From: Actinomycetota bacterium
GTDB taxonomy: Bacteria > Actinomycetota > Thermoleophilia > RBG-16-64-13
NCBI GenBank assembly: GCA_018830645.1
Contig: JAHJSA010000033.1
Location: 1 to 63,562 of the forward strand
Direction: 5' to 3'
DNA: 63,562 nucleotides
In this document: one piece after another, positions 1-63,562 of the stretch
How the letters are laid out: each line of letters begins with the position of its first letter
How positions within the stretch are numbered: position 1 is the stretch's first letter
Notes under the pieces: model-generated
The model's input: only the letters and a program-made list of their open reading frames with translations
Told to the model about the DNA's origin: nothing
Database searches by the model: none
Translations under genes and position numbers: made by a program

Positions 1-131
1 CCTACGAGAAGGGCATCAAGGTGCGGGACGAGGAGTTGGCCGCCGTGAATCTCACGCGGGATGCCTTCCACGGGGAGTGGAACTATGCCATCGCCCCATG
101 CGAGCCTCAGATTGGGCCGGTTAATTCGTGA
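1..131 (+). mobile_element. ISAzo13-type transposase, C-terminal fragment (runs off the left edge)
   Basis: Reading from base 3, an open frame without a start runs to a TGA at 129-131 (42 residues visible). The segment containing KVRDEELAAVNL followed by AFHGEWNY matches the C-terminal signature I know from the ISAzo13 / Rhodopirellula-type DDE transposase family, where a ...FHGEWNY motif lies close to the stop. The rest of the gene lies outside the window, so intactness cannot be judged. It sits directly upstream of a run of toxin-antitoxin modules, consistent with a mobile or accessory border. Confidence 0.72.
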
Positions 132-214
132 CGGGCCCTTAGCCCGACCCCCTTGCGCGTCGTCGGTGGCGTGGGGTGGTTGCGCTGGCGTATCCGAAGG
201 GATACACTGGTGTC

Positions 215-505
215 GTGATCGAGATCCGGTAGACGGAGGCGTACGAGTCGTGGTTCGAGGGGCTCCGTGACCGGGAGGCCAAGTTCCGCATCCTCATCCG
301 CATCCGCCGGCTCTCGTTGGGGAACCCCGGGGACGTCAAACCGGTGGGGGAGGGTGTCTCTGAGCTTCGCATCCCCTACGGCCCCGGCTACCGGATCTAC
401 TTCGCCAAGCGAGGGGAGACGATCGTCGTCTTGCTGGCCGGCGGCGACAAGTCGACCCAGAAGCGTGACATCGAGCGGGCCAAGGAACTCGCTCGCGGTC
501 TTTGA
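215..505 (+). pseudogene. RelE/HigB-type toxin interrupted by an early amber codon
   Basis: A GTG at 215 opens the frame GTG ATC GAG ATC CGG TAG ACG GAG GCG TAC, so codon 6 is a stop (230-232). After it the frame is open to TGA at 503-505. The conceptual product (96 codons) has the layout of the RelE/ParE-like 'addiction module killer' family that pairs with the HTH antidote family encoded next: an N-terminal T/Q-EAYESWF-like segment, then helices, then the conserved strands GYRIYFAKRG and LLAGGDKSTQKRDIERAKE. Most relatives have Gln where the TAG is, so a single CAG-to-TAG change is the simplest explanation. The only in-frame restart is a TTG at 317, which would remove about a third of the fold. 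The toxin is therefore probably dead, or expressed only by readthrough. Confidence 0.75.
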
Positions 506-516
506 GGAGGACCACC

Positions 517-816
517 ATGCCCGAGAAGAAGACGAAGACCCGGCCTTGGGATCCGGCCCGCCACCTCGAGAGCGACGAGGACATCGCTTCCTACCTGGAC
601 GCCGCCTTGGAGGAGGAGGACCCCGCCCTCCTGGCCGCCGCGTTGGGCGATGTGGCCCGGGCAAAGGGCATGACCGAACTCGCGCGGGAGACCGGACTGG
701 GGCGAGAGAGCCTCTACAAAGCCCTCTCTCTGGACGGCAACCCGGAGTTCGGTACCGTGCAGAAGGTGGTTCGCTCGCTCGGGTTGGAGCTGCACGTTAC
801 GGCGCGATCGGGCTAA
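517..816 (+). CDS. HTH antitoxin of the RelE/HigB-like module (addiction module antidote family)
   Basis: This 99-residue protein has an N-terminal acidic helical region (DEDIASYLDAALEEED) and a helix-turn-helix around residues 50-75 (TELARETGLGRESLYKALS), the arrangement of the 'putative addiction module antidote' HTH family, which binds the cognate toxin and represses its own promoter. ATG 517 is preferred over TTG 502 because a strong GAGGAGG (504-510) lies just upstream. The start follows the toxin stop by 11 bases, so the pair was one operon. Because the toxin carries an amber codon, this may now be an orphan antitoxin. Its TAA stop lies inside an attC-like palindrome. Confidence 0.85.
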   Translation: MPEKKTKTRPWDPARHLESDEDIASYLDAALEEEDPALLAAALGDVARAKGMTELARETGLGRESLYKALSLDGNPEFGTVQKVVRSLGLELHVTARSG

Positions 817-867
817 CAGGCGCATCAACCCGACTCGCTTCGCTCGCGGGTTATCTGCCCGTGAGCC
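811..867 (+). repeat. attC-like imperfect palindrome 1
   Basis: A 57-bp imperfect palindrome begins with GGCTAAC (811-817, containing the antitoxin stop) and ends with GTGAGCC (861-867), which is the complement of GGCTCAC. The next segment on the left arm (AGGCGCAT) pairs mostly with ATCTGCCC on the right. A single unpaired C then precedes a perfect AACCCG/CGGGTT pairing (827-832 with 847-852). Terminal R-type boxes, inner L-type boxes and an extrahelical base between them are the architecture of integron attC sites. The outer boxes are degenerate, so this is either a divergent or a decayed site. Confidence 0.5.
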
Positions 868-887
868 GTGTTCCAGGCCTCGTCTAG

Positions 888-919
888 GGTGCTATACTCA
901 GCACCATAAGAATGGTGCT
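888..919 (+). promoter_or_regulatory. Promoter and three-half-site operator of the Phd/ParE module
   Basis: The -10-like hexamer TATACT (893-898) lies within an array of the half-site GGTGCT: forward at 888-893, inverted (AGCACC) at 900-905 and forward again at 914-919, giving two overlapping inverted repeats. The antitoxin start codon is at 934, so transcripts would have a short leader. Multiple alternating half-sites overlapping the promoter are typical of Phd/YefM autoregulation with toxin-dependent cooperativity. Confidence 0.6.
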
Positions 920-933
920 ATATGGAGGTTCTT

Positions 934-1209
934 ATGGCAACCACGATTCGGTTCTCAGAGGACGTCGTGCCCCTCGGCGACATGAAGGTGAATCCCGGCA
1001 AGATCGTACGCCGCGTTGATGAGACCGGCCGCCCAGTCCTGCTCACCAGTCATGGCCGGGGCGTCGCGGTGGTCCAGGCCCTCTCGGACTACGAAGCCGC
1101 GCAAGAGGAGCGCGATTTCATGCGCGCCGTTGTGGCCGGCCTGGCCGACATCGACGCGGGGCGCGTATCGTCGCTTGAAGAAGTGAAGCGTCGCTTGGGC
1201 CTCGACTGA
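934..1209 (+). CDS. Phd/YefM-family antitoxin
   Basis: This 91-residue protein has the Phd/YefM fold layout: an N-terminal strand and helices that dimerise and bind DNA (DMKVNPGKIVRRVDETGRPVLL), the typical strand pair ending in GRGVAVVQALSDYE, then a C-terminal helical tail (ERDFMRAVVAGLADIDAGRVS) that would wrap the toxin. ATG 934 is chosen over ATG 922 because GGAGG (925-929) lies between them at good spacing. Its TGA overlaps the ATG of the toxin gene, so translation is coupled. Expression is probably autorepressed through the half-site array immediately upstream. Confidence 0.88.
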   Translation: MATTIRFSEDVVPLGDMKVNPGKIVRRVDETGRPVLLTSHGRGVAVVQALSDYEAAQEERDFMRAVVAGLADIDAGRVSSLEEVKRRLGLD

Positions 1210-1523
1210 TGGCCAACCGATTCCGCGTCGAGTTCGCCAAGTCCGCGGAAGACGACCTCTTTGACATAGTCGCCTGGCATACGTCGCAGAAGGTGCCTGA
1301 CGTCGGCGCGCGTCTCGTCGCGGCCGTCCTGGAGCGCGTCGGTCAACTCGCCCTGTTCCCGGATAGCGGCAAGACTGTGCCCGAATTCGATACCCAGTGG
1401 CTTCGCGAACTCGCAATGCCGCCGTATCGGATCGTCTATCGTCGTGACGAGTCCGTGGTGACGATCGTCCGCGTGTGGCGCAGCGAACGACAGATGGATT
1501 CGGATCTGGAGGGAAACGTCTAA
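1209..1523 (+). CDS. RelE/ParE-family toxin
   Basis: This 104-residue protein matches the ParE/RelE superfamily: N-terminal FRVEFAKSAEDDLFDIVAWH, a central two-helix hairpin, and the C-terminal strands RELAMPPYRIVYRRDESVVTIVRVWRS, where PYRIVYR is the family's most recognisable motif. Family members inhibit either gyrase (ParE) or translation (RelE). The sequence alone does not decide which, although an antitoxin of Phd type and a long N-terminal hairpin favour a ParE-like protein. The start overlaps the antitoxin stop (ATGA). The TAA stop is part of the second attC-like palindrome. Confidence 0.85.
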   Translation: MANRFRVEFAKSAEDDLFDIVAWHTSQKVPDVGARLVAAVLERVGQLALFPDSGKTVPEFDTQWLRELAMPPYRIVYRRDESVVTIVRVWRSERQMDSDLEGNV

Positions 1524-1581
1524 CAAGCCGCTGCAGTCCGACGCCGCTTGGCGGCGCGGCTGGGCGGCAGGATCGTTCGTC
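1518..1581 (+). repeat. attC-like imperfect palindrome 2
   Basis: This 64-bp element begins with GTCTAAC (1518-1524), a perfect match to the integron inverse-core consensus RYYYAAC, and includes the toxin stop codon. Its centre (GACGCCGC, then TTGG, then CGGCGCGG) closely resembles the middle of well-known attC sites. The arms GCCGC..CAG..CCG pair with CGG..CTG..GCGGC with unpaired bases between blocks. The right-hand core is poor (GTTCGTC at 1575-1581). Confidence 0.5.
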
Positions 1582-1600
1582 GAACGGGTCGCATCTCATC

Positions 1601-1629
1601 TTGACTTGTGTCACGTGACAGTTTACGTT
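1601..1629 (+). promoter_or_regulatory. higBA promoter with a palindromic operator
   Basis: A TTGACT (-35, 1601-1606) and TACGTT (-10, 1624-1629) are separated by 17 bases. A perfect 12-bp palindrome, TGTCACGTGACA (1609-1620), fills the spacer. The toxin ATG follows at 1636, only six bases after the -10, so the mRNA would be essentially leaderless. The palindrome is a good candidate for HigA autorepression. Confidence 0.72.
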
Positions 1630-1635
1630 TGACGT

Positions 1636-1917
1636 ATGATCAAGACGTTCGCAGATCGGCGTACCCAGGACCTCTATGTGACAGGAGCCGCCAAGCGGTT
1701 TCCTCCAGACGTGGCCAAGCGCGCCGCGCGCAAGCTGGAATACGTCGACCTCGCGACCGGACTGGAGGACCTGAAGGTGCCGCCTGGCAACCGGCTCCAT
1801 GCACTGGAGGGCGACCGCAAGGGGCAGCACTCGATCTCCGTCAACGACCAGTGGCGCATCTGCTTCCGCTTCGTCGATGGCGACGCGTACGACGTCGAGG
1901 TCTGCGACTACCACTAG
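1636..1917 (+). CDS. higB: HigB-type mRNA-interferase toxin (RelE superfamily)
   Basis: This 93-residue protein shows the characteristic HigB/GraT sequence order: MIKTFADRRTQDLY at the N-terminus, AARKLEYVDLA in the middle, the signature LKVPPGNRLHALEGDRKGQ, and the C-terminal WRICFRFVDGDAYDVEVCDYH, with the WRICF-type strand and terminal H expected for the family. HigB toxins cleave mRNA on the ribosome. As usual for higBA, the toxin comes first and the antitoxin follows after 13 bases. The gene appears intact and the transcript is probably leaderless. Confidence 0.93.
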   Translation: MIKTFADRRTQDLYVTGAAKRFPPDVAKRAARKLEYVDLATGLEDLKVPPGNRLHALEGDRKGQHSISVNDQWRICFRFVDGDAYDVEVCDYH

Positions 1918-1930
1918 AACGAGGTGTGAC

Positions 1931-2245
1931 ATGAGTATCAAGAACACAGGACTGATGACGCGCCGGCCCACCCACCCCGGCGAGATGCTGCGCGAGGACT
2001 TCCTGCCGGACTACGGGCTGACGGTGTCCGCGCTCGCCGAGGCGGTCGGCGTCTCGCGCCAGTCGATCAACGAGCTGCTGCGCGGTCGCCGGGCCGTGAG
2101 CCCCGAGATGGCCCTGCGCCTGTCGAAGCTCTTCGGCAACTCGCCGGAGTTCTGGCTCAACGTGCAGCGCGCGGTCGATCTGTGGGACGCGGCGCAGGCG
2201 ATCAAGGACGACGTGGCTCGGATCAAGCCGCTGAGCGTCGCATAA
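1931..2245 (+). CDS. higA: HigA-type antitoxin (XRE family)
   Basis: This 104-residue HTH protein has the HigA signature at its N-terminus (RRPTHPGEMLREDFLPDYGLT), an XRE helix-turn-helix (SALAEAVGVSRQSINELLRG) and the C-terminal segment MALRLSKLFGNSPEFWLNVQ typical of the family. The ATG at 1931 follows the higB stop directly, and a longer frame reaching into higB is not needed. The protein would neutralise HigB and repress the promoter through the palindrome at 1609-1620. Its TAA stop is inside the third attC-like element. Confidence 0.94.
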   Translation: MSIKNTGLMTRRPTHPGEMLREDFLPDYGLTVSALAEAVGVSRQSINELLRGRRAVSPEMALRLSKLFGNSPEFWLNVQRAVDLWDAAQAIKDDVARIKPLSVA

Positions 2246-2300
2246 CCACGGCTTCCAGCGGACTGCGCTACGCGTGCCGCTGAAGTTGCGGTCGTTAGCC
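2240..2300 (+). repeat. attC-like imperfect palindrome 3
   Basis: This 61-bp palindrome runs from GCATAAC (2240-2246, includes the higA stop) to GTTAGCC (2294-2300), which differs from the GTTRRRY core consensus at one base. The inner arms TTCCAGCGG and CCGCTGAA pair completely except for one extra C on the left strand, the extrahelical-base feature of attC sites. It is the best of the three elements in this array. Downstream (2301-2550) no convincing gene was found. Confidence 0.55.
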
Positions 2301-2550
2301 CTGCTCACCCCGGTGCTCATCATGGCGCAATAGGCCCGTCGGCGCCGGCATTCCGATTTCCGTCGATGGGCGGGCGCGGGACGAGGAGGCCGTCCGCATT
2401 GTCCTGCCTGGGCTCCGACGAGCGACATCCAATATCTCTCCCCCCGCCACCCGAGTGGGGGCCGCTGAGTTGGCGCTCATCTGATCCAACTCCCTTCTCT
2501 GCAGAAGCTCAGGCAGCCCCAACAGCCGTCATCGCTTACTGGCCGACGTT

Positions 2551-2591
2551 CTAGTACTAGCGCTTGCATCCCTTTATCTGCCTGCTATACT
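2551..2591 (+). promoter_or_regulatory. Promoter of the Hdr/OYE operon with an adjacent palindrome
   Basis: TTGCAT (2564-2569) and TATACT (2586-2591), spaced 16 bases, form a good housekeeping-type promoter about 100 bases before the first ferredoxin. The perfect palindrome CTAGTACTAG (2551-2560) abuts the -35 and could be an operator or activator site. The rest of the 2301-2693 intergenic stretch shows no other feature that I recognise. Confidence 0.65.
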
Positions 2592-2693
2592 GGGGTCAAT
2601 CCTTCTTTGGTTGGCTGGTCAATAGACGGGCTGAAGGGGGAGCGCAGGCTAGGTGCCCTGGCCGTGTCGGGCACGAAGAGGGGGTTCGTCTCC

Positions 2694-2909
2694 ATGAGGC
2701 GTCACGGTCCAGTCGAATACGAGATCTACCTGATCGGGCTCGATCAGCAGCTCTGCGACGGGTGTCGCCGCTGTGTGGATATCTGCCCGGTCGACGTGTT
2801 CGAGATGCGCCGCGGCCCCGCCGAGGTGGTGCGGGCCGAGAACTGCCTGTACTGCCGCGGGTGCCTTGGAGTGTGCGACCCCGGCGCCATCACCATCACC
2901 GAGATCTAG
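2694..2909 (+). CDS. Small 2[4Fe-4S] ferredoxin
   Basis: This 71-residue protein carries two ferredoxin motifs, CDGCRRCVDICPVD and CLYCRGCLGVCDPG. The second has D instead of P after its last cysteine but keeps the cluster spacing. ATG 2694 is chosen because the frame further upstream has no ferredoxin character and AGAGGGGG lies about 10 bases upstream. It is the first gene of a redox operon and probably donates or accepts electrons for the HdrA-like flavoproteins that follow. Confidence 0.85.
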   Translation: MRRHGPVEYEIYLIGLDQQLCDGCRRCVDICPVDVFEMRRGPAEVVRAENCLYCRGCLGVCDPGAITITEI

Positions 2910-2957
2910 CGCCACCCGCGGGCGCCAACTGCCACCCACGCGAGACGAGGTCGGTCA

Positions 2958-4331
2958 ATGTCTGATTCGGTACTGATAGTCGGAGGCGGCATCGCCGGGA
3001 TCACCGCCGCCTTGAACGTCGCCGACTACGGACGCCACGTGTACCTGGTGGACGACACCCCCAGCATCGGGGGCACGATGGCGCGTCTCGACAAGACCTT
3101 CCCCACCAACGATTGTTCCATCTGCATCGAGGCTCCCAAGATGTACGAGGTGAACACGCACCCGAACATCGAGATCCTCACGAACACCGAGATCCGCAAG
3201 GTCACCCAGACCGACGACGGCTTCACCATCCGCCTGCTCAAGAAGGCGAAGTACGTCGACGAGGAGAAGTGCACCGCCTGCGGCAAGTGCGTGGAAGCCT
3301 GCCCGGTCTCCGTGCCGGACGAGATCGACGGCAAGATCGGCGGCACTCGCAAGCTGATCTCCGTGGCATTCCCCCAGGCGGTGCCCAACAAGAACTACCT
3401 CGACATCCGCTGCCGCAACGGCAGCATGCGCTCCGAGGGCGCCTGCATCGGCGAGTGTGTGGTCGACTGCAGCCAGTGCCGGGAGTGCCCCATCGCCCAC
3501 TGCGTGAAGGCCTGCAACAACGAGGGCAAGTTCGCGGTGGTTCTCTGGCAGAAGGACGAGAACATCGACATCGACGTGCAGAGCGTGATCGTGGCCACGG
3601 GCATCAAGAGCCACGAGCCCCCCGAGGGCCTCTACGGCTACGACGTGTTTCCGAACGTCATCACCTACATGCACTTCGAGCGGCTCATGAACGCGGGAGG
3701 CCCCACCGAAGGCGACATCATCCGTCCGTCGGACAAACAGCATCCGCATAGGATCGCCTGGATCCAGTGCGTAGACCGGGGCGACAAGGGCCTGCCCTAC
3801 TGCTCCAAGGTGTGCTGCATGGTAGCCGCCAAGCAGACCATCATCACCAAGGAGCACGACCCGTCCGCCGAGTGCACCGTCTTCTACAACAACATGACCA
3901 GCTACGGCAAGGGGTTCGAGGAGTTCTACCAGAAGGCCTCGGGGCTGGGCGTGCGCTACATCATCGGGCGTCCGTTCGACGTGACCGAGGATCCCGAGAC
4001 GCACAACCTCACATTGCGCTACGAGGACATCATCAACGGCACCATCGTCGAGGAGGAGTTCGACCTGGTGGTGCTCTCCAGCGGCCTCGAGCCCAACGAC
4101 CGCAACAAGCGCGTCGCGAAGACCCTGAAGATCGACGTGGACGAGCGCACCGGCTTCTTCACCGAGCCAGACCCGCTCTTCTCGCCTCTCGAAACGGCCA
4201 CGCCCGGCGTGTTCCTGTGCGGCGGCGCCACCAGCCCCATCGACATCTCCGAGAGCGTGGTGCAGGCGACTGCGGCGAGCATGAAGGCCGTGGCGCGACG
4301 CGTGCGGGTGGCCGAGGAGGTTGCGGTATGA
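2958..4331 (+). CDS. HdrA-like FAD/iron-sulfur oxidoreductase
   Basis: This 457-residue flavoprotein has a dinucleotide-binding motif GGGIAG (residues 9-14), the HdrA-specific N-terminal segment KTFPTNDCSICIEAPKM with C53 and C56, a ferredoxin motif C105-x2-C108-x2-C111-x3-C115, and a Cys-rich block (C163 to C186) of the kind seen in HdrA proteins. The C-terminal GVFLCGGATSP closes the FAD domain. HdrA binds the FAD at which archaeal heterodisulfide reductases bifurcate electrons. In bacteria, HdrA-like proteins link NADH, ferredoxin and acceptors. A second HdrA copy follows at once with an ATGA overlap, so the pair probably forms one complex. The electron acceptor is unknown, and no HdrB (CCG-domain) gene is visible. 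Confidence 0.85.
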   Translation: MSDSVLIVGGGIAGITAALNVADYGRHVYLVDDTPSIGGTMARLDKTFPTNDCSICIEAPKMYEVNTHPNIEILTNTEIRKVTQTDDGFTIRLLKKAKYVDEEKCTACGKCVEACPVSVPDEIDGKIGGTRKLISVAFPQAVPNKNYLDIRCRNGSMRSEGACIGECVVDCSQCRECPIAHCVKACNNEGKFAVVLWQKDENIDIDVQSVIVATGIKSHEPPEGLYGYDVFPNVITYMHFERLMNAGGPTEGDIIRPSDKQHPHRIAWIQCVDRGDKGLPYCSKVCCMVAAKQTIITKEHDPSAECTVFYNNMTSYGKGFEEFYQKASGLGVRYIIGRPFDVTEDPETHNLTLRYEDIINGTIVEEEFDLVVLSSGLEPNDRNKRVAKTLKIDVDERTGFFTEPDPLFSPLETATPGVFLCGGATSPIDISESVVQATAASMKAVARRVRVAEEVAV

Positions 4332-6595
4332 CCGAGGAGCGCATGGACGCCGCCGACGCGCCAGAGAGCGCCATGCCTGAGAGCGCCGCGTCCGAGGCCG
4401 CCGCCCCCGAAGCGACCGAAGCCGGCGCCGAAGTATCACCCGCCTCCACTGCGCACTCCGCCGGCGCCGCCGCCAACCCCGCCGCGTCAGCCGCTCCCGC
4501 CGCCGGCGCCTCCGCGCCCGCGGGCGCTTCCGACGACCCCCGGGTGGGCGTGTTCGTGTGCGACTGCGGCACCAACATCGCCGCCACTGTGGATTGCCCG
4601 AGCGTCACCGAGTACGCCGCGGGCCTGGGCGACGTGGTCTTCGCCGAAGAGGGCAAGTGGATCTGCTCGGTGGACTACCTCACCCGCATCCAGCAGGCGG
4701 TCAAAGAGAACGACCTCAACCGGGCCGTCGTGGCGTGCTGCACGCCGCGCACCCACGAGAAGCTCTTCAAGAACACGGTGGGCGCCGCGGGTATGAACCC
4801 GTACCAGCTTGAGTTCGTGAGCATCCGCGAGCAGGTCTCCTGGGTGCACAAGGCCGACAAGGCCGTCGCCACCGACAAAGCCAAGGACCTCGTCAAGATG
4901 GGCGTGGCCAAGGCCCGCCTGCTCGAAGAGGGCGAGGAGATCCGTCTGCCGGTGAAGACCGACTGCCTGGTGATCGGGGGCGGAGCAGCGGGTATGACCG
5001 CCGCCATCGCCGTTGCCGACCAAGGGTACGTGGTGCGGCTGGTCGAGAAGCAGGACGTGCTCGGCGGGCTGCTCAAAGACGTGAACACCGTGGCGCCCAA
5101 AGGTGTGCCCGCAGCCGAGGTGGTCGAGCGGCTCGTGGCTCAGGTGGTCGCCAGCGAGAACATCGAGGTGCTCACCAGCACCGAGATCACTGCGCTTGCG
5201 GGCTACATCGGCAACTACACGGTCGACGTGAGCCGCGTCGGCGTGCCCGGCACGTTCGACGCTTCCACCATCATCGTGACCACAGGTATGCGCGAACTCG
5301 ACGCCACCGGCCACTACGGCCACGGCACCGGTGACGACGTGATCACCCAGCTCGACCTGGAGCGACGCCTGAAGGCGGGCGAACCCCTGGGCGCAAAGAA
5401 CGTGGTCATCGTGCAGTGCGTGCGCTCCCGCAACGAAGAGCGGGGCTGCTGCCACATCGGCTGCACGGTGGCGCTCAAGAACGCCCTTGAGATCAAGCAG
5501 CGTGACCCCGAGGCCAACGTGTATCTGCTGTACAAAGACCTGATCACCGTCAAAGACGAATATGCCCACATGAAGGAGATCCTGAAGGCGGGCGTCAAGA
5601 CGGTGCGCTTCAGTGACGCACGCCCCCCCGAAGTGACCCGCGGCGCCGACGGCCGCGCCGCGGTGACGGTGCACGACGTGCTGCTGGGTGCGGAACTCAC
5701 GCTGCCCGCCGACCTCGTGGTGCTCACCGTTGGCTTCGAGGGCGACGAGACCGTGCCCCACCTGCGCGGCCTGCTCAAGGTGTCGGCGAACGAAGACGGT
5801 TTCTTCACCGAGTCGCACGTCAAGCTCGGGCCCTTGGACTTCGCCGCCGCCGGCGTCTACCTGGCCGGGTCGGCCCGCTCGCCGAAACCCCTGCGCGACG
5901 TGCGCGAGGAGGCGCTGGGCGCCGCCATGCGGGCCAGTATCCCTATGACGAAAGGTCACGTGCAGGCCGAGGGTATCGTGGCCACGGTCGACCTCACCGA
6001 CTGCTCGCAGTGCGGCCTCTGCTGGAAGAACTGCCCCTTCGGCGCGATCGAGGAGATCGACAAGAACCCTCACATCCTGGAGGCGCTCTGCAAAGGCTGC
6101 GGACTCTGCGCCGCCGATTGCCCCAAAGAGTGCATCCAGATCGTGCACTACGGCGACGCCCAGATCGCGGCCCAGATCGAGGCCGCCCTTGAGGACAAGC
6201 CGGAGGAGAAGATCATCGCCTTCGTGTGCCATTGGTGCGCGCTCGGTGCGGTTGACATCGCCGGCGTGGGCCGCTCGGAGTATCCGGCGAACGCCCGCAT
6301 CATCCGGGTGATGTGCTCCGCGCGGGTGGCCCAGAAGTACGTGCTCGACTGCTACGACCGGGGCGCGGCCGGCGTGCTGGTGGCCGGGTGCGAGTTCCCC
6401 ACCTGCCACTACATCACCGGCAACTACAAGTGCTCCGACCGTCTGGTGCGTCTGCGCAAGAAGATGGAGAAGAAAGGCTACGACACCAGCAGGCTGTGGG
6501 AAGTGTGGCTCTCGGCGTCCATGGGGCCGAAGTGGGTGGCCACCATGAAAGAGATGACCGAAGTCCTGGGCCTCGTCCCCGCGTGCAAGAGCTGA
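4328..6595 (+). CDS. HdrA-MvhD fusion with an N-terminal low-complexity tail
   Basis: In this 755-residue protein, residues 1-70 are almost entirely A/E/S/P and probably disordered. There follow an HdrA N-terminal domain (VGVFVCDCGTNI at about 73), an FAD motif VIGGGAAG (about 215-222), two ferredoxin motifs (CSQCGLCWKNCP and CKGCGLCAADCP, about 558-600), and from about 628 an MvhD/FrhD-type [2Fe-2S] domain (FVCHWCALGAVD, then RVMCSARV, then GCEFPTCHY). In methanogens MvhD carries electrons from hydrogenase or formate dehydrogenase to HdrA, and HdrA-MvhD fusions are known in bacteria. Here no hydrogenase is adjacent, so the donor may be the GltD-like NAD(P)H module encoded next. The start overlaps the upstream stop. 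Confidence 0.88.
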   Translation: MTEERMDAADAPESAMPESAASEAAAPEATEAGAEVSPASTAHSAGAAANPAASAAPAAGASAPAGASDDPRVGVFVCDCGTNIAATVDCPSVTEYAAGLGDVVFAEEGKWICSVDYLTRIQQAVKENDLNRAVVACCTPRTHEKLFKNTVGAAGMNPYQLEFVSIREQVSWVHKADKAVATDKAKDLVKMGVAKARLLEEGEEIRLPVKTDCLVIGGGAAGMTAAIAVADQGYVVRLVEKQDVLGGLLKDVNTVAPKGVPAAEVVERLVAQVVASENIEVLTSTEITALAGYIGNYTVDVSRVGVPGTFDASTIIVTTGMRELDATGHYGHGTGDDVITQLDLERRLKAGEPLGAKNVVIVQCVRSRNEERGCCHIGCTVALKNALEIKQRDPEANVYLLYKDLITVKDEYAHMKEILKAGVKTVRFSDARPPEVTRGADGRAAVTVHDVLLGAELTLPADLVVLTVGFEGDETVPHLRGLLKVSANEDGFFTESHVKLGPLDFAAAGVYLAGSARSPKPLRDVREEALGAAMRASIPMTKGHVQAEGIVATVDLTDCSQCGLCWKNCPFGAIEEIDKNPHILEALCKGCGLCAADCPKECIQIVHYGDAQIAAQIEAALEDKPEEKIIAFVCHWCALGAVDIAGVGRSEYPANARIIRVMCSARVAQKYVLDCYDRGAAGVLVAGCEFPTCHYITGNYKCSDRLVRLRKKMEKKGYDTSRLWEVWLSASMGPKWVATMKEMTEVLGLVPACKS

Positions 6596-6602
6596 GGACG
6601 CC

Positions 6603-8567
6603 ATGACCACCGACGCCACCATCACACACACGGGCGCCGCGGGCGCCAACGGCGCCACCACCGACGCCACCATCACAGCCGCGGGTGCCACCGCAACCGG
6701 CCCCGCCGCGACCACCGCAGTCGCCTCGACCGCCGCGGGCGCCAACGGCCCCACCACCCGCCCCGCCGTCGATCCGGCGGCCACGAAGGCGCCGTCCGAA
6801 CGGGTCACCGCCGCCCGCGGGCCCATCGTCTCCTGCGAGCAGTGCGGCATGTGCAGCTCCGCGTGCCCCATCACCGGGGTCGACGACTTCAACATCCGCC
6901 GCATCGAGCGCGCCGTGCAGCTCGGGGTGGTCGACGGGCTCCTCGGCTCGCGCCTGCCCTGGCTCTGCACCACCTGCGGCCGCTGCGAGGCCGCCTGCCC
7001 GAACGGCTACAAGATCATGACCACCACGCGCACCCTACGCGCGATGATGGCGGAGGAACTCACGCCGCCCATGGCGCCGTGCCGCAAGGCCTGCCCGGCG
7101 GGTATGGACGCTCCGCGCTACATCCGCCTCATCGCCGAGGGTCGCTTCGCCGACGCCTATGCGGTGATCCGCGAGTCGGCGCCGCTCCCCGGCGTGCTGG
7201 GCCGTGTCTGCGCCCACCCGTGCGAAGACCAGTGCCGGCGCACGGCGGTGAACCAGCCCATCTCCATCTGCTCGCTCAAGCGGTTCGCCTACGATCAGGC
7301 CGCCGCCGACTTCGCCCCGCCGAGCACGGCGGCCGACACCGGCAAGACCGTGGCCGTGGTGGGCTCGGGCCCCGCGGGTCTCACGGCCGCCTTCCACCTG
7401 CGCAAGAAGGGACACGCGGTCACGCTGCTGGAAGCCCGCGCGGAAGCGGGCGGCATGCTGCGCTACGGCATCCCCGCCTACCGGCTGCCTCAGGAGGTGC
7501 TCGACAAGGAGATCGGCGACATCCTAGCCATGGGCGTCGATTTCAAGCCGGATACGGCTCTGGGCGAGCAGGTGACCCTCGAGCAGCTGCAGGCCGAGCA
7601 CGACGCCGTGCTCCTCACCGTGGGCGCTCAGGTGAGCCGCAAGGTGAAGCTCGAGGGCGCGGACCATCCCGATGTCCTGTGGGGCGTGGAGTACCTGGCC
7701 GATGTCCGCTCCGGGCTCGACGTGCAGCTCAAGGGCCGGGTGGCTGTGGTGGGCGGCGGCAACGTGGCGGTGGATGTTGCCCTCACTGCCCTGCGCACCG
7801 GGGCCTCGAGCGTCGTCTTGGTGTCGCTGGAGAGCAGGGAGGAGATGCCGGCGTTCGCCTGGGAGGTGGAGGAGGCGCTCCAAGAAGGCGTCGAGATAGT
7901 CCCATCGTGGGGACCGGGGCGCATCCTGATCTCCGAATCGGGCGCCGACACGGGCGCCGACGGCGCCGGTGGACCGGTCGTCACGGGCATGGAACTGGTG
8001 CAGTGCACCTCGGTGTTCGACGACTCCGGCGCGTTCTGCCCGCTCTTCAGTGAAGACACGAAGGAGCTGGCCTGCGACCAGGTGATCCTGGCTATCGGGC
8101 AGTCCACCGACCTGACGTTCCTCGACCCGAGGGGTGAGGTACAGCTCATCGGTGGTCTGATCGACGTACGCCTTGAAGACCAGGCGACCGCGCTCGAGGG
8201 CGTGTTCGCCGCCGGCGACGCTGCCGCCAAAGCCCCCGGTACGCCGGGCACCATCGTCAACGCCATCGCGGCCGGCCGCCGCGCGGCCGGCGCTATCGAC
8301 GCCTTCCTTGGCGGCGACGGCGACACCTACGAGGTGATCGGTCCGCCCGATGCCCGTGTCGAGTACACCGGCGAGCGCGAGCCCGGTTTTGCCGACCTGG
8401 AACGGGTGGCCATGCCGGTGTTGGACCCCGCTGAGAGGGTCTGCGGGTTCGGTGAAGTGGCGTGCGGATTCGACGCGGAGGCGGCCGTGCACGAAGCACG
8501 GCGTTGTCTCAACTGCGATCTCGAGATAGTGATGGCCCGGGACGGGGGCCCGGCCGTGCATGCCTGA
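6603..8567 (+). CDS. HdrC-like iron-sulfur domain fused to a GltD/NfnB-like NAD(P)H oxidoreductase
   Basis: In this 654-residue protein, residues 1-72 are a T/A/G-rich low-complexity tail. Two HdrC-type [4Fe-4S] motifs follow (C78, C81, C84, C88 and C122, C125, C128, C132, the last in CTTCGRCEAACPNG). The remainder resembles the small subunit of glutamate synthase and NfnB-type flavoproteins: a Cys-rich N-terminal region (PCRKACPAG, then CAHPCEDQCRR), FAD motif VVGSGPAG, NAD(P)H motif VVGGGNVAVD and the terminal VFAAGDAA. It could pass electrons from NAD(P)H to the HdrA partners. It follows the HdrA-MvhD stop by seven bases and is probably the NAD(P)-reactive subunit of the same complex. Confidence 0.82.
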   Translation: MTTDATITHTGAAGANGATTDATITAAGATATGPAATTAVASTAAGANGPTTRPAVDPAATKAPSERVTAARGPIVSCEQCGMCSSACPITGVDDFNIRRIERAVQLGVVDGLLGSRLPWLCTTCGRCEAACPNGYKIMTTTRTLRAMMAEELTPPMAPCRKACPAGMDAPRYIRLIAEGRFADAYAVIRESAPLPGVLGRVCAHPCEDQCRRTAVNQPISICSLKRFAYDQAAADFAPPSTAADTGKTVAVVGSGPAGLTAAFHLRKKGHAVTLLEARAEAGGMLRYGIPAYRLPQEVLDKEIGDILAMGVDFKPDTALGEQVTLEQLQAEHDAVLLTVGAQVSRKVKLEGADHPDVLWGVEYLADVRSGLDVQLKGRVAVVGGGNVAVDVALTALRTGASSVVLVSLESREEMPAFAWEVEEALQEGVEIVPSWGPGRILISESGADTGADGAGGPVVTGMELVQCTSVFDDSGAFCPLFSEDTKELACDQVILAIGQSTDLTFLDPRGEVQLIGGLIDVRLEDQATALEGVFAAGDAAAKAPGTPGTIVNAIAAGRRAAGAIDAFLGGDGDTYEVIGPPDARVEYTGEREPGFADLERVAMPVLDPAERVCGFGEVACGFDAEAAVHEARRCLNCDLEIVMARDGGPAVHA

Positions 8568-8657
8568 CGGCCCGCCGCGTCCACCCGAGGCGATAGAGCG
8601 GGGCGGCGCGCCACGGCGCCCGCGTCCGCACGGGAGGGAAGGAGGTGGTCTGGTACG

Positions 8658-8688
8658 CCCCTGAAGGGGTCTTTGTCCCCATAAGGGG
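8658..8688 (+). promoter_or_regulatory. Tandem CCCC/GGGG hairpins in the 8568-8744 leader
   Basis: Two minimal hairpins repeat with a 19-base period: CCCC-TGAA-GGGG (8658-8669) and CCCC-ATAA-GGGG (8677-8688). The inner GGGG and CCCC could pair instead, giving mutually exclusive structures. They lie in the 177-base gap before the OYE-like gene. A riboswitch or attenuator role is speculative, and no known riboswitch consensus was recognised. Confidence 0.3.
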
Positions 8689-8744
8689 AGCACGCGACCG
8701 TACAAGACATGAGGGATGTCGCCTGAGGGAGAAGGAACGGAGCG

Positions 8745-10742
8745 ATGGCACGACAGATCTTTGAGTGGGACTACACGAACTACCCGGGGGCCAAGAAGTA
8801 CCCCCACGTATTCTCGCCGATCCAGCTCGGGAATCTCATAATCCCGAACCGGGTGAAGTACGCGGCGACCGAGGACAACCTCAACAGTCACGATGGATAC
8901 ATCACCGACGAAGACGTCGCCTACATGCGCGAGCGCGCCCGCGGCGTCGCCGGCGGCCTGTGCACCATGCAGGGCGTCTACATGGACGAGCGCCGCTACG
9001 GGCAGGGCTACGTGGGCCAAGCGGCGGCGTGGGATGACAAGTTCATCCCGGGCCTGAAACGCATCGCCGACGCGATCCACGAAGAGCGCGCGGTGGCCAA
9101 CTTCCAGCTGATGCACTGTGGCCGCGTGGGCGGCGTCGAGACCCCCTTCTGTGAGGGTCCGTCGTTCCTGCCCCAGCGTCTGCGTCTCTTCAAGCCCGTG
9201 CACGAGATGAGTCACGAAGAGGTCGAGATCTCGATCCAGCAGCACATCGACGCGGCCCGGCGCGGTATCGAGGCCGGCTTCGACGTCATGGAGATCTCAG
9301 GCATCGTGGGCTACCTGGTGTCGAACTTCCTCTCGTCGTACACCAACCGCCGCACCGACGAGTACGGGGGCGACATCTACGCCCGCTGCAAGTTCATGAC
9401 CGACATCATCAAGGGCGTCCGCGGGGCGATCGGCCCCGACATCCCGCTGATCATCCGCATCTGCGCGTGGGAACAGCTGGACGACGTGGGCGGCAACACC
9501 CAGGACGAGTCGATGATCGTCTACCAGGAGGCCGTGAAGGCCGGGGTGGACTCCATCAGCGTCACGGTGGGCTGGCAGGAGTCGATCGTTCCGGTGATCA
9601 GCCGCGACATCGACTTCGGCACCTGGCTCTGGGTGCCTGAGAACGCGAAGAAGTTCGTCGACGTGCCGCTCTCCATGGCATACCGGCTCTTCCACGCCGA
9701 CATGGCCGACAAGGCCATCGCCGACGGCAAGATCGATTACTGGGAGAACTGCCGTCCCCAGATCGCCGACCCCGACATGCCTCTGAAGTACCTCGAGGGT
9801 CGCGAAGAGGACATCCGCTGGTGCGTGGCCTGTAACGTCTGTTTGGCCCGCCTGTTCCGCGACGCGCCGATGACCTGCTACATCAACCCCACCTGCGCGC
9901 ACGAGAACGACCCCTCCTACTACCCGCAGCCGGCTTCCACCAAGAAGACGGTGTTCATCGCTGGCGGCGGTCCGGCCGGCCTCGAGTGTGCCTGGGTGGC
10001 CGCTGATCGCGGGCACGAGGTGCACGTGTACGACGATCGCGAGAAGCTCGGCGGCACGATCATCGACGCCGGCCTCGCCCCGTACAACGACGACGAGCTC
10101 TACCGCATCATCGAGTTCCACAAGGCTCAGTGCGACAAGCGCGGCGTGGAGTTCCACATCGGTGAGAAGCTCACGGCCGAGATCCTCGAGGAGGAACTCC
10201 CCGACACAGTGGTCATCGCCACCGGCGCCGACTACCTGCGCGGGAACGGCGCGCCCGGGTTCGACCGTGACAACGTGATCTCGCTCACCGAGGCGTTGTA
10301 CGAGACGAAGCCCGTGGGCGACCGCGTTGTGGTGTGGGGCAACAGGAAGCCCGGCATCGGCTGCGCTCTGGCGTTGGCCAAGAAGGGCAAGAAGGTCACA
10401 CTCGTCGGCGCGGAGCGCACCGTGGGCAAGGACATCAACCCGTCCTTCCGCTGGCGCTACAACATGTTCCTGCGCCAGAACGGCGTGACCAGCTACAACG
10501 ATTGCGACATCGCCGAGATCGAAGACGGCCGCGTGATCATCATGACCTACGATGGTCATCGCGTCCCGGTCGAGGCCGACACGGTGGTCTACGCCGAGCG
10601 TGGACCGAGTGCGTTCGCCGCCGAGTTGAAAGCAGCCGCCGCGGAAGAGAGCATCGAGACCTACGTCATCGGTGACGCCGTGGTTCCCCGGGGCCTGTCG
10701 GGCGCCGTGCACGACGGATACAAGATCGGGCTCCGGATCTGA
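8745..10742 (+). CDS. OYE-family FMN/FAD/[4Fe-4S] reductase (2,4-dienoyl-CoA reductase-like)
   Basis: This 665-residue protein has the three-part architecture of 2,4-dienoyl-CoA reductase, trimethylamine dehydrogenase and BaiCD/BaiH enzymes. It has an N-terminal FMN TIM barrel (FSPIQLGNLIIPNRV at the start, NRRTDEYGG near residue 200), a four-cysteine [4Fe-4S] site (CVACNVCLARLFRDAPMTC, about 361-379) and a C-terminal FAD/NAD(P) domain (FIAGGGPAG). The usual barrel motif AHGYLL reads IVGYLVSNFLS, so the conserved His before Gly-Tyr is missing and the substrate or proton donor may differ. It probably reduces an activated C=C bond of a pathway intermediate using electrons from the upstream complex. 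Confidence 0.85.
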   Translation: MARQIFEWDYTNYPGAKKYPHVFSPIQLGNLIIPNRVKYAATEDNLNSHDGYITDEDVAYMRERARGVAGGLCTMQGVYMDERRYGQGYVGQAAAWDDKFIPGLKRIADAIHEERAVANFQLMHCGRVGGVETPFCEGPSFLPQRLRLFKPVHEMSHEEVEISIQQHIDAARRGIEAGFDVMEISGIVGYLVSNFLSSYTNRRTDEYGGDIYARCKFMTDIIKGVRGAIGPDIPLIIRICAWEQLDDVGGNTQDESMIVYQEAVKAGVDSISVTVGWQESIVPVISRDIDFGTWLWVPENAKKFVDVPLSMAYRLFHADMADKAIADGKIDYWENCRPQIADPDMPLKYLEGREEDIRWCVACNVCLARLFRDAPMTCYINPTCAHENDPSYYPQPASTKKTVFIAGGGPAGLECAWVAADRGHEVHVYDDREKLGGTIIDAGLAPYNDDELYRIIEFHKAQCDKRGVEFHIGEKLTAEILEEELPDTVVIATGADYLRGNGAPGFDRDNVISLTEALYETKPVGDRVVVWGNRKPGIGCALALAKKGKKVTLVGAERTVGKDINPSFRWRYNMFLRQNGVTSYNDCDIAEIEDGRVIIMTYDGHRVPVEADTVVYAERGPSAFAAELKAAAAEESIETYVIGDAVVPRGLSGAVHDGYKIGLRI

Positions 10743-10772
10743 AAGGCTCCTATGAAGGAGGAGGGACCAGAA

Positions 10773-11294
10773 GTGTCGTTCGATGCGGAAAAGGAAATCG
10801 CAAAGCTCTGGGCCAAGTGCCAGGCTGTGCAGGACGAGAATCGGCGCACGTTCTATCAGTGCCGCGAGGCCGCCATCCAGATGGTGGGCGACGGTGCTGA
10901 TGAGAACGCCATCGCCTTGAAGGCGTGGGAGATCAAGGGCAAAGATGTCGCCAAGAGCTATCTGCCGCGTATCAGGATGGACAAGCCGAAGTTCGTGGAG
11001 AACATCGCCAAGCTGTTCGTGAACAGCTGGCGCAACCAAGGTGCGGTGGTGTCGGTGGAGCCGGGCGCGGACGAGAACGAAGTGTTCATCGTCTGGGAGC
11101 GTTGCCCGTGGCCCACGACGGCCAAGCAGTACGGCGCGCCGATGACGGAGGATCTGGCGGGGTGCGATCTGGCTCTTCAGACCACCATCGCCGACGTGGC
11201 CCTCTTCAGCAACCGCAACCTGAAGATCGAGACAACCAAGGCTATCCCCAGGGGCGAAGGCAAGTGCGTGCGCCGTCTCTGGCTGGAGCAGTGA
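10773..11294 (+). CDS. Small protein resembling the ATC-hydrolase family
   Basis: This 173-residue protein is alpha-rich at its N-terminus and ends in a beta-rich segment with conserved-looking motifs WERCPWPTTAKQYG, CDLALQTTIADVA and KAIPRGEGKCVRRLW. The late CPWP, Cys and IPRG.G.C pattern resembles the L-2-amino-thiazoline-4-carboxylate hydrolase (ATC hydrolase) family, a group that often sits beside redox operons without a proven role. GTG 10773 is preferred because AAGGAGGAGG (10756-10764) is ideally placed; ATG 10752 is an alternative adding seven residues. Two absolutely placed cysteines could bind a cluster or substrate. The function is unknown. Confidence 0.55.
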   Translation: MSFDAEKEIAKLWAKCQAVQDENRRTFYQCREAAIQMVGDGADENAIALKAWEIKGKDVAKSYLPRIRMDKPKFVENIAKLFVNSWRNQGAVVSVEPGADENEVFIVWERCPWPTTAKQYGAPMTEDLAGCDLALQTTIADVALFSNRNLKIETTKAIPRGEGKCVRRLWLEQ

Positions 11295-11306
11295 GGAGGC
11301 CGGCCT

Positions 11307-11516
11307 GTGGCAGCGCAAGTCGACTATAACAAGTGCACCATGTGCGGCGGGCTCACGCAGCCCCGGTGCGTGGAGATATGCCCCGACGAGGCCGTGCGGG
11401 TTCAGGACGGTCGCATCGTGGTGACCGAGTTCCTGTGCGAGGACTGCAACGAGTGCGGCATCGTGTGCCCCGACGACCGGGCCATCTGGGTGCCGGTCTC
11501 GGCGGTGACGTTCTAG
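11307..11516 (+). CDS. Ferredoxin-like [4Fe-4S] protein
   Basis: This 69-residue protein starts at GTG 11307, 12 bases after the preceding gene. Cysteines occur as CTMCGGLTQPRCVEICPD and CEDCNECGIVCPDD. The first motif has a five-residue insertion between its second and third cysteines, as in some POR-delta and HycB-type proteins, and the second is regular. It is a probable electron carrier paired with the OYE-like reductase or the neighbouring complex. The TAG stop is 11 bases before the epimerase start. Confidence 0.8.
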   Translation: MAAQVDYNKCTMCGGLTQPRCVEICPDEAVRVQDGRIVVTEFLCEDCNECGIVCPDDRAIWVPVSAVTF

Positions 11517-11527
11517 AAGGAGACCTC

Positions 11528-11959
11528 ATGAAGATCAACAAGATCGACCACATCTGCATCGCGGTCAAAGATCTGGATGCGGCCCGCAAACAGTGGGAGC
11601 CGATCCTGGGCAAGGTCGAGCCCGACGACCCCTACGTGGACGAAGCCTCCAAGATCCGCGTGGCCCGCTACATACTGGGTGACGTCGGCTTCGAGCTCAT
11701 GGAAGACCTCACCGGCGACGGCGACGTATCGAAGCACATCGCCGCCCGCGGCGAGGGCATCATGCTCATCGGACTGAACGTCGACAGCGCAGCCGACTCC
11801 GTGGCAGAGCTCAAGGAGAAGGGCTACCCGATCATCCCCGATCCGAAGTACGGCGACCTGCGTCCCTTCCGCGACTGCGAGTACGCGTTCGTGCACCCCA
11901 AGGCCGTCAACGGTGTGCTGTTGGAGCTGATAGACGACACGTGGGAGTCGGCTGAGTAG
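11528..11959 (+). CDS. mce: Methylmalonyl-CoA epimerase-like VOC protein
   Basis: This 143-residue vicinal-oxygen-chelate protein has two beta-alpha-beta-beta-beta halves. DHICIAVKDLDAA at residues 7-19 supplies the first metal ligand (His8), FELMEDLTGDG the central ligand region, and GVLLELIDD the C-terminal Glu ligand, as in methylmalonyl-CoA epimerase. The enzyme interconverts (2R)- and (2S)-methylmalonyl-CoA so that a B12 mutase can act. A mutase is encoded at 46868-48913, which makes the assignment pathway-consistent although they are 35 kb apart. GGAGA (11519-11523) precedes the ATG. It is the last gene of the operon. Confidence 0.8.
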   Translation: MKINKIDHICIAVKDLDAARKQWEPILGKVEPDDPYVDEASKIRVARYILGDVGFELMEDLTGDGDVSKHIAARGEGIMLIGLNVDSAADSVAELKEKGYPIIPDPKYGDLRPFRDCEYAFVHPKAVNGVLLELIDDTWESAE

Positions 11960-11995
11960 ACTCGTCGCGAGACGCCCGCGGACGGCCCACTTCGG

Positions 11996-12355
11996 TCAGG
12001 AGGGCCTGCCGGAGTGGTGCGCGGGTCGCCCTCTTTGGGCGGCCCGCGATCGGGTGTCGGCGGCGCTGTGGGCGGAGTCTCGCGTCTGCCGGGGGCGGTA
12101 GACGTCCATTCGGTGATCGATGCGGACGACGCGCACGGTGGCCGCGCTCTCGTCGATGCGATAGATCACGCGGTAGTCGCCGCGGCGGGCGACATGGTAC
12201 TCGGCCAGCTCTCTCCTGAGCCGCCGCCCTACTCGCGACGGCTCGTCGAGCAGCGCACCGGTGACGAACTCCACGATAGCCGCGGCCACCGACTCTGGGA
12301 GCCGCGCCGGCGTGCGTTCGGCCGACGGCGCAAGGCGCAGTTCAAAGCGGCCCAT
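11996..12355 (-). CDS. RelE/ParE-family toxin
   Basis: This 119-residue protein has a RelE-type core: RFELRLAPSAERTPARLPE, then RRELAEYHVARRGDYRVIYRIDES and VRVVRIDHRMDVYR. GDYRVIYRID and the RIDHR..VY ending are hallmarks of RelE toxins, ribosome-dependent mRNA interferases. The family normally ends just after VYRP. Here about 30 additional basic, low-complexity residues follow, probably the result of a lost stop codon. It lies 20 bases downstream of its antitoxin gene. Confidence 0.83.
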   Translation of the reverse strand: MGRFELRLAPSAERTPARLPESVAAAIVEFVTGALLDEPSRVGRRLRRELAEYHVARRGDYRVIYRIDESAATVRVVRIDHRMDVYRPRQTRDSAHSAADTRSRAAQRGRPAHHSGRPS

Positions 12356-12375
12356 TCTACCGTGTCATTATCGTG

Positions 12376-12648
12376 TCATTCTTTGACATACTTCGTCCGC
12401 GCGACAGCCGCCCATATCCCCAGCCCTGAATCGATATCGGCCTCGGCGCGCCGGATCTCTTCCATGGCACCCGGCACGGACAGCAGGTCGAGCGTCTCCT
12501 CGAGGGCTTCGAGATCGTCCGGGCTCATCAACACCGCCGCGGGTCGACCACGGCGCGTGATGAGCACCCGCTCGTGCTCAGATGCTACGCGGTCGACGAT
12601 CTCCGAGAGGTGGGCCTTCACGGCGGCGAGTGGCAGCGTCTCCGACAT
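12376..12648 (-). CDS. Phd/YefM-family antitoxin (RelB-like partner)
   Basis: This 90-residue protein contains ETLPLAAVKAHLSEIVDRV and ERVLITRRGRPAAVLMSPDDLEALEETLDLL, the complete Phd/YefM signature for dimerisation, DNA binding and the toxin-binding tail. The start is taken at the ATG preceding SETLPL (12648); in-frame ATGs at 12654, 12666 and 12684 would add a short hydrophobic stretch. An AT-rich region with overlapping TAATAATG/ATTATTAT-like sequence around the start (12650-12666) could hold the -10 and an autorepression site. Confidence 0.87.
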   Translation of the reverse strand: MSETLPLAAVKAHLSEIVDRVASEHERVLITRRGRPAAVLMSPDDLEALEETLDLLSVPGAMEEIRRAEADIDSGLGIWAAVARTKYVKE

Positions 12649-12773
12649 GACCATTATTATAGTCATGAAGGAAGCGTGCCGCAACGTCGAGCCCGACTCA
12701 GGCGCTCGCCTGGGGTTCGCCCGGCGAGCGACAGTGGCTCCGCTCGGCCATCCTGCGCCTGCCTGCCGGCCGC

Positions 12774-12989
12774 TCAGCCACTCGACGGCGTTCCCAGGAG
12801 CGCCGCCACGGAGGAGGTGACCGCCTTCCTATCCGCCTCCCCCAGAGCGCCGATCTTCCGGCGTATGAAGCGCAGATCGAGCGTGAAGAGCTTCATGCGG
12901 ACCACGGACGCGGCCGTCAAGCCGGCCGAATCAAGGTCGCATAGAGGCACGTCGAGTGGCCAGGGCGGGTTGCCCGCGCTGGTGATCAT
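12774..12989 (-). pseudogene. MazF/PemK-type toxin, C-terminal remnant
   Basis: The frame encodes ITSAGNPPWPLDVPLCDLDSAGL followed by SVVRMKLFTLDLRFIRRKIGALGEADRKAV, which matches the second half of the MazF/PemK fold: the strand after the catalytic Thr, then the conserved 'GL..SVVR....TLD..xIxRxIG.L' region. The N-terminal half with the catalytic Arg is absent. The frame upstream is replaced by a GC-rich stretch beginning in an 8-bp tandem repeat. It is almost certainly inactive. No MazE-like partner is visible. Confidence 0.68.
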
Positions 12990-13018
12990 GGCCGCATGGC
13001 CGCATGGTCGCATGGCCG
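12987..13018 (+). repeat. Four tandem copies of an 8-bp unit
   Basis: The unit CATGGCCG is repeated four times without gaps (12987, 12995, 13003, 13011); the third copy reads CATGGTCG. It lies exactly at the point where MazF homology ends. Each copy contains an ATG on the minus strand, and changes in copy number would shift frame, since 8 is not a multiple of 3. Confidence 0.95.
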
Positions 13019-13072
13019 ACCGGCTGCCGGCCGCGTGCGTCGCGCGCCCGCGGGTGCGGCGCGAGGAGTCTA

Positions 13073-13100
13073 TTGACGTCGGCCACGTTCGGCGTATCAT
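13073..13100 (+). promoter_or_regulatory. Promoter of the riboswitch-kimA unit
   Basis: TTGACG (13073-13078) and TATCAT (13095-13100), separated by 16 bases, form a strong housekeeping-type promoter. Transcription would begin near 13107, a few bases before the riboswitch aptamer. Confidence 0.75.
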
Positions 13101-13110
13101 CCGCGGTGCA

Positions 13111-13268
13111 CAAGCCTAGATCTACCCCGAAGGCGGGGCGGATACGGGGGAACCAGAGGGTGCCGCACAGGCGGCGCCCAGGGGCGAATCGCGCGTCGCC
13201 CGCCGCGAGGCGGACCACAGCGTAGGGTACTTCCGAGCCCGAGCCCGTCAGCTAACCCCGGCGGCACA
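13111..13268 (+). promoter_or_regulatory. c-di-AMP riboswitch (ydaO/yuaA class)
   Basis: The leader contains the conserved blocks of the ydaO/yuaA aptamer in order: GGGGGAACCAGAGGGTG (about 13147), CAGGGGCGAATC (about 13178), AGGGTACTTCCGAGCCCGAG (13223-13242) and CCGTCAGCTAACCCCGGCGGC split across 13245-13265. GCC at 13114-13116 and GGC near 13259-13265 can close the P1 stem as in characterised members. The ligand, c-di-AMP, turns downstream expression off. The ribosome-binding site GGAAGGA (13272-13278) begins right after the aptamer, so control could be at translation or by premature termination. The downstream gene is a KimA-type potassium importer, the expected target. Confidence 0.88.
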
Positions 13269-13284
13269 TACGGAAGGATGTACT

Positions 13285-15186
13285 GTGACGGTTTCCCTTA
13301 CCCACGCCGTCAAGCGGGCTCTTCTCGGCCGGCCCCTGGCCACGGCGGAGGAGCACGCGCGACGCCTCTCCAAGAAGATCGCTCTGCCGATCTTCTCGTC
13401 GGACGCTATCTCTTCCACGGCATACGCCACGGAGGAGATACTCATCGTCTTGGTGCTGGCCGGCGCAGCGGCATTGCACTACTCGGTTCCCATCGCGGTC
13501 GCGGTCGCCTCACTCCTGGTGATCGTAGCGCTCTCCTATCAGCAGACGGTTCGCGCCTACCCGAGCGGCGGCGGTTCCTACATCGTGGGCAGCGAGAACT
13601 TGGGGGTGGGCCCCGGCCTCGTGGCCGCCGGCGCGCTGCTGGTGGACTACGTGCTCACCGTGGCGGTGAGTGTGGCGTCGGGGGTGGCCGCCATGACCTC
13701 GGCGTTCCCCGGGCTGCTCGAGCACCGGGTGCTGATCGCGGCGTTGATGGTGATTGGGCTCGCTTTCGCCAACCTGCGAGGCCTCCGCGAGTCGGGCGTG
13801 CTCTTCTCGGTGCCCACCTACTCTTTCGTCGCACTCTGCGGGGGCCTTGTGCTTGTTGGTTTGACACGGCACTACGTGTTCGGGGGGCTGTCGCCGGCGG
13901 TTGTGGAGGGATCGATCGAAGCCGCGCAGGGCATCACGCTCTTCCTCGTTCTGCGGGCGTTTTCCGGAGGTTGCTCCGCCATGACCGGGACGGAGGCGAT
14001 CTCCAACGGAGTCCCGCTGTTCAAGCCTCCGGAGAGCCGGAACGCCGCGATTTCTCTCGGAGTGATGGCGGGCATCTTGGCTTTCCTGCTGATCGGTATC
14101 ACACTCTTGGCACGCCTTGCCCACGTGGTGCCCGGCGAGACCGAGACGGTGCTCAGCCAACTCGGGCGGGCGGTGTACGGAGGGCGGACTCCCCTGTACT
14201 TTGCGCTTCAGGCGGCTACCGCCGCGATCCTCGTAGTGGCCTCGCAGGCAAGTTTCGCGGGCTTCCCCCAGCTCTCGTCGATCCTCGCCCGCGACGGTTT
14301 CCTGCCGCGCCAACTCATGAACCGCGGAGACCGGCTTGTCTTCTCGAACGGAGTGATCGGTCTGGCGTTGTTGGCGATCGTGCTTCTGATCCTGTTCGAC
14401 GCGAAGGTTCACAGCATGATCCCGCTCTACGCCGTGGGCGTGTTCACCAGCTTCACCATCTCGCAGACGGGTATGGTGCGCCACTGGTGGAAGCTCCGCG
14501 ATTCGAGCGCAGGGTGGCTTCCACGCGCGATCTTGAACGGAGTGGGAGCGGTGCTCACGCTCACGGTGGCCGTGGTGGTGGCCGTGGTGAAGTTCACGCA
14601 CGGCGCCTGGATGGTCGTGGTGGCCGTCCCCTTGCTCGTGCTCCTCTTCATGGCGATCAAACACCACTATCGGGATGTCGCCCGTGCACTCGAGCCGGTG
14701 GGAACCCAGGAAGTCGAGTATCTGAGGGCGCGGGTGACACCGGCCGAGCGTACCACCGTGGTGCTCTTCATCTCGCAGGTGAACGAGCTGACGCTACGCT
14801 CGCTCCATTTCGCCCGCTCATATCGGGCGGATGCGATCAAGGTAGTCACCATCAGCAACGACGAGGCGGCCGCCGACCGGTTGCGTGAGAACTGGGAGGT
14901 CCTCGACGCCGGGGTCGACCTGATAGTGCAACCCTCGCCGTACCGGGAGTTGGTGCGGCCGGCGGTGGCGTTCGTGCGCTCGCTCGAACCCGGGCCGGAC
15001 CACACCGTGGTGGTGGTGATACCTGAGTTCGTGGTGCGGCACTGGTGGGAGGCCGCCCTCCACAACCAGAACGCGCTCCGGCTGAAAGGAGCGCTGTTGC
15101 TCGTGCCGTGGGTCGTGGTGGTGAGCATCCCCTTCCACTTGACCGGCTCGGATCGCGATCCGCCGGGCGGAGACGCCGCCGCCTGA
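13285..15186 (+). CDS. kimA: KimA-type high-affinity potassium importer (APC superfamily)
   Basis: This 633-residue membrane protein has about 12 hydrophobic segments over residues 35-470 and a soluble C-terminal domain (about 475-620). The start resembles Bacillus KimA closely: KIALPIFSSDAISSTAYATEE, then YPSGGGSYIVGSENLG and LLVDYVLTVAVSVASG. KimA imports potassium with protons and is inhibited at protein level by c-di-AMP, matching the riboswitch upstream. GTG 13285 is chosen because GGAAGGA lies seven bases before it. Neighbouring genes are TA modules, so it seems to be a single-gene unit. The C-terminal domain (TTVVLFISQVNELTLRSLHFA) is the cytoplasmic regulatory domain of the family. 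Confidence 0.9.
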   Translation: MTVSLTHAVKRALLGRPLATAEEHARRLSKKIALPIFSSDAISSTAYATEEILIVLVLAGAAALHYSVPIAVAVASLLVIVALSYQQTVRAYPSGGGSYIVGSENLGVGPGLVAAGALLVDYVLTVAVSVASGVAAMTSAFPGLLEHRVLIAALMVIGLAFANLRGLRESGVLFSVPTYSFVALCGGLVLVGLTRHYVFGGLSPAVVEGSIEAAQGITLFLVLRAFSGGCSAMTGTEAISNGVPLFKPPESRNAAISLGVMAGILAFLLIGITLLARLAHVVPGETETVLSQLGRAVYGGRTPLYFALQAATAAILVVASQASFAGFPQLSSILARDGFLPRQLMNRGDRLVFSNGVIGLALLAIVLLILFDAKVHSMIPLYAVGVFTSFTISQTGMVRHWWKLRDSSAGWLPRAILNGVGAVLTLTVAVVVAVVKFTHGAWMVVVAVPLLVLLFMAIKHHYRDVARALEPVGTQEVEYLRARVTPAERTTVVLFISQVNELTLRSLHFARSYRADAIKVVTISNDEAAADRLRENWEVLDAGVDLIVQPSPYRELVRPAVAFVRSLEPGPDHTVVVVIPEFVVRHWWEAALHNQNALRLKGALLLVPWVVVVSIPFHLTGSDRDPPGGDAAA

Positions 15187-15274
15187 CGTTCGCACTCAAG
15201 CGGGTTCTCGTGTACACTGGAGGCGTGCGCACTAGAAGTCGCTGCGGGCAGCCCTATCCAGGGGGAGGCAGAAG

Positions 15275-15496
15275 ATGCTCAGGAACGTGACGTTGAGCGC
15301 GGACGAAGAGCTGATAGCCCTCGCCCGCGAGAAAGCGGCGCGGCAGGGAACGACGCTCAACTCTCAGTTCCGCGTGTGGCTCCACGCCTACATCGATCAG
15401 GAACAGGCCTCGTGCGGGTATCGGGAATTGATGCGCGAACTGGCGTACGCTCGTCCAGGGCGCCGGTTCACCCGCGACGAGTTGAACGCCCGGTAG
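15275..15496 (+). CDS. Antitoxin, ribbon-helix-helix VapB-like
   Basis: This 73-residue protein begins LRNVTLSADEELIALAREKAARQGTTLNSQFRVWLHAYI, a ribbon-helix-helix pattern (N-terminal strand then two helices), followed by a toxin-binding tail (YRELMRELAYARPGRRFTRDELNAR). The ATG at 15275 follows GGGGGAGG (15260-15267). A TACACT -10-like element at 15211-15216 with GTGTACACT symmetry lies upstream. A PIN toxin starts 60 bases downstream, so this is the antitoxin of a VapBC-type pair. Confidence 0.82.
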   Translation: MLRNVTLSADEELIALAREKAARQGTTLNSQFRVWLHAYIDQEQASCGYRELMRELAYARPGRRFTRDELNAR

Positions 15497-15556
15497 ATGC
15501 CCGCCCCCGCCCCCGCCTCGGCTTCGACCTCGACCAGACCCGGGTGCGCGTAGCCA

Positions 15557-15988
15557 ATGCCGCCGGGACGCTTCTTCCTCGACACGAACATCTTCGTCTA
15601 CTCGTTCGACGACTCGGCGCCGGTGAAGAGGGCCGTGGCGCAGGAACTGGTGGAGCGCGCGCTGACTACGCGCCAAGGTCTGATCAGCTACCAGGTGATC
15701 CAAGAGTTCTTGAACGTCGCCGGAACGCGCTTCGCCGTGCCCCTCTCGGTCGAGGACCGACGCACCTACCTCGATCGTGTGCTCGCGCCGCTGTGTGAGG
15801 TGTTCGCCGGTCCCGGCCTGTTCGCTCGCGCTCTCGACGTCCAGGAGCGTTACGGCTTCGCCTTCTACGACGCACTCATCTTCGCCGGGGCGCTGGAAGC
15901 GGCATGCGCGGTGCTCTACACGGAGGATCTGCAGGCCGGTCAGAGGATCGGGGCAATGGAGATCGTAGATCCATTCGCCCGCCTGTGA
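15557..15988 (+). CDS. vapC: VapC-family PIN-domain toxin
   Basis: This 143-residue PIN protein has the four acidic positions expected: FFLDTNIFVYSFDD (Asp9), YQVIQEFLNV (Glu), FAFYDALIFAGAL (Asp) and LYTEDLQAGQ (Asp). VapC toxins are Mg2+-dependent endoribonucleases that usually cut tRNA or rRNA. The length and motif spacing are typical and the gene appears intact. The 60-base gap from the antitoxin is longer than usual, but no other partner is near. Confidence 0.88.
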   Translation: MPPGRFFLDTNIFVYSFDDSAPVKRAVAQELVERALTTRQGLISYQVIQEFLNVAGTRFAVPLSVEDRRTYLDRVLAPLCEVFAGPGLFARALDVQERYGFAFYDALIFAGALEAACAVLYTEDLQAGQRIGAMEIVDPFARL

Positions 15989-16216
15989 GTCGTCCTACGG
16001 ACGGGGCGGCATGACCGGCACGTGCTCATCCGCGCCACCGCGCATCGCAACAGTGAGACTGGGGCGACTCCGTATTAGATGCTCGGTCAGTCGACACGGG
16101 CCGATGCCCTAGCGAAAAGCCCCGCGCCTTAGTATCCTTGTCTTGGTCGGCCGGTCAGAATCGGGGGAGGCTGACTGCGTTCCCGTTCCGAACCACGACA
16201 GGGGGATTCCACTAAC

Positions 16217-16840
16217 ATGCCGCGCACCAGGAGCAGCGAAGAGACTCGGCGTGGAGAGATCGTGGACGCCGCCCTGCGGCTGATCCTCAAGAACGGCTTC
16301 CACAACACCACGCTCGACCAGGTGGCCGTGCAGGCCAAGGTGAGCAAGGGCCTCGTCTCCTACTACTTCCCCAAGAAGGACGAGCTCTTCCTCGCCGTTC
16401 TTCAGCTGATGATCGAGCGGCTGCGCGGCGACCTGGAGTCGGCCTACCGCGCCGACCTGCCGGCCCGCGAGCGGCTACGCCTGAACTTCCGCAACCTGTT
16501 CGACAACGGCAAGCGCACCCGCCAGTACTACACTGTGGTGATCGACTTCCTGAGCCAGGCGCTGCGCGAGCGCGCCGTGCAGGGCTACACCGAGGTGATC
16601 TACGACACCACCCTCACGTATGTGGAGTGGACCATCACCGACGGCATCCGCTCCGGAGAGTTCCGCCAGGTCGATGCGGCCAGCATGGCCGCGGTGCTCG
16701 TCGCGATGATGGAAGGTCTGGTGCTCCAATGGCTGTTCGGCCGGGATCCCATCTCGCTGGAAGAGGCATACGCCCTCTGCGAGCGTTTCGCCGACGACTT
16801 CCTCATGGACCCCGCGTGCCTGGAGGCGTCCGCCTCCTAA
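16217..16840 (+). CDS. TetR-family transcriptional regulator (paralogue of the one at 41763)
   Basis: This 207-residue protein has an N-terminal TetR HTH (RRGEIVDAALRLILKNGFHNTT, then LDQVAVQAKVSKGLVSYYFPKKDEL) and a BetI-like ligand-binding domain. It is strikingly similar to the TetR at 41763-42368: RLRLNFRNLFD, QYY/HYY, VEWTI/VEMTI and RSGEFR.VD are shared, so the two arose by duplication and may bind related effectors. It stands alone between the VapBC pair and a convergent amidohydrolase. The 228 bases upstream (15989-16216) contain only a weak GGTCGGCCGGTC symmetry near 16145. Confidence 0.87.
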   Translation: MPRTRSSEETRRGEIVDAALRLILKNGFHNTTLDQVAVQAKVSKGLVSYYFPKKDELFLAVLQLMIERLRGDLESAYRADLPARERLRLNFRNLFDNGKRTRQYYTVVIDFLSQALRERAVQGYTEVIYDTTLTYVEWTITDGIRSGEFRQVDAASMAAVLVAMMEGLVLQWLFGRDPISLEEAYALCERFADDFLMDPACLEASAS

Positions 16841-16960
16841 GCCCGGCCCGGCGGTGCCGGCCACTCGGCCCGCCCATCGGTGGCGCCGGCGGTTCGCGCG
16901 CGCTTTGATGGCGGCGCCGCCCTCGCAGGCCGCCCGACGGCGCCCACTCGCCCCCGCTGC

Positions 16961-17830
16961 CTACTCCTTCAAGCCCAGCAGTCGGGCGCCGTTCTCCCAC
17001 AAGACGGCCCGAGCCCCGGCCTCTCCCAGGACCTCGCGGAGGGCGGCGATGTTCTCTGCGATCGAGGGCACTCCCGGGAAATCCGAACCGAAGATCATCT
17101 TCCCCACCAACCGCTCGAGTTGCGGGAAGTAGCGCGGCAGGTTGCGCGGCGGCAGCCCAGACAGCTCCAGATACACGTTCTCATGAAGCGTGGCCAGCAT
17201 GGCGGCAGCGTCGTACCAGACTCCCCGGCCCGCGTGGGCCAGAAGGATGGGCAGGTGGGGGAAGTCCACTGCCACGTCGTCGAGGAGAAGAGGGTCGGCG
17301 AACTTGAGCCGCGTTCCCGGGATACGGGAGAGCCCGGTGTGGAAGGTGCAGGGCAGGCCCAGCGCCTCGGCTCGTTCGTACAAGGGATAGAGCCGGGGGT
17401 CGTTCGGATAGACATGCTGGTAAGGGGGAAGGAACTTGAGTCCGGCCACCCGGCCCCGGGCCAACAGTCGTTCGAGTCGACCGACGAGGTCTTCGTCGAT
17501 CGCGGGATTGAGGCTGGCGAAGGGGTGCAGGGTCGGGATATCGGCGCAGTAGTCCTGGATGAACTCGCTCGTCACCATGCCCGAACTGGCCGGAGCCTCT
17601 TCGGCCAGGACGACGGCGTGGTCGACGCCCTCGCCGGCGAGGATGCCCCACAAGTGTGCCGGGTCCTCGAAGGAGGCGGAATCGGCGTAGGCTTCCGGGT
17701 TGGCCTCGCGGACGTAGTCCTGTGTGCCCGTGGTCCAGGTGCGCGCGATGACCGTGTGCACGTGCATGTCGAGCACCGGGTGTCCCAGTTCGGGGTGACC
17801 GAGCGCGGGATATGCGAGGTCGGCGCTCAC
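16961..17830 (-). CDS. Amidohydrolase-2 family TIM-barrel hydrolase or decarboxylase
   Basis: This 289-residue protein has the metal-binding barrel motifs of the amidohydrolase-2 (ACMSD/gamma-resorcylate decarboxylase) family: VLDMHVHTV near the N-terminus, FHTGL and LAHAGRG in the middle, and IFGSDFPGVPS near the C-terminus. The GTG at 17830 is chosen because it overlaps the TGA of the upstream TrpD-like gene (GTGA), giving translational coupling; further upstream the frame is only the shadow of that gene. Members hydrolyse lactones or decarboxylate aromatic acids. Coupling to a phosphoribosyltransferase-like enzyme suggests a shared small-molecule pathway, not yet identifiable. Confidence 0.8.
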   Translation of the reverse strand: MSADLAYPALGHPELGHPVLDMHVHTVIARTWTTGTQDYVREANPEAYADSASFEDPAHLWGILAGEGVDHAVVLAEEAPASSGMVTSEFIQDYCADIPTLHPFASLNPAIDEDLVGRLERLLARGRVAGLKFLPPYQHVYPNDPRLYPLYERAEALGLPCTFHTGLSRIPGTRLKFADPLLLDDVAVDFPHLPILLAHAGRGVWYDAAAMLATLHENVYLELSGLPPRNLPRYFPQLERLVGKMIFGSDFPGVPSIAENIAALREVLGEAGARAVLWENGARLLGLKE

Positions 17831-19245
17831 CAGGACGGCCCGCGGCGTGGGGCGGATCGCGGCGGCTTGACGGCCCGCGTGTACTCCACGAAGGCGCTGA
17901 GCTTGTCGAGCGCGGCGCCGCTCTCCACAGATTCGCGGGCCATCGTCACTCCCTCGGCGATGGCGCCCACTCTGTGGGCCAGGTAGATGGCCGCGCCCGC
18001 ATTCAGCAGCACGATGTCGAGCGGCGCTCCCGGCTCGCCGGCGAGTACCCTGCGCAACACCTCCGCGTTCTTCAGCGGGTCGCCCCCGGCGAGGTCCACG
18101 AGCGGCCATCGCTGCAAACCGAAGTCCTCGGGCTCCACCGTGAACGGTTCGCCCACGTTCCCGTTGCGCAGTTCCACGAGAGTCGTGGGGCCGGTGACCG
18201 TCATCTCGTCGAGGCCATCGTCGCCGTGTGCGAACAGGGCGTGCTCAGAGCCCAGTCGTCCGAGCGCCGTGGCCAGCGTGGTGAGGTAGCGGGGGTCGCT
18301 CACTCCGGTGAGTTGCCGCTTCACCCCGGCCGGGTTGAGGATTGGGGCGATGAAGTTGAACACGGTGCGCATGTTCAGGTTCCTGCGCATGGGGACCATG
18401 TGACGGATGGGCGCGTAGTGCAGGGGCGCGTACATGAAGCCGATGCCCACGTCGCGTACGCAGGCGGCTATGGCCTCCGGACCCAGGTCGATGCGGGCGC
18501 CCAACGCCTGCAGGAGGTCGGCGGAGCCGGCGTGCGATGTCTGGCCCCGGCTGCCGTGCTTGGCGATGCGCACTCCCGCCCCCGCGGCGACGAAGGCCGC
18601 GGTGGTGCTTATGTTGAAGGTGGCCAGCCAGTCGCCGCCCGTGCTGACGATGTCCACGAGGGGTTCGCTCGTGGGGATCTCCACGGGCGTGCCGTACTTG
18701 CGCATGGTGCGGGCGAATCCAAAGATCTCTTCACCGGTCTCGCCCTTGGTGCGCAGGCCCATGAGGAAGGCGGCCGTCTGCACGTCGCTCACCTGCCCCT
18801 CCACGATCAGTTCCAGCACGCGGGAGGCCAGGTCGGCGTCGAGGTCGCGGCGGGCCGCGATCTGATCGAGCACGCGCGAGATCAGTGGCACCGCGATGGC
18901 GTCGAGCGACTTCGCGCGGCTCACCAGGAGATCGTAGAAGAGGTCCACCAGCTCCGGATGGTTGGAGATGGCCTGGTCGATCTGATGCTTCCGGTACTCC
19001 TGAAAGTACTCGGGAGCGACGCCCATGGCCTGAGCCATCGCCTCCATCGCCTCGGGCTTGAGGCTCCGCTCGCCGGTGATCTGCTTGCGGAGTGTCTCGT
19101 ACTCCCAGCCCTCTACCCTCGCGAAGAACTCGCGCAGGTTGACGCGGGCATGCAGGTCGCCGGCCTCCTGCCGCAGCAGGTCGGCGAGCGCGTCGGCGAA
19201 GCGTTTGCCTGTGTAGTCGAGACGTGGGAATCCGCTGCCGATCAA
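17827..19245 (-). CDS. TrpD-like phosphoribosyltransferase with an N-terminal helix-turn-helix domain
   Basis: In this 472-residue protein, residues 112-455 match anthranilate phosphoribosyltransferase: STGGDWLATFNIST (201-214, canonical GTGGD...TFNIS with first Gly as Ser), KHGSRGQTSHAGSADLLQALG (229-249), GIGFMYAPLHYAP, and RTVFNFIAPILNPAG. Residues about 36-85 look like an XRE-type HTH (TLRKQITGERSLKPEAMEAM, then AQAMGVAPEYF), which normal TrpD (about 340 residues) lacks. No trp biosynthesis gene is nearby. It may be a TrpD paralogue acting on another aromatic or heterocyclic amine, or a regulator that senses such a compound. Confidence is high in the domains and low in the substrate. Confidence 0.8.
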   Translation of the reverse strand: MIGSGFPRLDYTGKRFADALADLLRQEAGDLHARVNLREFFARVEGWEYETLRKQITGERSLKPEAMEAMAQAMGVAPEYFQEYRKHQIDQAISNHPELVDLFYDLLVSRAKSLDAIAVPLISRVLDQIAARRDLDADLASRVLELIVEGQVSDVQTAAFLMGLRTKGETGEEIFGFARTMRKYGTPVEIPTSEPLVDIVSTGGDWLATFNISTTAAFVAAGAGVRIAKHGSRGQTSHAGSADLLQALGARIDLGPEAIAACVRDVGIGFMYAPLHYAPIRHMVPMRRNLNMRTVFNFIAPILNPAGVKRQLTGVSDPRYLTTLATALGRLGSEHALFAHGDDGLDEMTVTGPTTLVELRNGNVGEPFTVEPEDFGLQRWPLVDLAGGDPLKNAEVLRRVLAGEPGAPLDIVLLNAGAAIYLAHRVGAIAEGVTMARESVESGAALDKLSAFVEYTRAVKPPRSAPRRGPSW

Positions 19246-19307
19246 CGTCGGTCACTCCTATCAAAGGACACCATCGCGTTGCAGACCCTCAGAGTTGGCA
19301 CCAAGAT

Positions 19308-19339
19308 GTAGTTTACTACGACCGCGTAGGAATCACTAC
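19308..19339. promoter_or_regulatory. Paired GTAG/CTAC inverted repeats between divergent operons
   Basis: GTAG-TTTA-CTAC (19308-19319) and GTAG-GAATCA-CTAC (19326-19339) lie in the 269-base divergent intergenic region between the TrpD-like gene and the ABC importer. Two nearby short inverted repeats with the same half-site suggest an operator for a shared regulator. No clear promoter hexamers were identified around them. Confidence 0.35.
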
Positions 19340-19514
19340 AGGTGCGTTGACACCGCCTGGACCTCGTAATAGGGTACAGAAGCCATCGAGTCTGCCGGGG
19401 AACGGACGCCGCATGGTGGGGTGGACTCCTCTCGATCCGGTATCTGACAAGACCCGGCGCACAAGACGATGATGGTTCGGCTGTGGCGTTTCGCGAACGG
19501 GGGAGGGGACCAGT

Positions 19515-20675
19515 ATGCGGAGGAGACCTGCTCGATACTATCTATGGATCAGTTTGGTGGTGCTTCTGATCTCGGGGTTGGCGTTTGTTGGATGTGGTGG
19601 CGACGCTACGACTACGACGGCCGCGCCGACAGACACGACCGTTGGCGCAACTGAGACCACCGCCGGAACCACGGAGACCACGGCAGCGGCTGTGGATCTC
19701 AAGTTCGCCGAATCGAATCCGGTCGCATCCAACCAACACCAAATGGCGTTCAGCTATGGCAAGTCCGAGATGGCCAAGCTGGTGGGTGCGGAGTTCATCA
19801 CGGCCGATGCCAACCTCACCCCGGCCAAGCAGGTGACGGACATCGACACCTTCATCTCTCAGAAGGTGAACGGCATCACGAGTTGGACCCTGGACCAAGG
19901 CGCAGCAACGGCCGTGTATCAGCGGGCGCAGGACGCCGGGATCCCCGTCGTGACCGAGAACAGCCCCGGGGACTTTGTCACCACCGTCTTTGCGCAAGAG
20001 CAGAACATGACCAGAAAGGCCCAGATCGACGCAGCTGAGTGGTTCGCCGAGGTCTACCCCGGCGGGAAGATGTTCGTGATAGGCGGGCCTCCGGTTCCCT
20101 ACATCCTGTACGTCAGCAAGAATATGGAGGAGGAGGGAGCAGCCGCAGGACTCACCGTACTCTCCCGCCAGGAGAACATGACCGACCAGGCGAACGGTGC
20201 CCAGGTGATCGTCCAAGACCTCCTGACCAAGTACCCCGATGTGCAGATCGTCTGGTGCTTCAACGACCGTAGCGCTCTCGGTGCCTCTGCCGCGCTACGT
20301 GCCGCAGGCAAGAAGATCTACAACGCGGCCAATCCCGAACCGGGTGCGGTCATGGTGACCGGGATGAACGGTACACAAGAGGCCCTCGAGGCCGTCAAGG
20401 CGGGCATCATCACAGCCACCTACGCCGGTCAATCCGAGAAGGTAGGGGCCGCCGAGATCGAACTGCTTGCCCGCATCGCAAAGGGTGAGATCGCCGCGGG
20501 CGACGTCCCCTCAGTGGTCGTATGCCCGTACAAGCGTTGGGATGGCACCAATGTCGACCAGACCTCGTTCCCCATGGACACGATCATCGAGCTCGGCGTG
20601 TTGGACGAGTTCCTCAACTACAGCACGGACCCGTCCATGATCGACGACTTCATGGAGTTCGTAGGGACTCTCTAG
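19515..20675 (+). CDS. Lipoprotein substrate-binding component of a ribose-type ABC importer
   Basis: This 386-residue protein has an N-terminal signal with lipobox (RRRPARYYLW basic region, hydrophobic core, LAFVGC with Cys27), a Thr/Ala-rich linker to about residue 58, and a periplasmic-binding-protein type 1 (RbsB/Peripla_BP_4) domain. Internal motifs such as GITSWTLDQGAATAVYQRAQDAGIPVVTENS are the usual family ligand loop region. It is the first gene of a three-gene importer. A perfect 12-bp hairpin follows, which would favour higher expression of this protein than of its ATPase. The ligand is probably a sugar, cyclitol or nucleoside-like compound, not determined. Confidence 0.87.
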   Translation: MRRRPARYYLWISLVVLLISGLAFVGCGGDATTTTAAPTDTTVGATETTAGTTETTAAAVDLKFAESNPVASNQHQMAFSYGKSEMAKLVGAEFITADANLTPAKQVTDIDTFISQKVNGITSWTLDQGAATAVYQRAQDAGIPVVTENSPGDFVTTVFAQEQNMTRKAQIDAAEWFAEVYPGGKMFVIGGPPVPYILYVSKNMEEEGAAAGLTVLSRQENMTDQANGAQVIVQDLLTKYPDVQIVWCFNDRSALGASAALRAAGKKIYNAANPEPGAVMVTGMNGTQEALEAVKAGIITATYAGQSEKVGAAEIELLARIAKGEIAAGDVPSVVVCPYKRWDGTNVDQTSFPMDTIIELGVLDEFLNYSTDPSMIDDFMEFVGTL

Positions 20676-20705
20676 CATGCTTCTTCGTGAAGGACTGAAC
20701 CTCCT

Positions 20706-20734
20706 GGGGACTGGGCCTTTGCGGCCCAGTCCCC
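20706..20734 (+). terminator. Intercistronic hairpin after the binding-protein gene
   Basis: GGGGACTGGGCC and GGCCCAGTCCCC form a perfect 12-bp stem with loop TTTGC. No T-tract follows, so it is more probably a partial terminator or an mRNA 3'-stabilising structure between the binding protein and the ATPase than a full terminator. Confidence 0.75.
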
Positions 20735-20794
20735 GTGGCGCCGGTGGCGAGGCGAGTCGGGGGCTTCCGCGTGCGGAGACCCGGAAAGGCCAAG

Positions 20795-22315
20795 ATGGCG
20801 CCTGAGCCTGTGATCAGGATGCGTGGCATCACCAAGCGCTTCCCGGGCGTCACCGCTTTGGACGGTGTGGATTTCGACCTCCTGCCCGGTGAGATCCACG
20901 CGCTTGTGGGTGAGAACGGGTCGGGCAAGTCGACCCTGTGCAAGTGCCTGTACGGCTTCGTCCAATCCGACGAGGGCGTCATCGAGATCAACGGCGCGCT
21001 TGTTTCCATAGACTCGCCGCATCGTGCCCGAGAACTCGGCATCGCGGCGATCACGCAGGAACTCACCCTCGCGCCCACTCTGAGCGTGGCGGAGAACATC
21101 CTCATGGGCAGATTGCCTCGGGGTAGGTTCGGCATCGACTGGGGAGCAGCGCGTCGGCAGGCCAGGGAGGCGCTCGACGAGATCGGGGCCCGCATCGACG
21201 AACAAGCTCTCGTGAACAGCCTCTCGGTCGAACTACAGCAGGAGGTCGAGATCGCTCGGGCGGTGTATGCGCAGTCTCCAGTGCTCATCCTCGATGAGGC
21301 CACCAGTTCGCTGTCTGAGTCGGCCACCAAACGGCTCATGGACAAGCTGGAGCAACTGCGCTCCAGCGGAGTCGCCGTGGTCTTCGTGTCGCATCGGTTG
21401 AGGGAAGTCTTTCAATGCTGTTCGCGGGTAACGGTCCTCCGTGACGGTGAACGCGTCGTCACGATGGACCTGGACGGTGTCACCGAGTCCCAACTTGTGA
21501 CTGCGATGGTGGGCCGCACCATGGAGGACCTCTACGGGAAGCGCAGGATCGCGAAGGGCGACACGCTCCTTTCGGTTCGCGGGCTCTCGACCCCCGATGG
21601 AAAGGTGCAGAACGCCGGCTTCGACCTCCGCGCGGGAGAGATCCTGGGGATCGCGGGCTTGGTCGGCTCCGGCAAGGTGGAGCTTGGCATGGCCGTGTAC
21701 GGAGCAGTGCCCTCATCGGGAGACGTGACCCTGGAAGGTCGCCGACTGAAGCACCGGAATCCGCGAAAGGGAATGGCCGCCGGGATCGGGTACGTGCCCG
21801 ACGATCGGAAGAGGGATGCCTTGCTCCCCACCAGGTCGGTTCGCACCAACCTCTCGCTACCCTGGCTGCCGTTCCGCAAGTTCTCGAGATTGGGCTTTCT
21901 CGATGTCCGTTCGGAGAAGGTGATGGCGCGGGAGTCCTGCGGCGATTTCGGCGTGCGCACCCCTTCCACCGAGTTTCCCATGGTGCTGCTCTCAGGGGGG
22001 AACCAACAGAAGGTCGTACTCGCCCGTTGGTTCGCTCTAACTCCCAAGGTAGTGATCTTCGCGGAGCCGACACGCGGCATCGACGTGGGTGCGAAAAGCG
22101 AGATCTACGGGTTCATCCAGGATCTCGCCGAACGAGGGGCGGGTATCATCATGATCTCGTCCGAGATGCCGGAGTTGCTTGGCGTTGCGGACCGCATCCT
22201 CGTCATGTACCAGGGGCAGCTGTGTGGGGAGTTCGACCCGGAGACGGCTGGGGAGGAAGAGATAGCCCATGCCGCCTGCATCGGGGAGATGAAGAATATG
22301 GGGGTGGTAGCTTGA
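20795..22315 (+). CDS. Ribose-type ABC importer ATPase (double NBD)
   Basis: This 506-residue protein contains two ATP-binding cassettes, as in RbsA/XylG/MglA. NBD1 has Walker A GENGSGKST, Walker B VLILDEATSSL and a signature region reading LSVELQQEVEIARAV, with Glu in place of the second Gly of the usual LSxGQ. NBD2 has a degenerate Walker A (GLVGSGKVEL), the signature LSGGNQQKVVLARW and FAEPTRGIDVGAK, which is typical for this group where NBD2 is catalytically weakened. ATG 20795 fits GGAAAGG upstream; the longer frame from 20735 overlaps the hairpin region and is unlikely. The stop overlaps the permease start. Confidence 0.9.
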   Translation: MAPEPVIRMRGITKRFPGVTALDGVDFDLLPGEIHALVGENGSGKSTLCKCLYGFVQSDEGVIEINGALVSIDSPHRARELGIAAITQELTLAPTLSVAENILMGRLPRGRFGIDWGAARRQAREALDEIGARIDEQALVNSLSVELQQEVEIARAVYAQSPVLILDEATSSLSESATKRLMDKLEQLRSSGVAVVFVSHRLREVFQCCSRVTVLRDGERVVTMDLDGVTESQLVTAMVGRTMEDLYGKRRIAKGDTLLSVRGLSTPDGKVQNAGFDLRAGEILGIAGLVGSGKVELGMAVYGAVPSSGDVTLEGRRLKHRNPRKGMAAGIGYVPDDRKRDALLPTRSVRTNLSLPWLPFRKFSRLGFLDVRSEKVMARESCGDFGVRTPSTEFPMVLLSGGNQQKVVLARWFALTPKVVIFAEPTRGIDVGAKSEIYGFIQDLAERGAGIIMISSEMPELLGVADRILVMYQGQLCGEFDPETAGEEEIAHAACIGEMKNMGVVA

Positions 22316-23391
22316 TGGGAGCTCCGACAGAGGCGGCAGCAGACGTGCAAAGATCTGACCCTGGTTCGCGACTCGCTCTGGCGCTCCGGAGGTTGTCGAT
22401 CGGCCGCGTGGCCGGCGCCCTCATAGGATTGGCTGGCGTGGCTCTGTACCTTGCACTGACCGATGATCTGTTCCTCTCCTGGGGCAACATCATGAACCTG
22501 TTCAGAGCCCAATCCGTGGTGTTCATCATCGCCATCGGCATGACGTTCGTCATCCTGACAGGGGGGCTCGACCTCTCCGTTGCCAGTACCACCGGCTTCG
22601 CCGGAATGATCCTCGGCTTCGCCATCCAGGCTGGATCGGGACCCGTTGTGGCCATCGCGCTCTGCGCCCTTGCGGGTGTCCTTCTGGGCCTCCTGAACGG
22701 CTTCTTGATCGGATACGTCCGCATCTCGTTCTTCGTGGTCACGCTTGGAACGCTCTCCATCTACGCGAGCGTCATCCTCACCACGACGGGTGGCAGCACC
22801 ATCTCGCTCTTCAACTACCCCGAGTTCGCGGGGATCCAGAGGCTGGCTAACGGGGACATCGGTCCGTTCCCGATCATCCTCGTGGTGATCCTGGCGCTCT
22901 ACCTGTTGGCGTGGTTCGTCCTGCACAGGACCGCCTTCGGCCGCGCCGTCTACGCCATCGGCTCGAACGCCGAAGCGGCCCGACTGAACGGTCTGAACGT
23001 CCCGCTCACACTGATGCTCGTGTACGGTGTGGCCGGGCTCATGTGTGGTCTTGGTGGCGTGCAACAGGATGGACGCCTCACGGCTGCCGTGCCGATCGTG
23101 GATCCCAACCAGATGCTGGTGGTCATCGCCGCGGTACTGATCGGAGGCATGAGCCTGCGCGGCGGGGAGGGTGGTCTTTTGGGAACGTTCATCGGTGTCC
23201 TCTTCCTCGGGGTTATCCAGAACGGCCTGACTCTGAAGGGAGTCTCGGCCTTCTGGCAAGGAACTGTCACAGGTCTCGTGTTGATCATCGCGGCCGGTCT
23301 TGCCGTGTTGCGCGAGACCGACGCGTTGCCCAGGCTACGGCGCTGGTTGTCCGGCAGGCGAAAGGCTGAAGCGGCGGAGACGACTGAGTAG
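22315..23391 (+). CDS. Ribose-type ABC importer permease
   Basis: This 358-residue membrane protein has about eight to ten hydrophobic segments and the RbsC/MglC signature (FIIAIGMTFVILTGGLDLSV, then the cytoplasmic RTAFGRAVYAIGSNAEAARLNGL coupling segment that docks on the ATPase). The ATG at 22315 overlaps the last base of the ATPase stop. A TTG at 22312 is an alternative. It is the third gene of the importer and is followed by catabolic genes after about 30 bases, so the operon probably continues. Confidence 0.9.
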   Translation: MGAPTEAAADVQRSDPGSRLALALRRLSIGRVAGALIGLAGVALYLALTDDLFLSWGNIMNLFRAQSVVFIIAIGMTFVILTGGLDLSVASTTGFAGMILGFAIQAGSGPVVAIALCALAGVLLGLLNGFLIGYVRISFFVVTLGTLSIYASVILTTTGGSTISLFNYPEFAGIQRLANGDIGPFPIILVVILALYLLAWFVLHRTAFGRAVYAIGSNAEAARLNGLNVPLTLMLVYGVAGLMCGLGGVQQDGRLTAAVPIVDPNQMLVVIAAVLIGGMSLRGGEGGLLGTFIGVLFLGVIQNGLTLKGVSAFWQGTVTGLVLIIAAGLAVLRETDALPRLRRWLSGRRKAEAAETTE

Positions 23392-23422
23392 CTCCGCGAA
23401 CGCGATCGAAGGAGGCACGACG

Positions 23423-24241
23423 GTGGAATTGTCGAGATTGTCGGTGAGCCATATCACGACCGTGAACTGGGATCTGGCCACGGCGATCGAACGATACCGA
23501 GCGCACGGTCTCGGCGGCATCGGCCCGTGGAGGGACAAGCTCGAGGCGGAAGGATTCGCCGCAGGGAATGCCTTGCTCCGCGACAGCGGCCTCCAGGTGA
23601 GCAACTACTGTGCCGCCGGCTTCTTCACGATGGGTGAAGGCGCGTGCCAAGAGACGGTCGACGCGGCCGTGGAGAGTACGATCGTTGCCATAGGAGAAGC
23701 GGCCGAGTTGGGGGCGGACTGCCTGGTGATCGTCAGCGGACCGGTGAGCTGCTTCGGTGTCGACGGGGCGATGGAGATGATCCTGCCAAGTCTGCGAACT
23801 GTCGCGAAGGCCGCGGAGAAGACGGGAGTGCACCTGGGGCTCGAGGCCCTTCACCCCATGGACGTGACCACATGGTCCATGGTGCGTACCATCCACCAGG
23901 CGCTCGACATCATCGATGAGATAGACACCCCCCATTTCGGGCTCATGCTCGATCTGTACAACACCTGGTGGGACCCACAAATCGTCGCGGGCATCCGAAG
24001 GGCTGGAGCCGAAGGGCGCATCAAAGGGGTACATATCGCGGACTGGCGCAACCCCACGCGCTCGTTCACCGATCGGACCATTCCAGGCCGCGGCATCATC
24101 CCGCTGAGCACGCTCATCGCGGAGGTCGAGGCGACAGGATGGACAGGATTCTATGACGTCGAGATCTTCTCGGACGAGCTGTGGGCAAGCGACTACGATG
24201 CCCTGCTCGACGAGACTGCGGGATGGTTCGAGGCCCTGTGA
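23423..24241 (+). CDS. Xylose-isomerase-like TIM-barrel sugar isomerase/epimerase
   Basis: This 272-residue AP-endonuclease-2/xylose-isomerase-like barrel has probable metal ligands in LGLEALHPMD (Glu), GLMLDLYNTWWDP (Asp), GVHIADWRNP (His) and FYDVEIFSDE (Glu), the pattern of IolE/IolH and tagatose-3-epimerase relatives. GTG 23423 follows a clear AAGGAGG (23409-23415). It lies between importer genes and oxidoreductase genes, so it probably isomerises or dehydrates the imported compound. Family members act on sugars, inosose or hydroxypyruvate, so the substrate remains open. Confidence 0.8.
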   Translation: MELSRLSVSHITTVNWDLATAIERYRAHGLGGIGPWRDKLEAEGFAAGNALLRDSGLQVSNYCAAGFFTMGEGACQETVDAAVESTIVAIGEAAELGADCLVIVSGPVSCFGVDGAMEMILPSLRTVAKAAEKTGVHLGLEALHPMDVTTWSMVRTIHQALDIIDEIDTPHFGLMLDLYNTWWDPQIVAGIRRAGAEGRIKGVHIADWRNPTRSFTDRTIPGRGIIPLSTLIAEVEATGWTGFYDVEIFSDELWASDYDALLDETAGWFEAL

Positions 24242-24297
24242 TCCCCGGCGACCAACAGTCACCACACTGTTCTGGAACTCGGTAGAGGAGGCGCTGC

Positions 24298-25869
24298 GTG
24301 GCGGACTACGATGCGATAGTGGTTGGATCCGGTCACAATGGGCTTGCGTCCGCCCTTCTGTTGTCCCGCGCGGGATGGAAGGTGCTGGTCGTGGAGCAGT
24401 CGGACGTTCCGGGCGGGGCCTCGAAGAGCCGCGAGCTGACACTCCCCGGCTTCACCCATGACGTGCACGCCACTAACATAGGGTTCTTCCTGGGATCAAG
24501 TACGTTCGCCGAGTTCAAGGATGACTTCTTTGCCAATGGGTTCGGCATCTCCGCCGGGGATCAACCGTACGCCAGTGTTTTCCCCGACGGTGACGCCATC
24601 TGCGGCTATATGGACGCACAGAAGATGGAGAGTGAGTTGGCCCGCCACGATCCGGCGGACGCCGAAGCGTGGAAGCAGATGCTGCAGGAATTCGAACGGT
24701 TCAGTGCCCATCTCTTGACGATCTACAAGCTCCCCATGCCGTCGTTCGCGCTGGTTCGCCACGCGTACCGTATGTACAGGAGTCTCGGCCGCGCCGAGTT
24801 CTGGGATGTTGTGCAGATATTGCTGGCGTCCTCGCAGAACTTCGTGGATTCGCGCTATCGCTCGGAGAAGGTCAAGGCCTTGTTCACCCCCTGGGGCTTT
24901 CACCTGGACCACGGACCGGATGTCTCGGGCGGCGCGGCCTTCCCCTATCTCGAAGTGCCGCTCGACTACATGAACGGTCTGGCGTTCTCCACGGGTGGCG
25001 TCGGGCGGCTGATGGACGCGATGATAGCCACGATCAGAGCCAAGGGCGGGGAGGTGATCCTCGGCAAGGCAGTCACGTCGATCCCCGTCGAGCAGGTCGG
25101 TGCAGTGGGTGTGATCCTCGACGACGGCACCCGACTGAGTGCCAAGAAGGCTGTGATCGCCAACGTGACGCCGCCCCGTCTCTTCGGGCCCCTCGTGGCC
25201 GAGGAGCACTTCCCGTCCAGCTTCATGAGGAAGGTGCGCGGCTTCAGATACGGCGCTGCCACCATGATGATGCACCTGGCACTGGATGGACCGGTGCCCT
25301 GGGCGGCTGGGGCGCATCTGGCCGACTGCTCGTATGTGCATGTGGGCCCCTACTCGGAAGACATAAGCCGGGCATATCACGAGTCTCTCCTGGGCTATCT
25401 CCCGAAAAGCCCGATGTTGGTGGTGGGTCAATCAAGCCGCATGGACAAGACGCGTGCTCCCGAAGGGAAGGAGACCCTTTGGGTCCAGGTGCGCGCCGTC
25501 CCGACCGTGCCGAAAGGAGATGCAGCGGGTGAGCTGACATCCACGGATTGGGAGACCCTGCGGGAGCCGTACGGAGAACGAGTCTTGAATAAGATCGAGT
25601 CCTTCGCTCCCGGCTTCAAGGATCGAGTGCTGTCCATGAAGGTGCTGGCTCCGCCCGACATGGAGAAGGATAACCCCAATCTTGTAGGCGGCGATTCTGT
25701 CTCGGGAAGCCATCACATCGATCAGCACTTCATGTTCAGGCCATTCGCTGGTTGGTCTCGTTATCGAACGCCTGTCAAGAATCTCTACATGATAGGCCAG
25801 TCCACGTGGCCGGGTGCCGGGTTGAGCGCGGCATCGGGCTACCTTCTCGGCAAGGACCTGCTCAAGTAG
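24298..25869 (+). CDS. FAD-dependent oxidoreductase of the phytoene desaturase/PYROXD2 group
   Basis: This 523-residue flavoprotein starts with ADYDAIVVGSGHNGLASALLLSRAGWKVLVVEQ, a dinucleotide-binding fold with GSGHNG, and ends with NLYMIGQSTWPGAGLSAASGYLLGK, the C-terminal FAD motif shared by carotenoid desaturases and PYROXD2-like proteins. GAGGAGG (24285-24291) precedes the GTG start. Carotenoid synthesis genes are absent here, so a role as a dehydrogenase or oxidase of an imported compound fits the operon better than carotenogenesis. Confidence 0.82.
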   Translation: MADYDAIVVGSGHNGLASALLLSRAGWKVLVVEQSDVPGGASKSRELTLPGFTHDVHATNIGFFLGSSTFAEFKDDFFANGFGISAGDQPYASVFPDGDAICGYMDAQKMESELARHDPADAEAWKQMLQEFERFSAHLLTIYKLPMPSFALVRHAYRMYRSLGRAEFWDVVQILLASSQNFVDSRYRSEKVKALFTPWGFHLDHGPDVSGGAAFPYLEVPLDYMNGLAFSTGGVGRLMDAMIATIRAKGGEVILGKAVTSIPVEQVGAVGVILDDGTRLSAKKAVIANVTPPRLFGPLVAEEHFPSSFMRKVRGFRYGAATMMMHLALDGPVPWAAGAHLADCSYVHVGPYSEDISRAYHESLLGYLPKSPMLVVGQSSRMDKTRAPEGKETLWVQVRAVPTVPKGDAAGELTSTDWETLREPYGERVLNKIESFAPGFKDRVLSMKVLAPPDMEKDNPNLVGGDSVSGSHHIDQHFMFRPFAGWSRYRTPVKNLYMIGQSTWPGAGLSAASGYLLGKDLLK

Positions 25870-25926
25870 CATTTTCCAAGGCTGTACATCGAGCTATGTC
25901 ACACGGAATGAGAGGATGGTGAGGCC

Positions 25927-27282
25927 GTGTTGGATCTCAAGATCGTCAATGGGACCATGGTGATCCCGGGGACCGGCCTGGTGCGCGGTGGAGTGGGCTG
26001 CAAGGACGGGCAGATCGTCGCCATAGGGCCCGAGTTCGGCATGGAAGATGCCGTCCGCACCGTCGATGCCGCCGGCAAGTACGTGATCCCTGGCGTCATC
26101 GACCCCCACGTGCACCTGGGCATCTTCACCGGCGACTTCGCCGCCGAGACCGAGACCGAGACCCGCGCGGCGCTCGCCGGCGGCGTGACCACCACCGGCG
26201 TCATGATGGGTGGCGATCAGTCCTACCTCGGCATGCTCCCCGGCTTGATCGAGACCGTGGAGGCGAAGTCTTCCACCGATATGTTCTTCCACCTGAGCAT
26301 CTTCACTCCCGAGCAATTGGGTGAGATCCGCCGGTACGTCGAAGACTTTGGGGTCACCTCGTTCAAGTTCTACATGTGTGGCGTCACGGGCGTGTTCCCG
26401 AACGTCGAGGATGAGTTCATCAAGCAGGGTCTTGAGAGCCTCGTGGACATTGGCGGGCACCTGACCGGCCTCGTGCATTGCGAAGATCAGGCCATGGTCG
26501 ACGCCGCTCTTGCCAAGGTGGCGGCCGAGACGCCGGACGGCGGCCTGCGCGAGTGGGCCGACGCGGGCCCGGCCGAGGCCGAAGAGGACGCCGTGATCCG
26601 TGCCTGCCGTCTCCAGGCGGAGACCGGCGCCCGCTTCTACCTGGTGCACATGTCGTCGGGTCTCGGCGTGAAGGCCGCGGCGGCCAACCGATCCGGCGGC
26701 CCGTTGTTCGTGGAGACCACCTCGCCCTACCTTTCGCTCGATAAGGATGACCCCTCGGGCCTTCTGGCCAAGATGTTGCCGCCGATCAAGGACGCCTCCG
26801 ACAAGGAAGCGCTGTGGGCGGCGGTCAAAGACGGTACGATCAGCAGTATCGGTACCGACAACGTGTCGTTGAACCGCGAGATCAAGGGCGCCGAGAAGGG
26901 CCTGTTGAACGCCATGCCGGGCTATGCGGTCCTGCAGACCCATCTCCCCGTCTTACTGCACGAGGGTGTGAACAATCGCGGCATCGACATCGAGCGCTTG
27001 GTGGAGGTCACGAGCCGCGGTCCTGCCGAGATCTTCGGTATCTACCCGCAGAAGGGCACCATCGCCGTGGGGTCCGACGCCGACCTGGTGATCGTGGATC
27101 TCGACAAGGAGCAGGTGGTAGACGAGACCAAGCTCTACTCGTTCTCCGACTTCTCGCTCTACAACGGCCGCACCCTCAAGGGCTGGCCGGTGATGACCAT
27201 CAAGGCGGGCCGGGTGGTCGTCGAGGATGGTGAGGTCTTGAGCGATCCGGGTATCGGCGGTTTCTTGCGCCGCACCAAGTAA
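25927..27282 (+). CDS. Dihydropyrimidinase/hydantoinase-type cyclic amidohydrolase
   Basis: This 451-residue protein has the cyclic amidohydrolase motif order: IPGVIDPHVHLG (first two His ligands), SFKFYMCG (Lys that is carboxylated to bridge the metals), GLVHCEDQ (His), YLVHMSSG (His) and SIGTDN (Asp). It carries the small N- and C-terminal beta-sandwich ends (GTIAVGSDADLVIVDLD). Enzymes of this type open hydantoin, dihydropyrimidine, allantoin or dihydroorotate rings. With the molybdenum hydroxylase and Hyu-type subunits elsewhere in the window, an N-heterocycle ring-opening role is plausible. GTG 25927 has GAGG and GGTGAGG upstream. Confidence 0.87.
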   Translation: MLDLKIVNGTMVIPGTGLVRGGVGCKDGQIVAIGPEFGMEDAVRTVDAAGKYVIPGVIDPHVHLGIFTGDFAAETETETRAALAGGVTTTGVMMGGDQSYLGMLPGLIETVEAKSSTDMFFHLSIFTPEQLGEIRRYVEDFGVTSFKFYMCGVTGVFPNVEDEFIKQGLESLVDIGGHLTGLVHCEDQAMVDAALAKVAAETPDGGLREWADAGPAEAEEDAVIRACRLQAETGARFYLVHMSSGLGVKAAAANRSGGPLFVETTSPYLSLDKDDPSGLLAKMLPPIKDASDKEALWAAVKDGTISSIGTDNVSLNREIKGAEKGLLNAMPGYAVLQTHLPVLLHEGVNNRGIDIERLVEVTSRGPAEIFGIYPQKGTIAVGSDADLVIVDLDKEQVVDETKLYSFSDFSLYNGRTLKGWPVMTIKAGRVVVEDGEVLSDPGIGGFLRRTK

Positions 27283-27288
27283 TGCGAC

Positions 27289-27333
27289 ACGGGTTGGAGG
27301 GCGCCCGGGGGTCATCCTCCGGGCGCGACCCGT
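27289..27333 (+). terminator. Intercistronic hairpin before the 2-oxoacid oxidoreductase operon
   Basis: The core GCGCCCGG (27301-27308) pairs with CCGGGCGC (27319-27326), and outer ACGGGT (27289-27294) with ACCCGT (27328-27333). It lies between the amidohydrolase and the POR-like genes. No T-tract follows, so its role may be processing or partial termination. Confidence 0.6.
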
Positions 27334-27352
27334 CGATGGAGGTGTTCCAGCC

Positions 27353-27904
27353 GTGCTTCAACTGAGGATCCAAGGTCGGGGCGGCCAGGGGGCCCAGCTG
27401 GCGGGCGAAGTGCTCGCCACGGCCTTCTTCCAAGAGGGTAAGTACGTGCAGGCCTACTCCACGTACGGCGGTGCGCGCCGTGGCACGCCGGTCTCCACGT
27501 TCATCCGGGTGGACGACGACCCGGTGCGGGAGCGGTGTGACATCGAGGAGCCCGACGCGATCATCTGCTTCGACCCGTCTCTGCTGAGCCCCGCTTTGCT
27601 GACCGGGGTCACCGCGAAGACCGTGCTCCTGGTGAACTCAGTCCGGGGGCCCGAGGAGTTCGCGGACTTGGGCGACCTACGTGTTGCCACCATCGACGCT
27701 CTTACGATCGCTCGGGGCAACGGGCTCGGTCGCATCGTCAACTCCACTCTGCTCGGCGCGTTCGCTCGAGTCGTGGGCGCTCCCGATCTCGACGTGCTCG
27801 TGGAGGTCATCCGGCAGGTGTCGCCGCGCAAGGTGGACGAGAACATGAAGTCCACGCGCGACGGCTACGAACTGGTCAGGATGCGCGAAGGGGCCCCCCG
27901 ATGA
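27353..27904 (+). CDS. porC: 2-oxoacid:ferredoxin oxidoreductase gamma subunit
   Basis: This 183-residue protein begins LQLRIQGRGGQGAQLAGEVLATAFFQEGKYVQAYSTYGGARRGTPVSTFIR, the classical PorG/IorB-type gamma domain (GRGGQG near the N-terminus, then ..YG.E.RGG/T). It helps to bind CoA and assemble the 2-oxoacid oxidoreductase. The GTG start is read from GTGCTTCAA. The stop overlaps the next start (ATGA). Together with the next three genes it forms a four-subunit pyruvate/2-oxoacid oxidoreductase. Confidence 0.88.
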   Translation: MLQLRIQGRGGQGAQLAGEVLATAFFQEGKYVQAYSTYGGARRGTPVSTFIRVDDDPVRERCDIEEPDAIICFDPSLLSPALLTGVTAKTVLLVNSVRGPEEFADLGDLRVATIDALTIARGNGLGRIVNSTLLGAFARVVGAPDLDVLVEVIRQVSPRKVDENMKSTRDGYELVRMREGAPR

Positions 27905-29787
27905 GCGAGGTGACCAGGAAGCCGACCACGGGCCCCGCCGCGGCTTCGCCGGGCGAGGTACCAACCATCTGGACCACCGGTTGGACCGACGTGTTCAACA
28001 CCGGCACCTGGCGCGCCGCCACGCCCATCCACGAGTGGCGCCCGTCGCCCTGTCACGCCGACTGCCCGATCGGCAACACCATCCCCGGCTGGATCGCGGA
28101 CATCCGCGAGGGCGCGTACCAGGAGGCTTGGCTGTCCCTGGTCGAGACGAACCCCTTCCCCTCCGTGACCGGCCGAGTGTGCCATCACCCGTGCGAAGGT
28201 CACTGCAACCGCGAGGTGATCGAGGCCGTCGTGGGCATCAATGGACTGGAGCACTTCCTCGGCGACCGTGCTCTCGAAGAGGGCTGGGCGCTGCCCGCGC
28301 CCGCAGAATCTCAGGGCAAGCGGGTAGCCGTGGTGGGAGGGGGCCCGGCCGGCCTCTCCTGCGCCTATCACCTGCGTCGTCTCGGCTATGAGGTCACGAT
28401 CTACGAGGCGCGAGAGGAACTCGGCGGTCTGCTCCGCTACGGCATCCCCGAGTATCGCCTGGCGGCCGGTGTGGTCGATGCCGAAATAGCGCGTCTGCTC
28501 GACATGGGCATCGAGGTGCGTCTGAACGCCGGTCTAGCCGACCGGGCCGCGCTCGAGTCTCTGGAGGCGGAATACGACGCTGTGTTCCTCGCGGTGGGTG
28601 CGCAGCAGGCCAAGATCTTGCGTCACCTCGAGGGCGGCGCGGGCGCGGGCCGAGTGCTCGACGGGCTGGAGTATCTGCGGCGGTGCACCGAAGGCGTGGC
28701 CCGCGATCTGGGCGAGCGCATGACCGTGATCGGCGGCGGCAGCGCCGCCATGGATGTGGCGCGGAGCGCCCGGCGCCTAGGCCATCAGGTGTCTGTGGTC
28801 GCCCTCGAATCGCGCGGCGCGATGCCCGCGCAGCCCGAAGAGATCGAGCAGGCGCTCGAGGAAGGCGTCGCGCTCTTCGACGGGGCCATGGTGGCCGCGG
28901 TGGAGGCGGGCGCTGACGGCGGGTTGACCCTAAAGTGCGTCAAGGTGACCCTCGATCTCGGGGCGCCCGCCGGAGAGCTCCGCCCCGTGCCCGTGGAAGG
29001 CGGGGAGTTCGCGCTGGCTGCCGACGTGATCGTCACGGCCATCGGTCAGGATCCCGACCTCGCGCCGTTCAACGGCGCTTTCGGTGACGGCTCCTCCGAC
29101 GGCTCCTCCGTCGACGGCGCCACCGGCGGCTTTGTCGAGTGCGCCGTGCTCGTCGCCGACCCCGTGACCCTGGCCACCACACGCGCCGGCGTCTTCGCCG
29201 GCGGCGATGTCGCGTCCACCAACCGCTTCGTCTCTGAGGCCATCGGCGCGGGCCGCCGGGCCGCCTACTCAATCGCCGAGTACCTGAGTCATCCGGACGC
29301 CTGCATCCCGGAGCGGCCGAAGCTCGAGGACTCGGTGAACCGCACAGAGGTGAACTCGTTCTACTTCGAATTCAGCGAACGCCGCGAACGCGTGGTCGCC
29401 CCTGCTGCTGAGCGTCTGCAGGCCTTCGCCGAGACGATCTCGGTGTACTCGACGGAGGACGCGAACGCCGAGGCCGGACGCTGCATGAGCTGCGGCTTCT
29501 GCGTCCAGTGCGACAACTGCTTCGTCTTCTGCCCCGACATGGCCGTGCAGAAGGACCCCTCGGCCGCCGGCGCGGAGGGCGTCGCCCCCGGCGCCTCTGA
29601 GTGTGCCTCCGAAGGCGCCCCGCCCGCCGGTGCCGCCGTGCGGGTGGTTGCGGCCGTTCCGTGCGTCGGCGCACCCGCCGACAGCGGGCCCTTCTACTTC
29701 GTGCTCGACCAGTACTGCAAGGGCTGCGGGCTGTGCGTGACCGAGTGTCCCCGCGGCGCGGTCCGGCTGGAGCAGGTGAACCTATGA
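27901..29787 (+). CDS. GltD-like flavoprotein fused to the ferredoxin-type delta subunit of a 2-oxoacid oxidoreductase
   Basis: This 628-residue protein combines a glutamate-synthase small-subunit fold with an iron-sulfur tail: N-terminal cluster cysteines (PCHADCPIGN, then CHHPCEGHCNRE), FAD motif VVGGGPAGLSCAYHL, NAD(P)H motif VIGGGSAAMD, and C-terminal VFAGGDVAS. From about residue 530 there are two cluster motifs, CMSCGFCVQCDNCFVFCP and CKGCGLCVTECP, separated by an A/G-rich linker (about 553-595). Ordinary PorD is only about 100 residues, so this is a fusion placing NAD(P)H chemistry directly on the oxidoreductase. It resembles the HdrC-GltD-like protein at 6603. Starts and stops overlap the neighbours (ATGA). 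Confidence 0.87.
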   Translation: MSEVTRKPTTGPAAASPGEVPTIWTTGWTDVFNTGTWRAATPIHEWRPSPCHADCPIGNTIPGWIADIREGAYQEAWLSLVETNPFPSVTGRVCHHPCEGHCNREVIEAVVGINGLEHFLGDRALEEGWALPAPAESQGKRVAVVGGGPAGLSCAYHLRRLGYEVTIYEAREELGGLLRYGIPEYRLAAGVVDAEIARLLDMGIEVRLNAGLADRAALESLEAEYDAVFLAVGAQQAKILRHLEGGAGAGRVLDGLEYLRRCTEGVARDLGERMTVIGGGSAAMDVARSARRLGHQVSVVALESRGAMPAQPEEIEQALEEGVALFDGAMVAAVEAGADGGLTLKCVKVTLDLGAPAGELRPVPVEGGEFALAADVIVTAIGQDPDLAPFNGAFGDGSSDGSSVDGATGGFVECAVLVADPVTLATTRAGVFAGGDVASTNRFVSEAIGAGRRAAYSIAEYLSHPDACIPERPKLEDSVNRTEVNSFYFEFSERRERVVAPAAERLQAFAETISVYSTEDANAEAGRCMSCGFCVQCDNCFVFCPDMAVQKDPSAAGAEGVAPGASECASEGAPPAGAAVRVVAAVPCVGAPADSGPFYFVLDQYCKGCGLCVTECPRGAVRLEQVNL

Positions 29788-30992
29788 GCGCCACAGCCAC
29801 CGCGCCCCGGAGTTCCCCGCCGGCCAACGAGGTGCAGCTGGCCGGCGACATGCGACTGCTTCTCTCGGGGAACCACGCGGTATCCTACGGCGCCATGCGG
29901 GCGCGGCCCCAGGTGGTGCCCATCTATCCAATCACGCCCCAGACGCCCATCGCTGAGAAGATCAGCGACCTGCAGCTCGCGGGCGACTTCGACGTGGACC
30001 TCATGACCGCGGAGTCCGAGCATTCGGCGATGTCGGCGTGCATCACCGCGTCGCTCACCGGGGTGCGTGTGTTCACCGCCACCGCCTCGCAGGGTCTCTT
30101 CCTGATGCACGAGATGCTCCACTACGCCTCGGGCGCTCGCGCGCCGATCGTCATGGTGAACGTGAACCGCACCATCGGCTCGCCCTGGGGGTTCTGGCCC
30201 GACCAGACCGACAGTCTCGCTCAGCGCGACACCGGCTGGATCCAGTACTACACTGAGAACGGTCAGGAGTCTCTCGACACGGTGATCCAGGCGTTCAAGG
30301 TGGCCGAGGAGGTGCTCCTGCCGGCGATGGTCGTGCACGAAGCCTTCTACGTGTCGCACGCTCTGGAGCCGGTAACGGTGCCCTCCCAGGAGCGAGTCGA
30401 CGCCTACCTGCCGCCCTTCGATCCGGTCCACAAGCTCGACACCGAGATCGGTGAGTCTTGGGGCAACGTGGTCAACCAGGACATGTTCTACCGCCACCGC
30501 AAGGACCTGGGCACCGCGATGAACCAGGTGCTTGAGGTGTCGGTGCGGGCCGATGCCGAGTACGCCGACATGATGGGTCGCGGATACGGCATCCTCGAGA
30601 AGTACCGCACCGAGGACGCCGACATGCTGATCGTGGCCTTCGGCGCGATGGTGGGCACCGCTCGGGTGGCCGTGGACATGCTGCGGGCGGCAGGCAAGGC
30701 CGTGGGGCTCCTCAAGATCAAGCTCTTCCGGCCGTTCCCCGTGGAGGCGGTGCGGGCTGCCGTGGCGGGTGTCCCGCGCCTGGTTGTGATGGAGCGGAAC
30801 TTCTCTCCCGGCGGGGGAGGCGTCCTGCATCAGGAGCTGAAGGCCGCGCTGTACGGCATGCCCGACCCTCCGGCCGTGCACGGATACCTGGCCGGCGTGG
30901 GCGGGGTGAACGTCTCGCCCAAGAAGATGGTGGAGTTGGCTGAGAAGGCGCTGACCGACGAGCCGGTTCCCGACTCGGTGTGGCAGAGGTGA
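29784..30992 (+). CDS. porA: 2-oxoacid:ferredoxin oxidoreductase alpha subunit
   Basis: This 402-residue protein shows the POR/VOR alpha pattern: LLLSGNHAVSYGAMRA, VVPIYPITPQTPIAEKISD, then the TPP-domain pairing region (MTAESEHSAMSACITASLTG, ATASQGLFLMHEMLHYASGAR) and the C-terminal RNFSPGGGGVLHQELKA. It contributes the pyrimidine-binding half of the thiamine diphosphate site. An N-terminal Ala/Pro-rich stretch of about 20 residues precedes the domain. The start is chosen at the ATG overlapping the previous stop. The substrate could be pyruvate, a branched 2-oxoacid or another 2-oxoacid. Confidence 0.92.
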   Translation: MSATATAPRSSPPANEVQLAGDMRLLLSGNHAVSYGAMRARPQVVPIYPITPQTPIAEKISDLQLAGDFDVDLMTAESEHSAMSACITASLTGVRVFTATASQGLFLMHEMLHYASGARAPIVMVNVNRTIGSPWGFWPDQTDSLAQRDTGWIQYYTENGQESLDTVIQAFKVAEEVLLPAMVVHEAFYVSHALEPVTVPSQERVDAYLPPFDPVHKLDTEIGESWGNVVNQDMFYRHRKDLGTAMNQVLEVSVRADAEYADMMGRGYGILEKYRTEDADMLIVAFGAMVGTARVAVDMLRAAGKAVGLLKIKLFRPFPVEAVRAAVAGVPRLVVMERNFSPGGGGVLHQELKAALYGMPDPPAVHGYLAGVGGVNVSPKKMVELAEKALTDEPVPDSVWQR

Positions 30993-30997
30993 GGCGG

Positions 30998-31894
30998 ATG
31001 CATACGTACGAACTCGACGAGCAGACGGTCTTCAACTCCGGGCACAACGCCTGCCCCGGATGCGGTGAGGCCTTGGCCGTGCGCTACGTGCTGAACACGA
31101 TGGGCCCGAACACCATCGGGGTGGTGCCGCCATCCTGCATCGCCATCATCTGCGGTCCCCAGCCGTACAGCTCGATGCGCATACCGGTATACCAGACGAC
31201 GCTCGAGGCCAGCGCCGCGTCGGCCGCCGGCATCAGCCGGGCGCTGAAGCGCCAGGGCAAGCACGACGTGAACGTTCTCGCTATGGCCGGCGACGGCGGC
31301 ACCTACGACATCGGCTTCCAGGCCCTCTCCGGTGCCGCCGAACGCAACGAAGACATGGTGTACGTCTGCTTGGACAACGAGGGCTACATGAACACCGGCG
31401 CCCAGAAGAGCTCGTCGACCCCTTATCTCGCGGTGACCAGCTCCACTCCCGGTGGGAAGCCCAGCGACAAGAAGGACATCACCGAGATCATGGCCGCCCA
31501 CCGCATCCCCTATGTGGCCACGGCCACCGTGGGCTACCCCGACGACCTGGCGCGCAAGGTGGCCAAAGCCCGCGACATGGAAGGCATGCGCTTCATCGTG
31601 GTGCTCACCCCCTGCCTCGATGGGTGGGGCGTGGCCGACGATGGCGCGGTGCGGGTTTCACGCCTCGCGGTCGACACCGGCTTCTTCCCCCTGTACGAAG
31701 TCGAGGACGGAGAGCGGTATACGATCAACCACGGCCCCAAGGGCATCCCGGTGGAGCGCTACCTCGAGCAACAGAAGCGCTACCGGCATCTGGACGCGGA
31801 CCAGATCAAGGAGATCCAGACCGGAGTGGATCACCGGTGGAGCCTGCTGCAGGCGCGCGCTGAGTCCATGGCGCGTCCTGTTGTCTGCGACTAG
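30998..31894 (+). CDS. porB: 2-oxoacid:ferredoxin oxidoreductase beta subunit
   Basis: This 298-residue protein contains the TPP/Mg2+ motif GDGGTYDIGFQALSGAAER followed by NEGYMNTG, and an N-terminal cluster motif HNACPGCGEALAVRYV (CxxC of the proximal [4Fe-4S] cluster). These are the beta-subunit features of PorB. ATG 30998 is preferred over GTG 30980, because the longer start would overlap the porA end without a better ribosome-binding site (AGAGGTGAGG lies at 30985-30994). It completes a gamma-delta/GltD-alpha-beta operon. Confidence 0.92.
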   Translation: MHTYELDEQTVFNSGHNACPGCGEALAVRYVLNTMGPNTIGVVPPSCIAIICGPQPYSSMRIPVYQTTLEASAASAAGISRALKRQGKHDVNVLAMAGDGGTYDIGFQALSGAAERNEDMVYVCLDNEGYMNTGAQKSSSTPYLAVTSSTPGGKPSDKKDITEIMAAHRIPYVATATVGYPDDLARKVAKARDMEGMRFIVVLTPCLDGWGVADDGAVRVSRLAVDTGFFPLYEVEDGERYTINHGPKGIPVERYLEQQKRYRHLDADQIKEIQTGVDHRWSLLQARAESMARPVVCD

Positions 31895-31957
31895 GGGTGC
31901 GAGCGTAGCTGCGCGGCCGGGGTGCGTGTAGCTCCGTCGTCTTCGCGGCACCGACGC

Positions 31958-31963
31958 TATACT
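31958..31963 (+). promoter_or_regulatory. Probable -10 element of the xdhC-mod operon
   Basis: TATACT at 31958-31963, in the sequence GACGCTATACTTTCC, is the best -10 candidate in the 153-base gap before xdhC. A -35 at the right distance is weak. It may be an activator-dependent promoter, or the genes may be read from upstream. Confidence 0.45.
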
Positions 31964-32047
31964 TTCCCCTTGGATCGTCCGGACCGGATCGTGCGTCCTC
32001 CGGCCCATCGGACGGCCGTGACCGCCGAATCAAGGTAAGGAGCAACC

Positions 32048-32974
32048 GTGGAAACCACCCACCTGTATCGCACCATGGCCGATCTGGCCGATCAGGGTAC
32101 GCCCTTCGTGCTGGCCACCGTCATCGAATCCGTCGGCTCGACCCCGCGCAAGGCCGGCTCCAAGATGATCGTGATGGCCGACGGTCGTACGGTGGACACC
32201 GTGGGCGGGGGCAAGGTCGAGGCTCAGGTGATCGCCGACTCCGTGGAGGCTCTCAAGCGAGGCGTGTCCGAGGTCAAGGAATACGACCTGCGCCCCACCG
32301 GCGAGCATGCCCTAGGCATGGTGTGCGGCGGGCACGTCAAGGTGTTCCTCGAAGTGCACGTGCCGTCCAACACCCTTCTCATCATCGGAGCCGGGCACAT
32401 CGGCCAGAAGCTGTGTCCCATGGCGAAGGCTCTCGAGTTCAGGGTGATTGTGCTCGACGCCCGGGCGGAATACGCCAACGCCGACCGCTTCCCGCTGGCC
32501 GATGGAATCGTCGTGGGTCACCCCAAGGACGTGGCCGAGCTGGTGGCCATCGACGACCGCACCCACATCGTGATCGTGACCCACGGCCACATGCACGACA
32601 AGGACGCCCTGCGCTCGGTGGCGGGTGCGGGCGCGGGGTACGTGGGCATGATCGGCAGCCGCGGCAAGGTGAAGACCGTGCTCTCCGAGTTGATGGAGGA
32701 GGGTGTCTCCGCCGAGGTGCTGGCCAAGGTCAAGGCCCCGATCGGGCTCGACCTGGGCGGTCACACCCCGGGCGAGGTGAGCCTGAGCATCCTGGCGCAG
32801 GTGGTGGCCGAGCGCCACGGCAAGGGCGGATCGGCCGGTCCGGCGGCCCTGTCGGTTGCGCAGGCGACGGCCGAGGCCACCGTCCCGTCGGCGGGGCAGC
32901 CGGCGCCGGTCGACGCAGCGCCCCAGGCGAAGCGCACCGCGGCGGTCTCCTCGGAGGCCGGTCTTGACCGATAG
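32048..32974 (+). CDS. xdhC: XdhC-type molybdenum-hydroxylase maturation protein
   Basis: This 308-residue protein has an XdhC/CoxI N-terminal domain (FVLATVIESVGSTPRKAGSKM, TVGGGKVEAQV) and a Rossmann C-terminal domain (LLIIGAGHIGQKLCPMAKAL, GYVGMIGSRGK, IGLDLGGHTPGEVSLSILAQ). XdhC binds molybdenum cofactor, promotes its sulfuration and hands it to xanthine-dehydrogenase-type enzymes such as the one at 54322-58477. The C-terminal about 45 residues are an Ala/Pro-rich low-complexity tail. The GTG start has GGAGC upstream. The end overlaps the next gene by 11 bases. Confidence 0.92.
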   Translation: METTHLYRTMADLADQGTPFVLATVIESVGSTPRKAGSKMIVMADGRTVDTVGGGKVEAQVIADSVEALKRGVSEVKEYDLRPTGEHALGMVCGGHVKVFLEVHVPSNTLLIIGAGHIGQKLCPMAKALEFRVIVLDARAEYANADRFPLADGIVVGHPKDVAELVAIDDRTHIVIVTHGHMHDKDALRSVAGAGAGYVGMIGSRGKVKTVLSELMEEGVSAEVLAKVKAPIGLDLGGHTPGEVSLSILAQVVAERHGKGGSAGPAALSVAQATAEATVPSAGQPAPVDAAPQAKRTAAVSSEAGLDR

Positions 32975-33830
32975 CATCCTCGTCGTGGTGAAGGGCGCCG
33001 GCGACCTGGCGACAGGCGTGGCGCTGCGTCTACACCGGGTGGGCATGGCCGTGGTCATGACCGAGGTGCAGCGACCCACGGTCATACGACGCACGGTCGC
33101 GTTCGCCGAAGCGGTCTACGAGGGGCGGGTCACCGTGGAACACGTGGAGGCGGAGCTGGTGGATGGTCGGGAGGCGGCCGAGCGCACGATCTCCGCGGGA
33201 CGCATCGCCCTGATGGTGGACCCGTCCGCCGAGTCGGCCCTCACGCTGAGCCCAGCCCTGGTCGTGGACGCGATCATCGCCAAGAGGAACACAGGCACCT
33301 GCATTACCGACGCCCCCGCTGTTGTGGCGCTCGGGCCGGGCTTTGCGGCCGGTACCGACTGCCACGCGGTGGTCGAGACCATGCGCGGCCACAACCTCGG
33401 CCGTGTGATCTGGCAGGGAGCGGCCGCGCCGAACACGGGCGTCCCCGGCGAGATCGGTGGTGCCGGCGCCGAGCGCGTGTTGCGCGCGCCAGGGCCGGGC
33501 AGGTTCGCGGGCGCTCGCCGTATCGGCGACGTCGTGGCCCCCGGCGACGTGGTGGGCTACGTGGGCGACGAGCCGGTCGTCACGACTATCGGGGGCGTTC
33601 TTCGCGGGCTGCTGCACGACGATCTAGAGGTCACGAGAGGCTTCAAGGTGGCCGACGTCGATCCGAGGGCCGACCCAAGCCACTGCCTCACCGTCTCCGA
33701 CAAAGCCCTCGCCGTGGCGGGGGGTGTCGTGGAGGCGGCCGGTGTGTTGCTTGGCGGCTTCCGCGCGGGGGAGTCCTGGGTGGCCGGGTGCCCCGTGGCT
33801 CCCACCGCCGACGGACTCCGTGGTGAGTAG
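32964..33830 (+). CDS. yqeB: YqeB/EF2563-family selenium-dependent molybdenum hydroxylase accessory protein
   Basis: This 288-residue protein begins DSILVVVKGAGDLATGVALRLHRVGMAVVMTEVQRPTVIRRTVAFAEAVY and ends with KALAVAGGVVEAAGVLL, characteristic of the EF2563/YqeB family that accompanies selenium-dependent molybdenum hydroxylases. The start is taken at TTG 32964 with GGAGG (32953-32957) upstream, because the frame further upstream lies inside xdhC. It implies that the molybdenum hydroxylase of this organism may need extra modification (sulfur or selenium ligand). No selD/selB genes are visible in the window. Confidence 0.85.
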   Translation: MTDSILVVVKGAGDLATGVALRLHRVGMAVVMTEVQRPTVIRRTVAFAEAVYEGRVTVEHVEAELVDGREAAERTISAGRIALMVDPSAESALTLSPALVVDAIIAKRNTGTCITDAPAVVALGPGFAAGTDCHAVVETMRGHNLGRVIWQGAAAPNTGVPGEIGGAGAERVLRAPGPGRFAGARRIGDVVAPGDVVGYVGDEPVVTTIGGVLRGLLHDDLEVTRGFKVADVDPRADPSHCLTVSDKALAVAGGVVEAAGVLLGGFRAGESWVAGCPVAPTADGLRGE

Positions 33831-34668
33831 GCCCGCGCCGCGCGCCGCGGGGCCGCCCATGGGGCGACTCGCCGCGGTCGCACTGGCGCTCGTGGCGGGC
33901 GCGGTGCTCGTGGCCGGCGCAGGGCTCGGGTGCTCGGACGCGGGCGCGGGACAGGCCGGCCCCAGTTCGGATGACTCCGTCACCTTGACGGTTTCCGCGG
34001 CTTCCGACCTTACCCTGGCACTCGAGGAGATCGGACGTCTGTACCACGAGCAGACCGGGGTGGACGTCACCTTCAACTACGGGTCCAGCGGGCAGCTGTC
34101 GCAGCAGATCGCGGCCGGTGCCCCTGTCGACCTGTTCTTCTCGGCGAACCGGAGGTTCGTACAGGAGCTGGTGGACGCCGGCGTGGTGGGTGAGGTGGAC
34201 ACCGCCCTCTACGCCATCGGGCGCATTACTCTGTGGACGCGAGCCGACAGTCCGTTGAGGATTGAGGGGTTGGCCGATCTACTGGATCCGCAGGTGAAGC
34301 GCATCGCCATCGCCAATCCCGACCACGCGCCCTACGGGGTGGCGGCGCGAGAGGCGTTGCAGGCGGCCGGTCTGTGGGAGCAACTCCAGCCGCGCATCGT
34401 AATGGCCGAGAACGTGCTGCAGGCTCTTCAGTTCGCGGATTCGGGCAACGCGGACGTGGCCATCGTGGCCCGCTCGCTCAGCGTACAGGGGGACGGCAGG
34501 TGGGTGCTCGTGCCCGAAGACCTCCATTCCCCGCTGGAGCAGACCCTGGCGGTGATACCGCGGTCGTCTTTGGCGGAGGAGGCGCGCCAGTTTGCGGATT
34601 TCGTCAACGGCCCGGTGGGGCGCCCCGTTCTGCAGCGGTACGGGTTCGGTCTACCAGGCGAGGAATGA
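33823..34668 (+). CDS. modA: Molybdate-binding lipoprotein ModA
   Basis: This 281-residue (from GTG 33823) periplasmic binding protein starts with a signal sequence (MGRLAAVALALVAGAVLV) and a lipobox (AGLGC). The mature part has the ModA sequence: TLTVSAASDLTLALEEIGRLY, VTFNYGSSGQLSQQIAAGAPVDLFFSA, IAIANPDHAPYGVAAREALQA and NADVAIVARS. The GTG at 33823 overlaps the upstream stop; an ATG at 33859 just before the signal peptide is an equally good start. It captures molybdate for ModBC, which supports the molybdenum enzymes. Confidence 0.9.
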   Translation: MSRPAPRAAGPPMGRLAAVALALVAGAVLVAGAGLGCSDAGAGQAGPSSDDSVTLTVSAASDLTLALEEIGRLYHEQTGVDVTFNYGSSGQLSQQIAAGAPVDLFFSANRRFVQELVDAGVVGEVDTALYAIGRITLWTRADSPLRIEGLADLLDPQVKRIAIANPDHAPYGVAAREALQAAGLWEQLQPRIVMAENVLQALQFADSGNADVAIVARSLSVQGDGRWVLVPEDLHSPLEQTLAVIPRSSLAEEARQFADFVNGPVGRPVLQRYGFGLPGEE

Positions 34669-34784
34669 TGACGGCGCTGGCGAGAGAGCAGGAGTCCGCG
34701 ACACCTCGGCTGCCTGTGAACGCGGAGGCACCCGCGCCGCCGGCTGACGGGACGGGTGTCCGCACCTCGGGAGGCGGTAGGTGA
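34665..34784 (+). CDS. Tiny coupled ORF between modA and modB
   Basis: The 39-codon frame starts with ATG 34665 overlapping the modA stop (ATGA), and its TGA overlaps the modB GTG. It encodes a Pro/Ala/Gly-rich peptide without recognisable domain. The precise coupling at both ends could make it a translational bridge rather than a functional protein. No homology or membrane segment can be claimed. Confidence 0.35.
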   Translation: MMTALAREQESATPRLPVNAEAPAPPADGTGVRTSGGGR

Positions 34785-35419
34785 TCGGCGAAGCTCTCCT
34801 CATGTCGCTGAAAGTGACCGCGGTGGCCACCGTCGCCATCGTGGTGGTGGGGTTGGCGCTCGGCCTCGTCATGGCGCGTACGCGCTTCTTCGGGAAGAGC
34901 GTCGTCGAGACGCTCATCATGATCCCGCTGGTGCTTCCCCCCACTGTCGTGGGGTACTACCTGCTGCTGCTTCTGGGGAGCGGCGGCCCCTTTGTCGAAT
35001 GGCTATCGCTGGAAGTGGTTTTCACCTGGCATGCCGCCGCCTTTGCCTCGTTCGTGGTGGGACTTCCGCTCATGGTGCAGGCCAGCAAGGCCGCCATCGC
35101 CGGCGTGGACCCCACCCTGGAGAATGCTGCCCGCACCCTGGGCTCGTCCGAGCCCGGTGTGTTCTTCCGGGTGACCCTGCCCCTGGCGCGCCGTGGCGTG
35201 CTGGCCGGGTCGGTGTTGGGTGGCGCGCGGGCGCTGGGCGAGTTCGGGGCCACCCTGATGGTCGCCGGGAACATCCCCGGCCGCACGCAGACCATGCCGC
35301 TGCTCATCTACGACGCGGTGCAGCGCCGAGACTACGTCACCGCGAACCTGTTGGTGCTGGTGATGACGGGGCTGGCCTTCTTCAGCCTCTGGGCCGTGCG
35401 CAGGCTGGGGGATTCATGA
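34781..35419 (+). CDS. modB: Molybdate ABC importer permease ModB
   Basis: This 212-residue protein has five to six membrane segments and the ModB features MSLKVTAVATVAIVVVGL, VVETLIMIPLVLPPTVVGYYLL, the cytoplasmic coupling helix region (AAIAGVDPTLENAARTLGSS) and GGARALGEFGATLMVAGNIPG. GTG 34781 overlaps the end of the tiny ORF. The stop overlaps the modC start. It pairs with ModC and ModA to import molybdate or tungstate. Confidence 0.93.
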   Translation: MIGEALLMSLKVTAVATVAIVVVGLALGLVMARTRFFGKSVVETLIMIPLVLPPTVVGYYLLLLLGSGGPFVEWLSLEVVFTWHAAAFASFVVGLPLMVQASKAAIAGVDPTLENAARTLGSSEPGVFFRVTLPLARRGVLAGSVLGGARALGEFGATLMVAGNIPGRTQTMPLLIYDAVQRRDYVTANLLVLVMTGLAFFSLWAVRRLGDS

Positions 35420-36537
35420 CGCCCCGCCTGCGTCTGGACATCGAGAAGCGCTACGATTCCTTCGAGCTCCACATGGAACTCGAGGTGGGCACCGAGATCA
35501 TGGTCTTGTTCGGTCCCTCGGGTGCGGGGAAGACTACCACCCTCCAGGCCGTCTCCGGGCTACTCTCTCCCGACGCGGGCGAGATCGAGTTCGACGGCGA
35601 CGTGTTCTTCAGGCGTTCGCGTCCGGGCGATCGCGTCGACCTGCCCGCTCGACGCCGCGGGGTGGGATACGTGTTCCAGGGCTACGCGCTCTTCCCCCAC
35701 CTCACAGCTCTCGAGAACGTGGCCTTCCCCCTTCGCGGCCACACTAGCCGGGGGAAGCCCGAGGCTGAGGAGCTACTCGAGTCCATGCGCATCCAACACC
35801 TTGCCCACCGCTACCCGCGGGAGATGTCGGGCGGTCAGCAGCAGCGAGTGGCCCTGGCTCGAGCCCTGGCGGCCCGGCCCGGCATCCTGCTGCTCGACGA
35901 GCCTTTCTCCGCTGTCGACCGGCCCATGCGTGAGCGCCTGCAGCGCGACCTGCGCCGTCTTCAAGCGGAGCTGGGCTTGGTGGTGCTCTGTGTGACGCAC
36001 AACCTGGAAGACGCGTTCGGTGTGGGCCACCGCCTGGCGGTGGTACAGGACGGCCGCGTTCAGCAGGTGGGCCGCGTCGGCGAGGTGCTCCGTCGCCCGC
36101 GCGACCTCCGCTCCGCCGAAGTGGTGGGGGTGAGCAACGTGTTCCACGCCCTCGTGGTCGAGGCGAGCGCCGATGGTCTGGTGCTCGACTGGGATGGGCT
36201 ACGTCTCGAGGCGCCGCCTCAGCACACCGAGGTGGGCGAGCGGGTGCCCGTGTACATCCGGCCCGAGGATGTCAAAGTGCTCTACCCGGATCGGCGAATC
36301 GGGGAGTCTCTGCGCGCGAACCGAGTGGAGGCGGTGGTGGTGGATCTGCATCACTCGGGTACCGTCCAGAGCCTCCGCGTCGAACTCCCGAACGGCCACG
36401 AGGTAGACGTGCGGTTCCCCGGCTACACGTACTTGCCGCTGAACCTCTCAGTGGGCGGCACTGTGGAACTCTGCCTACGGCGTGAGGCGGTGGGGCTGTT
36501 GCACGGTCCGGAGGGCGTCGAGGCGCGCTCGTCGTAG
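35416..36537 (+). CDS. modC: Molybdate ABC importer ATPase ModC
   Basis: This 373-residue ATPase has Walker A FGPSGAGKTTT, Q-loop YVFQGYALFPHL, signature EMSGGQQQRVALARALA, Walker B ILLLDEPFSAVD and the H-loop VTHNLEDA. After about residue 240 a TOBE-like domain (VYIRPEDVKVL, then VVVDLHHSGTVQSLRVEL) completes the ModC architecture. The TOBE/mop domain senses molybdate. The start overlaps the modB stop (ATGA). Confidence 0.93.
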   Translation: MTPRLRLDIEKRYDSFELHMELEVGTEIMVLFGPSGAGKTTTLQAVSGLLSPDAGEIEFDGDVFFRRSRPGDRVDLPARRRGVGYVFQGYALFPHLTALENVAFPLRGHTSRGKPEAEELLESMRIQHLAHRYPREMSGGQQQRVALARALAARPGILLLDEPFSAVDRPMRERLQRDLRRLQAELGLVVLCVTHNLEDAFGVGHRLAVVQDGRVQQVGRVGEVLRRPRDLRSAEVVGVSNVFHALVVEASADGLVLDWDGLRLEAPPQHTEVGERVPVYIRPEDVKVLYPDRRIGESLRANRVEAVVVDLHHSGTVQSLRVELPNGHEVDVRFPGYTYLPLNLSVGGTVELCLRREAVGLLHGPEGVEARSS

Positions 36538-36560
36538 GCTGGAACGCGCCGCCCCTCGTG

Positions 36561-36610
36561 CCGGTCAGCGGCGGCCGGGGTGGCCGGTCAGCGGCGGCCG
36601 GGGTGGCCGG
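36561..36610 (+). repeat. Perfect 23-bp tandem duplication at the PIN gene stop
   Basis: The 23-bp unit starting CCGGTCAGCGG and ending GGGGTGG occurs at 36561-36583 and 36584-36606, followed by CCGG of a third copy. It covers the 3' end and stop codon (TGA complement within TCA at 36588) of the PIN toxin gene. Either copy would supply the same terminal codons, so gene length is hardly changed. Confidence 0.95.
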
Positions 36611-37016
36611 CGCCGCGCTCGCGGAGCAGTCGCCAGGCCTGGCGCGGCGAGACCGTGGTGATCGGCAGACGTTCGCTCTCGTCGAGGAGGTCTGCGTCGC
36701 CGGTCACCAGGAGGTCGGCCCGGGCCGCCACAGCGGAGGCCACGATCCACTCGTCATCGGGATCACGCAGGCCCAGCGACAGATGTGCGGCCGGCTTCGG
36801 CTCGATTCCGGATCTTCCCCTGAGGAGCAGTTCGACTCGCTCGACCACGGACAGTTCGGCGGCGAGCTTCTCGACCAGCACGAACCTCGTCTCGGATAGC
36901 ACGACCTCACCGACATTCAGTTCGTGTTCCGTGAGGGCAAACTCCAGCAGGTCCGCGCAGAGCCCGCGGGCGACGAACGCGCTCACCAGCACGTTCGTGT
37001 CGAGGAAGACCCTCAC
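36588..37016 (-). CDS. PIN-domain toxin (VapC/COG1569-type)
   Basis: This 142-residue PIN protein has the acidic residues in MRVFLDTNVLVSAFVARG (Asp6), VVLSETRFVLVEKL (Glu), LRDPDDEWIVASAVAARADLLVTGDADLL (Asp residues). The long helical insertion before RDPDDEWI and its LVTGD motif are typical of the COG1569/PIN_3 subgroup. It is a probable endoribonuclease toxin. The antitoxin gene overlaps it by four bases. The end of the gene lies in the 23-bp duplication. Confidence 0.87.
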   Translation of the reverse strand: MRVFLDTNVLVSAFVARGLCADLLEFALTEHELNVGEVVLSETRFVLVEKLAAELSVVERVELLLRGRSGIEPKPAAHLSLGLRDPDDEWIVASAVAARADLLVTGDADLLDESERLPITTVSPRQAWRLLRERGAGHPGRR

Positions 37017-37231
37017 GAAACGATCGAGAAGACGTCCTCGTCGGTGAGCAGGTCGCGGGCCTCACCATACGGCAGGAGCTGCGCGCGTAGCTCCCTGAAC
37101 TCCTGCACCGCGAGCTGTCGCCGCAGCGCGTCGCGCACGACTTCGCTTCGAGTGCGGCCGGTGCGGGCCATCACCTGATCCAAGGCGAGCTCCAAGTCTT
37201 CATCCAGACGAATGGTGAGGGTCCTTCCCAT
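37013..37231 (-). CDS. CopG/RHH antitoxin of the PIN module
   Basis: This 72-residue ribbon-helix-helix protein has strand RTLTIRLDEDLELAL, helices VMARTGRTRSEVVRDALRRQLAV, and a C-terminal toxin-binding tail. The ATG at 37231 is immediately preceded by an operator-like palindrome, so the message is probably leaderless. The stop overlaps the toxin start. Confidence 0.88.
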   Translation of the reverse strand: MGRTLTIRLDEDLELALDQVMARTGRTRSEVVRDALRRQLAVQEFRELRAQLLPYGEARDLLTDEDVFSIVS

Positions 37232-37248
37232 GTATTACAGTGTAACAC
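37232..37248 (-). promoter_or_regulatory. Palindromic operator and -10 of the PIN/RHH module
   Basis: GTATTACAGTGTAACAC is an imperfect 17-bp palindrome (14 of 17 positions symmetrical, central TTACAGTGTAA perfect). On the minus strand it contains TACACT (37239-37244) eight bases before the antitoxin ATG, consistent with a leaderless, autorepressed promoter. The remaining 37249-37457 stretch holds no recognised gene. Confidence 0.6.
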
Positions 37249-37457
37249 AAGAGGTGCGCGCAGAAGACCGAATATGCACGCGGCGCTCGGGCATGTCGCC
37301 CTTCGCGCGCGTGCGAACACGCTACGCGGGGGGCGAGCTTCTAGCGATAGGACTTTGGACCCGCATTGGCCGCGTCCCGCCGCGATCGGCCGGCCCCCGG
37401 CCGTCCATCCGGCCTTGGCGGGCCCTACCGCTTTCGTGCGGCCAACGGGCTGCTCTC

Positions 37458-38762
37458 TCACTCCCGCGCAAGACTTCCAGCGAAGTAGAGTGGAGCAAAG
37501 ACGAGATCCTGTTCTGGAAGCTCCGCGTAGGGGCGGGACGAGAGGACGTATCCCGGACGGCAAGCCGGAAAGGTCTCCAACAGTAGGTGAAGGCTGCGGA
37601 GGCGCCCCGCGGCGCTCGATTTCACCTCGATCGGCCTGATCCTTCCTCCAACCGTCGCAAGGAAGTCGACCTCGGCTGAACTGCTCCGTGCTTCTCTCGA
37701 CCAGAAGTACAGCTCGTCCTGGCCACCGGCGAGTAGCTCCTGCCCCACGAACTGCTCGGCCAGGGCACCACGGTACACTGCGAGCAGATCGTCCTCCGAA
37801 ACGATCGCGTCAGCGTTCAATCCGGAAAGCGCTTGCATGATACCGATGTCCAGCATGACCACCTTGAATCGGGAGTCCGATGCGGATGCGGCTAGGGGCA
37901 CCACGGCCGCACTCGTAGCCCGGATCTTGTGGACGAGCTGTGCGAGTTGGAGCAGCTCCAGATCTCGTCTCGATGTTGGCCCCGATACTAGGTCGGTGAG
38001 ACGACTGTACTTGATCTGATCTCCCACCCCTGCCGCCGCGCCCCTCAGCACAGCATTCATTCCGAGCTTGTCGGCCCGGGGGGCGTACTTCCCGAAATCG
38101 TCGCGGTAGGTGACGATCAGGTCGGTCAGAACCTCCTTCGCCGACCGGATGCTCCCGGTCTCGGCAAAGGTCCTCACGCTCTCCGGCATGCCGCCCACGA
38201 TGAAGTACGTCTTCAGCAACTGCATGATCTCGTTGTGGATCGCGGGCGCTACAGGAGCGGCGGGTCCCGTAACAAGGTCGGCCTGAGCGTGGTTCCCAAG
38301 GCCGTGGAGAAACTCGGCGAACGTCATTGCCCTCATGGTCATGGAACGCGCCCGTCCCACCGGGAAGGACAGATCCTGCATGGTGAATTCGAGCAGCGAA
38401 CCTGCGGCCGCCACATGAAGTGCGGGAAGATCCTCGTAGAAGTACCGCAGTGCCATGATCGCCCGCGGACATGCTTGTATCTCGTCCAGGACAAGAAGAT
38501 CCTCTCCCGGGGTGATGCGTTCGTTGAGCAGAAGCTCAAGCTCGGTGACGATCCTTCGAGCCTCGAGGTCCCGCTCGAAGACGGTTCGAAATGCGGGGCG
38601 TTTCTCGAAATCCACGAGATGGGTGCGCCCCGGGAAATGGGTTCGGCCGAAATCCACCAGCAACCACGTCTTGCCTACCTGGCGAGCGCCACGGAGGATC
38701 AGTGGCTTGCGCCGCGCTTCGCCCTTCCACTGGACAAGCGCTCTGGATAGCCTTCGGTGCAT
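37458..38762 (-). CDS. AAA ATPase with C-terminal DUF4143 domain
   Basis: This 434-residue protein has an AAA_14 P-loop near its start (PLILRGARQVGKTWLL), Walker B DLLVLDEIQACPRAIMALRYFYE, and the sensor-like AAAGSLLEF. The C-terminal half has the DUF4143 nuclease-like domain with AEVDFLATVGGRIRPIEVKSS, i.e. an E/D...D..EVK restriction-endonuclease-like active-site pattern. These proteins are widespread, often mobile, and their function is unproven. ATG 38762 (MHRRLSRAL) is preferred to 38786. Upstream lies a characteristic repeated element (38791-38845). Confidence 0.88.
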   Translation of the reverse strand: MHRRLSRALVQWKGEARRKPLILRGARQVGKTWLLVDFGRTHFPGRTHLVDFEKRPAFRTVFERDLEARRIVTELELLLNERITPGEDLLVLDEIQACPRAIMALRYFYEDLPALHVAAAGSLLEFTMQDLSFPVGRARSMTMRAMTFAEFLHGLGNHAQADLVTGPAAPVAPAIHNEIMQLLKTYFIVGGMPESVRTFAETGSIRSAKEVLTDLIVTYRDDFGKYAPRADKLGMNAVLRGAAAGVGDQIKYSRLTDLVSGPTSRRDLELLQLAQLVHKIRATSAAVVPLAASASDSRFKVVMLDIGIMQALSGLNADAIVSEDDLLAVYRGALAEQFVGQELLAGGQDELYFWSREARSSSAEVDFLATVGGRIRPIEVKSSAAGRLRSLHLLLETFPACRPGYVLSSRPYAELPEQDLVFAPLYFAGSLARE

Positions 38763-38790
38763 CCTGCACCTCCCAAGAATCTCCATCAGG

Positions 38791-38845
38791 CTTTAGAAAT
38801 ACAGGGCTATTATCGCATGCAACCTTTAGGAATACAGGGATTATA
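38791..38845 (-). promoter_or_regulatory. Duplicated 22-bp element upstream of the AAA ATPase gene
   Basis: CTTTAGAAATACAGGG followed by CTATTATCG (from 38791) recurs as CTTTAGGAATACAGGG followed by ATTATACC (from 38824), a spacing of 33 bp, near three helical turns. On the minus strand GATAAT (38808-38813 region) lies between them as a -10 candidate. The element is probably an operator or activator pair specific to this gene. Confidence 0.6.
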
Positions 38846-38994
38846 CCTGTCGTCTCGGCTTCGCGCAATCCGCCGGGTCGGTCGGCCGCTGGTCCCCTAT
38901 TGCCCACGGCCTCGGGCCAGCCGAGGATCGGTGCGAAGCCCGACCGCTCTCGAACCGCCCCCTGACTGGACGCCCAACCCGTCGCTCTTCCCTC

Positions 38995-39046
38995 TTGACT
39001 TGGGGCGGAACCCTCCATAGAATGAAACCCGACTGTACGTACAGTC
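38995..39046 (+). promoter_or_regulatory. Consensus promoter with a 16-bp palindromic operator for the ior operon
   Basis: TTGACT (38995-39000) and TAGAAT (39018-39023) are separated by 17 bases. Just downstream, where transcription should start, is the perfect palindrome GACTGTACGTACAGTC (39031-39046). This position blocks initiation when bound. A TetR regulator is the third gene of the operon and is the obvious candidate to bind it. The remaining leader (39047-39232) shows no other element that I recognise. Confidence 0.85.
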
Positions 39047-39232
39047 AGGAACGTGACCGCGGCGGCTGGTGGGCGCCGGGCGCGGTCCAGCAAGGGTTCT
39101 TTCCGCGGGGGGTCGCGGAGCGTCGGTACATCATCACCGCACACCCTCCTCGCCGCATCGCGGAATCGCCTTGAGCCTGTCGATAGGCCGGTCAGCGGCC
39201 GCACACCCTGACGGAAACGGAATGGGGGACAT

Positions 39233-41164
39233 GTGAAGAAGCTCTTGTCCGGTAACGAAGCCATTGGCTACGGAGCCTACCTTGCGGGCTGCGGCTATGG
39301 GGTGGGGTACCCGGGGACGCCGAGCACCGAGATACTTCAGGCGTACAGCACCTACCCAGGTGTGCACGCGGAGTGGGCTACCAACGAGAAGGTGGCGCTC
39401 GACGTGGCCACCGGCATCTCGTACGCGGGCGAGCGGGTCTTCTGCACCATGAAGCACGTGGGCCTGAACGTGGCCGCCGACTCGCTCTTCTCCATAGTCT
39501 TCACCGGGCCTCGTGGCGGCCTCGTGGTGGCGGTGGCCGACGACCCCGGCATGCACAGCTCGCAGAACGAGCAGGACACGCGTCAGTACGGGCGGTTCGC
39601 GAAGCTGCCCGTTGTGGAGCCGGGCGACAGCGCCGAGGGCGCTGAGTTCATGAAGGCGGCGTTCGAACTCAGCGAGCAGTTCAAGACTCCCGTGATCCTG
39701 CGGTCCGTCACGCGCCTGTCGCACTCGCGCACGCCGCTCGAGGTCATGGACGAGTTGGTCCCCCTTCACGCCGCCCACGAGACGGTGAAGTACGACCGCG
39801 ATCCGAGCCGGCAGATCCCGCTCCCCATGAACGCGCGCCGCATGCACCGCGAGGTCGAGCAGAAGATGCTGGACATCTCCGCCTGGGCCGAGACCTGCGA
39901 GCTGAATCGCATCGAGCCGGGCGACTCCCGACTGGGCATCGTCGCCAGCGGTATCGCGTACCAGTACGCCCGCGAGGTCTTCCCCGACGCCACCTTCCTC
40001 AAGTTGGGGCTGGCCTATCCGCTGCCCACCGAGCTGTTCCACACGCTGGCGGGCATGGTCGACCAAGTCGTGGTGGTCGAGGAACTCGACCCTATCTACG
40101 AGCACCACATCCGCCTGCTGGGCATCCCGGCCAGGGGCAAGGACATCTTCCCGCTCTGCGGTGAGTTCAGCACCGAGCTGGTGCGCGCGCGCGCCGTCAC
40201 GGCCGGCCTCGTCGAGGCCCGGGTACCCGTCTCGACCGGCGGCGCTCCCATCGTGTTCAACGGCCTGCCAGAAGGCACCACCGGCGCCGCGGGCTCAGGT
40301 GACACCACCGCCGCGGGCTCAGGCGACGGCAGCTCGGACGCCGCCGGCTCTGGCGTCGCGGGCAACGGCAACGGGAACGGCGGTGGCGACGTCGCCCTGC
40401 TCGACCCGGCGACCCTCCCCGGTCGCCCACCGATGCTCTGCCCCGGCTGCGCCCATCGGCCCATCTTCTACGTGCTGCAGCGTCTGCGCGCCATGGTCTT
40501 CGGCGACATCGGCTGCTACACGCTGGGCGCGGCGCCGCCGCTGAACGCCACGCACACCTGCGGGGCCATGGGCGCCGGCATCGGCGTGGTGCACGGCACC
40601 GACCTGGTGGGCGTGAAGGACCGCACCGTCGCGGTGATCGGCGACTCCACCTTCTTCCACGGCGGGCTGCCGCCGCTGGTCAACATCGCCTACAACAAGG
40701 GCGTGAGCACGGTGATCGTGCTCGACAACCGCATCACCGCCATGACCGGCCACCAGGCCAACCCGGCTACGGGCGCCACCATGATGGGCGACGAAAGCCC
40801 CACGGTGTCCATCGAAGCGGTGGCGCGGGCCTTCGGCTTCAGCAAGGTCGACACCCTCGACCCCTACGACCTCGACGAGGTGCGCAGGGTGCTCAAGGAC
40901 CACCTCGACTCCTCCGAGCCGTCGGTGGTCGTGGCCCGCTACAACTGCGTCCTCCAGACCAAGGAGCGCAACGCTGCGCCCCACGTCGACCTGGAATCGT
41001 GCAACAACTGCGGCACCTGCCTGAACATCGGCTGTGCACCCATCATCAACCGGGGAGACCACGTCGAGATCGACGACATCCTGTGCAACGGCTGCAACTA
41101 CTGCGTGACCGTGTGCCCGCGCGACGCCATCGTGTCCAACCGGACCGACGGAGGTGAGGAGTGA
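39233..41164 (+). CDS. iorA: Indolepyruvate ferredoxin oxidoreductase alpha subunit
   Basis: This 643-residue protein fuses alpha/beta-type TPP domains: KKLLSGNEAIGYGAYLAGC, YPGTPSTEILQAYS, NEKVALDVATGISYAG, the TPP motif FGDIGCYTLGAAPPLNATHTCGAMGAGIGVVHG, and a C-terminal 2[4Fe-4S] region (CNNCGTCLNIGC, then CNGCNYCVTVCP). These are the IorA features. A G/S/T/A/N-rich low-complexity linker of about 45 residues (343-387) splits the two halves. The enzyme oxidatively decarboxylates aryl-pyruvates to aryl-acetyl-CoA, reducing ferredoxin. It heads a catabolic operon. Confidence 0.92.
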   Translation: MKKLLSGNEAIGYGAYLAGCGYGVGYPGTPSTEILQAYSTYPGVHAEWATNEKVALDVATGISYAGERVFCTMKHVGLNVAADSLFSIVFTGPRGGLVVAVADDPGMHSSQNEQDTRQYGRFAKLPVVEPGDSAEGAEFMKAAFELSEQFKTPVILRSVTRLSHSRTPLEVMDELVPLHAAHETVKYDRDPSRQIPLPMNARRMHREVEQKMLDISAWAETCELNRIEPGDSRLGIVASGIAYQYAREVFPDATFLKLGLAYPLPTELFHTLAGMVDQVVVVEELDPIYEHHIRLLGIPARGKDIFPLCGEFSTELVRARAVTAGLVEARVPVSTGGAPIVFNGLPEGTTGAAGSGDTTAAGSGDGSSDAAGSGVAGNGNGNGGGDVALLDPATLPGRPPMLCPGCAHRPIFYVLQRLRAMVFGDIGCYTLGAAPPLNATHTCGAMGAGIGVVHGTDLVGVKDRTVAVIGDSTFFHGGLPPLVNIAYNKGVSTVIVLDNRITAMTGHQANPATGATMMGDESPTVSIEAVARAFGFSKVDTLDPYDLDEVRRVLKDHLDSSEPSVVVARYNCVLQTKERNAAPHVDLESCNNCGTCLNIGCAPIINRGDHVEIDDILCNGCNYCVTVCPRDAIVSNRTDGGEE

Positions 41165-41766
41165 TGGCCTTGGAGAAGGTCGATTTCGTGCTGGCGGGAG
41201 TCGGCGGACAGGGGACGATCCTGGCCAGCGACATCCTGGTGGAAGTGGGCCTCGAGGCAGGCTACGACGTGAAGAAGTCGGAAGTGCACGGCATGGCCCA
41301 GCGCGGCGGCGGCGTCGAGAGCCAGGTGCGCTGGGGCGAGAAGGTGTACTCGGCTACGGTCGAGAAGGGCGAGGTGGACTTCCTCCTCGGCTTCGAGATG
41401 CTCGAGGTGGCCCGCTGGATCGACTTCCTGAAGCCCGGCGGTGACGTCATCGTGAACCGCTACCGCATACCCCCGCCACCCGTGAACATGGGGGTGGCCC
41501 GCTATCCCGACGAGAGCGAGATCCAGCGTCTTCTGCTCACTCGCGCCGGCAGGCTCGTGTGGGTGGACGCCACCGACGTTGCCCGCGAACTCGGCAACGC
41601 CGCCCTCTCGGGCGTGGTGCTGCTGGGATTGCTGGCCGTCGACCTCGGCATGGAGCCCGACTTGTGGCTCGGTGTGATCGACCGGCTCGTGCCCGAACGG
41701 TTCGTGGCCCTCAACCGGGAAGCCTTCTCGCGGGGCGCGGCTCTAGGTGCGGAGATGCTCGTGTGA
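41164..41766 (+). CDS. iorB: Indolepyruvate ferredoxin oxidoreductase beta subunit
   Basis: This 200-residue gamma-domain protein starts LEKVDFVLAGVGGQGTILASDILVEVGLEAGYDVKKSEVHGMAQRGGGVESQVRWG, exactly the IorB pattern (GVGGQG, SEVHGMAQRGG). The ATG at 41164 overlaps the iorA stop; GTG 41161 is an alternative. It partners IorA. Its stop overlaps the regulator start. Confidence 0.92.
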   Translation: MALEKVDFVLAGVGGQGTILASDILVEVGLEAGYDVKKSEVHGMAQRGGGVESQVRWGEKVYSATVEKGEVDFLLGFEMLEVARWIDFLKPGGDVIVNRYRIPPPPVNMGVARYPDESEIQRLLLTRAGRLVWVDATDVARELGNAALSGVVLLGLLAVDLGMEPDLWLGVIDRLVPERFVALNREAFSRGAALGAEMLV

Positions 41767-42368
41767 GACAGCGCACTGCCGAGCCCACCAAGCGAGAGGT
41801 GATCGTCGAGTCCGCTCTGCGGCTCATCCTCAAGAAGGGCTACGACGGCACCACCGTCGACGAGGTGGCGCAGCTCTCGGGGGTGAGTAAGGGCCTGGTC
41901 TCCTACCACTACCCCAAGAAGGAGAACCTTTTCCGCGCGGTCCTCGAGAAGATCGTGGGGAAGCTGGAGGGCGAACTCAAAGAGGTCTACGAGAGCGACG
42001 CCTCGGCGCGAGAGCGCCTGCGGCTGAACTTCCGCAACCTGTTCGACAGCGAGGAGCGCACGCGCCACTACTACATCGTGCTCGTGGACTTCCTGGCGCA
42101 GGCGCCGCGCGAAGCCTGCGTGCGCAACTACACGCGGGTGATCTACCAGACTGTGCTTCGCTACGTCGAGATGACCATCGCCGACGGTGTGCGGAGCGGG
42201 GAGTTCCGCCCCGTCGATGTGAAGCTCGAGGCGGCGACCATCGTGGCCCTCACCGAGGGGTTCGTCTTCCAATGGCTGTTCAACCCGGACGGGGTCACCC
42301 TCGAGCAGGCCTATCAGGTGAGCGACGACCACATGACCAGATATCTTCTCTCGGAGGCATCCGCATGA
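41763..42368 (+). CDS. TetR-family regulator inside the ior operon
   Basis: This 201-residue protein has a TetR HTH (KREVIVESALRLILKKGYDGTT, VDEVAQLSGVSKGLVSYHYPKKENL) and a BetI-type effector domain. It is closely related to the TetR at 16217-16840. GTG 41763 overlaps the iorB stop and starts the first full HTH. Being co-transcribed with the genes behind the palindrome at 39031-39046, it is probably an autoregulated repressor induced by an acyl-CoA or aromatic intermediate (inference). Confidence 0.88.
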   Translation: MRQRTAEPTKREVIVESALRLILKKGYDGTTVDEVAQLSGVSKGLVSYHYPKKENLFRAVLEKIVGKLEGELKEVYESDASARERLRLNFRNLFDSEERTRHYYIVLVDFLAQAPREACVRNYTRVIYQTVLRYVEMTIADGVRSGEFRPVDVKLEAATIVALTEGFVFQWLFNPDGVTLEQAYQVSDDHMTRYLLSEASA

Positions 42369-43585
42369 GCACCAGCCCGCAGGACGGCCCGCAGGACGTG
42401 TTCTCCGGCCTCACCGTGCTCAGCTTGGAGCAGGCCACCGTCCTTCCGTATCTCACGTACCGCTTCGCTCAGGACGGCGTGCGAGTGATCCGGCTCGAGC
42501 ACCCGAAGATGTGCGACCCGAACCGGCTGATCGGCGAGCCCTTCCGCGAGGAAGAGAAGAAGATGTGCAGCTACTTCTTCGCCGTGAACTGCGGCAAGGA
42601 GGCGCTCGCCCTCAACCTGAAGGACCCGCGGGCCCAAGAGCTCCTTCGCCGGTTGATCGTGGAGCTCGACGTGGACGTGTTCGCCACCAACCAGCTGCCC
42701 AAGAACTACGGGCCGCTGGGCATCGACTACGCCACCCTGAGCGCCGCCAAGCCCGATCTCATCTGGCTGGGCATCACCGGCTTCGGTCCCGACTCGAACG
42801 AGGCGGCGTACGACCCCATCCTGCAGGCGCGCGGCGGCTTGATGGACCTCACCGGCGAGGCGGGCCAAGACCCGCAGGTGGTGGGCATACCACTGCCCGA
42901 CATGGGCACGAGCGAGCACGCCTACGGGCAGGTGATGAAGGCGCTCTACAAGCGGGCCCTCACGGGTGAGGGGTCGCGCATCGACATCGCGATGATCGAC
43001 TCCACCACCTCGTGGCTCACCCAGCCCATCACCATGGGCCGCACCTTCGGGCGCACGATGACCCGTCGCGGCAACACCCACGAGTTCTTCGGCCCGGTGA
43101 GCGTGTTCCCCTCCGCCGACGGATACGTGTACATCGCCCTGGGCAACGACGTGCAGTGGCAGCGGCTCCTGGCCGTGCCCGGCTTCGAAGGCATGGCCGA
43201 CCCCGCCTACGAGACCAACGCCGGCCGCATCGTCGACATGGCCGCGCTCAACAAGAAGCTGGCGGCGATCACAAGCACCTTCACCACGGCGCACCTCCTC
43301 GAGACCTTCCGCGAGGCCACCATCCCCATCGCCGACGTGCAGAACGTGCACCAGGTCTGTGAGGACCCGGCCATCGCTCCGAAGCTCCTGCACAGTGTCG
43401 ACCCGGTCACCGGCTTCGAGGTGACGTTGGCTCCGCCGCCGGTGCGCACGGAGTTCATCGAGGCGAGCGGCGGCATGATGAAGTTCCCGCCCCGTCTCGG
43501 CGAGCACAACGAGGCCATCTTCGGCGGGGTACTCGGCTTGAGCGGCGAAGAGTTGGCGGCCCTGGCCGCCGACGGAGCGATCTAG
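42365..43585 (+). CDS. Class III CoA-transferase (CaiB/BaiF family)
   Basis: This 406-residue protein has the CaiB/BaiF layout: FSGLTVLSLEQATVLPYLTYRFAQDGVRVIRLEHP near the N-terminus, NCGKEALALNLKDPRAQELL, and a PLPDMGTSEHAYGQVMKAL segment with the Asp likely to form the aspartyl-CoA thioester intermediate. The C-terminal ADVQNVHQVCEDP matches the small domain. It would move CoA between carboxylic acids, activating the pathway substrate without ATP. The start overlaps the regulator stop. Confidence 0.9.
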   Translation: MSTSPQDGPQDVFSGLTVLSLEQATVLPYLTYRFAQDGVRVIRLEHPKMCDPNRLIGEPFREEEKKMCSYFFAVNCGKEALALNLKDPRAQELLRRLIVELDVDVFATNQLPKNYGPLGIDYATLSAAKPDLIWLGITGFGPDSNEAAYDPILQARGGLMDLTGEAGQDPQVVGIPLPDMGTSEHAYGQVMKALYKRALTGEGSRIDIAMIDSTTSWLTQPITMGRTFGRTMTRRGNTHEFFGPVSVFPSADGYVYIALGNDVQWQRLLAVPGFEGMADPAYETNAGRIVDMAALNKKLAAITSTFTTAHLLETFREATIPIADVQNVHQVCEDPAIAPKLLHSVDPVTGFEVTLAPPPVRTEFIEASGGMMKFPPRLGEHNEAIFGGVLGLSGEELAALAADGAI

Positions 43586-43594
43586 GAGGCGGGC

Positions 43595-44743
43595 GTGGAT
43601 TTCCGGTTGACCGAGGAGCAGGAGTTCTTCCAAAGGACGGTGGCCGACACCGTCGACCGCATGATCATGCCCCACGTGGAGCAGATCGACGAGAGCGACG
43701 AGTTCCCCATGGAGCTCTGGAAGGAGTTCACGTCGCTCGGCTACCTGGGTCTGCGCTACCCCGAGGAGCTCGGCGGCATGGCGGCCGACGCGGTCACCAG
43801 CATGATCTTCTACGAGGAGATGTCGCGGGCGTCCATCGGCTTCGCGCAGTCGGTGATCATGAACATGCTGATGGGCACGCACCTCGTCTACCGTTGGGGG
43901 AGCGACGAGATCAAGGAGCGTTGTCTTCTTCCCGCCATCCGCGGTGAGAAGATCAGTACGGTGTGCTTCACCGAGGACCAATCGGGCTCCGACCTCGCCG
44001 GCACCCGCACCAGCGCCAAGAAAGTGGACGGCGGTTGGGTGCTGAACGGCACCAAGAACTGGATCACGAACGGCCCGTTGGCCGACTTCGCCACCGTGCT
44101 CGCCACCACCGACCCCGCGAAGGGGATGAAGGCCCTCAACTTCTTCCTCGTCGAGAAGGGCACACCCGGCTTCTCGGCCGGTCAGGTGCTGCACAAGCTC
44201 GGCTGCCGGGGCACGGTCACCGGCGAACTCGTCTTCGAGGACGTCTTCGTGCCTGACGAGAACCTGCTGGGTGCGGAAGAGGGCAAAGGCGTGGTCTACC
44301 TGGGCGAGATCTTGAACGAGATCCGCTGCATGACCGGGGCCATGGGCATCGGCCTGGCCCGCACCGCCTTCGACGACGGGCTCGACTACGCGCGCAAGCG
44401 CGTTGCCTTCGGTAGGACCATCGGTGAGTTCCAGTTGATCCGCGCGAAGTTCGCCGAGATGGCCACCGAGATGGAGGCCGCCCGCATGCTGCTCTACAAA
44501 GCGGCGTGGATGATCGACCAGGGTGAACAGCCCAAGCTGGAAGCGGCCATGGCCAAGATGTTCTCGGTGGAGATGTGCTGCAAGGTGGTCGACGAGGTCA
44601 CCCGCATCTACGGAGCCAACGGCTTCGCCCACGAGTACGGGCCGCAGCGGTACTTCCGCGACGCGCGTTTCTTGCTCTACGGCGGCGGCACGCACGAGAT
44701 CCTGAAGAACTTCCTGGGCAAGGAGATCGTCGGCGGGCGCTGA
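43595..44743 (+). CDS. Acyl-CoA dehydrogenase
   Basis: This 382-residue flavoprotein shows the ACAD motifs CFTEDQSGSDLAGTRTSAK, GTKNWITNGPLADF, and RIYGANGFAHEYGPQRYFRDARFLLYGGGTHEIL. The catalytic Glu of short/medium-chain enzymes (position before GT near the C-terminus) is Gly here, as in isovaleryl-CoA and long-chain dehydrogenases. Glu242 (LNEIRCMTG) in the preceding helix is placed where those enzymes have their base. It uses ETF, encoded downstream. The GTG start has GAGG upstream. The 273-base gap to the ETF genes (44744-45016) holds only GC-rich sequence without a recognised element. Confidence 0.9.
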   Translation: MDFRLTEEQEFFQRTVADTVDRMIMPHVEQIDESDEFPMELWKEFTSLGYLGLRYPEELGGMAADAVTSMIFYEEMSRASIGFAQSVIMNMLMGTHLVYRWGSDEIKERCLLPAIRGEKISTVCFTEDQSGSDLAGTRTSAKKVDGGWVLNGTKNWITNGPLADFATVLATTDPAKGMKALNFFLVEKGTPGFSAGQVLHKLGCRGTVTGELVFEDVFVPDENLLGAEEGKGVVYLGEILNEIRCMTGAMGIGLARTAFDDGLDYARKRVAFGRTIGEFQLIRAKFAEMATEMEAARMLLYKAAWMIDQGEQPKLEAAMAKMFSVEMCCKVVDEVTRIYGANGFAHEYGPQRYFRDARFLLYGGGTHEILKNFLGKEIVGGR

Positions 44744-45016
44744 CGCCACGCCGGGCGCGACGGGGGCACCAGCCTGTGCGGGCCCCGGAACCGGCGACCC
44801 CGGGGGGCGCCACGGCCGACGGGTCGCGACACCGGCCGCGCGGACACCGGTGGCCCGCGACCCGCACCTGCAGGTGGCGGCCAACAGCGGGCGATCGGGC
44901 CGCCAAGCGGCGCGGGGCGCCGGTTGAGGGCGGAACGGGGGGCTCGACGCACCCAACGGGACGAGCGACAGGGGCAGCAGCGCCCCACTGAAGACGGAGC
45001 AAGAAGGGGGTAGGCA

Positions 45017-45781
45017 GTGAGAGTGGTCGTACTGGTGAAGGAGGTGCCCGACCTGGAGGCCGCGGTCAAGGTGACCGGGGACGGGTCGGGTCTCGAGGTG
45101 GAGAAACGCCGCGGGCTGAACTTCTTCGACGAGATAGCCGTGGAAGCCGCGCTGAAGCTCAAGGAGAGCCACGGTGCCGTCACCGCGGCCGTCGGCGCGA
45201 GCGCCGGCGCCGGCGTGGAGGCCATGCGCCGCGCGGTCGCCATGGGCATCGAGACCCCACTCCTTGTGGACGACCCCGCTCTCGACGGCGCAGACTCCCT
45301 CACTATCGCTCGGGCCCTGGCCGCAGCCGTCGCCCTGGAGCCCACCGACTTGGTGATCGCGGGCAAGCAGGCCACCGACGACGAGGCCGGCCTGGTGGGT
45401 CCCATGGTCGCCGAGATCCTGGGCATGCCCTGCGCCACGCGGGCGATCGGCCTCGAGGTCGAAGACGGATCCGTGCTCGTGACCCGCGAGATCGACGGGG
45501 GCGAGGAGGTCGTTCGTCTGCCTCTGCCGGCCCTCATCACCGCGGAGAAGGGCTTGGCCGAGCCCCGTGTGCCCGGCATGGCCGGCACGATGAAGGCCAT
45601 GAAGGTGCAGATCGAGCGCACCGACCTGGCCGCGCTCGGCGTTCAGGCCCACCCCGTCCTGCCGGTGGTCGCGTACCGCACGGTGGGGCAGCGCCCCCCG
45701 GTGACCATGATCGAGGGCGAGCCCGCGGACGCGGCCGCCGAACTCGTGCGCCTGCTCAGGCAGGAGGCGAAGGTACTGTGA
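45017..45781 (+). CDS. etfB: Electron transfer flavoprotein beta subunit
   Basis: This 254-residue ETF beta protein begins RVVVLVKEVPDLEAAVKVTGDGSGL and contains NFFDEIAVEAALKLKE, DLVIAGKQATDDEAGLVGPMVAEILGMP (family signature near the FAD/AMP site) and PALITAEKGLAEPRVPG. It accepts electrons from the acyl-CoA dehydrogenase encoded just upstream. The GTG start follows AGAAGGGGG. The stop overlaps the etfA start. Confidence 0.92.
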   Translation: MRVVVLVKEVPDLEAAVKVTGDGSGLEVEKRRGLNFFDEIAVEAALKLKESHGAVTAAVGASAGAGVEAMRRAVAMGIETPLLVDDPALDGADSLTIARALAAAVALEPTDLVIAGKQATDDEAGLVGPMVAEILGMPCATRAIGLEVEDGSVLVTREIDGGEEVVRLPLPALITAEKGLAEPRVPGMAGTMKAMKVQIERTDLAALGVQAHPVLPVVAYRTVGQRPPVTMIEGEPADAAAELVRLLRQEAKVL

Positions 45782-46845
45782 ACGGCCTCTACATCATCTG
45801 CGAAGCCCGGGGGGAAGAGTTCCGCCCCGCCACCTATGAACTCCTGGCCGCAGCCCGGGCGATCACCGCCGCCACGGGCGGCGAAGTGACCGCCGTCGTG
45901 GCCGGCCCTGAGGTCACCCTGAAGGCGAAGCTCGAGGGCCTGGCTCATCGGGTCGTGACGCTGACCGCGCCGGAACTTACCCCCTTCTCCGCCGACTCCT
46001 GGGTGGACGCGCTCGCCGCCGCTATCGGGGCCGGCGCGCCGCGCGCCGTGCTCTTCGGAGAGGGCGGCCGCACGCGTGAGGTCATGCCGCGTCTGGCGGC
46101 GCGCCTCGGCGCCTGGGCGCTCTCGAATTGCGTGGACCTGCGCGTGAACGGCGGGGGCGCAGACGCCGTCGGGGGCTCCACGGGCGCCGGGGCTACGGAC
46201 GGCCTGGGTGGCGCCAGTGCGGCTGGCGCCGCCGCCGCCGATGGGGGCTCCGCCCTCGAGATCTCGCGGCCGGTGTACGGCGGCAAAGCCTACGTGACCA
46301 ACCTGGTGCCCGCGGACGGGCTGCTGTTGGCCGCCTTCCGCCCGCACAGCTTCGACGCCGGTATGGCGCCGGCGGGCCTTAGCACTGCCGCGGAAGAGGT
46401 GGCGGCGCCGGTGGCGGTCTCGCGGGTGGAACTGGTGGAGCGCCGCGAGGGCGGGCCCCGCAAGGCCGACCTCACCGAGGCCGCCGTGGTGGTGACCGGG
46501 GGCCGTGGCATGAAAGGCCCGGAGAACTTCGGTCTCTTGGAAGACCTGGCGGCCGCGCTCGAAGGGGCCGTGGGCTACAGCCGGGCCCTGGTCGACGCCG
46601 GGCTCGCCGAGCACGCCTACCAGGTGGGCAAGAGCGGCAAGACGGTGTCGCCCACGCTCTACATCGCCTGCGGCGTGTCGGGGGCGATCCACCACATCAT
46701 GGGCATGGACACGGCCAAGGTCGTGGTCGCGATCAACACCGACCCCACGGCGCCCATCTTCGAGTATGCCGATTACGGGGTCGTCGGCGACGTACTGCAG
46801 GTGCTTCCGGCGCTGACCGAGCAGGTCCGCGCCGCCACGAGTTGA
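45778..46845 (+). CDS. etfA: Electron transfer flavoprotein alpha subunit
   Basis: This 355-residue ETF alpha protein has the FAD domain motif VVTGGRGMKGPENFGLLEDLA, and GKSGKTVSPTLYIACGVSG then HHIMGMDTAKVVVAINTDPTAPIFEYADYGVVGD. An Ala/Gly-rich insertion of about 35 residues (124-159) separates the N-terminal domain. It pairs with EtfB. The electron outlet (quinone or bifurcation) cannot be judged from these motifs alone. Confidence 0.92.
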   Translation: MNGLYIICEARGEEFRPATYELLAAARAITAATGGEVTAVVAGPEVTLKAKLEGLAHRVVTLTAPELTPFSADSWVDALAAAIGAGAPRAVLFGEGGRTREVMPRLAARLGAWALSNCVDLRVNGGGADAVGGSTGAGATDGLGGASAAGAAAADGGSALEISRPVYGGKAYVTNLVPADGLLLAAFRPHSFDAGMAPAGLSTAAEEVAAPVAVSRVELVERREGGPRKADLTEAAVVVTGGRGMKGPENFGLLEDLAAALEGAVGYSRALVDAGLAEHAYQVGKSGKTVSPTLYIACGVSGAIHHIMGMDTAKVVVAINTDPTAPIFEYADYGVVGDVLQVLPALTEQVRAATS

Positions 46846-46867
46846 TAGGTCGAAGGAGAGATGACGA

Positions 46868-47275
46868 GTGAATGAGACGGTTAGGGTCTCGCCGGTCAAG
46901 GTCTTGTTGGCCAAGCCGGGTCTGGACGGACACGACCGGGGGGCGAAGGTCGTGGCCATCGCCATGAAGGAAGCGGGCATGGAGGTCGTCTACATGGGCC
47001 TCCACCAGACCCTCGAGGCCATCGTGGCGGCGGCCGTGCAGGAGGACGTGGACGTCATCGGCCTCTCCATCCTCTCAGGAGGGCACTTGCCCATCTGCCG
47101 CAGGCTCATGGAACTGTTGGCCGCAGAGGGCGTCGACGACATCGCCGTCGCCGTGGGTGGAGTCATCCCCAAGCGAGACGTGGCCGTTCTCCAGGAGATG
47201 GGCGTCAAGGGGGTCTTCCCCGGCGGCGCCGACCTGCACAAGATGACCGACGCCATCAAGGCGCTGGTGGGTTAG
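46868..47275 (+). CDS. B12-binding subunit of an acyl-CoA mutase
   Basis: This 135-residue protein has the cobalamin-binding motif LDGHDRG (the DxHxxG pattern), GLSILSGGHLP and GGVIPKRDVAVL. It is the small subunit of methylmalonyl-CoA-mutase-like enzymes, supplying the lower cobalamin ligand His. The GTG start follows AAGGAGAG. The large subunit begins seven bases later. Confidence 0.92.
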   Translation: MNETVRVSPVKVLLAKPGLDGHDRGAKVVAIAMKEAGMEVVYMGLHQTLEAIVAAAVQEDVDVIGLSILSGGHLPICRRLMELLAAEGVDDIAVAVGGVIPKRDVAVLQEMGVKGVFPGGADLHKMTDAIKALVG

Positions 47276-47281
47276 GAGCCT

Positions 47282-48913
47282 ATGATGGATGTCGCACGCT
47301 ACATCAAGAACGAGAAGGGTGGCATCGACGACGTGATCCTGTCGTCGGGCATCCACGTGAAGCCGGCCTACGGTCCCGCCGACCTGGAAGAGATCGGTTT
47401 CGACCACGACACCGACCTCGGCGCCCCGGGCGAGTACCCGTTCACCCGCAACCTCTTCCCCGAGGGCTACCGCACCCGCGAGTGGACGACCCGCCAGTAC
47501 ACCGGGTTCGGCACGCCGCGCGAGACCAACGAGCGCTTCCGCATGATGATCGACCACGGTCAGACCGGCCTCAACGTGGCGTTCGACCTGCCCACGCAGA
47601 TGGGTCTCGACTCCGACCACCCGCTGGCGCTGGGCGAGGTTGGCCGCGTGGGCATGGCGGTGGACTCGCTGCGTGATTTCGAAGTGGCCTTCGCCGGCAT
47701 CGACCTGCACAAGGTGGGCGCGGGCCTCACCATCAACGCCGTAGCCTCGATCATGCTGGCCATGTACCAGGCGGTGGCTGAGAAGCTCGGCTTCGACCGC
47801 ACCAAGATCTCGGCGACTCCGCAGAACGACATCCTCAAAGAGGTCATCGGACGGGGCGCCTGGATCTACGCGCTGGAGCCGGCGGTGAAGCTGATCGGCG
47901 ACACCATCGAGTACTCGATGACCACCATGCCGCGCACCAACCCGGTGTCGGTGTGCGGCTACCACATCCGCGAGAGTGGGGCGACGCCGGCCCAGGAGAT
48001 GGCCTACGCCTTCCTGATCGCCAACGCCTACATCGACGAGGTGGCCAAGCGCGGTTACGCGCCCGAGGAGTTCGTGGGCCGCTTCAGCTTCAACTTCAAC
48101 ATCTTCGGCAATCTGTGGGAACAGGTGACCAAGTTCCGGGCCGGCCGCAAGGTGTGGGCGAAGAACCTCAGCGAGAAGTACGACGTCAAGAACCCCAAGA
48201 ACCTGTGGCTGCGCGGCCTGTTCGCCGGCGGCGGCTCGGGGCTCACCAAGGCGGAGCCCGAGAACAACATCATGCGCGGCGCCTTCTACGGGTTGGCGGC
48301 GGCGCTCTCCGGGGCCCAATCCACGGCGCTCTGCTCGTTCGACGAAGCCTTCACCATCCCCACCCCGCGCTCGGCGCTGCTCTCGCTGCGCACCCTGCAG
48401 ATCCTCATGGACGAGGTGGGCATGCGCGACACCGTCGACCCACTCGCCGGCTCCTACTTCATCGAGACGCTCACCAAGCAGATGGAGGAGAAGATCTGGG
48501 AGGAGATGGGCGAGATCGAGGAGCAGGGCGGCATCATCAAGGCGATCACCAGCGGCTACCTGCAGCGCAAGGTGGCCTGGCAGGCCTATGAGTTCGAGCG
48601 CGACGTGCAGCGCGGTGACCTGATCAAGGTGGGCGTGAACAAGTACGCCGAAGAAGAAGACGCCGACGTGGAGCTCCACGAGTACAACGAAGCCTGGGCC
48701 GAGGAGCAGCTCGCGGGGCTGGTGGAACTCAAGCGCACCCGCGACTCCGCGGCCGTGACGGCGACCCTGAAGACGCTCGAGACCGTCGCCCGAGCGGGCG
48801 AGAACGTCATGCCCGCGCTGGTGGACGCCTGCAAGGCCTACGCGACCGTGGGAGAGATGTCCGATGTCTTCCGCGACGTGTACGGCGAATTCGACGAACC
48901 CAGCATCTTCTAA
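47282..48913 (+). CDS. Acyl-CoA mutase large (catalytic) subunit, methylmalonyl-CoA mutase family
   Basis: This 543-residue TIM-barrel subunit has the MCM family sequence: YPFTRNLFPEGYRTREWTTRQYTGFGTPRETN, NVAFDLPTQMGLDSDHP, and SATPQNDILKEVIGRG. The Tyr at position 63 corresponds to the methylmalonyl-CoA mutase active-site Tyr89. The Arg207 position, which binds the methylmalonyl carboxylate in the Propionibacterium enzyme, appears to be Lys203 (ALEPAVKLIGD). So the substrate may not be methylmalonyl-CoA. ICM, HCM and ECM relatives differ at these residues. It pairs with the 46868 subunit. Confidence 0.9.
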   Translation: MMDVARYIKNEKGGIDDVILSSGIHVKPAYGPADLEEIGFDHDTDLGAPGEYPFTRNLFPEGYRTREWTTRQYTGFGTPRETNERFRMMIDHGQTGLNVAFDLPTQMGLDSDHPLALGEVGRVGMAVDSLRDFEVAFAGIDLHKVGAGLTINAVASIMLAMYQAVAEKLGFDRTKISATPQNDILKEVIGRGAWIYALEPAVKLIGDTIEYSMTTMPRTNPVSVCGYHIRESGATPAQEMAYAFLIANAYIDEVAKRGYAPEEFVGRFSFNFNIFGNLWEQVTKFRAGRKVWAKNLSEKYDVKNPKNLWLRGLFAGGGSGLTKAEPENNIMRGAFYGLAAALSGAQSTALCSFDEAFTIPTPRSALLSLRTLQILMDEVGMRDTVDPLAGSYFIETLTKQMEEKIWEEMGEIEEQGGIIKAITSGYLQRKVAWQAYEFERDVQRGDLIKVGVNKYAEEEDADVELHEYNEAWAEEQLAGLVELKRTRDSAAVTATLKTLETVARAGENVMPALVDACKAYATVGEMSDVFRDVYGEFDEPSIF

Positions 48914-48925
48914 GGGGGCCCGCCG

Positions 48926-51061
48926 GTGTTCAAGATCGGTATCGATGTCGGAGGCACGTTCACCGACTTCCTGCTCACGCGCGACGACGGCACGAGCTCC
49001 ATCTACAAGGTGCTGTCCACGCCGAAGGACCCGTCCATCGCCACCATCCAGGGCATCGAGGAGATGGCGGCCGACGCGGGTCTCTCGACCGCGGACTTCC
49101 TCAAGCAGGTGACCACCATCGTGCACGGCACGACGGTCACCACCAACGCCACCCTCACCTACCGGGGGGCGAAGACCGGTCTGCTCACCACGCGCGGCGT
49201 GCGCGACGCGCTCGAGATGCGGCGCGGCATCCGCGAGGAGCAATACAACAATCATTATGAAAACGCCCGTCCCGTGGTGGAGCGCTACCTGCGCCTGCCC
49301 GTGGACGAACGGCTCGACTATGCGGGGGCCGAGATCGAGCCCCTCAGCGAAGACTCGGTGGCGACCGCCATCGCCGAGTTCCAGAGGGAGAACGTCGAGG
49401 CGGTCGCCATCTGCTTTATGAACTCCTTCGCCAACCCGGCCCACGAGCACCGTGCCGCCGAACTGGTGCGCGCGGCCATGCCGGACGCCTTCCTCTCGGT
49501 GTCGGCCGACGTGGCGCCGGCCATCCGCTTCTACGACCGGGTCTCGACGGCGGCGCTGAACGCCTACATCGGCCCGGTGCTCACCCGGTACATCACCAGC
49601 TTGATCGCGCGTCTCGACTCCTTCGCCTTCGAGGGCATCCTGCTGATCATGGCTTCGAACGGCGGCGTCATCGCGCCGCAGTCGGCCATGGACCGCCCCG
49701 CCATGACCCTGCTCTCCGGCCCCGCCGGCGGCCCCGTGGCCGGCCTGGCCTTCTCACAGGGGCAGGGCTACCAAGACTGCATCACCTGCGACATGGGCGG
49801 CACCAGCTTCGACGTGGCGTTGATCAAGGACGGCGAGCCGCTCATCACCACCGAGGGCGAGATCAACCGCCTGCGCATCAGCCTGCCCATGCTGAACGTG
49901 GTGACCATCGGTGCCGGCGGCGGGTCCATCGGCTGGATCGACGAGGTCGGTCTGCTGCGCATGGGCCCACAGAGCGCGGGCGCCGACCCGGGACCGGCCT
50001 GCTACGGCCGGGGCGGCCAGGAGCCCACCTGCTCCGACGCCGACCTGGTGCTCGGCTACCTCGACCCCGACTTCTTCGCCGGCGGGCGCCTCAAGCTCGA
50101 CCCCACGGCCGCCGCCCGCGCCATCCAGGAGCGCGTGGCCAAGCCCATGGGTCTCTCGATGGAGGAGGCGGCGGGCGGCATGTATGAGGTGATCAACGTG
50201 AGCATGGCCGCGGCCGTGCGCGAGATCGCCGTGAACAGCGGATACGACCCCCGCGACTTTCCGCTGGTGACGGCCGGCGGCGCCGGTCCGAACCACGCCT
50301 GCATGATCGCGCTCGCGCTCTCGATCCCGGTGATCCTGGTGCCGCGGGAGTCCTCGATCTTCTGCGCCGCGGGCATGCTGCGCTCCGACCTGCGGCACGA
50401 CTTCGTGCGCACCTACCCGGTGCGGGTCAACCTGATCGATCACGAGCGCTACGGCCGCCTCTTCCGCGAGATGCGCGAGGCGGGGCGCGGTCTTCTGCTC
50501 TCCGAGGGCATCACCGAGGACCGCATCACCTACCAGCCGAGCCTCGAGCTGCGCTACCTGCGCCAGTACCACGAGGTGAACGTGCCGGCCGCCTGGGATG
50601 AAGTCATGTCCGGCGACCTCTCCGGCGTGGTCTCGCGCTTCCACACCGCGCACGACACGCTCTACGGCTACTCGCTCGAAGACAAGGGCACGCCGGTGGA
50701 ACTCATCAACATGCGCCTGGTGGCCATCGGCGACACCGAGAAGCCGAGCCTCACGGCCGAGCCCTACGTGGGCACCGACCCGAGTGCTGCGCGCAAAGGG
50801 ACGAGGCGGGTCTACCTGCCGAACGAGAAGCGCTTCGCCGATGTCGACGTCTACGACGGCATGGAGCTGCGCTTCGGCCATCGCCTCGAGGGGCCGGCCA
50901 TCATCGAGCAGGTGAACACCACCACCTTCGTCACCCCGGAGTTCTCCGTGGTTGTCGACCAGCTGGGCACGTACACGATCTACCTGCGCGAGCGTAAAGA
51001 GGAAGTGCTGGGGCGTGTCCTCGGCGAACACGCCGCGACTGCGGGAGGGGTGGAGCGATGA
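48926..51061 (+). CDS. hyuA: HyuA-type hydantoinase/oxoprolinase subunit A
   Basis: This 711-residue protein has the ASKHA-type ATP-binding sites of the family: FKIGIDVGGTFTDFLL at the N-terminus, HGTTVTTNATLTYRGAKTGLLTTRGVRDALEM, CDMGGTSFDVALI and VTAGGAGPNHA. It is the A subunit of N-methylhydantoinase, 5-oxoprolinase and acetone or acetophenone carboxylase relatives, which phosphorylate a lactam or ketone. HyuB follows with overlap. The substrate cannot be told from the sequence. GTG 48926 follows GGGGGCCCG with a weak Shine-Dalgarno. Confidence 0.9.
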   Translation: MFKIGIDVGGTFTDFLLTRDDGTSSIYKVLSTPKDPSIATIQGIEEMAADAGLSTADFLKQVTTIVHGTTVTTNATLTYRGAKTGLLTTRGVRDALEMRRGIREEQYNNHYENARPVVERYLRLPVDERLDYAGAEIEPLSEDSVATAIAEFQRENVEAVAICFMNSFANPAHEHRAAELVRAAMPDAFLSVSADVAPAIRFYDRVSTAALNAYIGPVLTRYITSLIARLDSFAFEGILLIMASNGGVIAPQSAMDRPAMTLLSGPAGGPVAGLAFSQGQGYQDCITCDMGGTSFDVALIKDGEPLITTEGEINRLRISLPMLNVVTIGAGGGSIGWIDEVGLLRMGPQSAGADPGPACYGRGGQEPTCSDADLVLGYLDPDFFAGGRLKLDPTAAARAIQERVAKPMGLSMEEAAGGMYEVINVSMAAAVREIAVNSGYDPRDFPLVTAGGAGPNHACMIALALSIPVILVPRESSIFCAAGMLRSDLRHDFVRTYPVRVNLIDHERYGRLFREMREAGRGLLLSEGITEDRITYQPSLELRYLRQYHEVNVPAAWDEVMSGDLSGVVSRFHTAHDTLYGYSLEDKGTPVELINMRLVAIGDTEKPSLTAEPYVGTDPSAARKGTRRVYLPNEKRFADVDVYDGMELRFGHRLEGPAIIEQVNTTTFVTPEFSVVVDQLGTYTIYLRERKEEVLGRVLGEHAATAGGVER

Positions 51062-52893
51062 GCAACGACGCGACGGGCGCCACCGGCGCCACCGGTTCGA
51101 CCGACCAGGGCGCCACCACAGCCGCCGGTGCGGCGGGCGGCGCCACCGTGGTCGACGGCATCACCATCGACCGCGTGCTGGTGAGCATCCTGCAGAAGCG
51201 CCTGAAGAGCATCACCGAGGAGATGTCCATCGCCATGACGCGGACCACCCGGTCCCCGATCCTGTGCGAGGCCAAGGACTTCGTCACCGGGCTCTACGAC
51301 GCCGAGGGCAACATGCTCGAGCAGACCGAGAACCTACCCATCCTGGCCTTCAGCCTGGCCCCGGTGTGCAAGTACATCATCGACTACTACGGCGACGACG
51401 TGCATCCCGGCGACGTGATCTTCCACAACGACGTCTTCTCGATGGGCAACCAGAACAACGACGTGGCCGTCTACAAACCCATCTTCCACGGCGACACGCT
51501 GGTGGCGTGGGCCGCGGTCAAGGGCCACCAGGCTGACATCGGCGGCAACGTGCAGGGCGGCTACAATCCCCTGGCCACCGAGGTGTGGCAGGAGACCCTG
51601 CGTATCCCGCCGGTCAAGGTGTACGACAAGGGCGTCCTGCGCCGCGACGTGTGGGAGTTCATCTTCGCCAACATCCGCCTCGACATCGTCGAGGAAGACA
51701 TGCGGGCCGAGATCGGCTCCTGCGTGGTGGGCGAGCGCGGCGTGCTGCGCATTATCGAGCGCTACGGGCTCGAGGTGTTCGAGGCCCACAAGAAGTTCCT
51801 GTTCGACTCCACCGAGCGCATGATGCGCCAAGAGATCCGCTCGATCCCGAACGGTGTGTACACAGGCGAAGCCGACGCCTTCTTCGACGGCCAGACTCCG
51901 GGCAGCAAGTCGACCATCCGGGTGAAGGTCACCGTGGACGACGGTCACATCACCTTCGACTACACCGGCACCGATGGCCAGACTCCGGGCTTCGTCAACG
52001 GCACCTACGCCTCGAGCGCCTCGGCCACCATCCTCACCTTCCTGCAGATGGTCAACCCCGACATCCCCCACAACCAGGGCATGGTGCGCCCCATCACCAT
52101 CACCATCCCCGAGGGAACCCTCCTCAACGCTGCCTACCCGGCGGCCACCACCTACGGCAACCACCTCTGCCCCAACAACGCCGACGCCATCATGCGGGCG
52201 CTGGGGCCGGTGATCCCCGAGCGGGTCACGGCCGAGTGGGGCGAGCTCCTCTGCAGCCTCACCACCGGCAAGGACCCACGCAAGAGCGGCGAAGCCTTCG
52301 TGGACATCAACTTCATGGGCATGAAGGGCGGCTCGGGCGGCATGTACGGCACCGACGGCTACGACCACATCGGCATGATCGACGCCTCCGGCGGCGTGCT
52401 CGACCAAGACTACGAGATGTTCGAGCAGCAGACCCCGCACCTGCTCCTGAAGCACGAACTCTGGGAGGACTCAGCGGGAGCCGGCCGCTGGCGCGGCGGC
52501 GTGGGCGTGGAGATGGAATACAAGGTTGGCGGCATGGTCAACTTGGTCACCTTCGGCGACGGCGACGTGGAAGCGTCGCGCGGTGCCCAGGGCGGCAAGG
52601 AGGGCACCCTCAACATCATCAAACTCACCCTGCCGGACGGCACGGAGCACATCCCCACCACCAAGGACCTCGTGCCGAACGTGGAGGCGGGCACCCTGTA
52701 CTTCCAGCAGGCGGGCGGCGGCGGCGGCTGGGGCGACCCCCACGAGCGCCCGGCCGAGAAGGTGCTGCGCGACGTGCGGAACGGCTTGGTGTCGGAGCAG
52801 AAGGCCCGCGACGACTACGGCGTGGTGATCAACACCAGCACGTGGCGCGTCGACGAGGTCGAGACCGCAAAGCTGCGGGGCAGCGCCTCCTGA
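51058..52893 (+). CDS. hyuB: HyuB-type hydantoinase/oxoprolinase subunit B
   Basis: This 611-residue protein begins with about 35 residues of A/T/G-rich low complexity and then the HyuB domain: DRVLVSILQKRLKSITEEMSIAMTRTTRSPILCEAKDF, HPGDVIFHNDVFSMGNQNNDVAVYKPIFHGD, GTDGQTPGFVNGTYASS and the C-terminal GGGGGWGDPHERP. With HyuA it forms an ATP-dependent amidohydrolase or carboxylase. Context with a molybdenum hydroxylase and CoA ligase favours ring opening or carboxylation in an aromatic or N-heterocycle route. The start overlaps the HyuA stop. Confidence 0.9.
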   Translation: MSNDATGATGATGSTDQGATTAAGAAGGATVVDGITIDRVLVSILQKRLKSITEEMSIAMTRTTRSPILCEAKDFVTGLYDAEGNMLEQTENLPILAFSLAPVCKYIIDYYGDDVHPGDVIFHNDVFSMGNQNNDVAVYKPIFHGDTLVAWAAVKGHQADIGGNVQGGYNPLATEVWQETLRIPPVKVYDKGVLRRDVWEFIFANIRLDIVEEDMRAEIGSCVVGERGVLRIIERYGLEVFEAHKKFLFDSTERMMRQEIRSIPNGVYTGEADAFFDGQTPGSKSTIRVKVTVDDGHITFDYTGTDGQTPGFVNGTYASSASATILTFLQMVNPDIPHNQGMVRPITITIPEGTLLNAAYPAATTYGNHLCPNNADAIMRALGPVIPERVTAEWGELLCSLTTGKDPRKSGEAFVDINFMGMKGGSGGMYGTDGYDHIGMIDASGGVLDQDYEMFEQQTPHLLLKHELWEDSAGAGRWRGGVGVEMEYKVGGMVNLVTFGDGDVEASRGAQGGKEGTLNIIKLTLPDGTEHIPTTKDLVPNVEAGTLYFQQAGGGGGWGDPHERPAEKVLRDVRNGLVSEQKARDDYGVVINTSTWRVDEVETAKLRGSAS

Positions 52894-52928
52894 GGCGCGC
52901 CGCGCGTGAGGCCAGACGGGAGCACGCG

Positions 52929-54224
52929 ATGAAGAAGACCTTCATGCCGGAGCAGGAGACCTGGGAACAGCTGCGCTGGGCCCAGCTCGACATGCTGCAG
53001 TGGTCGGTGCGGCACGCCTACCAGGGCTCGCACTTCTACCGCCGCCGCTTCGACCAGGTGGGCGTGGCCCCGGCCAACATCCGCACCGTCGAACAGATCC
53101 GCAGCCTGCCCTTCACCACTGCCCACGATCTGCAGGAGGACTACCCCTTCCCCCTGCTCGCCGTGCCGCACGATCAGCTGGTGCGCATCCACAGCTCTTC
53201 GGGCACCACGGGGCGCCGCAAGATCCTCGGCTACACCCAGAAGGACGTGGACGACTGGGCCGACATGTTCGCCCGCTGCTACGAGATGGCGGGGGTGGGC
53301 CCCGGCGACCGGGTGCAGATCATGGTGGGCTACGGTCTCTGGACCGCGGGCGTGGGCTTCCAAGCCGGCTGCGAACGGGCGGGCGCCATGGCGGTGCCGG
53401 TGGGCCCGGGCAACCTGGAACTGCAGATCCAGTTCCTGCTGGACATGCAGTCGAACGTGATCTGCTGCACGGCCAGTATGGCCCTGCTCGTCGCCGAGGA
53501 GCTGGAGAAACGCGACCTCGTCGGGAAGACGAACATCCAGACCGTCATCCTGGGCAGCGAGGTGTGCGGCGACGCCATGAGGGCCCGCATCCTCGAGCTC
53601 ACCGGAGCCACCGACCTCTACGACATCCCCGGCATGACCGAACTCTACGGCCCGGGCACCGGCCTGGATTGCCGCTACCACACGGGCATCCACTACTGGG
53701 CCGACTACTACCTGCTCGAGATCCTCGACCCGGTGACCCTCGAGCCCGTCCCTGAAGGCGAGATCGGCGAGATGGTGGTGACCACCCTGCGGAAGGAGGG
53801 GGCGCCGCTGATCCGCTACCGCACCCGCGACCTCACGAGGCTCATCCCGGGCCAGTGCGAATGCGGATCGATCCTGCCGCGGCACGACAGGCTGATGGGT
53901 CGGTCGGACGACATGTTCAAGTACCGGGCCGTCAACATCTATCCGGGCCAGATCGAGAGCATCCTCTCGAAGACCGAGGGCGTCTCGTGTGAGTACAACG
54001 TGCGCCTGACGATGGCCGACGGCAAGCACCAGATGACCGTCCTTGCGGAGCGCCTGCCGGGGGCCGACTCCACGGCCGACGCGGAAGTCGCCCAGAACAT
54101 CGCCGACAGCATCAAGAAAGAGATCATGGTGACCGCCGAGGTGCAGGTGGTGGACTACGGTTCGCTGCCCCGCTCCGAGCGGAAGTCCAAGCGTGTATAC
54201 GACGAACGCGAGACCCAGAAGTAG
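52929..54224 (+). CDS. paaK: Phenylacetate-CoA ligase-like acyl-CoA synthetase (PaaK family)
   Basis: This 431-residue adenylate-forming enzyme has the PaaK signatures HSSSGTTGRRKILGYTQKDVDDW, YGLWTAGVGFQAGCERAGAMAVPVG, DIPGMTELYGPG and RTRDLTRL with GRSDDMFKYRAVNIYPGQIE. PaaK-type ligases activate phenylacetate or related aryl acids with ATP and CoA. Since the IorAB pair also yields arylacetyl-CoA, arylacetates are plausible, but related ligases act on other aromatic acids. The 97-base gap to the next gene (54225-54321) contains no recognised element. Confidence 0.88.
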   Translation: MKKTFMPEQETWEQLRWAQLDMLQWSVRHAYQGSHFYRRRFDQVGVAPANIRTVEQIRSLPFTTAHDLQEDYPFPLLAVPHDQLVRIHSSSGTTGRRKILGYTQKDVDDWADMFARCYEMAGVGPGDRVQIMVGYGLWTAGVGFQAGCERAGAMAVPVGPGNLELQIQFLLDMQSNVICCTASMALLVAEELEKRDLVGKTNIQTVILGSEVCGDAMRARILELTGATDLYDIPGMTELYGPGTGLDCRYHTGIHYWADYYLLEILDPVTLEPVPEGEIGEMVVTTLRKEGAPLIRYRTRDLTRLIPGQCECGSILPRHDRLMGRSDDMFKYRAVNIYPGQIESILSKTEGVSCEYNVRLTMADGKHQMTVLAERLPGADSTADAEVAQNIADSIKKEIMVTAEVQVVDYGSLPRSERKSKRVYDERETQK

Positions 54225-54321
54225 AGCCGACACAGTACCGACGTTGACGGCCGCCGCGACCGAGTCGCGGCCGGCGGAGGCGCCAAGGCGCGACACAGAA
54301 GAAGAAGGGGGCGCGTAGCAG

Positions 54322-55299
54322 ATGGCCGGATTCGAATACGTGCGGCCTACCACCCTCGAGGGAGCGGTAGCCGAATTGAGTATGCGGGGCGACACGGCAG
54401 TGGCGGTGGCCGGAGCCACCGACCTGTGGGTGAACATCCGCTCGGGGAAGATGAAGCCCGAGGCGGTCGTCTCGCTGCGCGGCATCGCGGGCCTCGACGT
54501 GCTCACCCCCGAGCGCGCGGACGGGGGCGGCCTGACCATCGGCGCCATGACCCCGCACGGCAAGGTGGAGGACTCCCTCTGGGCAGCCAACTACCTGCCG
54601 GCCCTGCAGCAGGGCTGCGCCGGCCTCGGCTCCCGCCAGGTGCGGAACGTGGGCACGGTGGGCGGCAACATCTGCAACGCCGCACCCTGCGCCGACTCGG
54701 CCACGGCCCTGATGCTCTTCGACGCCACCCTGGTGATCCAGGGCCCGGGCGGCCTGCGCGAGCTACCGCTGGGCGAGTTCTTCGTGGGCCCGGGCATGAC
54801 CCGTCTCCTGAAGGGCGAACTGCTCAAAGAGATCCGCGTGCCCGACCCCGGCGCGAACACCTTCTCCCGCTACATCAAGCACACGCGCCGCCGCGGCGTC
54901 GAGCTGGCCATGATGAGCGTTGGCGTGCGCCTGACCCTCGAGGACGACATGACCACAGTCAAGACCGCCCGCATCTCGCTGGGCGTTTGCGCCCCCACCC
55001 CCACTTGCGCCACCCGTGCGCAGGACATGTTGGTGGGCAAGCCCCTCACCCGAGAAGCGGTGGAGGCGGCGGCCCTGGTCGCGGCCGATGACTCCCAGGT
55101 TCGCGACAGTTGGCGCGGCAAGGCCTGGTACCGCCGCGAGATGATCCGGGTGCTCGTGCCCCGGGCGATGGAGCAGTCAGGCGCGTATGTGGCGGCGGGC
55201 CTCGCGGCACCTTCGGATGACTCGGGCGCCGCTTCGACCGGCGCCGGCGCCTCCGACGACCCAGGCGCCTCCAGCGGCGCGACGGAGGGTGGTGCCTGA
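54322..55299 (+). CDS. Molybdenum hydroxylase FAD subunit (CoxM/XdhB-like)
   Basis: This 325-residue FAD subunit begins AGFEYVRPTTLEGAVAELSMRGDTAVAVAGATDLWVNIRSGKMKPEAVVSLRGIAG and contains GLGSRQVRNVGTVGGNICNAAPCADSATALML, the flavin-binding 'RNVGTVGGNI' motif of the xanthine dehydrogenase/CO dehydrogenase medium subunits. The C-terminal CO_deh_flav_C-like region is followed by an Ala/Gly/Ser-rich tail of about 30 residues. The stop overlaps the next start. GGAAGGGGGCG precedes the ATG. Confidence 0.92.
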   Translation: MAGFEYVRPTTLEGAVAELSMRGDTAVAVAGATDLWVNIRSGKMKPEAVVSLRGIAGLDVLTPERADGGGLTIGAMTPHGKVEDSLWAANYLPALQQGCAGLGSRQVRNVGTVGGNICNAAPCADSATALMLFDATLVIQGPGGLRELPLGEFFVGPGMTRLLKGELLKEIRVPDPGANTFSRYIKHTRRRGVELAMMSVGVRLTLEDDMTTVKTARISLGVCAPTPTCATRAQDMLVGKPLTREAVEAAALVAADDSQVRDSWRGKAWYRREMIRVLVPRAMEQSGAYVAAGLAAPSDDSGAASTGAGASDDPGASSGATEGGA

Positions 55300-55934
55300 T
55301 GGCCGGCATGGACAAGAAGAACATCCACTTCGTGGTGAACGGCGATCCGGTCTCGGCCCTCGTCGGGCCCGAATGGACCCTGCTGCGCGCCCTGCGCGAC
55401 GGCGTGGGGCTCACCGGCACCAAGGAAGGCTGCGGCGCAGGCGAATGCGGGGCGTGCACCGTGCTGGTGGACGGCACCGCCGTCAACTCCTGCCTGTTCC
55501 CCGCCCTGGAAGCCGAGGGCCGCAGTGTGACCACCGTCGAGGGGCTCACCCAAGCCGACGGCAACCTGCATCCGCTGCAGAAGGCCTTCATCGAGTACGG
55601 CGCCGTGCAGTGTGGCTTCTGCACCCCGGGCGCGCTCATGTCGTCGAAGGCCCTGCTCGACCAGAATCCAGATCCTAGCGCTCACCAGATCAAGGTGGCC
55701 CTGGCGGGCAACCTCTGCCGCTGCACCGGCTACACCCAGATCGTCGAAGCCGTGCAGGCGGCGGCAGCCGAGATGAACGGCACGGCCGCGGTCGCGGCGG
55801 GCAACGGGTCGGGCGCCGCCGCTACGACCGGCGCTGGCGCGAGTGGTGCCGCCTCCGGCACCGCCCTCGCGGGCGTCACCGGCGCCGTCGACCAGCCCGG
55901 CCACGCATCCACGAGCGGGGAGGTGACCGCATGA
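55299..55934 (+). CDS. Molybdenum hydroxylase [2Fe-2S] subunit (CoxS/XdhC-type)
   Basis: This 211-residue protein has both clusters of the family: plant-type GTKEGCGAGECGACTVLVDG with the remote Cys in NSCLF, and the all-helical CGFCTPGALMSSKALL plus NLCRCTGYTQIVEAV. The final about 55 residues are an A/G/S/T-rich low-complexity tail not present in the usual about 160-residue subunit. It transfers electrons from the molybdenum centre to FAD. It overlaps both neighbours (TGATG, ATGA). Confidence 0.93.
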   Translation: MAGMDKKNIHFVVNGDPVSALVGPEWTLLRALRDGVGLTGTKEGCGAGECGACTVLVDGTAVNSCLFPALEAEGRSVTTVEGLTQADGNLHPLQKAFIEYGAVQCGFCTPGALMSSKALLDQNPDPSAHQIKVALAGNLCRCTGYTQIVEAVQAAAAEMNGTAAVAAGNGSGAAATTGAGASGAASGTALAGVTGAVDQPGHASTSGEVTA

Positions 55935-58477
55935 ACCCGCCCGTGATCACCGAGCAGGAACGCGTCCAGAAGGAACTGGCCGTGGTCGGCAAGGGCATCC
56001 CCAAGGCCGACGCCGGGGTCAAGGTCACCGGCCAGGCCCAGTACATGCACGACCTCGAGCTGCCCAACATGCTCTACGGCAAGATCCTCTACTCCGACCG
56101 GGCCAGTGCCCGCATCGTGTCCATCGACACGTCGGAGGCGGAGCGCATACCCGGGGTGAAGGCCGTGCTCACCGCGTACAACACGCCCGAGATCCGCTTC
56201 GGCTTCCTGAAAGACAACATGGCTCTCAAGAAGGACCGCGTCCGTCAGTACCGCGACGAGGTCGCAGCCGTGGCCGCCACCACGCCTGAGTTGGCCGAGG
56301 CGGCCATCAAGGCGATCGTCGTGCACTACGAAGACCTGCCCGCCGTCTTCGACCCCGAAGAGGCCATGCAGGAGGGCGCGCCGCTCGTCCACGAACTGAA
56401 CCCCAAGGGCGAGCCCAACAAGGACAACCGTCTGCGCCTGCCCTGGAAGTTCTCCGCGGGCGACGTCGAGGCCGGCGAAGCCGCCTCGGCCTTCGTCGCC
56501 GAGGGCGAGTACGAGACGGGGTGGGTCACCCATTGTTGCCTCGGCACTGCGGGCTGCGTCGCGATGTTCGACCCCGACGACAACCTCACCATGTACTCCA
56601 TCACCCAGATCCCGAGCCTGGCCAAGGCCGACTTCCAAGAAGCCATGAAGGCCATGGGCGTGCGGGGCAAGGTGCGCGTGGTGCTCACCACGCTGGGCGG
56701 CGGCTTCGGCTCGAAGCTCGACACCTACGCCTTCGAGTACATCGCCATGCTCCTGGCGCATCGCACCAAGAAGCCGGTGAAGATCCTCTTCGACCGCGAG
56801 GAGGAGTTCTTCGCCACCTCCCCGCGCCAGCCCACGCGCATCAAGATACGCCAAGGCTGTGACGCCGAGGGCAACCTCACCTTCCGCGACATCTCCATGG
56901 TGCTCGACAACGGCGCCTACACCAGCTGGGGCGCGACGACGCCCACCGTCATGATGATGCCGTCCTCCAGCCTCTACCAGGTGGAGAACGTGCGCTTCCG
57001 GGCCACCTGTGTCTACACCAACAACACCTACGCCCAGGCGATGCGCGGCTACGGCACGCCGCAGCTGACCTTCGCCCTGGAGTCGAACCTCGACGAGTTG
57101 GCCGAGAAGGCCGGCATCGACGGCTACGAGTTCCGCCTGAAGAACGCCAATCACGCCGACACGGTCACCCCCCAGGGCTTCAAGGTGGACAGCTGTGGCC
57201 ATATCGCCTGCCTGGAGGCCGTGGCCGAGCGCATGGATTGGGCTGGGTATCGGGCCGTGAAGGCGGCGCGTCTTGCCGGTGACGTCACCGGGGCTGGCGG
57301 CGACGCCACCCTGGCTGCGGCTGCCGCCACTTCGGGCGACGCCACCCAGGCCGCGACGGGCGCCGCCGGTGGCGCCGGCGCCACACCCGGCGCCGCCAGT
57401 CCGGTCGCCGCCCCGGTCGAGTCGGACACCGCCGGTGTCCCCCCGGTCGCCCGGGCAGCCTGGACAGAGCTTCCCGACAAGGTGCGCGGCATAGGCATGG
57501 CCTGTCTGCTCCACGTTGGCGGCGGTGCCAAGATCTACAAGTCCGACGGCTGCGGCACGCTCATCAAGGTGGACGACCTCGGCTACGTCGACGTCTACTC
57601 CGGCTCCATGGACATGGGCCAGGGCCTCGACACCGTCCTCCGCCAGATCGTGGCCGAGACCCTGGGCCTGGGCGTCGACCGCATCAACGTCGTAATCGGG
57701 GACACCGACGTCTGCCCCTGGGACGCCGGCGCCCACGCCTCCCGCTCCACCTTCGTGGCGGGCAACTCCGCCCTCTACGCGGCCCAGCAGGTGCGCGAGC
57801 AGATCCTGAACTCGGCCGCCGACATCCTCGATACCCCTCGCGACGGTCTCGACCTCGAGGGCGGCAAGGTGGTCTGCGCCGACGACCCCGACAAGACCAC
57901 CAAGATCGAGAAGGTGCTCCGCAAGGCCCACTTCGCCAGCGCGGGCAACACCATGTTCATGGCCGCCTACTTCTACGAGCCCCCCACCGACCTCCTCGCC
58001 GGCGACTTCAAGGGCAACTACTCCATGGCCTACGCCTGGGGCTGCCACGGTGTGGAAGTGGAAGTGGACCGCCGCACCGGCCAGATCGACATCGTGCGGT
58101 ACATCGCCGCCCACGACGTGGGCAAGGCCATCAACCCCCTGCTTCTCCGCGGCCAGATCCTGGGCGGCGGCCTGCAGGGCATCGGCTGGGCGCTGGCCGA
58201 AGAGATGATCTTCGACGAGGGCAAGCTCCTCAACCCGAACTTCCGCGACTACAAGATGCTGACGGCTCTGGACAGCGTCGACGTGGAACCCATCCTGGTG
58301 GAGGACCCGGCCGCTGCCGGCCCCTACGGAGCCAAGGGCATCGGTGAGCCCGGCCTGGTGCCGACGGCCCCGGCCATCGCCAACGCCATCTACGACGCGG
58401 TGGGGATCAGGCTCAGGAAGCTGCCGATGAAGCCGGAGATGGTGCTACAGGCGATCATGGCGGCGGAGGGGCGGTAG
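55931..58477 (+). CDS. Molybdenum hydroxylase catalytic subunit, xanthine dehydrogenase/aldehyde oxidase type
   Basis: This 848-residue molybdopterin subunit has VGKGIPKADAGVKVTGQAQYMHD at the start, TLGGGFGSKLDTYAFEY (cofactor loop), MRGYGTPQ, and the catalytic-Glu segment KGIGEPGLVPTAPAIANAIYDAVG near the C-terminus. The CO dehydrogenase AYXCSFR loop is absent, so it is not a CODH. An A/G/T-rich insertion sits at about residues 448-511. Such enzymes hydroxylate purines, nicotinate or other N-heterocycles, or oxidise aldehydes. XdhC and YqeB upstream fit it. Its 3' end recurs twice downstream. Confidence 0.93.
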   Translation: MNPPVITEQERVQKELAVVGKGIPKADAGVKVTGQAQYMHDLELPNMLYGKILYSDRASARIVSIDTSEAERIPGVKAVLTAYNTPEIRFGFLKDNMALKKDRVRQYRDEVAAVAATTPELAEAAIKAIVVHYEDLPAVFDPEEAMQEGAPLVHELNPKGEPNKDNRLRLPWKFSAGDVEAGEAASAFVAEGEYETGWVTHCCLGTAGCVAMFDPDDNLTMYSITQIPSLAKADFQEAMKAMGVRGKVRVVLTTLGGGFGSKLDTYAFEYIAMLLAHRTKKPVKILFDREEEFFATSPRQPTRIKIRQGCDAEGNLTFRDISMVLDNGAYTSWGATTPTVMMMPSSSLYQVENVRFRATCVYTNNTYAQAMRGYGTPQLTFALESNLDELAEKAGIDGYEFRLKNANHADTVTPQGFKVDSCGHIACLEAVAERMDWAGYRAVKAARLAGDVTGAGGDATLAAAAATSGDATQAATGAAGGAGATPGAASPVAAPVESDTAGVPPVARAAWTELPDKVRGIGMACLLHVGGGAKIYKSDGCGTLIKVDDLGYVDVYSGSMDMGQGLDTVLRQIVAETLGLGVDRINVVIGDTDVCPWDAGAHASRSTFVAGNSALYAAQQVREQILNSAADILDTPRDGLDLEGGKVVCADDPDKTTKIEKVLRKAHFASAGNTMFMAAYFYEPPTDLLAGDFKGNYSMAYAWGCHGVEVEVDRRTGQIDIVRYIAAHDVGKAINPLLLRGQILGGGLQGIGWALAEEMIFDEGKLLNPNFRDYKMLTALDSVDVEPILVEDPAAAGPYGAKGIGEPGLVPTAPAIANAIYDAVGIRLRKLPMKPEMVLQAIMAAEGR

Positions 58478-58497
58478 GGGGAGGGTAGGGCGCTCGG

Positions 58498-59052
58498 CTA
58501 TCGTCTCATCCCGAAGCCGGTAATCAGATTCTCCAGCCCGCGGTCTCGATGCTGGCGCGAGAACTCGGCGGTGAACGCCCATGTGACTGGCTTCTTGAGC
58601 CCGGCTCCGTCGAGCAGGGTCTCGAGTGCGACGCAGCGTTCAGCCAGGCCGGCCATAGCCGCAGCCTGGATAGCGGCTCCATCCCCGGAGCAGAACGCGC
58701 ACTCGCTGAAGTGCTCGTTACAAGACAGGATAGCGAGAGCTTCGAGTTCGCCTTCGTGAAGGGCGTCTATGAAGCCGGCGCTGAATCTCCGAGCAACCTG
58801 GGTTAGTTCGTCGGAGTCGGCTGACACGACGCGGACGCGGCCCGCCTCTGCGTCCCGCTTCACGTCGATAGTCTCCCTGAATCCTGTAGTCGCATCCCTG
58901 CTATGCCAAAGGGCTTCGTCCATGACGACGGACTCCGGGACTACCACGTCGTATCGGGTGCAGAATTGCGTCCACGCCTTGGCTTCGTGGAGTGCGATGA
59001 CGGGTCCCGCGTCAAGCAGGACAAACTTCGGCTTTGCCACCGGGTACCTCAT
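58498..59052 (-). CDS. PIN-like domain protein, toxin partner of the XRE-ImmA gene
   Basis: This 184-residue protein has a PIN-like acidic pattern: KFVLLDAGPVIALHEAK (Asp14), PESVVMDEALWH, DALHEGELEALAI (Glu) and CSGDGAAIQAAAM (Asp). Such proteins are commonly paired with an XRE-ImmA metallopeptidase gene, as here: the reading frame starts 41 bases before the ImmA stop. It is probably an RNase-type toxin, with the XRE-ImmA protein its antitoxin or regulator. A GTG at 59040 is an alternative start. Confidence 0.68.
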   Translation of the reverse strand: MRYPVAKPKFVLLDAGPVIALHEAKAWTQFCTRYDVVVPESVVMDEALWHSRDATTGFRETIDVKRDAEAGRVRVVSADSDELTQVARRFSAGFIDALHEGELEALAILSCNEHFSECAFCSGDGAAIQAAAMAGLAERCVALETLLDGAGLKKPVTWAFTAEFSRQHRDRGLENLITGFGMRR

Positions 59053-60214
59053 CCGGATCGAAGTCCCTCGGGGACTCGACGATGCGCAACCCCTCCCCCT
59101 CCTGCTCTACGATTCCATACTCCTCCAGCCGGTCGGCTAACTCGATGAGGCCGCAGTCCAGGTACTGCGACAGCTTCGCCCGCGACAGCCGCCCTCGAAC
59201 CACGGCCAGATAGGCTAACCGGACGAACCGCTCCGGTAGAGATGGCGGCTGCCACCATTTTCCTACCATTGATGAGCGATCCAGCTGCCTGAGAGTCCGA
59301 TCGCCCAAGAGAGCACGAACTCGATCTTGGTCGAATCCGAGGCCGATGTTGAAGAGCCGCCACAGGAGTGCTTCAGTCGAGACGTCAAAGTCCCGTGCAA
59401 CGGCGACGAGGTCTGCCAGAGCGACGAGCCCGTCCTCGGCGCGGGCTTTCATGGCCGTTCTCAAGGGTTCGGCGGGCAACAGCAGGGCGGCAGCGAAGGA
59501 GTTCGCTAGTCGCTCCGCCTGTGCGGCAATACGGTGATCGGTCGCAATCATTGGGTTGAGCGAATCCCAGGTGAGCAGATGGAATAGCTCGTGTGCGACG
59601 TCGAAGTTGCGACGCCACGGAGCCTCACTCCTATTCACGAGCATTGCTGCTCCGAAAGAGCCCTTGGTACAGGCCGCGGAGCCGTCGCGACCCAGGTCGA
59701 GGTACCAGACGATTACGTCGAACTGCGTTTCGATGGCGCGTTGAATACTGGACGCCGGCCGCGAACCCAGATCAAGCAGACTGCCGATTTCCGCGGCCAA
59801 CTCCTCTGCGGTCGAGTAGCTCAGCTCCTGCCTTTCGAGCCTGATGTTCGGCAGCCGGTCTCGTTGTCGTTGACCTCCTCCCGTAGCACTCATCACGTAG
59901 GCATAGCGCTCGCACCAGGTCAGAAACTCGGCCTGGACATGCTCAGCCTCGGCCAACGGCCGCGCCCGCCAGAGGACGGTTGGCCGCGCGGCCGGCTCCG
60001 CGGAGTCCAGCAAGGCACTCACTTCTATGCGCAATGCCCGCGCCAAGCGCGCCAGCTCTGCTACCTTGACGTCTCGCCGCCCGCGTTCGAGTTCAGACAA
60101 GATCTGCCGGGAGGCGAACCCCATCTGGTCGGCAAGTTCCTCTTGCGTGAGATGGAGCGCCTCGCGAGCCTGTCGGACGCGTGCGCCAATGCCCGACGCC
60201 GGTTCCTGTTTCAT
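59012..60214 (-). CDS. XRE-ImmA/IrrE regulator-peptidase
   Basis: This 400-residue protein has an N-terminal XRE HTH (RQAREALHLTQEELADQMGF, ASRQILSELERGRRDV) and a COG2856 ImmA/IrrE zinc-peptidase domain with the motif FDVAHELFHLLTW (HExxH in HELFH) followed by ERLANSFAAALLLP, where the third ligand Glu is expected. These proteins cleave repressors to release gene expression in ICEs and stress systems, or serve as antitoxins beside PIN-like toxins. ATG 60214 (MKQEPASG) is preferred over 60238. The promoter upstream is overlapped by a palindrome. Confidence 0.86.
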   Translation of the reverse strand: MKQEPASGIGARVRQAREALHLTQEELADQMGFASRQILSELERGRRDVKVAELARLARALRIEVSALLDSAEPAARPTVLWRARPLAEAEHVQAEFLTWCERYAYVMSATGGGQRQRDRLPNIRLERQELSYSTAEELAAEIGSLLDLGSRPASSIQRAIETQFDVIVWYLDLGRDGSAACTKGSFGAAMLVNRSEAPWRRNFDVAHELFHLLTWDSLNPMIATDHRIAAQAERLANSFAAALLLPAEPLRTAMKARAEDGLVALADLVAVARDFDVSTEALLWRLFNIGLGFDQDRVRALLGDRTLRQLDRSSMVGKWWQPPSLPERFVRLAYLAVVRGRLSRAKLSQYLDCGLIELADRLEEYGIVEQEGEGLRIVESPRDFDPDEVPGGKAEVCPA

Positions 60215-60259
60215 TTGGGCCTCTCCTCCCCGAGCCACCCCGTGTTTCCTAGTAACTCA

Positions 60260-60288
60260 ACTATACCGTCCGCAAGATTATCTTGCAA
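60260..60288 (-). promoter_or_regulatory. Promoter and palindromic operator of the XRE-ImmA gene
   Basis: On the minus strand TTGCAA (complement of 60283-60288) and TATAGT (complement of 60260-60265) are 17 bases apart. The palindrome GCAAGA-TTA-TCTTGC (60272-60286) covers the spacer and -35. The arrangement is what an autorepressing XRE protein would use. Confidence 0.75.
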
Positions 60289-60307
60289 GTCGGACACAAC
60301 GCTTTTC

Positions 60308-61236
60308 GCGGCACCCTCATCAAGGTGGACGACCTCGGCTACGTCGACGTCTACTCCGGCTCTATGGACATGGGCCAGGGCCTCGACACCATCCTCCGCC
60401 AGATCGTCGCCGAGACGCTGGGCCTGGGCGTCGACCGCATCAACGTGGTCATCGGCGACACCGACGTCTGCCCCTGGGACGCCGGCGCCCACGCCTCCCG
60501 CTCCACCTTCGTGGCCGGGAACTCCGCCCTCTACGCGGCCCAGCAGGTGCGCGGGCAGATCCTGAACTCGGCCGCCGACATCCTCGACGCCCCCCGCGAC
60601 GGGCTCGACCTCGCGGGCGGCATGGTGGTCTGCGCCGACGACCCCGAGAAGACCACCAAGATCGAGAAGGTGCTGCGCAAGGCCCACTTCGCCAGCGCAG
60701 GCAACACCATGTTCATGGCCGCTTACTTCTACGAGCCGCCCACCGACCTCCTCGCCGGCGACTTCAAAGGCAACTACTCCATGGCCTACGCCTGGGGCTG
60801 CCACGGCGTGGAAGTGGAGGTGGACCGCCGCACCGGCCAGATCGACATCGTGCGCTACATCGCGGCCCATGACGTCGGCAAGGCCATCAACCCGCTCCTA
60901 CTCCGCGGCCAGATCCTGGGCGGCGGCCTGCAGGGCATCGGTTGGGCGCTGGCCGAGGAGATGATCTTCGAGGAGGGTAAGCTCCTCAACCCGAACTTCC
61001 GCGACTACAAGATGCTGACTGCCCTGGACAGCGTCGACGTGGAACCCATCCTGGTGGAGGACCCGGCCGCCGCCGGCCCCTACGGCGCCAAGGGCATCGG
61101 TGAACCCGGCCTGGTGCCGACGGCCCCGGCCATCGCCAACGCCATCTACGACGCGGTGGGGATCCGGCTCAGGAAGCTGCCGATGAAGCCGGAGATGGTG
61201 CTCCAGGCGATCATGGACCGGGAGGGGCGGGGGTAG
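60308..61236 (+). pseudogene. Second copy of the molybdenum hydroxylase 3' end
   Basis: From the base pair after 60307, the sequence is nearly identical to 57552-58477 of the intact gene and encodes its last about 309 residues, including GAHASRSTFVAGNSALYAAQQVRGQIL and KGIGEPGLVPTAP. It starts abruptly next to the promoter of the ImmA gene and lacks its own start signal, FAD/Mo-cofactor N-terminal part and RBS. Differences are scattered and mostly synonymous. It is a partial duplication, not an expressed subunit, unless a TTG upstream is used. Confidence 0.93.
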
Positions 61237-61282
61237 GCGGCGGTAGGCGGCGGTGCGCCCGAGGTTGGGGCGACGAAAGGGA

Positions 61283-61330
61283 ACGGGAGGATCCGACGTC
61301 AACCTCGAAGGTTGACAAAGGTCCTCCCGT
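61283..61330 (+). terminator. Two-tier hairpin after the partial copy
   Basis: Outer stem ACGGGAGGA (61283-61291) pairs with TCCTCCCGT (61322-61330). Inner GTCAACCT (61298-61305) pairs with AGGTTGAC (61309-61316). No T-tract follows. It could terminate the partial copy's transcription or mark an element end. Confidence 0.6.
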
Positions 61331-61379
61331 GACTAGCTGACACCAGAATACCAGTCGGTTGCGACGCCTGCAAGCCAAG

Positions 61380-62036
61380 CTACGGCGCCCAATGCTTGTG
61401 CATCTTCGTCACATCGACTGCGCGGATGAAGGACAGATCCAGGCTGAGCCATCCGGGATTGTGCTGGATGGTCTGCCGCCGGAACAGGCGCAGGGCGAGA
61501 TCGGCGACCTTGATCATCTCCACGTACCTACTGTCGACCGTCGTGATGGCGGAGAACGCCGGGAGGCGGTAGTTGCCGTTCAGGTAGCCCCTCAAGTTCT
61601 CCAGCTGGCGGTGACTATGGCTATGTCGATCAAGTACCAGTTCGCAATGATTGGTGACGGGCGCGAACCCCTCGAAGTGCCATTCGAGCAGTCGCCTGAG
61701 CTGGAAGTTGCGGAACCTCGTGCCCTCCCCTGGGGCAAGGTATGGCCCGGTGTACTTGGCCTTGTCCACGAATGTTGCGTTGAATCGAACGTCGTGGGCC
61801 CGCGAGAGGTTCAAGAGGATTACTGCCAACGTGGGACGCAGGCGGGGGTCGTCGTCGAGATTCTTGACTTCCTTGTACACCTGTCTGTAGAAGCGCAGGT
61901 GAGCGAAGCATTCGACCACGTGCTCGAGAGACTCGTCTGTCACGTGGACGGACAAGCACGCGTAGTGGGAGCTGCCGTGACCGGGCAAGCCTGGGTCTCC
62001 GTGTTCGTCTACGAAGACGAAGTCTCTGGTGGGCAT
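61380..62036 (-). CDS. DUF3800-family protein
   Basis: This 218-residue protein begins PTRDFVFVDEHGDPGLPG, the DUF3800 N-terminal motif (DExGD), has acidic/His segments (VLDRHSHSHRQLENL) and ends with VEMIKVADLALRLFRR, the ADL motif of the family, which is thought to have an RNase-H-like fold. The ATG at 62036 is selected because upstream sequence in the frame is non-coding or a remnant. Members are associated with phage-defence and mobile regions. The function is not established. Confidence 0.78.
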   Translation of the reverse strand: MPTRDFVFVDEHGDPGLPGHGSSHYACLSVHVTDESLEHVVECFAHLRFYRQVYKEVKNLDDDPRLRPTLAVILLNLSRAHDVRFNATFVDKAKYTGPYLAPGEGTRFRNFQLRRLLEWHFEGFAPVTNHCELVLDRHSHSHRQLENLRGYLNGNYRLPAFSAITTVDSRYVEMIKVADLALRLFRRQTIQHNPGWLSLDLSFIRAVDVTKMHKHWAP

Positions 62037-62226
62037 CAGGTCGCCTCGCTGCGGGCGGAGTCTCAGTGAGCCCACAAGTAGGCTCGACTTCGTTCGTGAA
62101 GATGGTCGTGTCGCTGTCGACGAAGGGGACACGGCAGATTCTGGCACGTTCTCGCGTTGCGAGGAATAGGACCAAGGTCTCAGCTTCCTGGCACCTTCGT
62201 TCGCGCCTACTGCCGACCACGTCAAG

Positions 62227-62307
62227 GTAGGGATCGGCCTGCGCAAGCTGCCGATGAAGCCGGAGATGGTGCTCGCGGCCATCATGGAGGCGGAGGGGCG
62301 GGGGTAG
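62227..62307 (+). pseudogene. Third remnant of the molybdenum hydroxylase 3' end
   Basis: GTAGGGATCGGCCTGCGC followed by AAGCTGCCGATGAAGCC and GGAGATGGTGCTCGCGGCC matches the final about 27 codons of the hydroxylase gene (58397-58477) apart from several substitutions and an altered terminal codon run. It encodes the remnant KLPMKPEMVL..IM..EGRG and stop. The junction to the left (62037-62226) is unrelated sequence with no recognised gene. Confidence 0.88.
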
Positions 62308-62423
62308 GTTCGGGCGCGCGCTTCCCCCGTAGGCGGATGGCGTGGGATACTTGCGCAGCACGCTCGGTGCCCGGGTCGACTTGAGGCGCTTGGTGTCTTG
62401 CGATGTGTGGAGGTGTCGCCGGC

Positions 62424-62714
62424 ATGACATTGGCGGAAGTGGTCAAGGCAAGTCGCCGCGAGATCCTCGAGATCAGCGACCGCCACGGCGCGCTGAACGT
62501 GCGTGTGTTCGGCTCCCTCGCTCGGGATGAGGCCGGACCCGGGAGTGATCTCGACCTCCTCGTGGATGTTGGGCCACGCCATTCGCCCTGGTTCCCGGCA
62601 GGACTTGTTGCCGACCTAGAAGAGATCCTCGGCTGCGAGGTGGACGTGGTGACCGAGCGAGGCCTCCGCGAGGAGATCAGGGAGACCATCCTCGAAGAAG
62701 CCCGACTCCTGTGA
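62424..62714 (+). CDS. MNT-type nucleotidyltransferase antitoxin
   Basis: This 96-residue protein contains the NTase motif VFGSLARDEAGPGSDLDLLVDV (GSx10DxD form) and a C-terminal helix region. It resembles MntA-type minimal nucleotidyltransferases that AMPylate a HEPN toxin. ATG 62424 is preferred because GTGGAGG precedes it; ATG 62403 is an alternative. No HEPN gene follows: directly downstream a frame is closed after 14 codons. So the toxin partner is absent or lost. Confidence 0.8.
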   Translation: MTLAEVVKASRREILEISDRHGALNVRVFGSLARDEAGPGSDLDLLVDVGPRHSPWFPAGLVADLEEILGCEVDVVTERGLREEIRETILEEARLL

Positions 62715-62751
62715 TCGCCTCCGGACACAGCCGCTCCGAGGTATCAGCAGA

Positions 62752-63081
62752 GTGACGGTCGCCCGATACGTCACCAAGGACGAGGGCTGGTACGTCGCGA
62801 GTGCCCTCAACCACTTTTTCGCTCATGCGGACGAGGTGGAGGGCTCTTCCTTGGTTCTGGCCGCCATCGATGAGGAGGGTCAGGAGCGGGAGTTGAGAGT
62901 CCGGCCCATCCTGAAGCAAGACCTTCTCTACTCTCCGGACGGTACGCAGATCATCAAGTGCCTTGACAAGGACCTGCTGCGGATCGACATCATCCTTCCA
63001 CCCAATACGCTCTGCAAGACGGAGGCCGCGAACGTCGTATACGAGTTGCCATCCAGCCACGAGCCCCAGCCGGGGAAGTAA
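62752..63081 (+). CDS. Hypothetical protein
   Basis: This 109-residue protein (GTG 62752) has no family I recognise. It has a beta-alpha-like run (TVARYVTKDEGWYVASALNHFFAHADEVEGSSLVLAAIDEEGQ) and is acidic and basic balanced, without membrane segments or signal. Its codon usage resembles other genes of the accessory stretch. It could be linked to the MNT gene 38 bases upstream, but it does not look like a HEPN domain. Confidence 0.5.
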   Translation: MTVARYVTKDEGWYVASALNHFFAHADEVEGSSLVLAAIDEEGQERELRVRPILKQDLLYSPDGTQIIKCLDKDLLRIDIILPPNTLCKTEAANVVYELPSSHEPQPGK

Positions 63082-63129
63082 CCCCGCCGTCGTGGCGGCG
63101 TCGCTTTGCACCTGGTCGATCTCGGCACC

Positions 63130-63465
63130 CTAGTTCCGCACCAACCCCCGCCCGGCGTAATACGCAACCAACGGGTGATCGACCGCCGCCATGCGGACGC
63201 CCCGCGCGACGACGCGGTCGGTCGGTGCGAGAGCCTGCTCGAGGGAGGTTTGCAGGGTCGTCTTGGTGAAGACCTCCCGTGCTCGGCCCAGAGTGGCCAG
63301 CCGCACCCCGTCCTCGCGACCGGTGCGGAAGGGGTTCCACCTCTCCGGGGCGTGGGGCAGGTGGGGAAGGAGCAGGTGCATGTTCTGGAGGGCGGCGTTG
63401 ACGTCGTGGGCGAGCTGTTGTCTTAGCCCGAATCCACCGGTCCCCCTCCGAAACCCCCGTCCCAC
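63130..63465 (-). CDS. Possible protein-coding frame, unrecognised
   Basis: The 111-codon frame from GTG 63465 has a mixed composition (LRQQLAHDVNAALQNMHLL, DRVVARGVRMAAVDHPLVAYYAGRG) that looks more protein-like than most antisense shadows. I cannot name a family, and an in-frame TGA lies just upstream of the start, so it is not the end of a longer gene entering from the right. Confidence is low. The rest of 63082-63562 contains nothing else that I can support. Confidence 0.25.
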   Translation of the reverse strand: MGRGFRRGTGGFGLRQQLAHDVNAALQNMHLLLPHLPHAPERWNPFRTGREDGVRLATLGRAREVFTKTTLQTSLEQALAPTDRVVARGVRMAAVDHPLVAYYAGRGLVRN

Positions 63466-63562
63466 CAGCCCAGAAAGGCATCATTGGAGTTCGCGGTGGC
63501 CGCGTGACCGCTTCGTCCGGCCGGGAGCGCCAGGATCAAGACTGTCGCCGACCGCCGGGAGC

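Follow-up and report, generated by a model that had tools for sequence, protein, structure and literature searches.

The locus between an amidohydrolase gene and a divergent import operon in the window (the whole stretch of 63,562 nucleotides analysed here) raises the question of what an anthranilate phosphoribosyltransferase (TrpD) is doing behind a helix-turn-helix (HTH) domain and away from any tryptophan gene. The 472-residue reading frame reported in the initial annotation is real and lies on the minus strand; its start codon is TTG, with an AGGAG-like site upstream, and the reported four-base overlap with the amidohydrolase-2 gene is seen as GTGA at 17830-17827, with the GTG at 17830 opening the amidohydrolase frame (Table 1). 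The encoded protein has an XRE-TrpD architecture and looks like an uncommonly clear example from nature of an enzyme that became a transcription regulator, a copy of TrpD having been joined to a DNA-binding domain. The fusion is probably a one-component transcription regulator in which a repurposed TrpD forms the effector domain. The window's own genome is designated G000; the other genomes that carry the fusion are G001, G003, G005, and G012.

Table 1. Features of the fusion locus and its divergent operon (window coordinates)
Feature	Positions	Strand	Remarks
Amidohydrolase-2 enzyme, overlaps fusion gene by 4 bases	16961..17830	-	Follows the fusion in G001, G005, G012 too; lacking at both G003 loci
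XRE-TrpD fusion protein, 472 aa, putative regulator	17827..19245	-	Orthologues in G001, G003 (two), G005, G012
TrpD domain, residues ~122-458	17872..18882	-	PRPP/Mg residues kept; acceptor-side S201, S232, Q235, Y277, I302, L303 changed
Cro/CI-type (XRE) HTH, residues ~13-95	18961..19209	-	Family alignment, profile match, model
Weak candidate fusion-gene promoter, TAGTGA-17-TAAACT	19310..19338	-	Inferred; covered by operator; same layout in G012
Predicted operator, CTAC-N6-GTAG-N6-CTAC	19316..19339		Unique in genome; repeated at orthologous sites
-35 box TTGACA of divergent operon, 7 bases past operator	19347..19352	+	
-10 box TAGGGT, 17-base spacer, weak TANNNT type	19370..19375	+	Inferred by alignment with G001, G012
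Sugar-type substrate-binding protein (Peripla_BP_4), divergent operon	19515..20675	+	
ABC importer ATPase, AraG/RbsA-like	20735..22315	+	
ABC importer permease, RbsC/AraH-like	22393..23391	+	
Xylose-isomerase-like TIM barrel	23423..24241	+	
FAD-dependent CrtO-like oxidoreductase	24298..25869	+	
Dihydropyrimidinase/hydantoinase-like amidohydrolase	25927..27282	+	First divergent gene in G001, G003 (C74), G012 (C225)
2-oxoacid:acceptor oxidoreductase operon: gamma subunit, NAD(P)-binding flavoprotein, alpha and beta subunits	27353..31894	+	

The first 120 residues of the protein have no Pfam assignment of their own; the fusion protein alone scores 12.1 bits against HTH_3 (cut-off 23), and Pfam and PDB searches with the N-terminal domain as a single sequence gave nothing usable, a family alignment being needed. 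Stand-alone relatives of this domain occur in related genomes. When they were aligned with the fusions, 16 of the 20 members matched HTH_3 (E up to 1, best 6e-10), seven positions were invariant (R60, A71, F81, E83, R85, P97, and L99), and the family profile led to the XRE proteins EspR, ClgR, and HigA (best E = 7e-4, EspR). An AlphaFold2 model of residues 1-121 (pLDDT 84.7) has helices at 16-28, 37-43, 49-57, 64-74, and 82-95, and its structural matches are nearly all Cro/CI-type repressors, including lambda repressor, 434 Cro, and SinR; the best Z, 6.7 for lambda repressor, is by itself modest for a helical domain. The exceptions are the phosphonate dioxygenases MPnS/HEPD, which show that an XRE-like fold can also sit inside enzymes with no known regulatory role. 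The XRE-like HTH read in the initial annotation is thus borne out by relatives, profile match, and structure model, and a model devoid of a DNA-binding surface, named there as grounds for dropping the idea, was not obtained: the predicted fold is the DNA-binding one of the Cro/CI type.

The remainder of the protein matches the curated trpD model TIGR01245 with 363 bits (cut-off 199) over residues 127-454 and exceeds the cut-offs of both Pfam Glycos_transf_3 and Glycos_trans_3N. Confidence of the whole-protein model is mostly above 90 over residues ~121-460, and superposition on Mycobacterium tuberculosis TrpD (3r88) gave E = 1.1e-33 and a target TM of 0.93. The domain had been described as an almost complete TrpD; its identity as TrpD stands, and it is in fact complete (~122-458). 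The STGGD motif (residues 201-205) and KHGSRGQTSHAGSAD (from residue 229) are exactly as described.

The six fusions were compared residue by residue with 63 ordinary TrpDs, using M. tuberculosis numbering mapped by motif. The PRPP/Mg residues D111, N117, S119, K135, D251, and E252 are unchanged in every fusion. On the anthranilate side, where we take H183 to belong from its position, only R193 survives (in all six) of the set G107, N138, H183, and R193. G107 is replaced by Ser and H183 by Tyr in six of six fusions and in none of the 63 ordinary TrpDs, where both are fully conserved; N138 is Ser in five fusions and in one ordinary TrpD (conserved in 61 of 63). The Q235, I302, and L303 of Table 1 likewise distinguish the fusions from ordinary TrpDs. 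Anthranilate is contacted in TrpD by R193, N138, and the backbone of G107 (PMC9835598). Because the PRPP/Mg residues are intact while G107, N138, and H183 are replaced, the PRPP side is retained and the acceptor side rebuilt. The intact site makes PRPP the likeliest ligand of the domain; a pathway metabolite as second ligand in the altered pocket is conjecture. Of the two kinds of ligand suggested in the initial annotation, PRPP-like or anthranilate-like, the former is plausible from this site, and the latter would face an altered pocket. Between G000 and G001, dN/dS is ~0.09 for the HTH part and ~0.08 for the TrpD part, indicating purifying selection on both domains.

Automatic annotation would name this gene trpD, which would be wrong for pathway reconstruction. 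The fusion is independent of tryptophan synthesis. As initially observed, no trp genes lie nearby: none was found among the window proteins scanned by family, and the true trpD of the genome is located on another contig (G000:C97) among trp genes that include trpE and trpC. A separate trpD, with trpC and trpE close by, is also present in G001, G005, and G012. In G003 (98% complete), trpE, trpC, and an ordinary trpD are all missing and no convincing trpB was found, which makes it a predicted tryptophan auxotroph; it retains two fusions all the same, so the fusion is not needed for making tryptophan. A trp-operon context in relatives, which would have spoken against a separate function, was not encountered for any protein with this N-terminus.

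The sugar-type importer from which the gene had been said to diverge is confirmed by its three components (Table 1). At all six loci, in all five genomes, the fusion gene and an import or catabolic operon point away from each other. The sugar-type importer is part of the fusion locus in G000, G005, and G012, and the hydantoinase-like gene with at least the first 2-oxoacid:acceptor oxidoreductase genes is found at the loci of G000, G001, G005, G012, and contig C74 of G003; the divergent genes on contig C118 of G003 encode an unrelated Liv-type importer and an AMP-binding ligase of the acyl-CoA-ligase type. Partner genes vary between loci; the divergent placement is constant. The amidohydrolase follows the fusion in four genomes but not in G003, and is therefore not essential to the fusion's role. 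A TetR gene (16217-16840) lies beside the locus in G000 and in G001, where it is 98% identical. At 2958-11959, the window encodes two HdrA-like proteins, a GltD-like flavoprotein, and a reductase of the Old Yellow Enzyme type (BaiCD-like), a cluster partly conserved near the G005 fusion.

The six intergenic regions align poorly save for one block, CTAC-N6-GTAG-N6-CTAC-N7-TTGACA. Of its 24-base CTAC-N6-GTAG-N6-CTAC part, G000 and G001 have one copy each and G012 has two. Allowing at most one mismatch, a search for the whole 37-base element in 399 genomes of the class returned four sites, all exact, in these same genomes (two in G012): three are the fusion intergenic regions, and the other is a second G012 locus upstream of an importer gene. 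A reversed control pattern had zero matches in the 399 genomes at the same threshold. At two mismatches or fewer in 61 genomes, the four exact sites were joined by the fusion locus of G005 itself (two mismatches) and by a two-mismatch site in G017 that was taken as chance, lying inside a called coding region. For the 18 fixed bases, simple arithmetic with uniform bases gives a chance expectation of about 1e-4 per genome of this size. Some 120 bases after the second G012 site comes a gene for a substrate-binding protein (49% identical to that at 19515), and the same contig has a homologue (80%) of the gene at 24298; genes that form one divergent operon in G000 and are split in G012 therefore bear the same element. 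Divergence is conserved, and a unique element is shared in front of the putatively controlled genes. The exact element is absent from both G003 loci, one of which has just CTAC-N6-GTAT, possibly expected by chance, despite one G003 fusion sharing the same recognition-helix sequence.

The half-sites are spaced 10 bases apart, which is one helical turn, and are only 4 bases long; an inverted-repeat search of the intergenic region alone reported none. Owing to its weak -10 box, the TTGACA promoter went unreported in a consensus promoter scan. If +1 is set 7 bases past that box, the row of half-sites would fall at about -66 to -43, a position that would suit activation of the divergent operon. The operator also overlies the fusion gene's best promoter candidate, which suggests autorepression.

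The fusion is represented by six genes, all in a single uncultured actinobacterial family (two in G003, one in each of the other four genomes), with no further case among 399 genomes of the class or 396 across the phylum. In the phylum-wide set, besides the window's genome, the N-terminal domain gave only two weak matches, both to short reading frames (118 and 136 aa). Matches in a contig scan outside the family cover the TrpD part only, bar one from Chloroflexia, rejected as a fusion because its reading frame is an ordinary 364-aa TrpD; the viral contigs scanned held no relative. These searches suit this type of HTH, and independent TrpD fusions with other kinds would escape them. A phylogeny of TrpD-like proteins bearing the extension, the check proposed at the outset, places the six fusions in one clade (support 100/100) whose sister is the trp-operon TrpD of G005 (96/78), followed by those of G010 and G014. 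The fusion has a single origin, and because the clade is sister to the family's own trp-operon TrpD, the tree fits a duplication of that trpD followed by capture of an XRE domain.

Several minor features bear on the same proteins. In G012 the fusion gene is split between its HTH and TrpD parts at two contig ends (C225 and C150; L078 and L077), reflecting either an assembly break or an inserted repeat. The trp-operon trpD genes of G000 (C97; L079 8937-9971) and G001 (C3; L083) form a long branch apart from other TrpDs of the family, which suggests that the trp operon of the window's genus was replaced by a foreign one. Extra TrpD-like paralogues, 34-37% identical to the query, are present in another family of the class (G024:C238 and G034:C83). 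A stand-alone XRE-domain relative in G008 (L084 7058-7441) adjoins what reads as a phage-type integrase gene (7473-8639) and is a possible source of the captured domain.

That regulators arise from enzymes gaining DNA-binding domains is widely held, and the process is rarely caught in the act. The authors of work on BzdR of Azoarcus built chimeras to retrace such a path (PMC3602430). BzdR joins an XRE HTH to a shikimate-kinase-like effector domain and is a repressor with mapped TGCA-N6-TGCA operators and benzoyl-CoA as inducer (PMC3602430; PMC6678401). The fusion resembles it in placing a Cro/CI-type HTH before an enzyme-derived domain, in the position of its gene beside a catabolic operon (controlled by BzdR, putatively so here), and in the N6 spacing of the predicted CTAC-N6-GTAG operator. 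In contrast, its effector domain is TrpD rather than shikimate-kinase-like, which excludes it from the BzdR subfamily; it retains the catalytic PRPP residues, while for BzdR the loss of kinase function was important; and here the operator is a predicted one and the sign of control a proposed one. PurR of Bacillus subtilis combines a winged HTH with an inactive phosphoribosyltransferase (PRT) domain and has PRPP as inducer (PMC8789054); it shares with the fusion the pairing of a PRT-type with a DNA-binding domain, PRPP being the known effector there and the likeliest here. Its PRT is of the HPRT/XPRT kind, however, unrelated to the TrpD (class III) fold, and with an XRE domain in addition the fusion is not a PurR of the Bacillus type. 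By analogy with BzdR and Bacillus PurR, the TrpD domain may be assigned as effector pocket and the XRE domain as DNA contact.

TrpD2/YbiB of Escherichia coli likewise links the TrpD fold with DNA binding (predicted here), but it lacks the PRPP motif, and its own surface grooves bind nucleic acid irrespective of sequence (PMC9835598; PMC10123104). The fusion keeps the PRPP site (TGGD, NIST, KHG, and DE residues), has a separate HTH, and scores 74 bits against NF006005 (cut-off 185); membership was rejected because the motif is kept, and from the differences in motif and in mode of binding the fusion is regarded as a separate invention. With TrpD proper (TIGR01245) it has in common the fold, the PRPP/Mg residues, and 60% identity to the trp-operon TrpD of G005, but it differs in its XRE domain, changed anthranilate pocket, lack of trp context, and retention in the absence of trpE, trpB, and trpC. 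No report of an XRE-TrpD regulator was found in a literature search that covered few subscription papers. An enzyme sister (60% identical), the fusion, its likely operator, and a lineage that lacks the enzyme's pathway all occur in one bacterial family, and the steps from enzyme to regulator are therefore directly testable.

In the mechanism that we propose, the Cro/CI-type domain would bind the row of CTAC/GTAG half-sites in the region that separates the fusion gene from the divergent operon for import and catabolism, and the C-terminal copy of the TrpD enzyme would serve as the effector-binding part. This part has most likely retained the binding of PRPP-Mg, either as sole ligand or jointly with a metabolite from the controlled pathway that would occupy the altered acceptor pocket, and ligand binding would change how the protein engages DNA. 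The operator stops 7 bases short of the operon's -35 box and overlies the fusion gene's candidate promoter; from this layout, the likeliest circuit would be autorepression combined with activation of the operon. A more specific form can be put forward only tentatively: a two-ligand sensor, converted once, would hold PRPP-Mg as the enzyme does and a non-anthranilate pathway metabolite in the reshaped pocket, the ternary state setting XRE contact with the ten-base-periodic operator and tying uptake and breakdown of a compound to the cell's PRPP level. This would be the first TrpD-type effector domain that we know of, and one whose sister enzyme persists within the same bacterial family.

The initial annotation had offered two functions. 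The transcription factor is now well supported by the XRE fold, the divergence at six loci, the operator-like element, and retention where the trp pathway is missing; the other, an enzyme of a new phosphoribosylation route, is less likely but still conceivable, all PRPP/Mg residues being kept. Points against regulation by the fusion are the absence of the exact element at the G003 loci, a full PRPP/Mg site including R193 (the pattern of a working enzyme too), the XRE-like folds of MPnS/HEPD, and the TetR gene, whose product could instead be the one using the element in the genus of G000 and G001. Were the element to belong to such another regulator, with the fusion using a different site or none, the adjoining TetR gene in G000 and G001 would be explained, as would the G003 fusions that lack the exact element even where the recognition-helix sequence is the same. 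We consider this unlikely, no such TetR gene being called at the G005 locus or in the G012 parts examined, both of which carry the element at the fusion gene.

A bifunctional enzyme-regulator resembling BirA or NadR would transfer phosphoribose to an acceptor of the controlled pathway and let occupancy set DNA binding. Intact PRPP/Mg residues and Arg193 in six of six fusions, the low dN/dS of the TrpD part (~0.08), and an overlap coupling the gene to an amidohydrolase that could act next are consistent with it, but two residues invariant in the 63 ordinary TrpDs (G107 and H183) have been exchanged, neither G003 locus has the amidohydrolase, and none of the operon's genes was recognised as encoding an enzyme that uses a phosphoribosyl adduct; we hold it to be rather improbable. 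It is very unlikely that the protein is a plain phosphoribosyltransferase of a new catabolic route, its HTH serving assembly only and regulating nothing: the TIGR01245 score far above cut-off and the XRE-like folds within some enzymes (MPnS/HEPD) would agree, but not the divergent placement at six loci or an operator-like element that is confined to carriers and recurs at a second importer locus. Hardly credible, and largely refuted, is a second anthranilate phosphoribosyltransferase of tryptophan synthesis with an incidental N-terminal extension; the trpD model is matched above its cut-off, but G000, G001, G005, and G012 have a separate trpD, G003 has two fusions and no trpE, trpB, or trpC, and anthranilate-contacting residues are changed. 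A regulator with a TrpD effector domain thus remains the preferred reading.

The rest of the window contains a large catabolic island (39233-58477) that encodes a TPP-dependent oxidoreductase, a CoA-transferase III, an acyl-CoA-dehydrogenase-like protein, methylmalonyl-CoA mutase, hydantoinase A/B, and a molybdenum hydroxylase. Small gene pairs that read as toxin-antitoxin systems (RelE/Phd-like and VapBC-like) are located at 11996-12684 (minus strand), 15275-15988 (plus strand), and 36588-37231 (minus strand).
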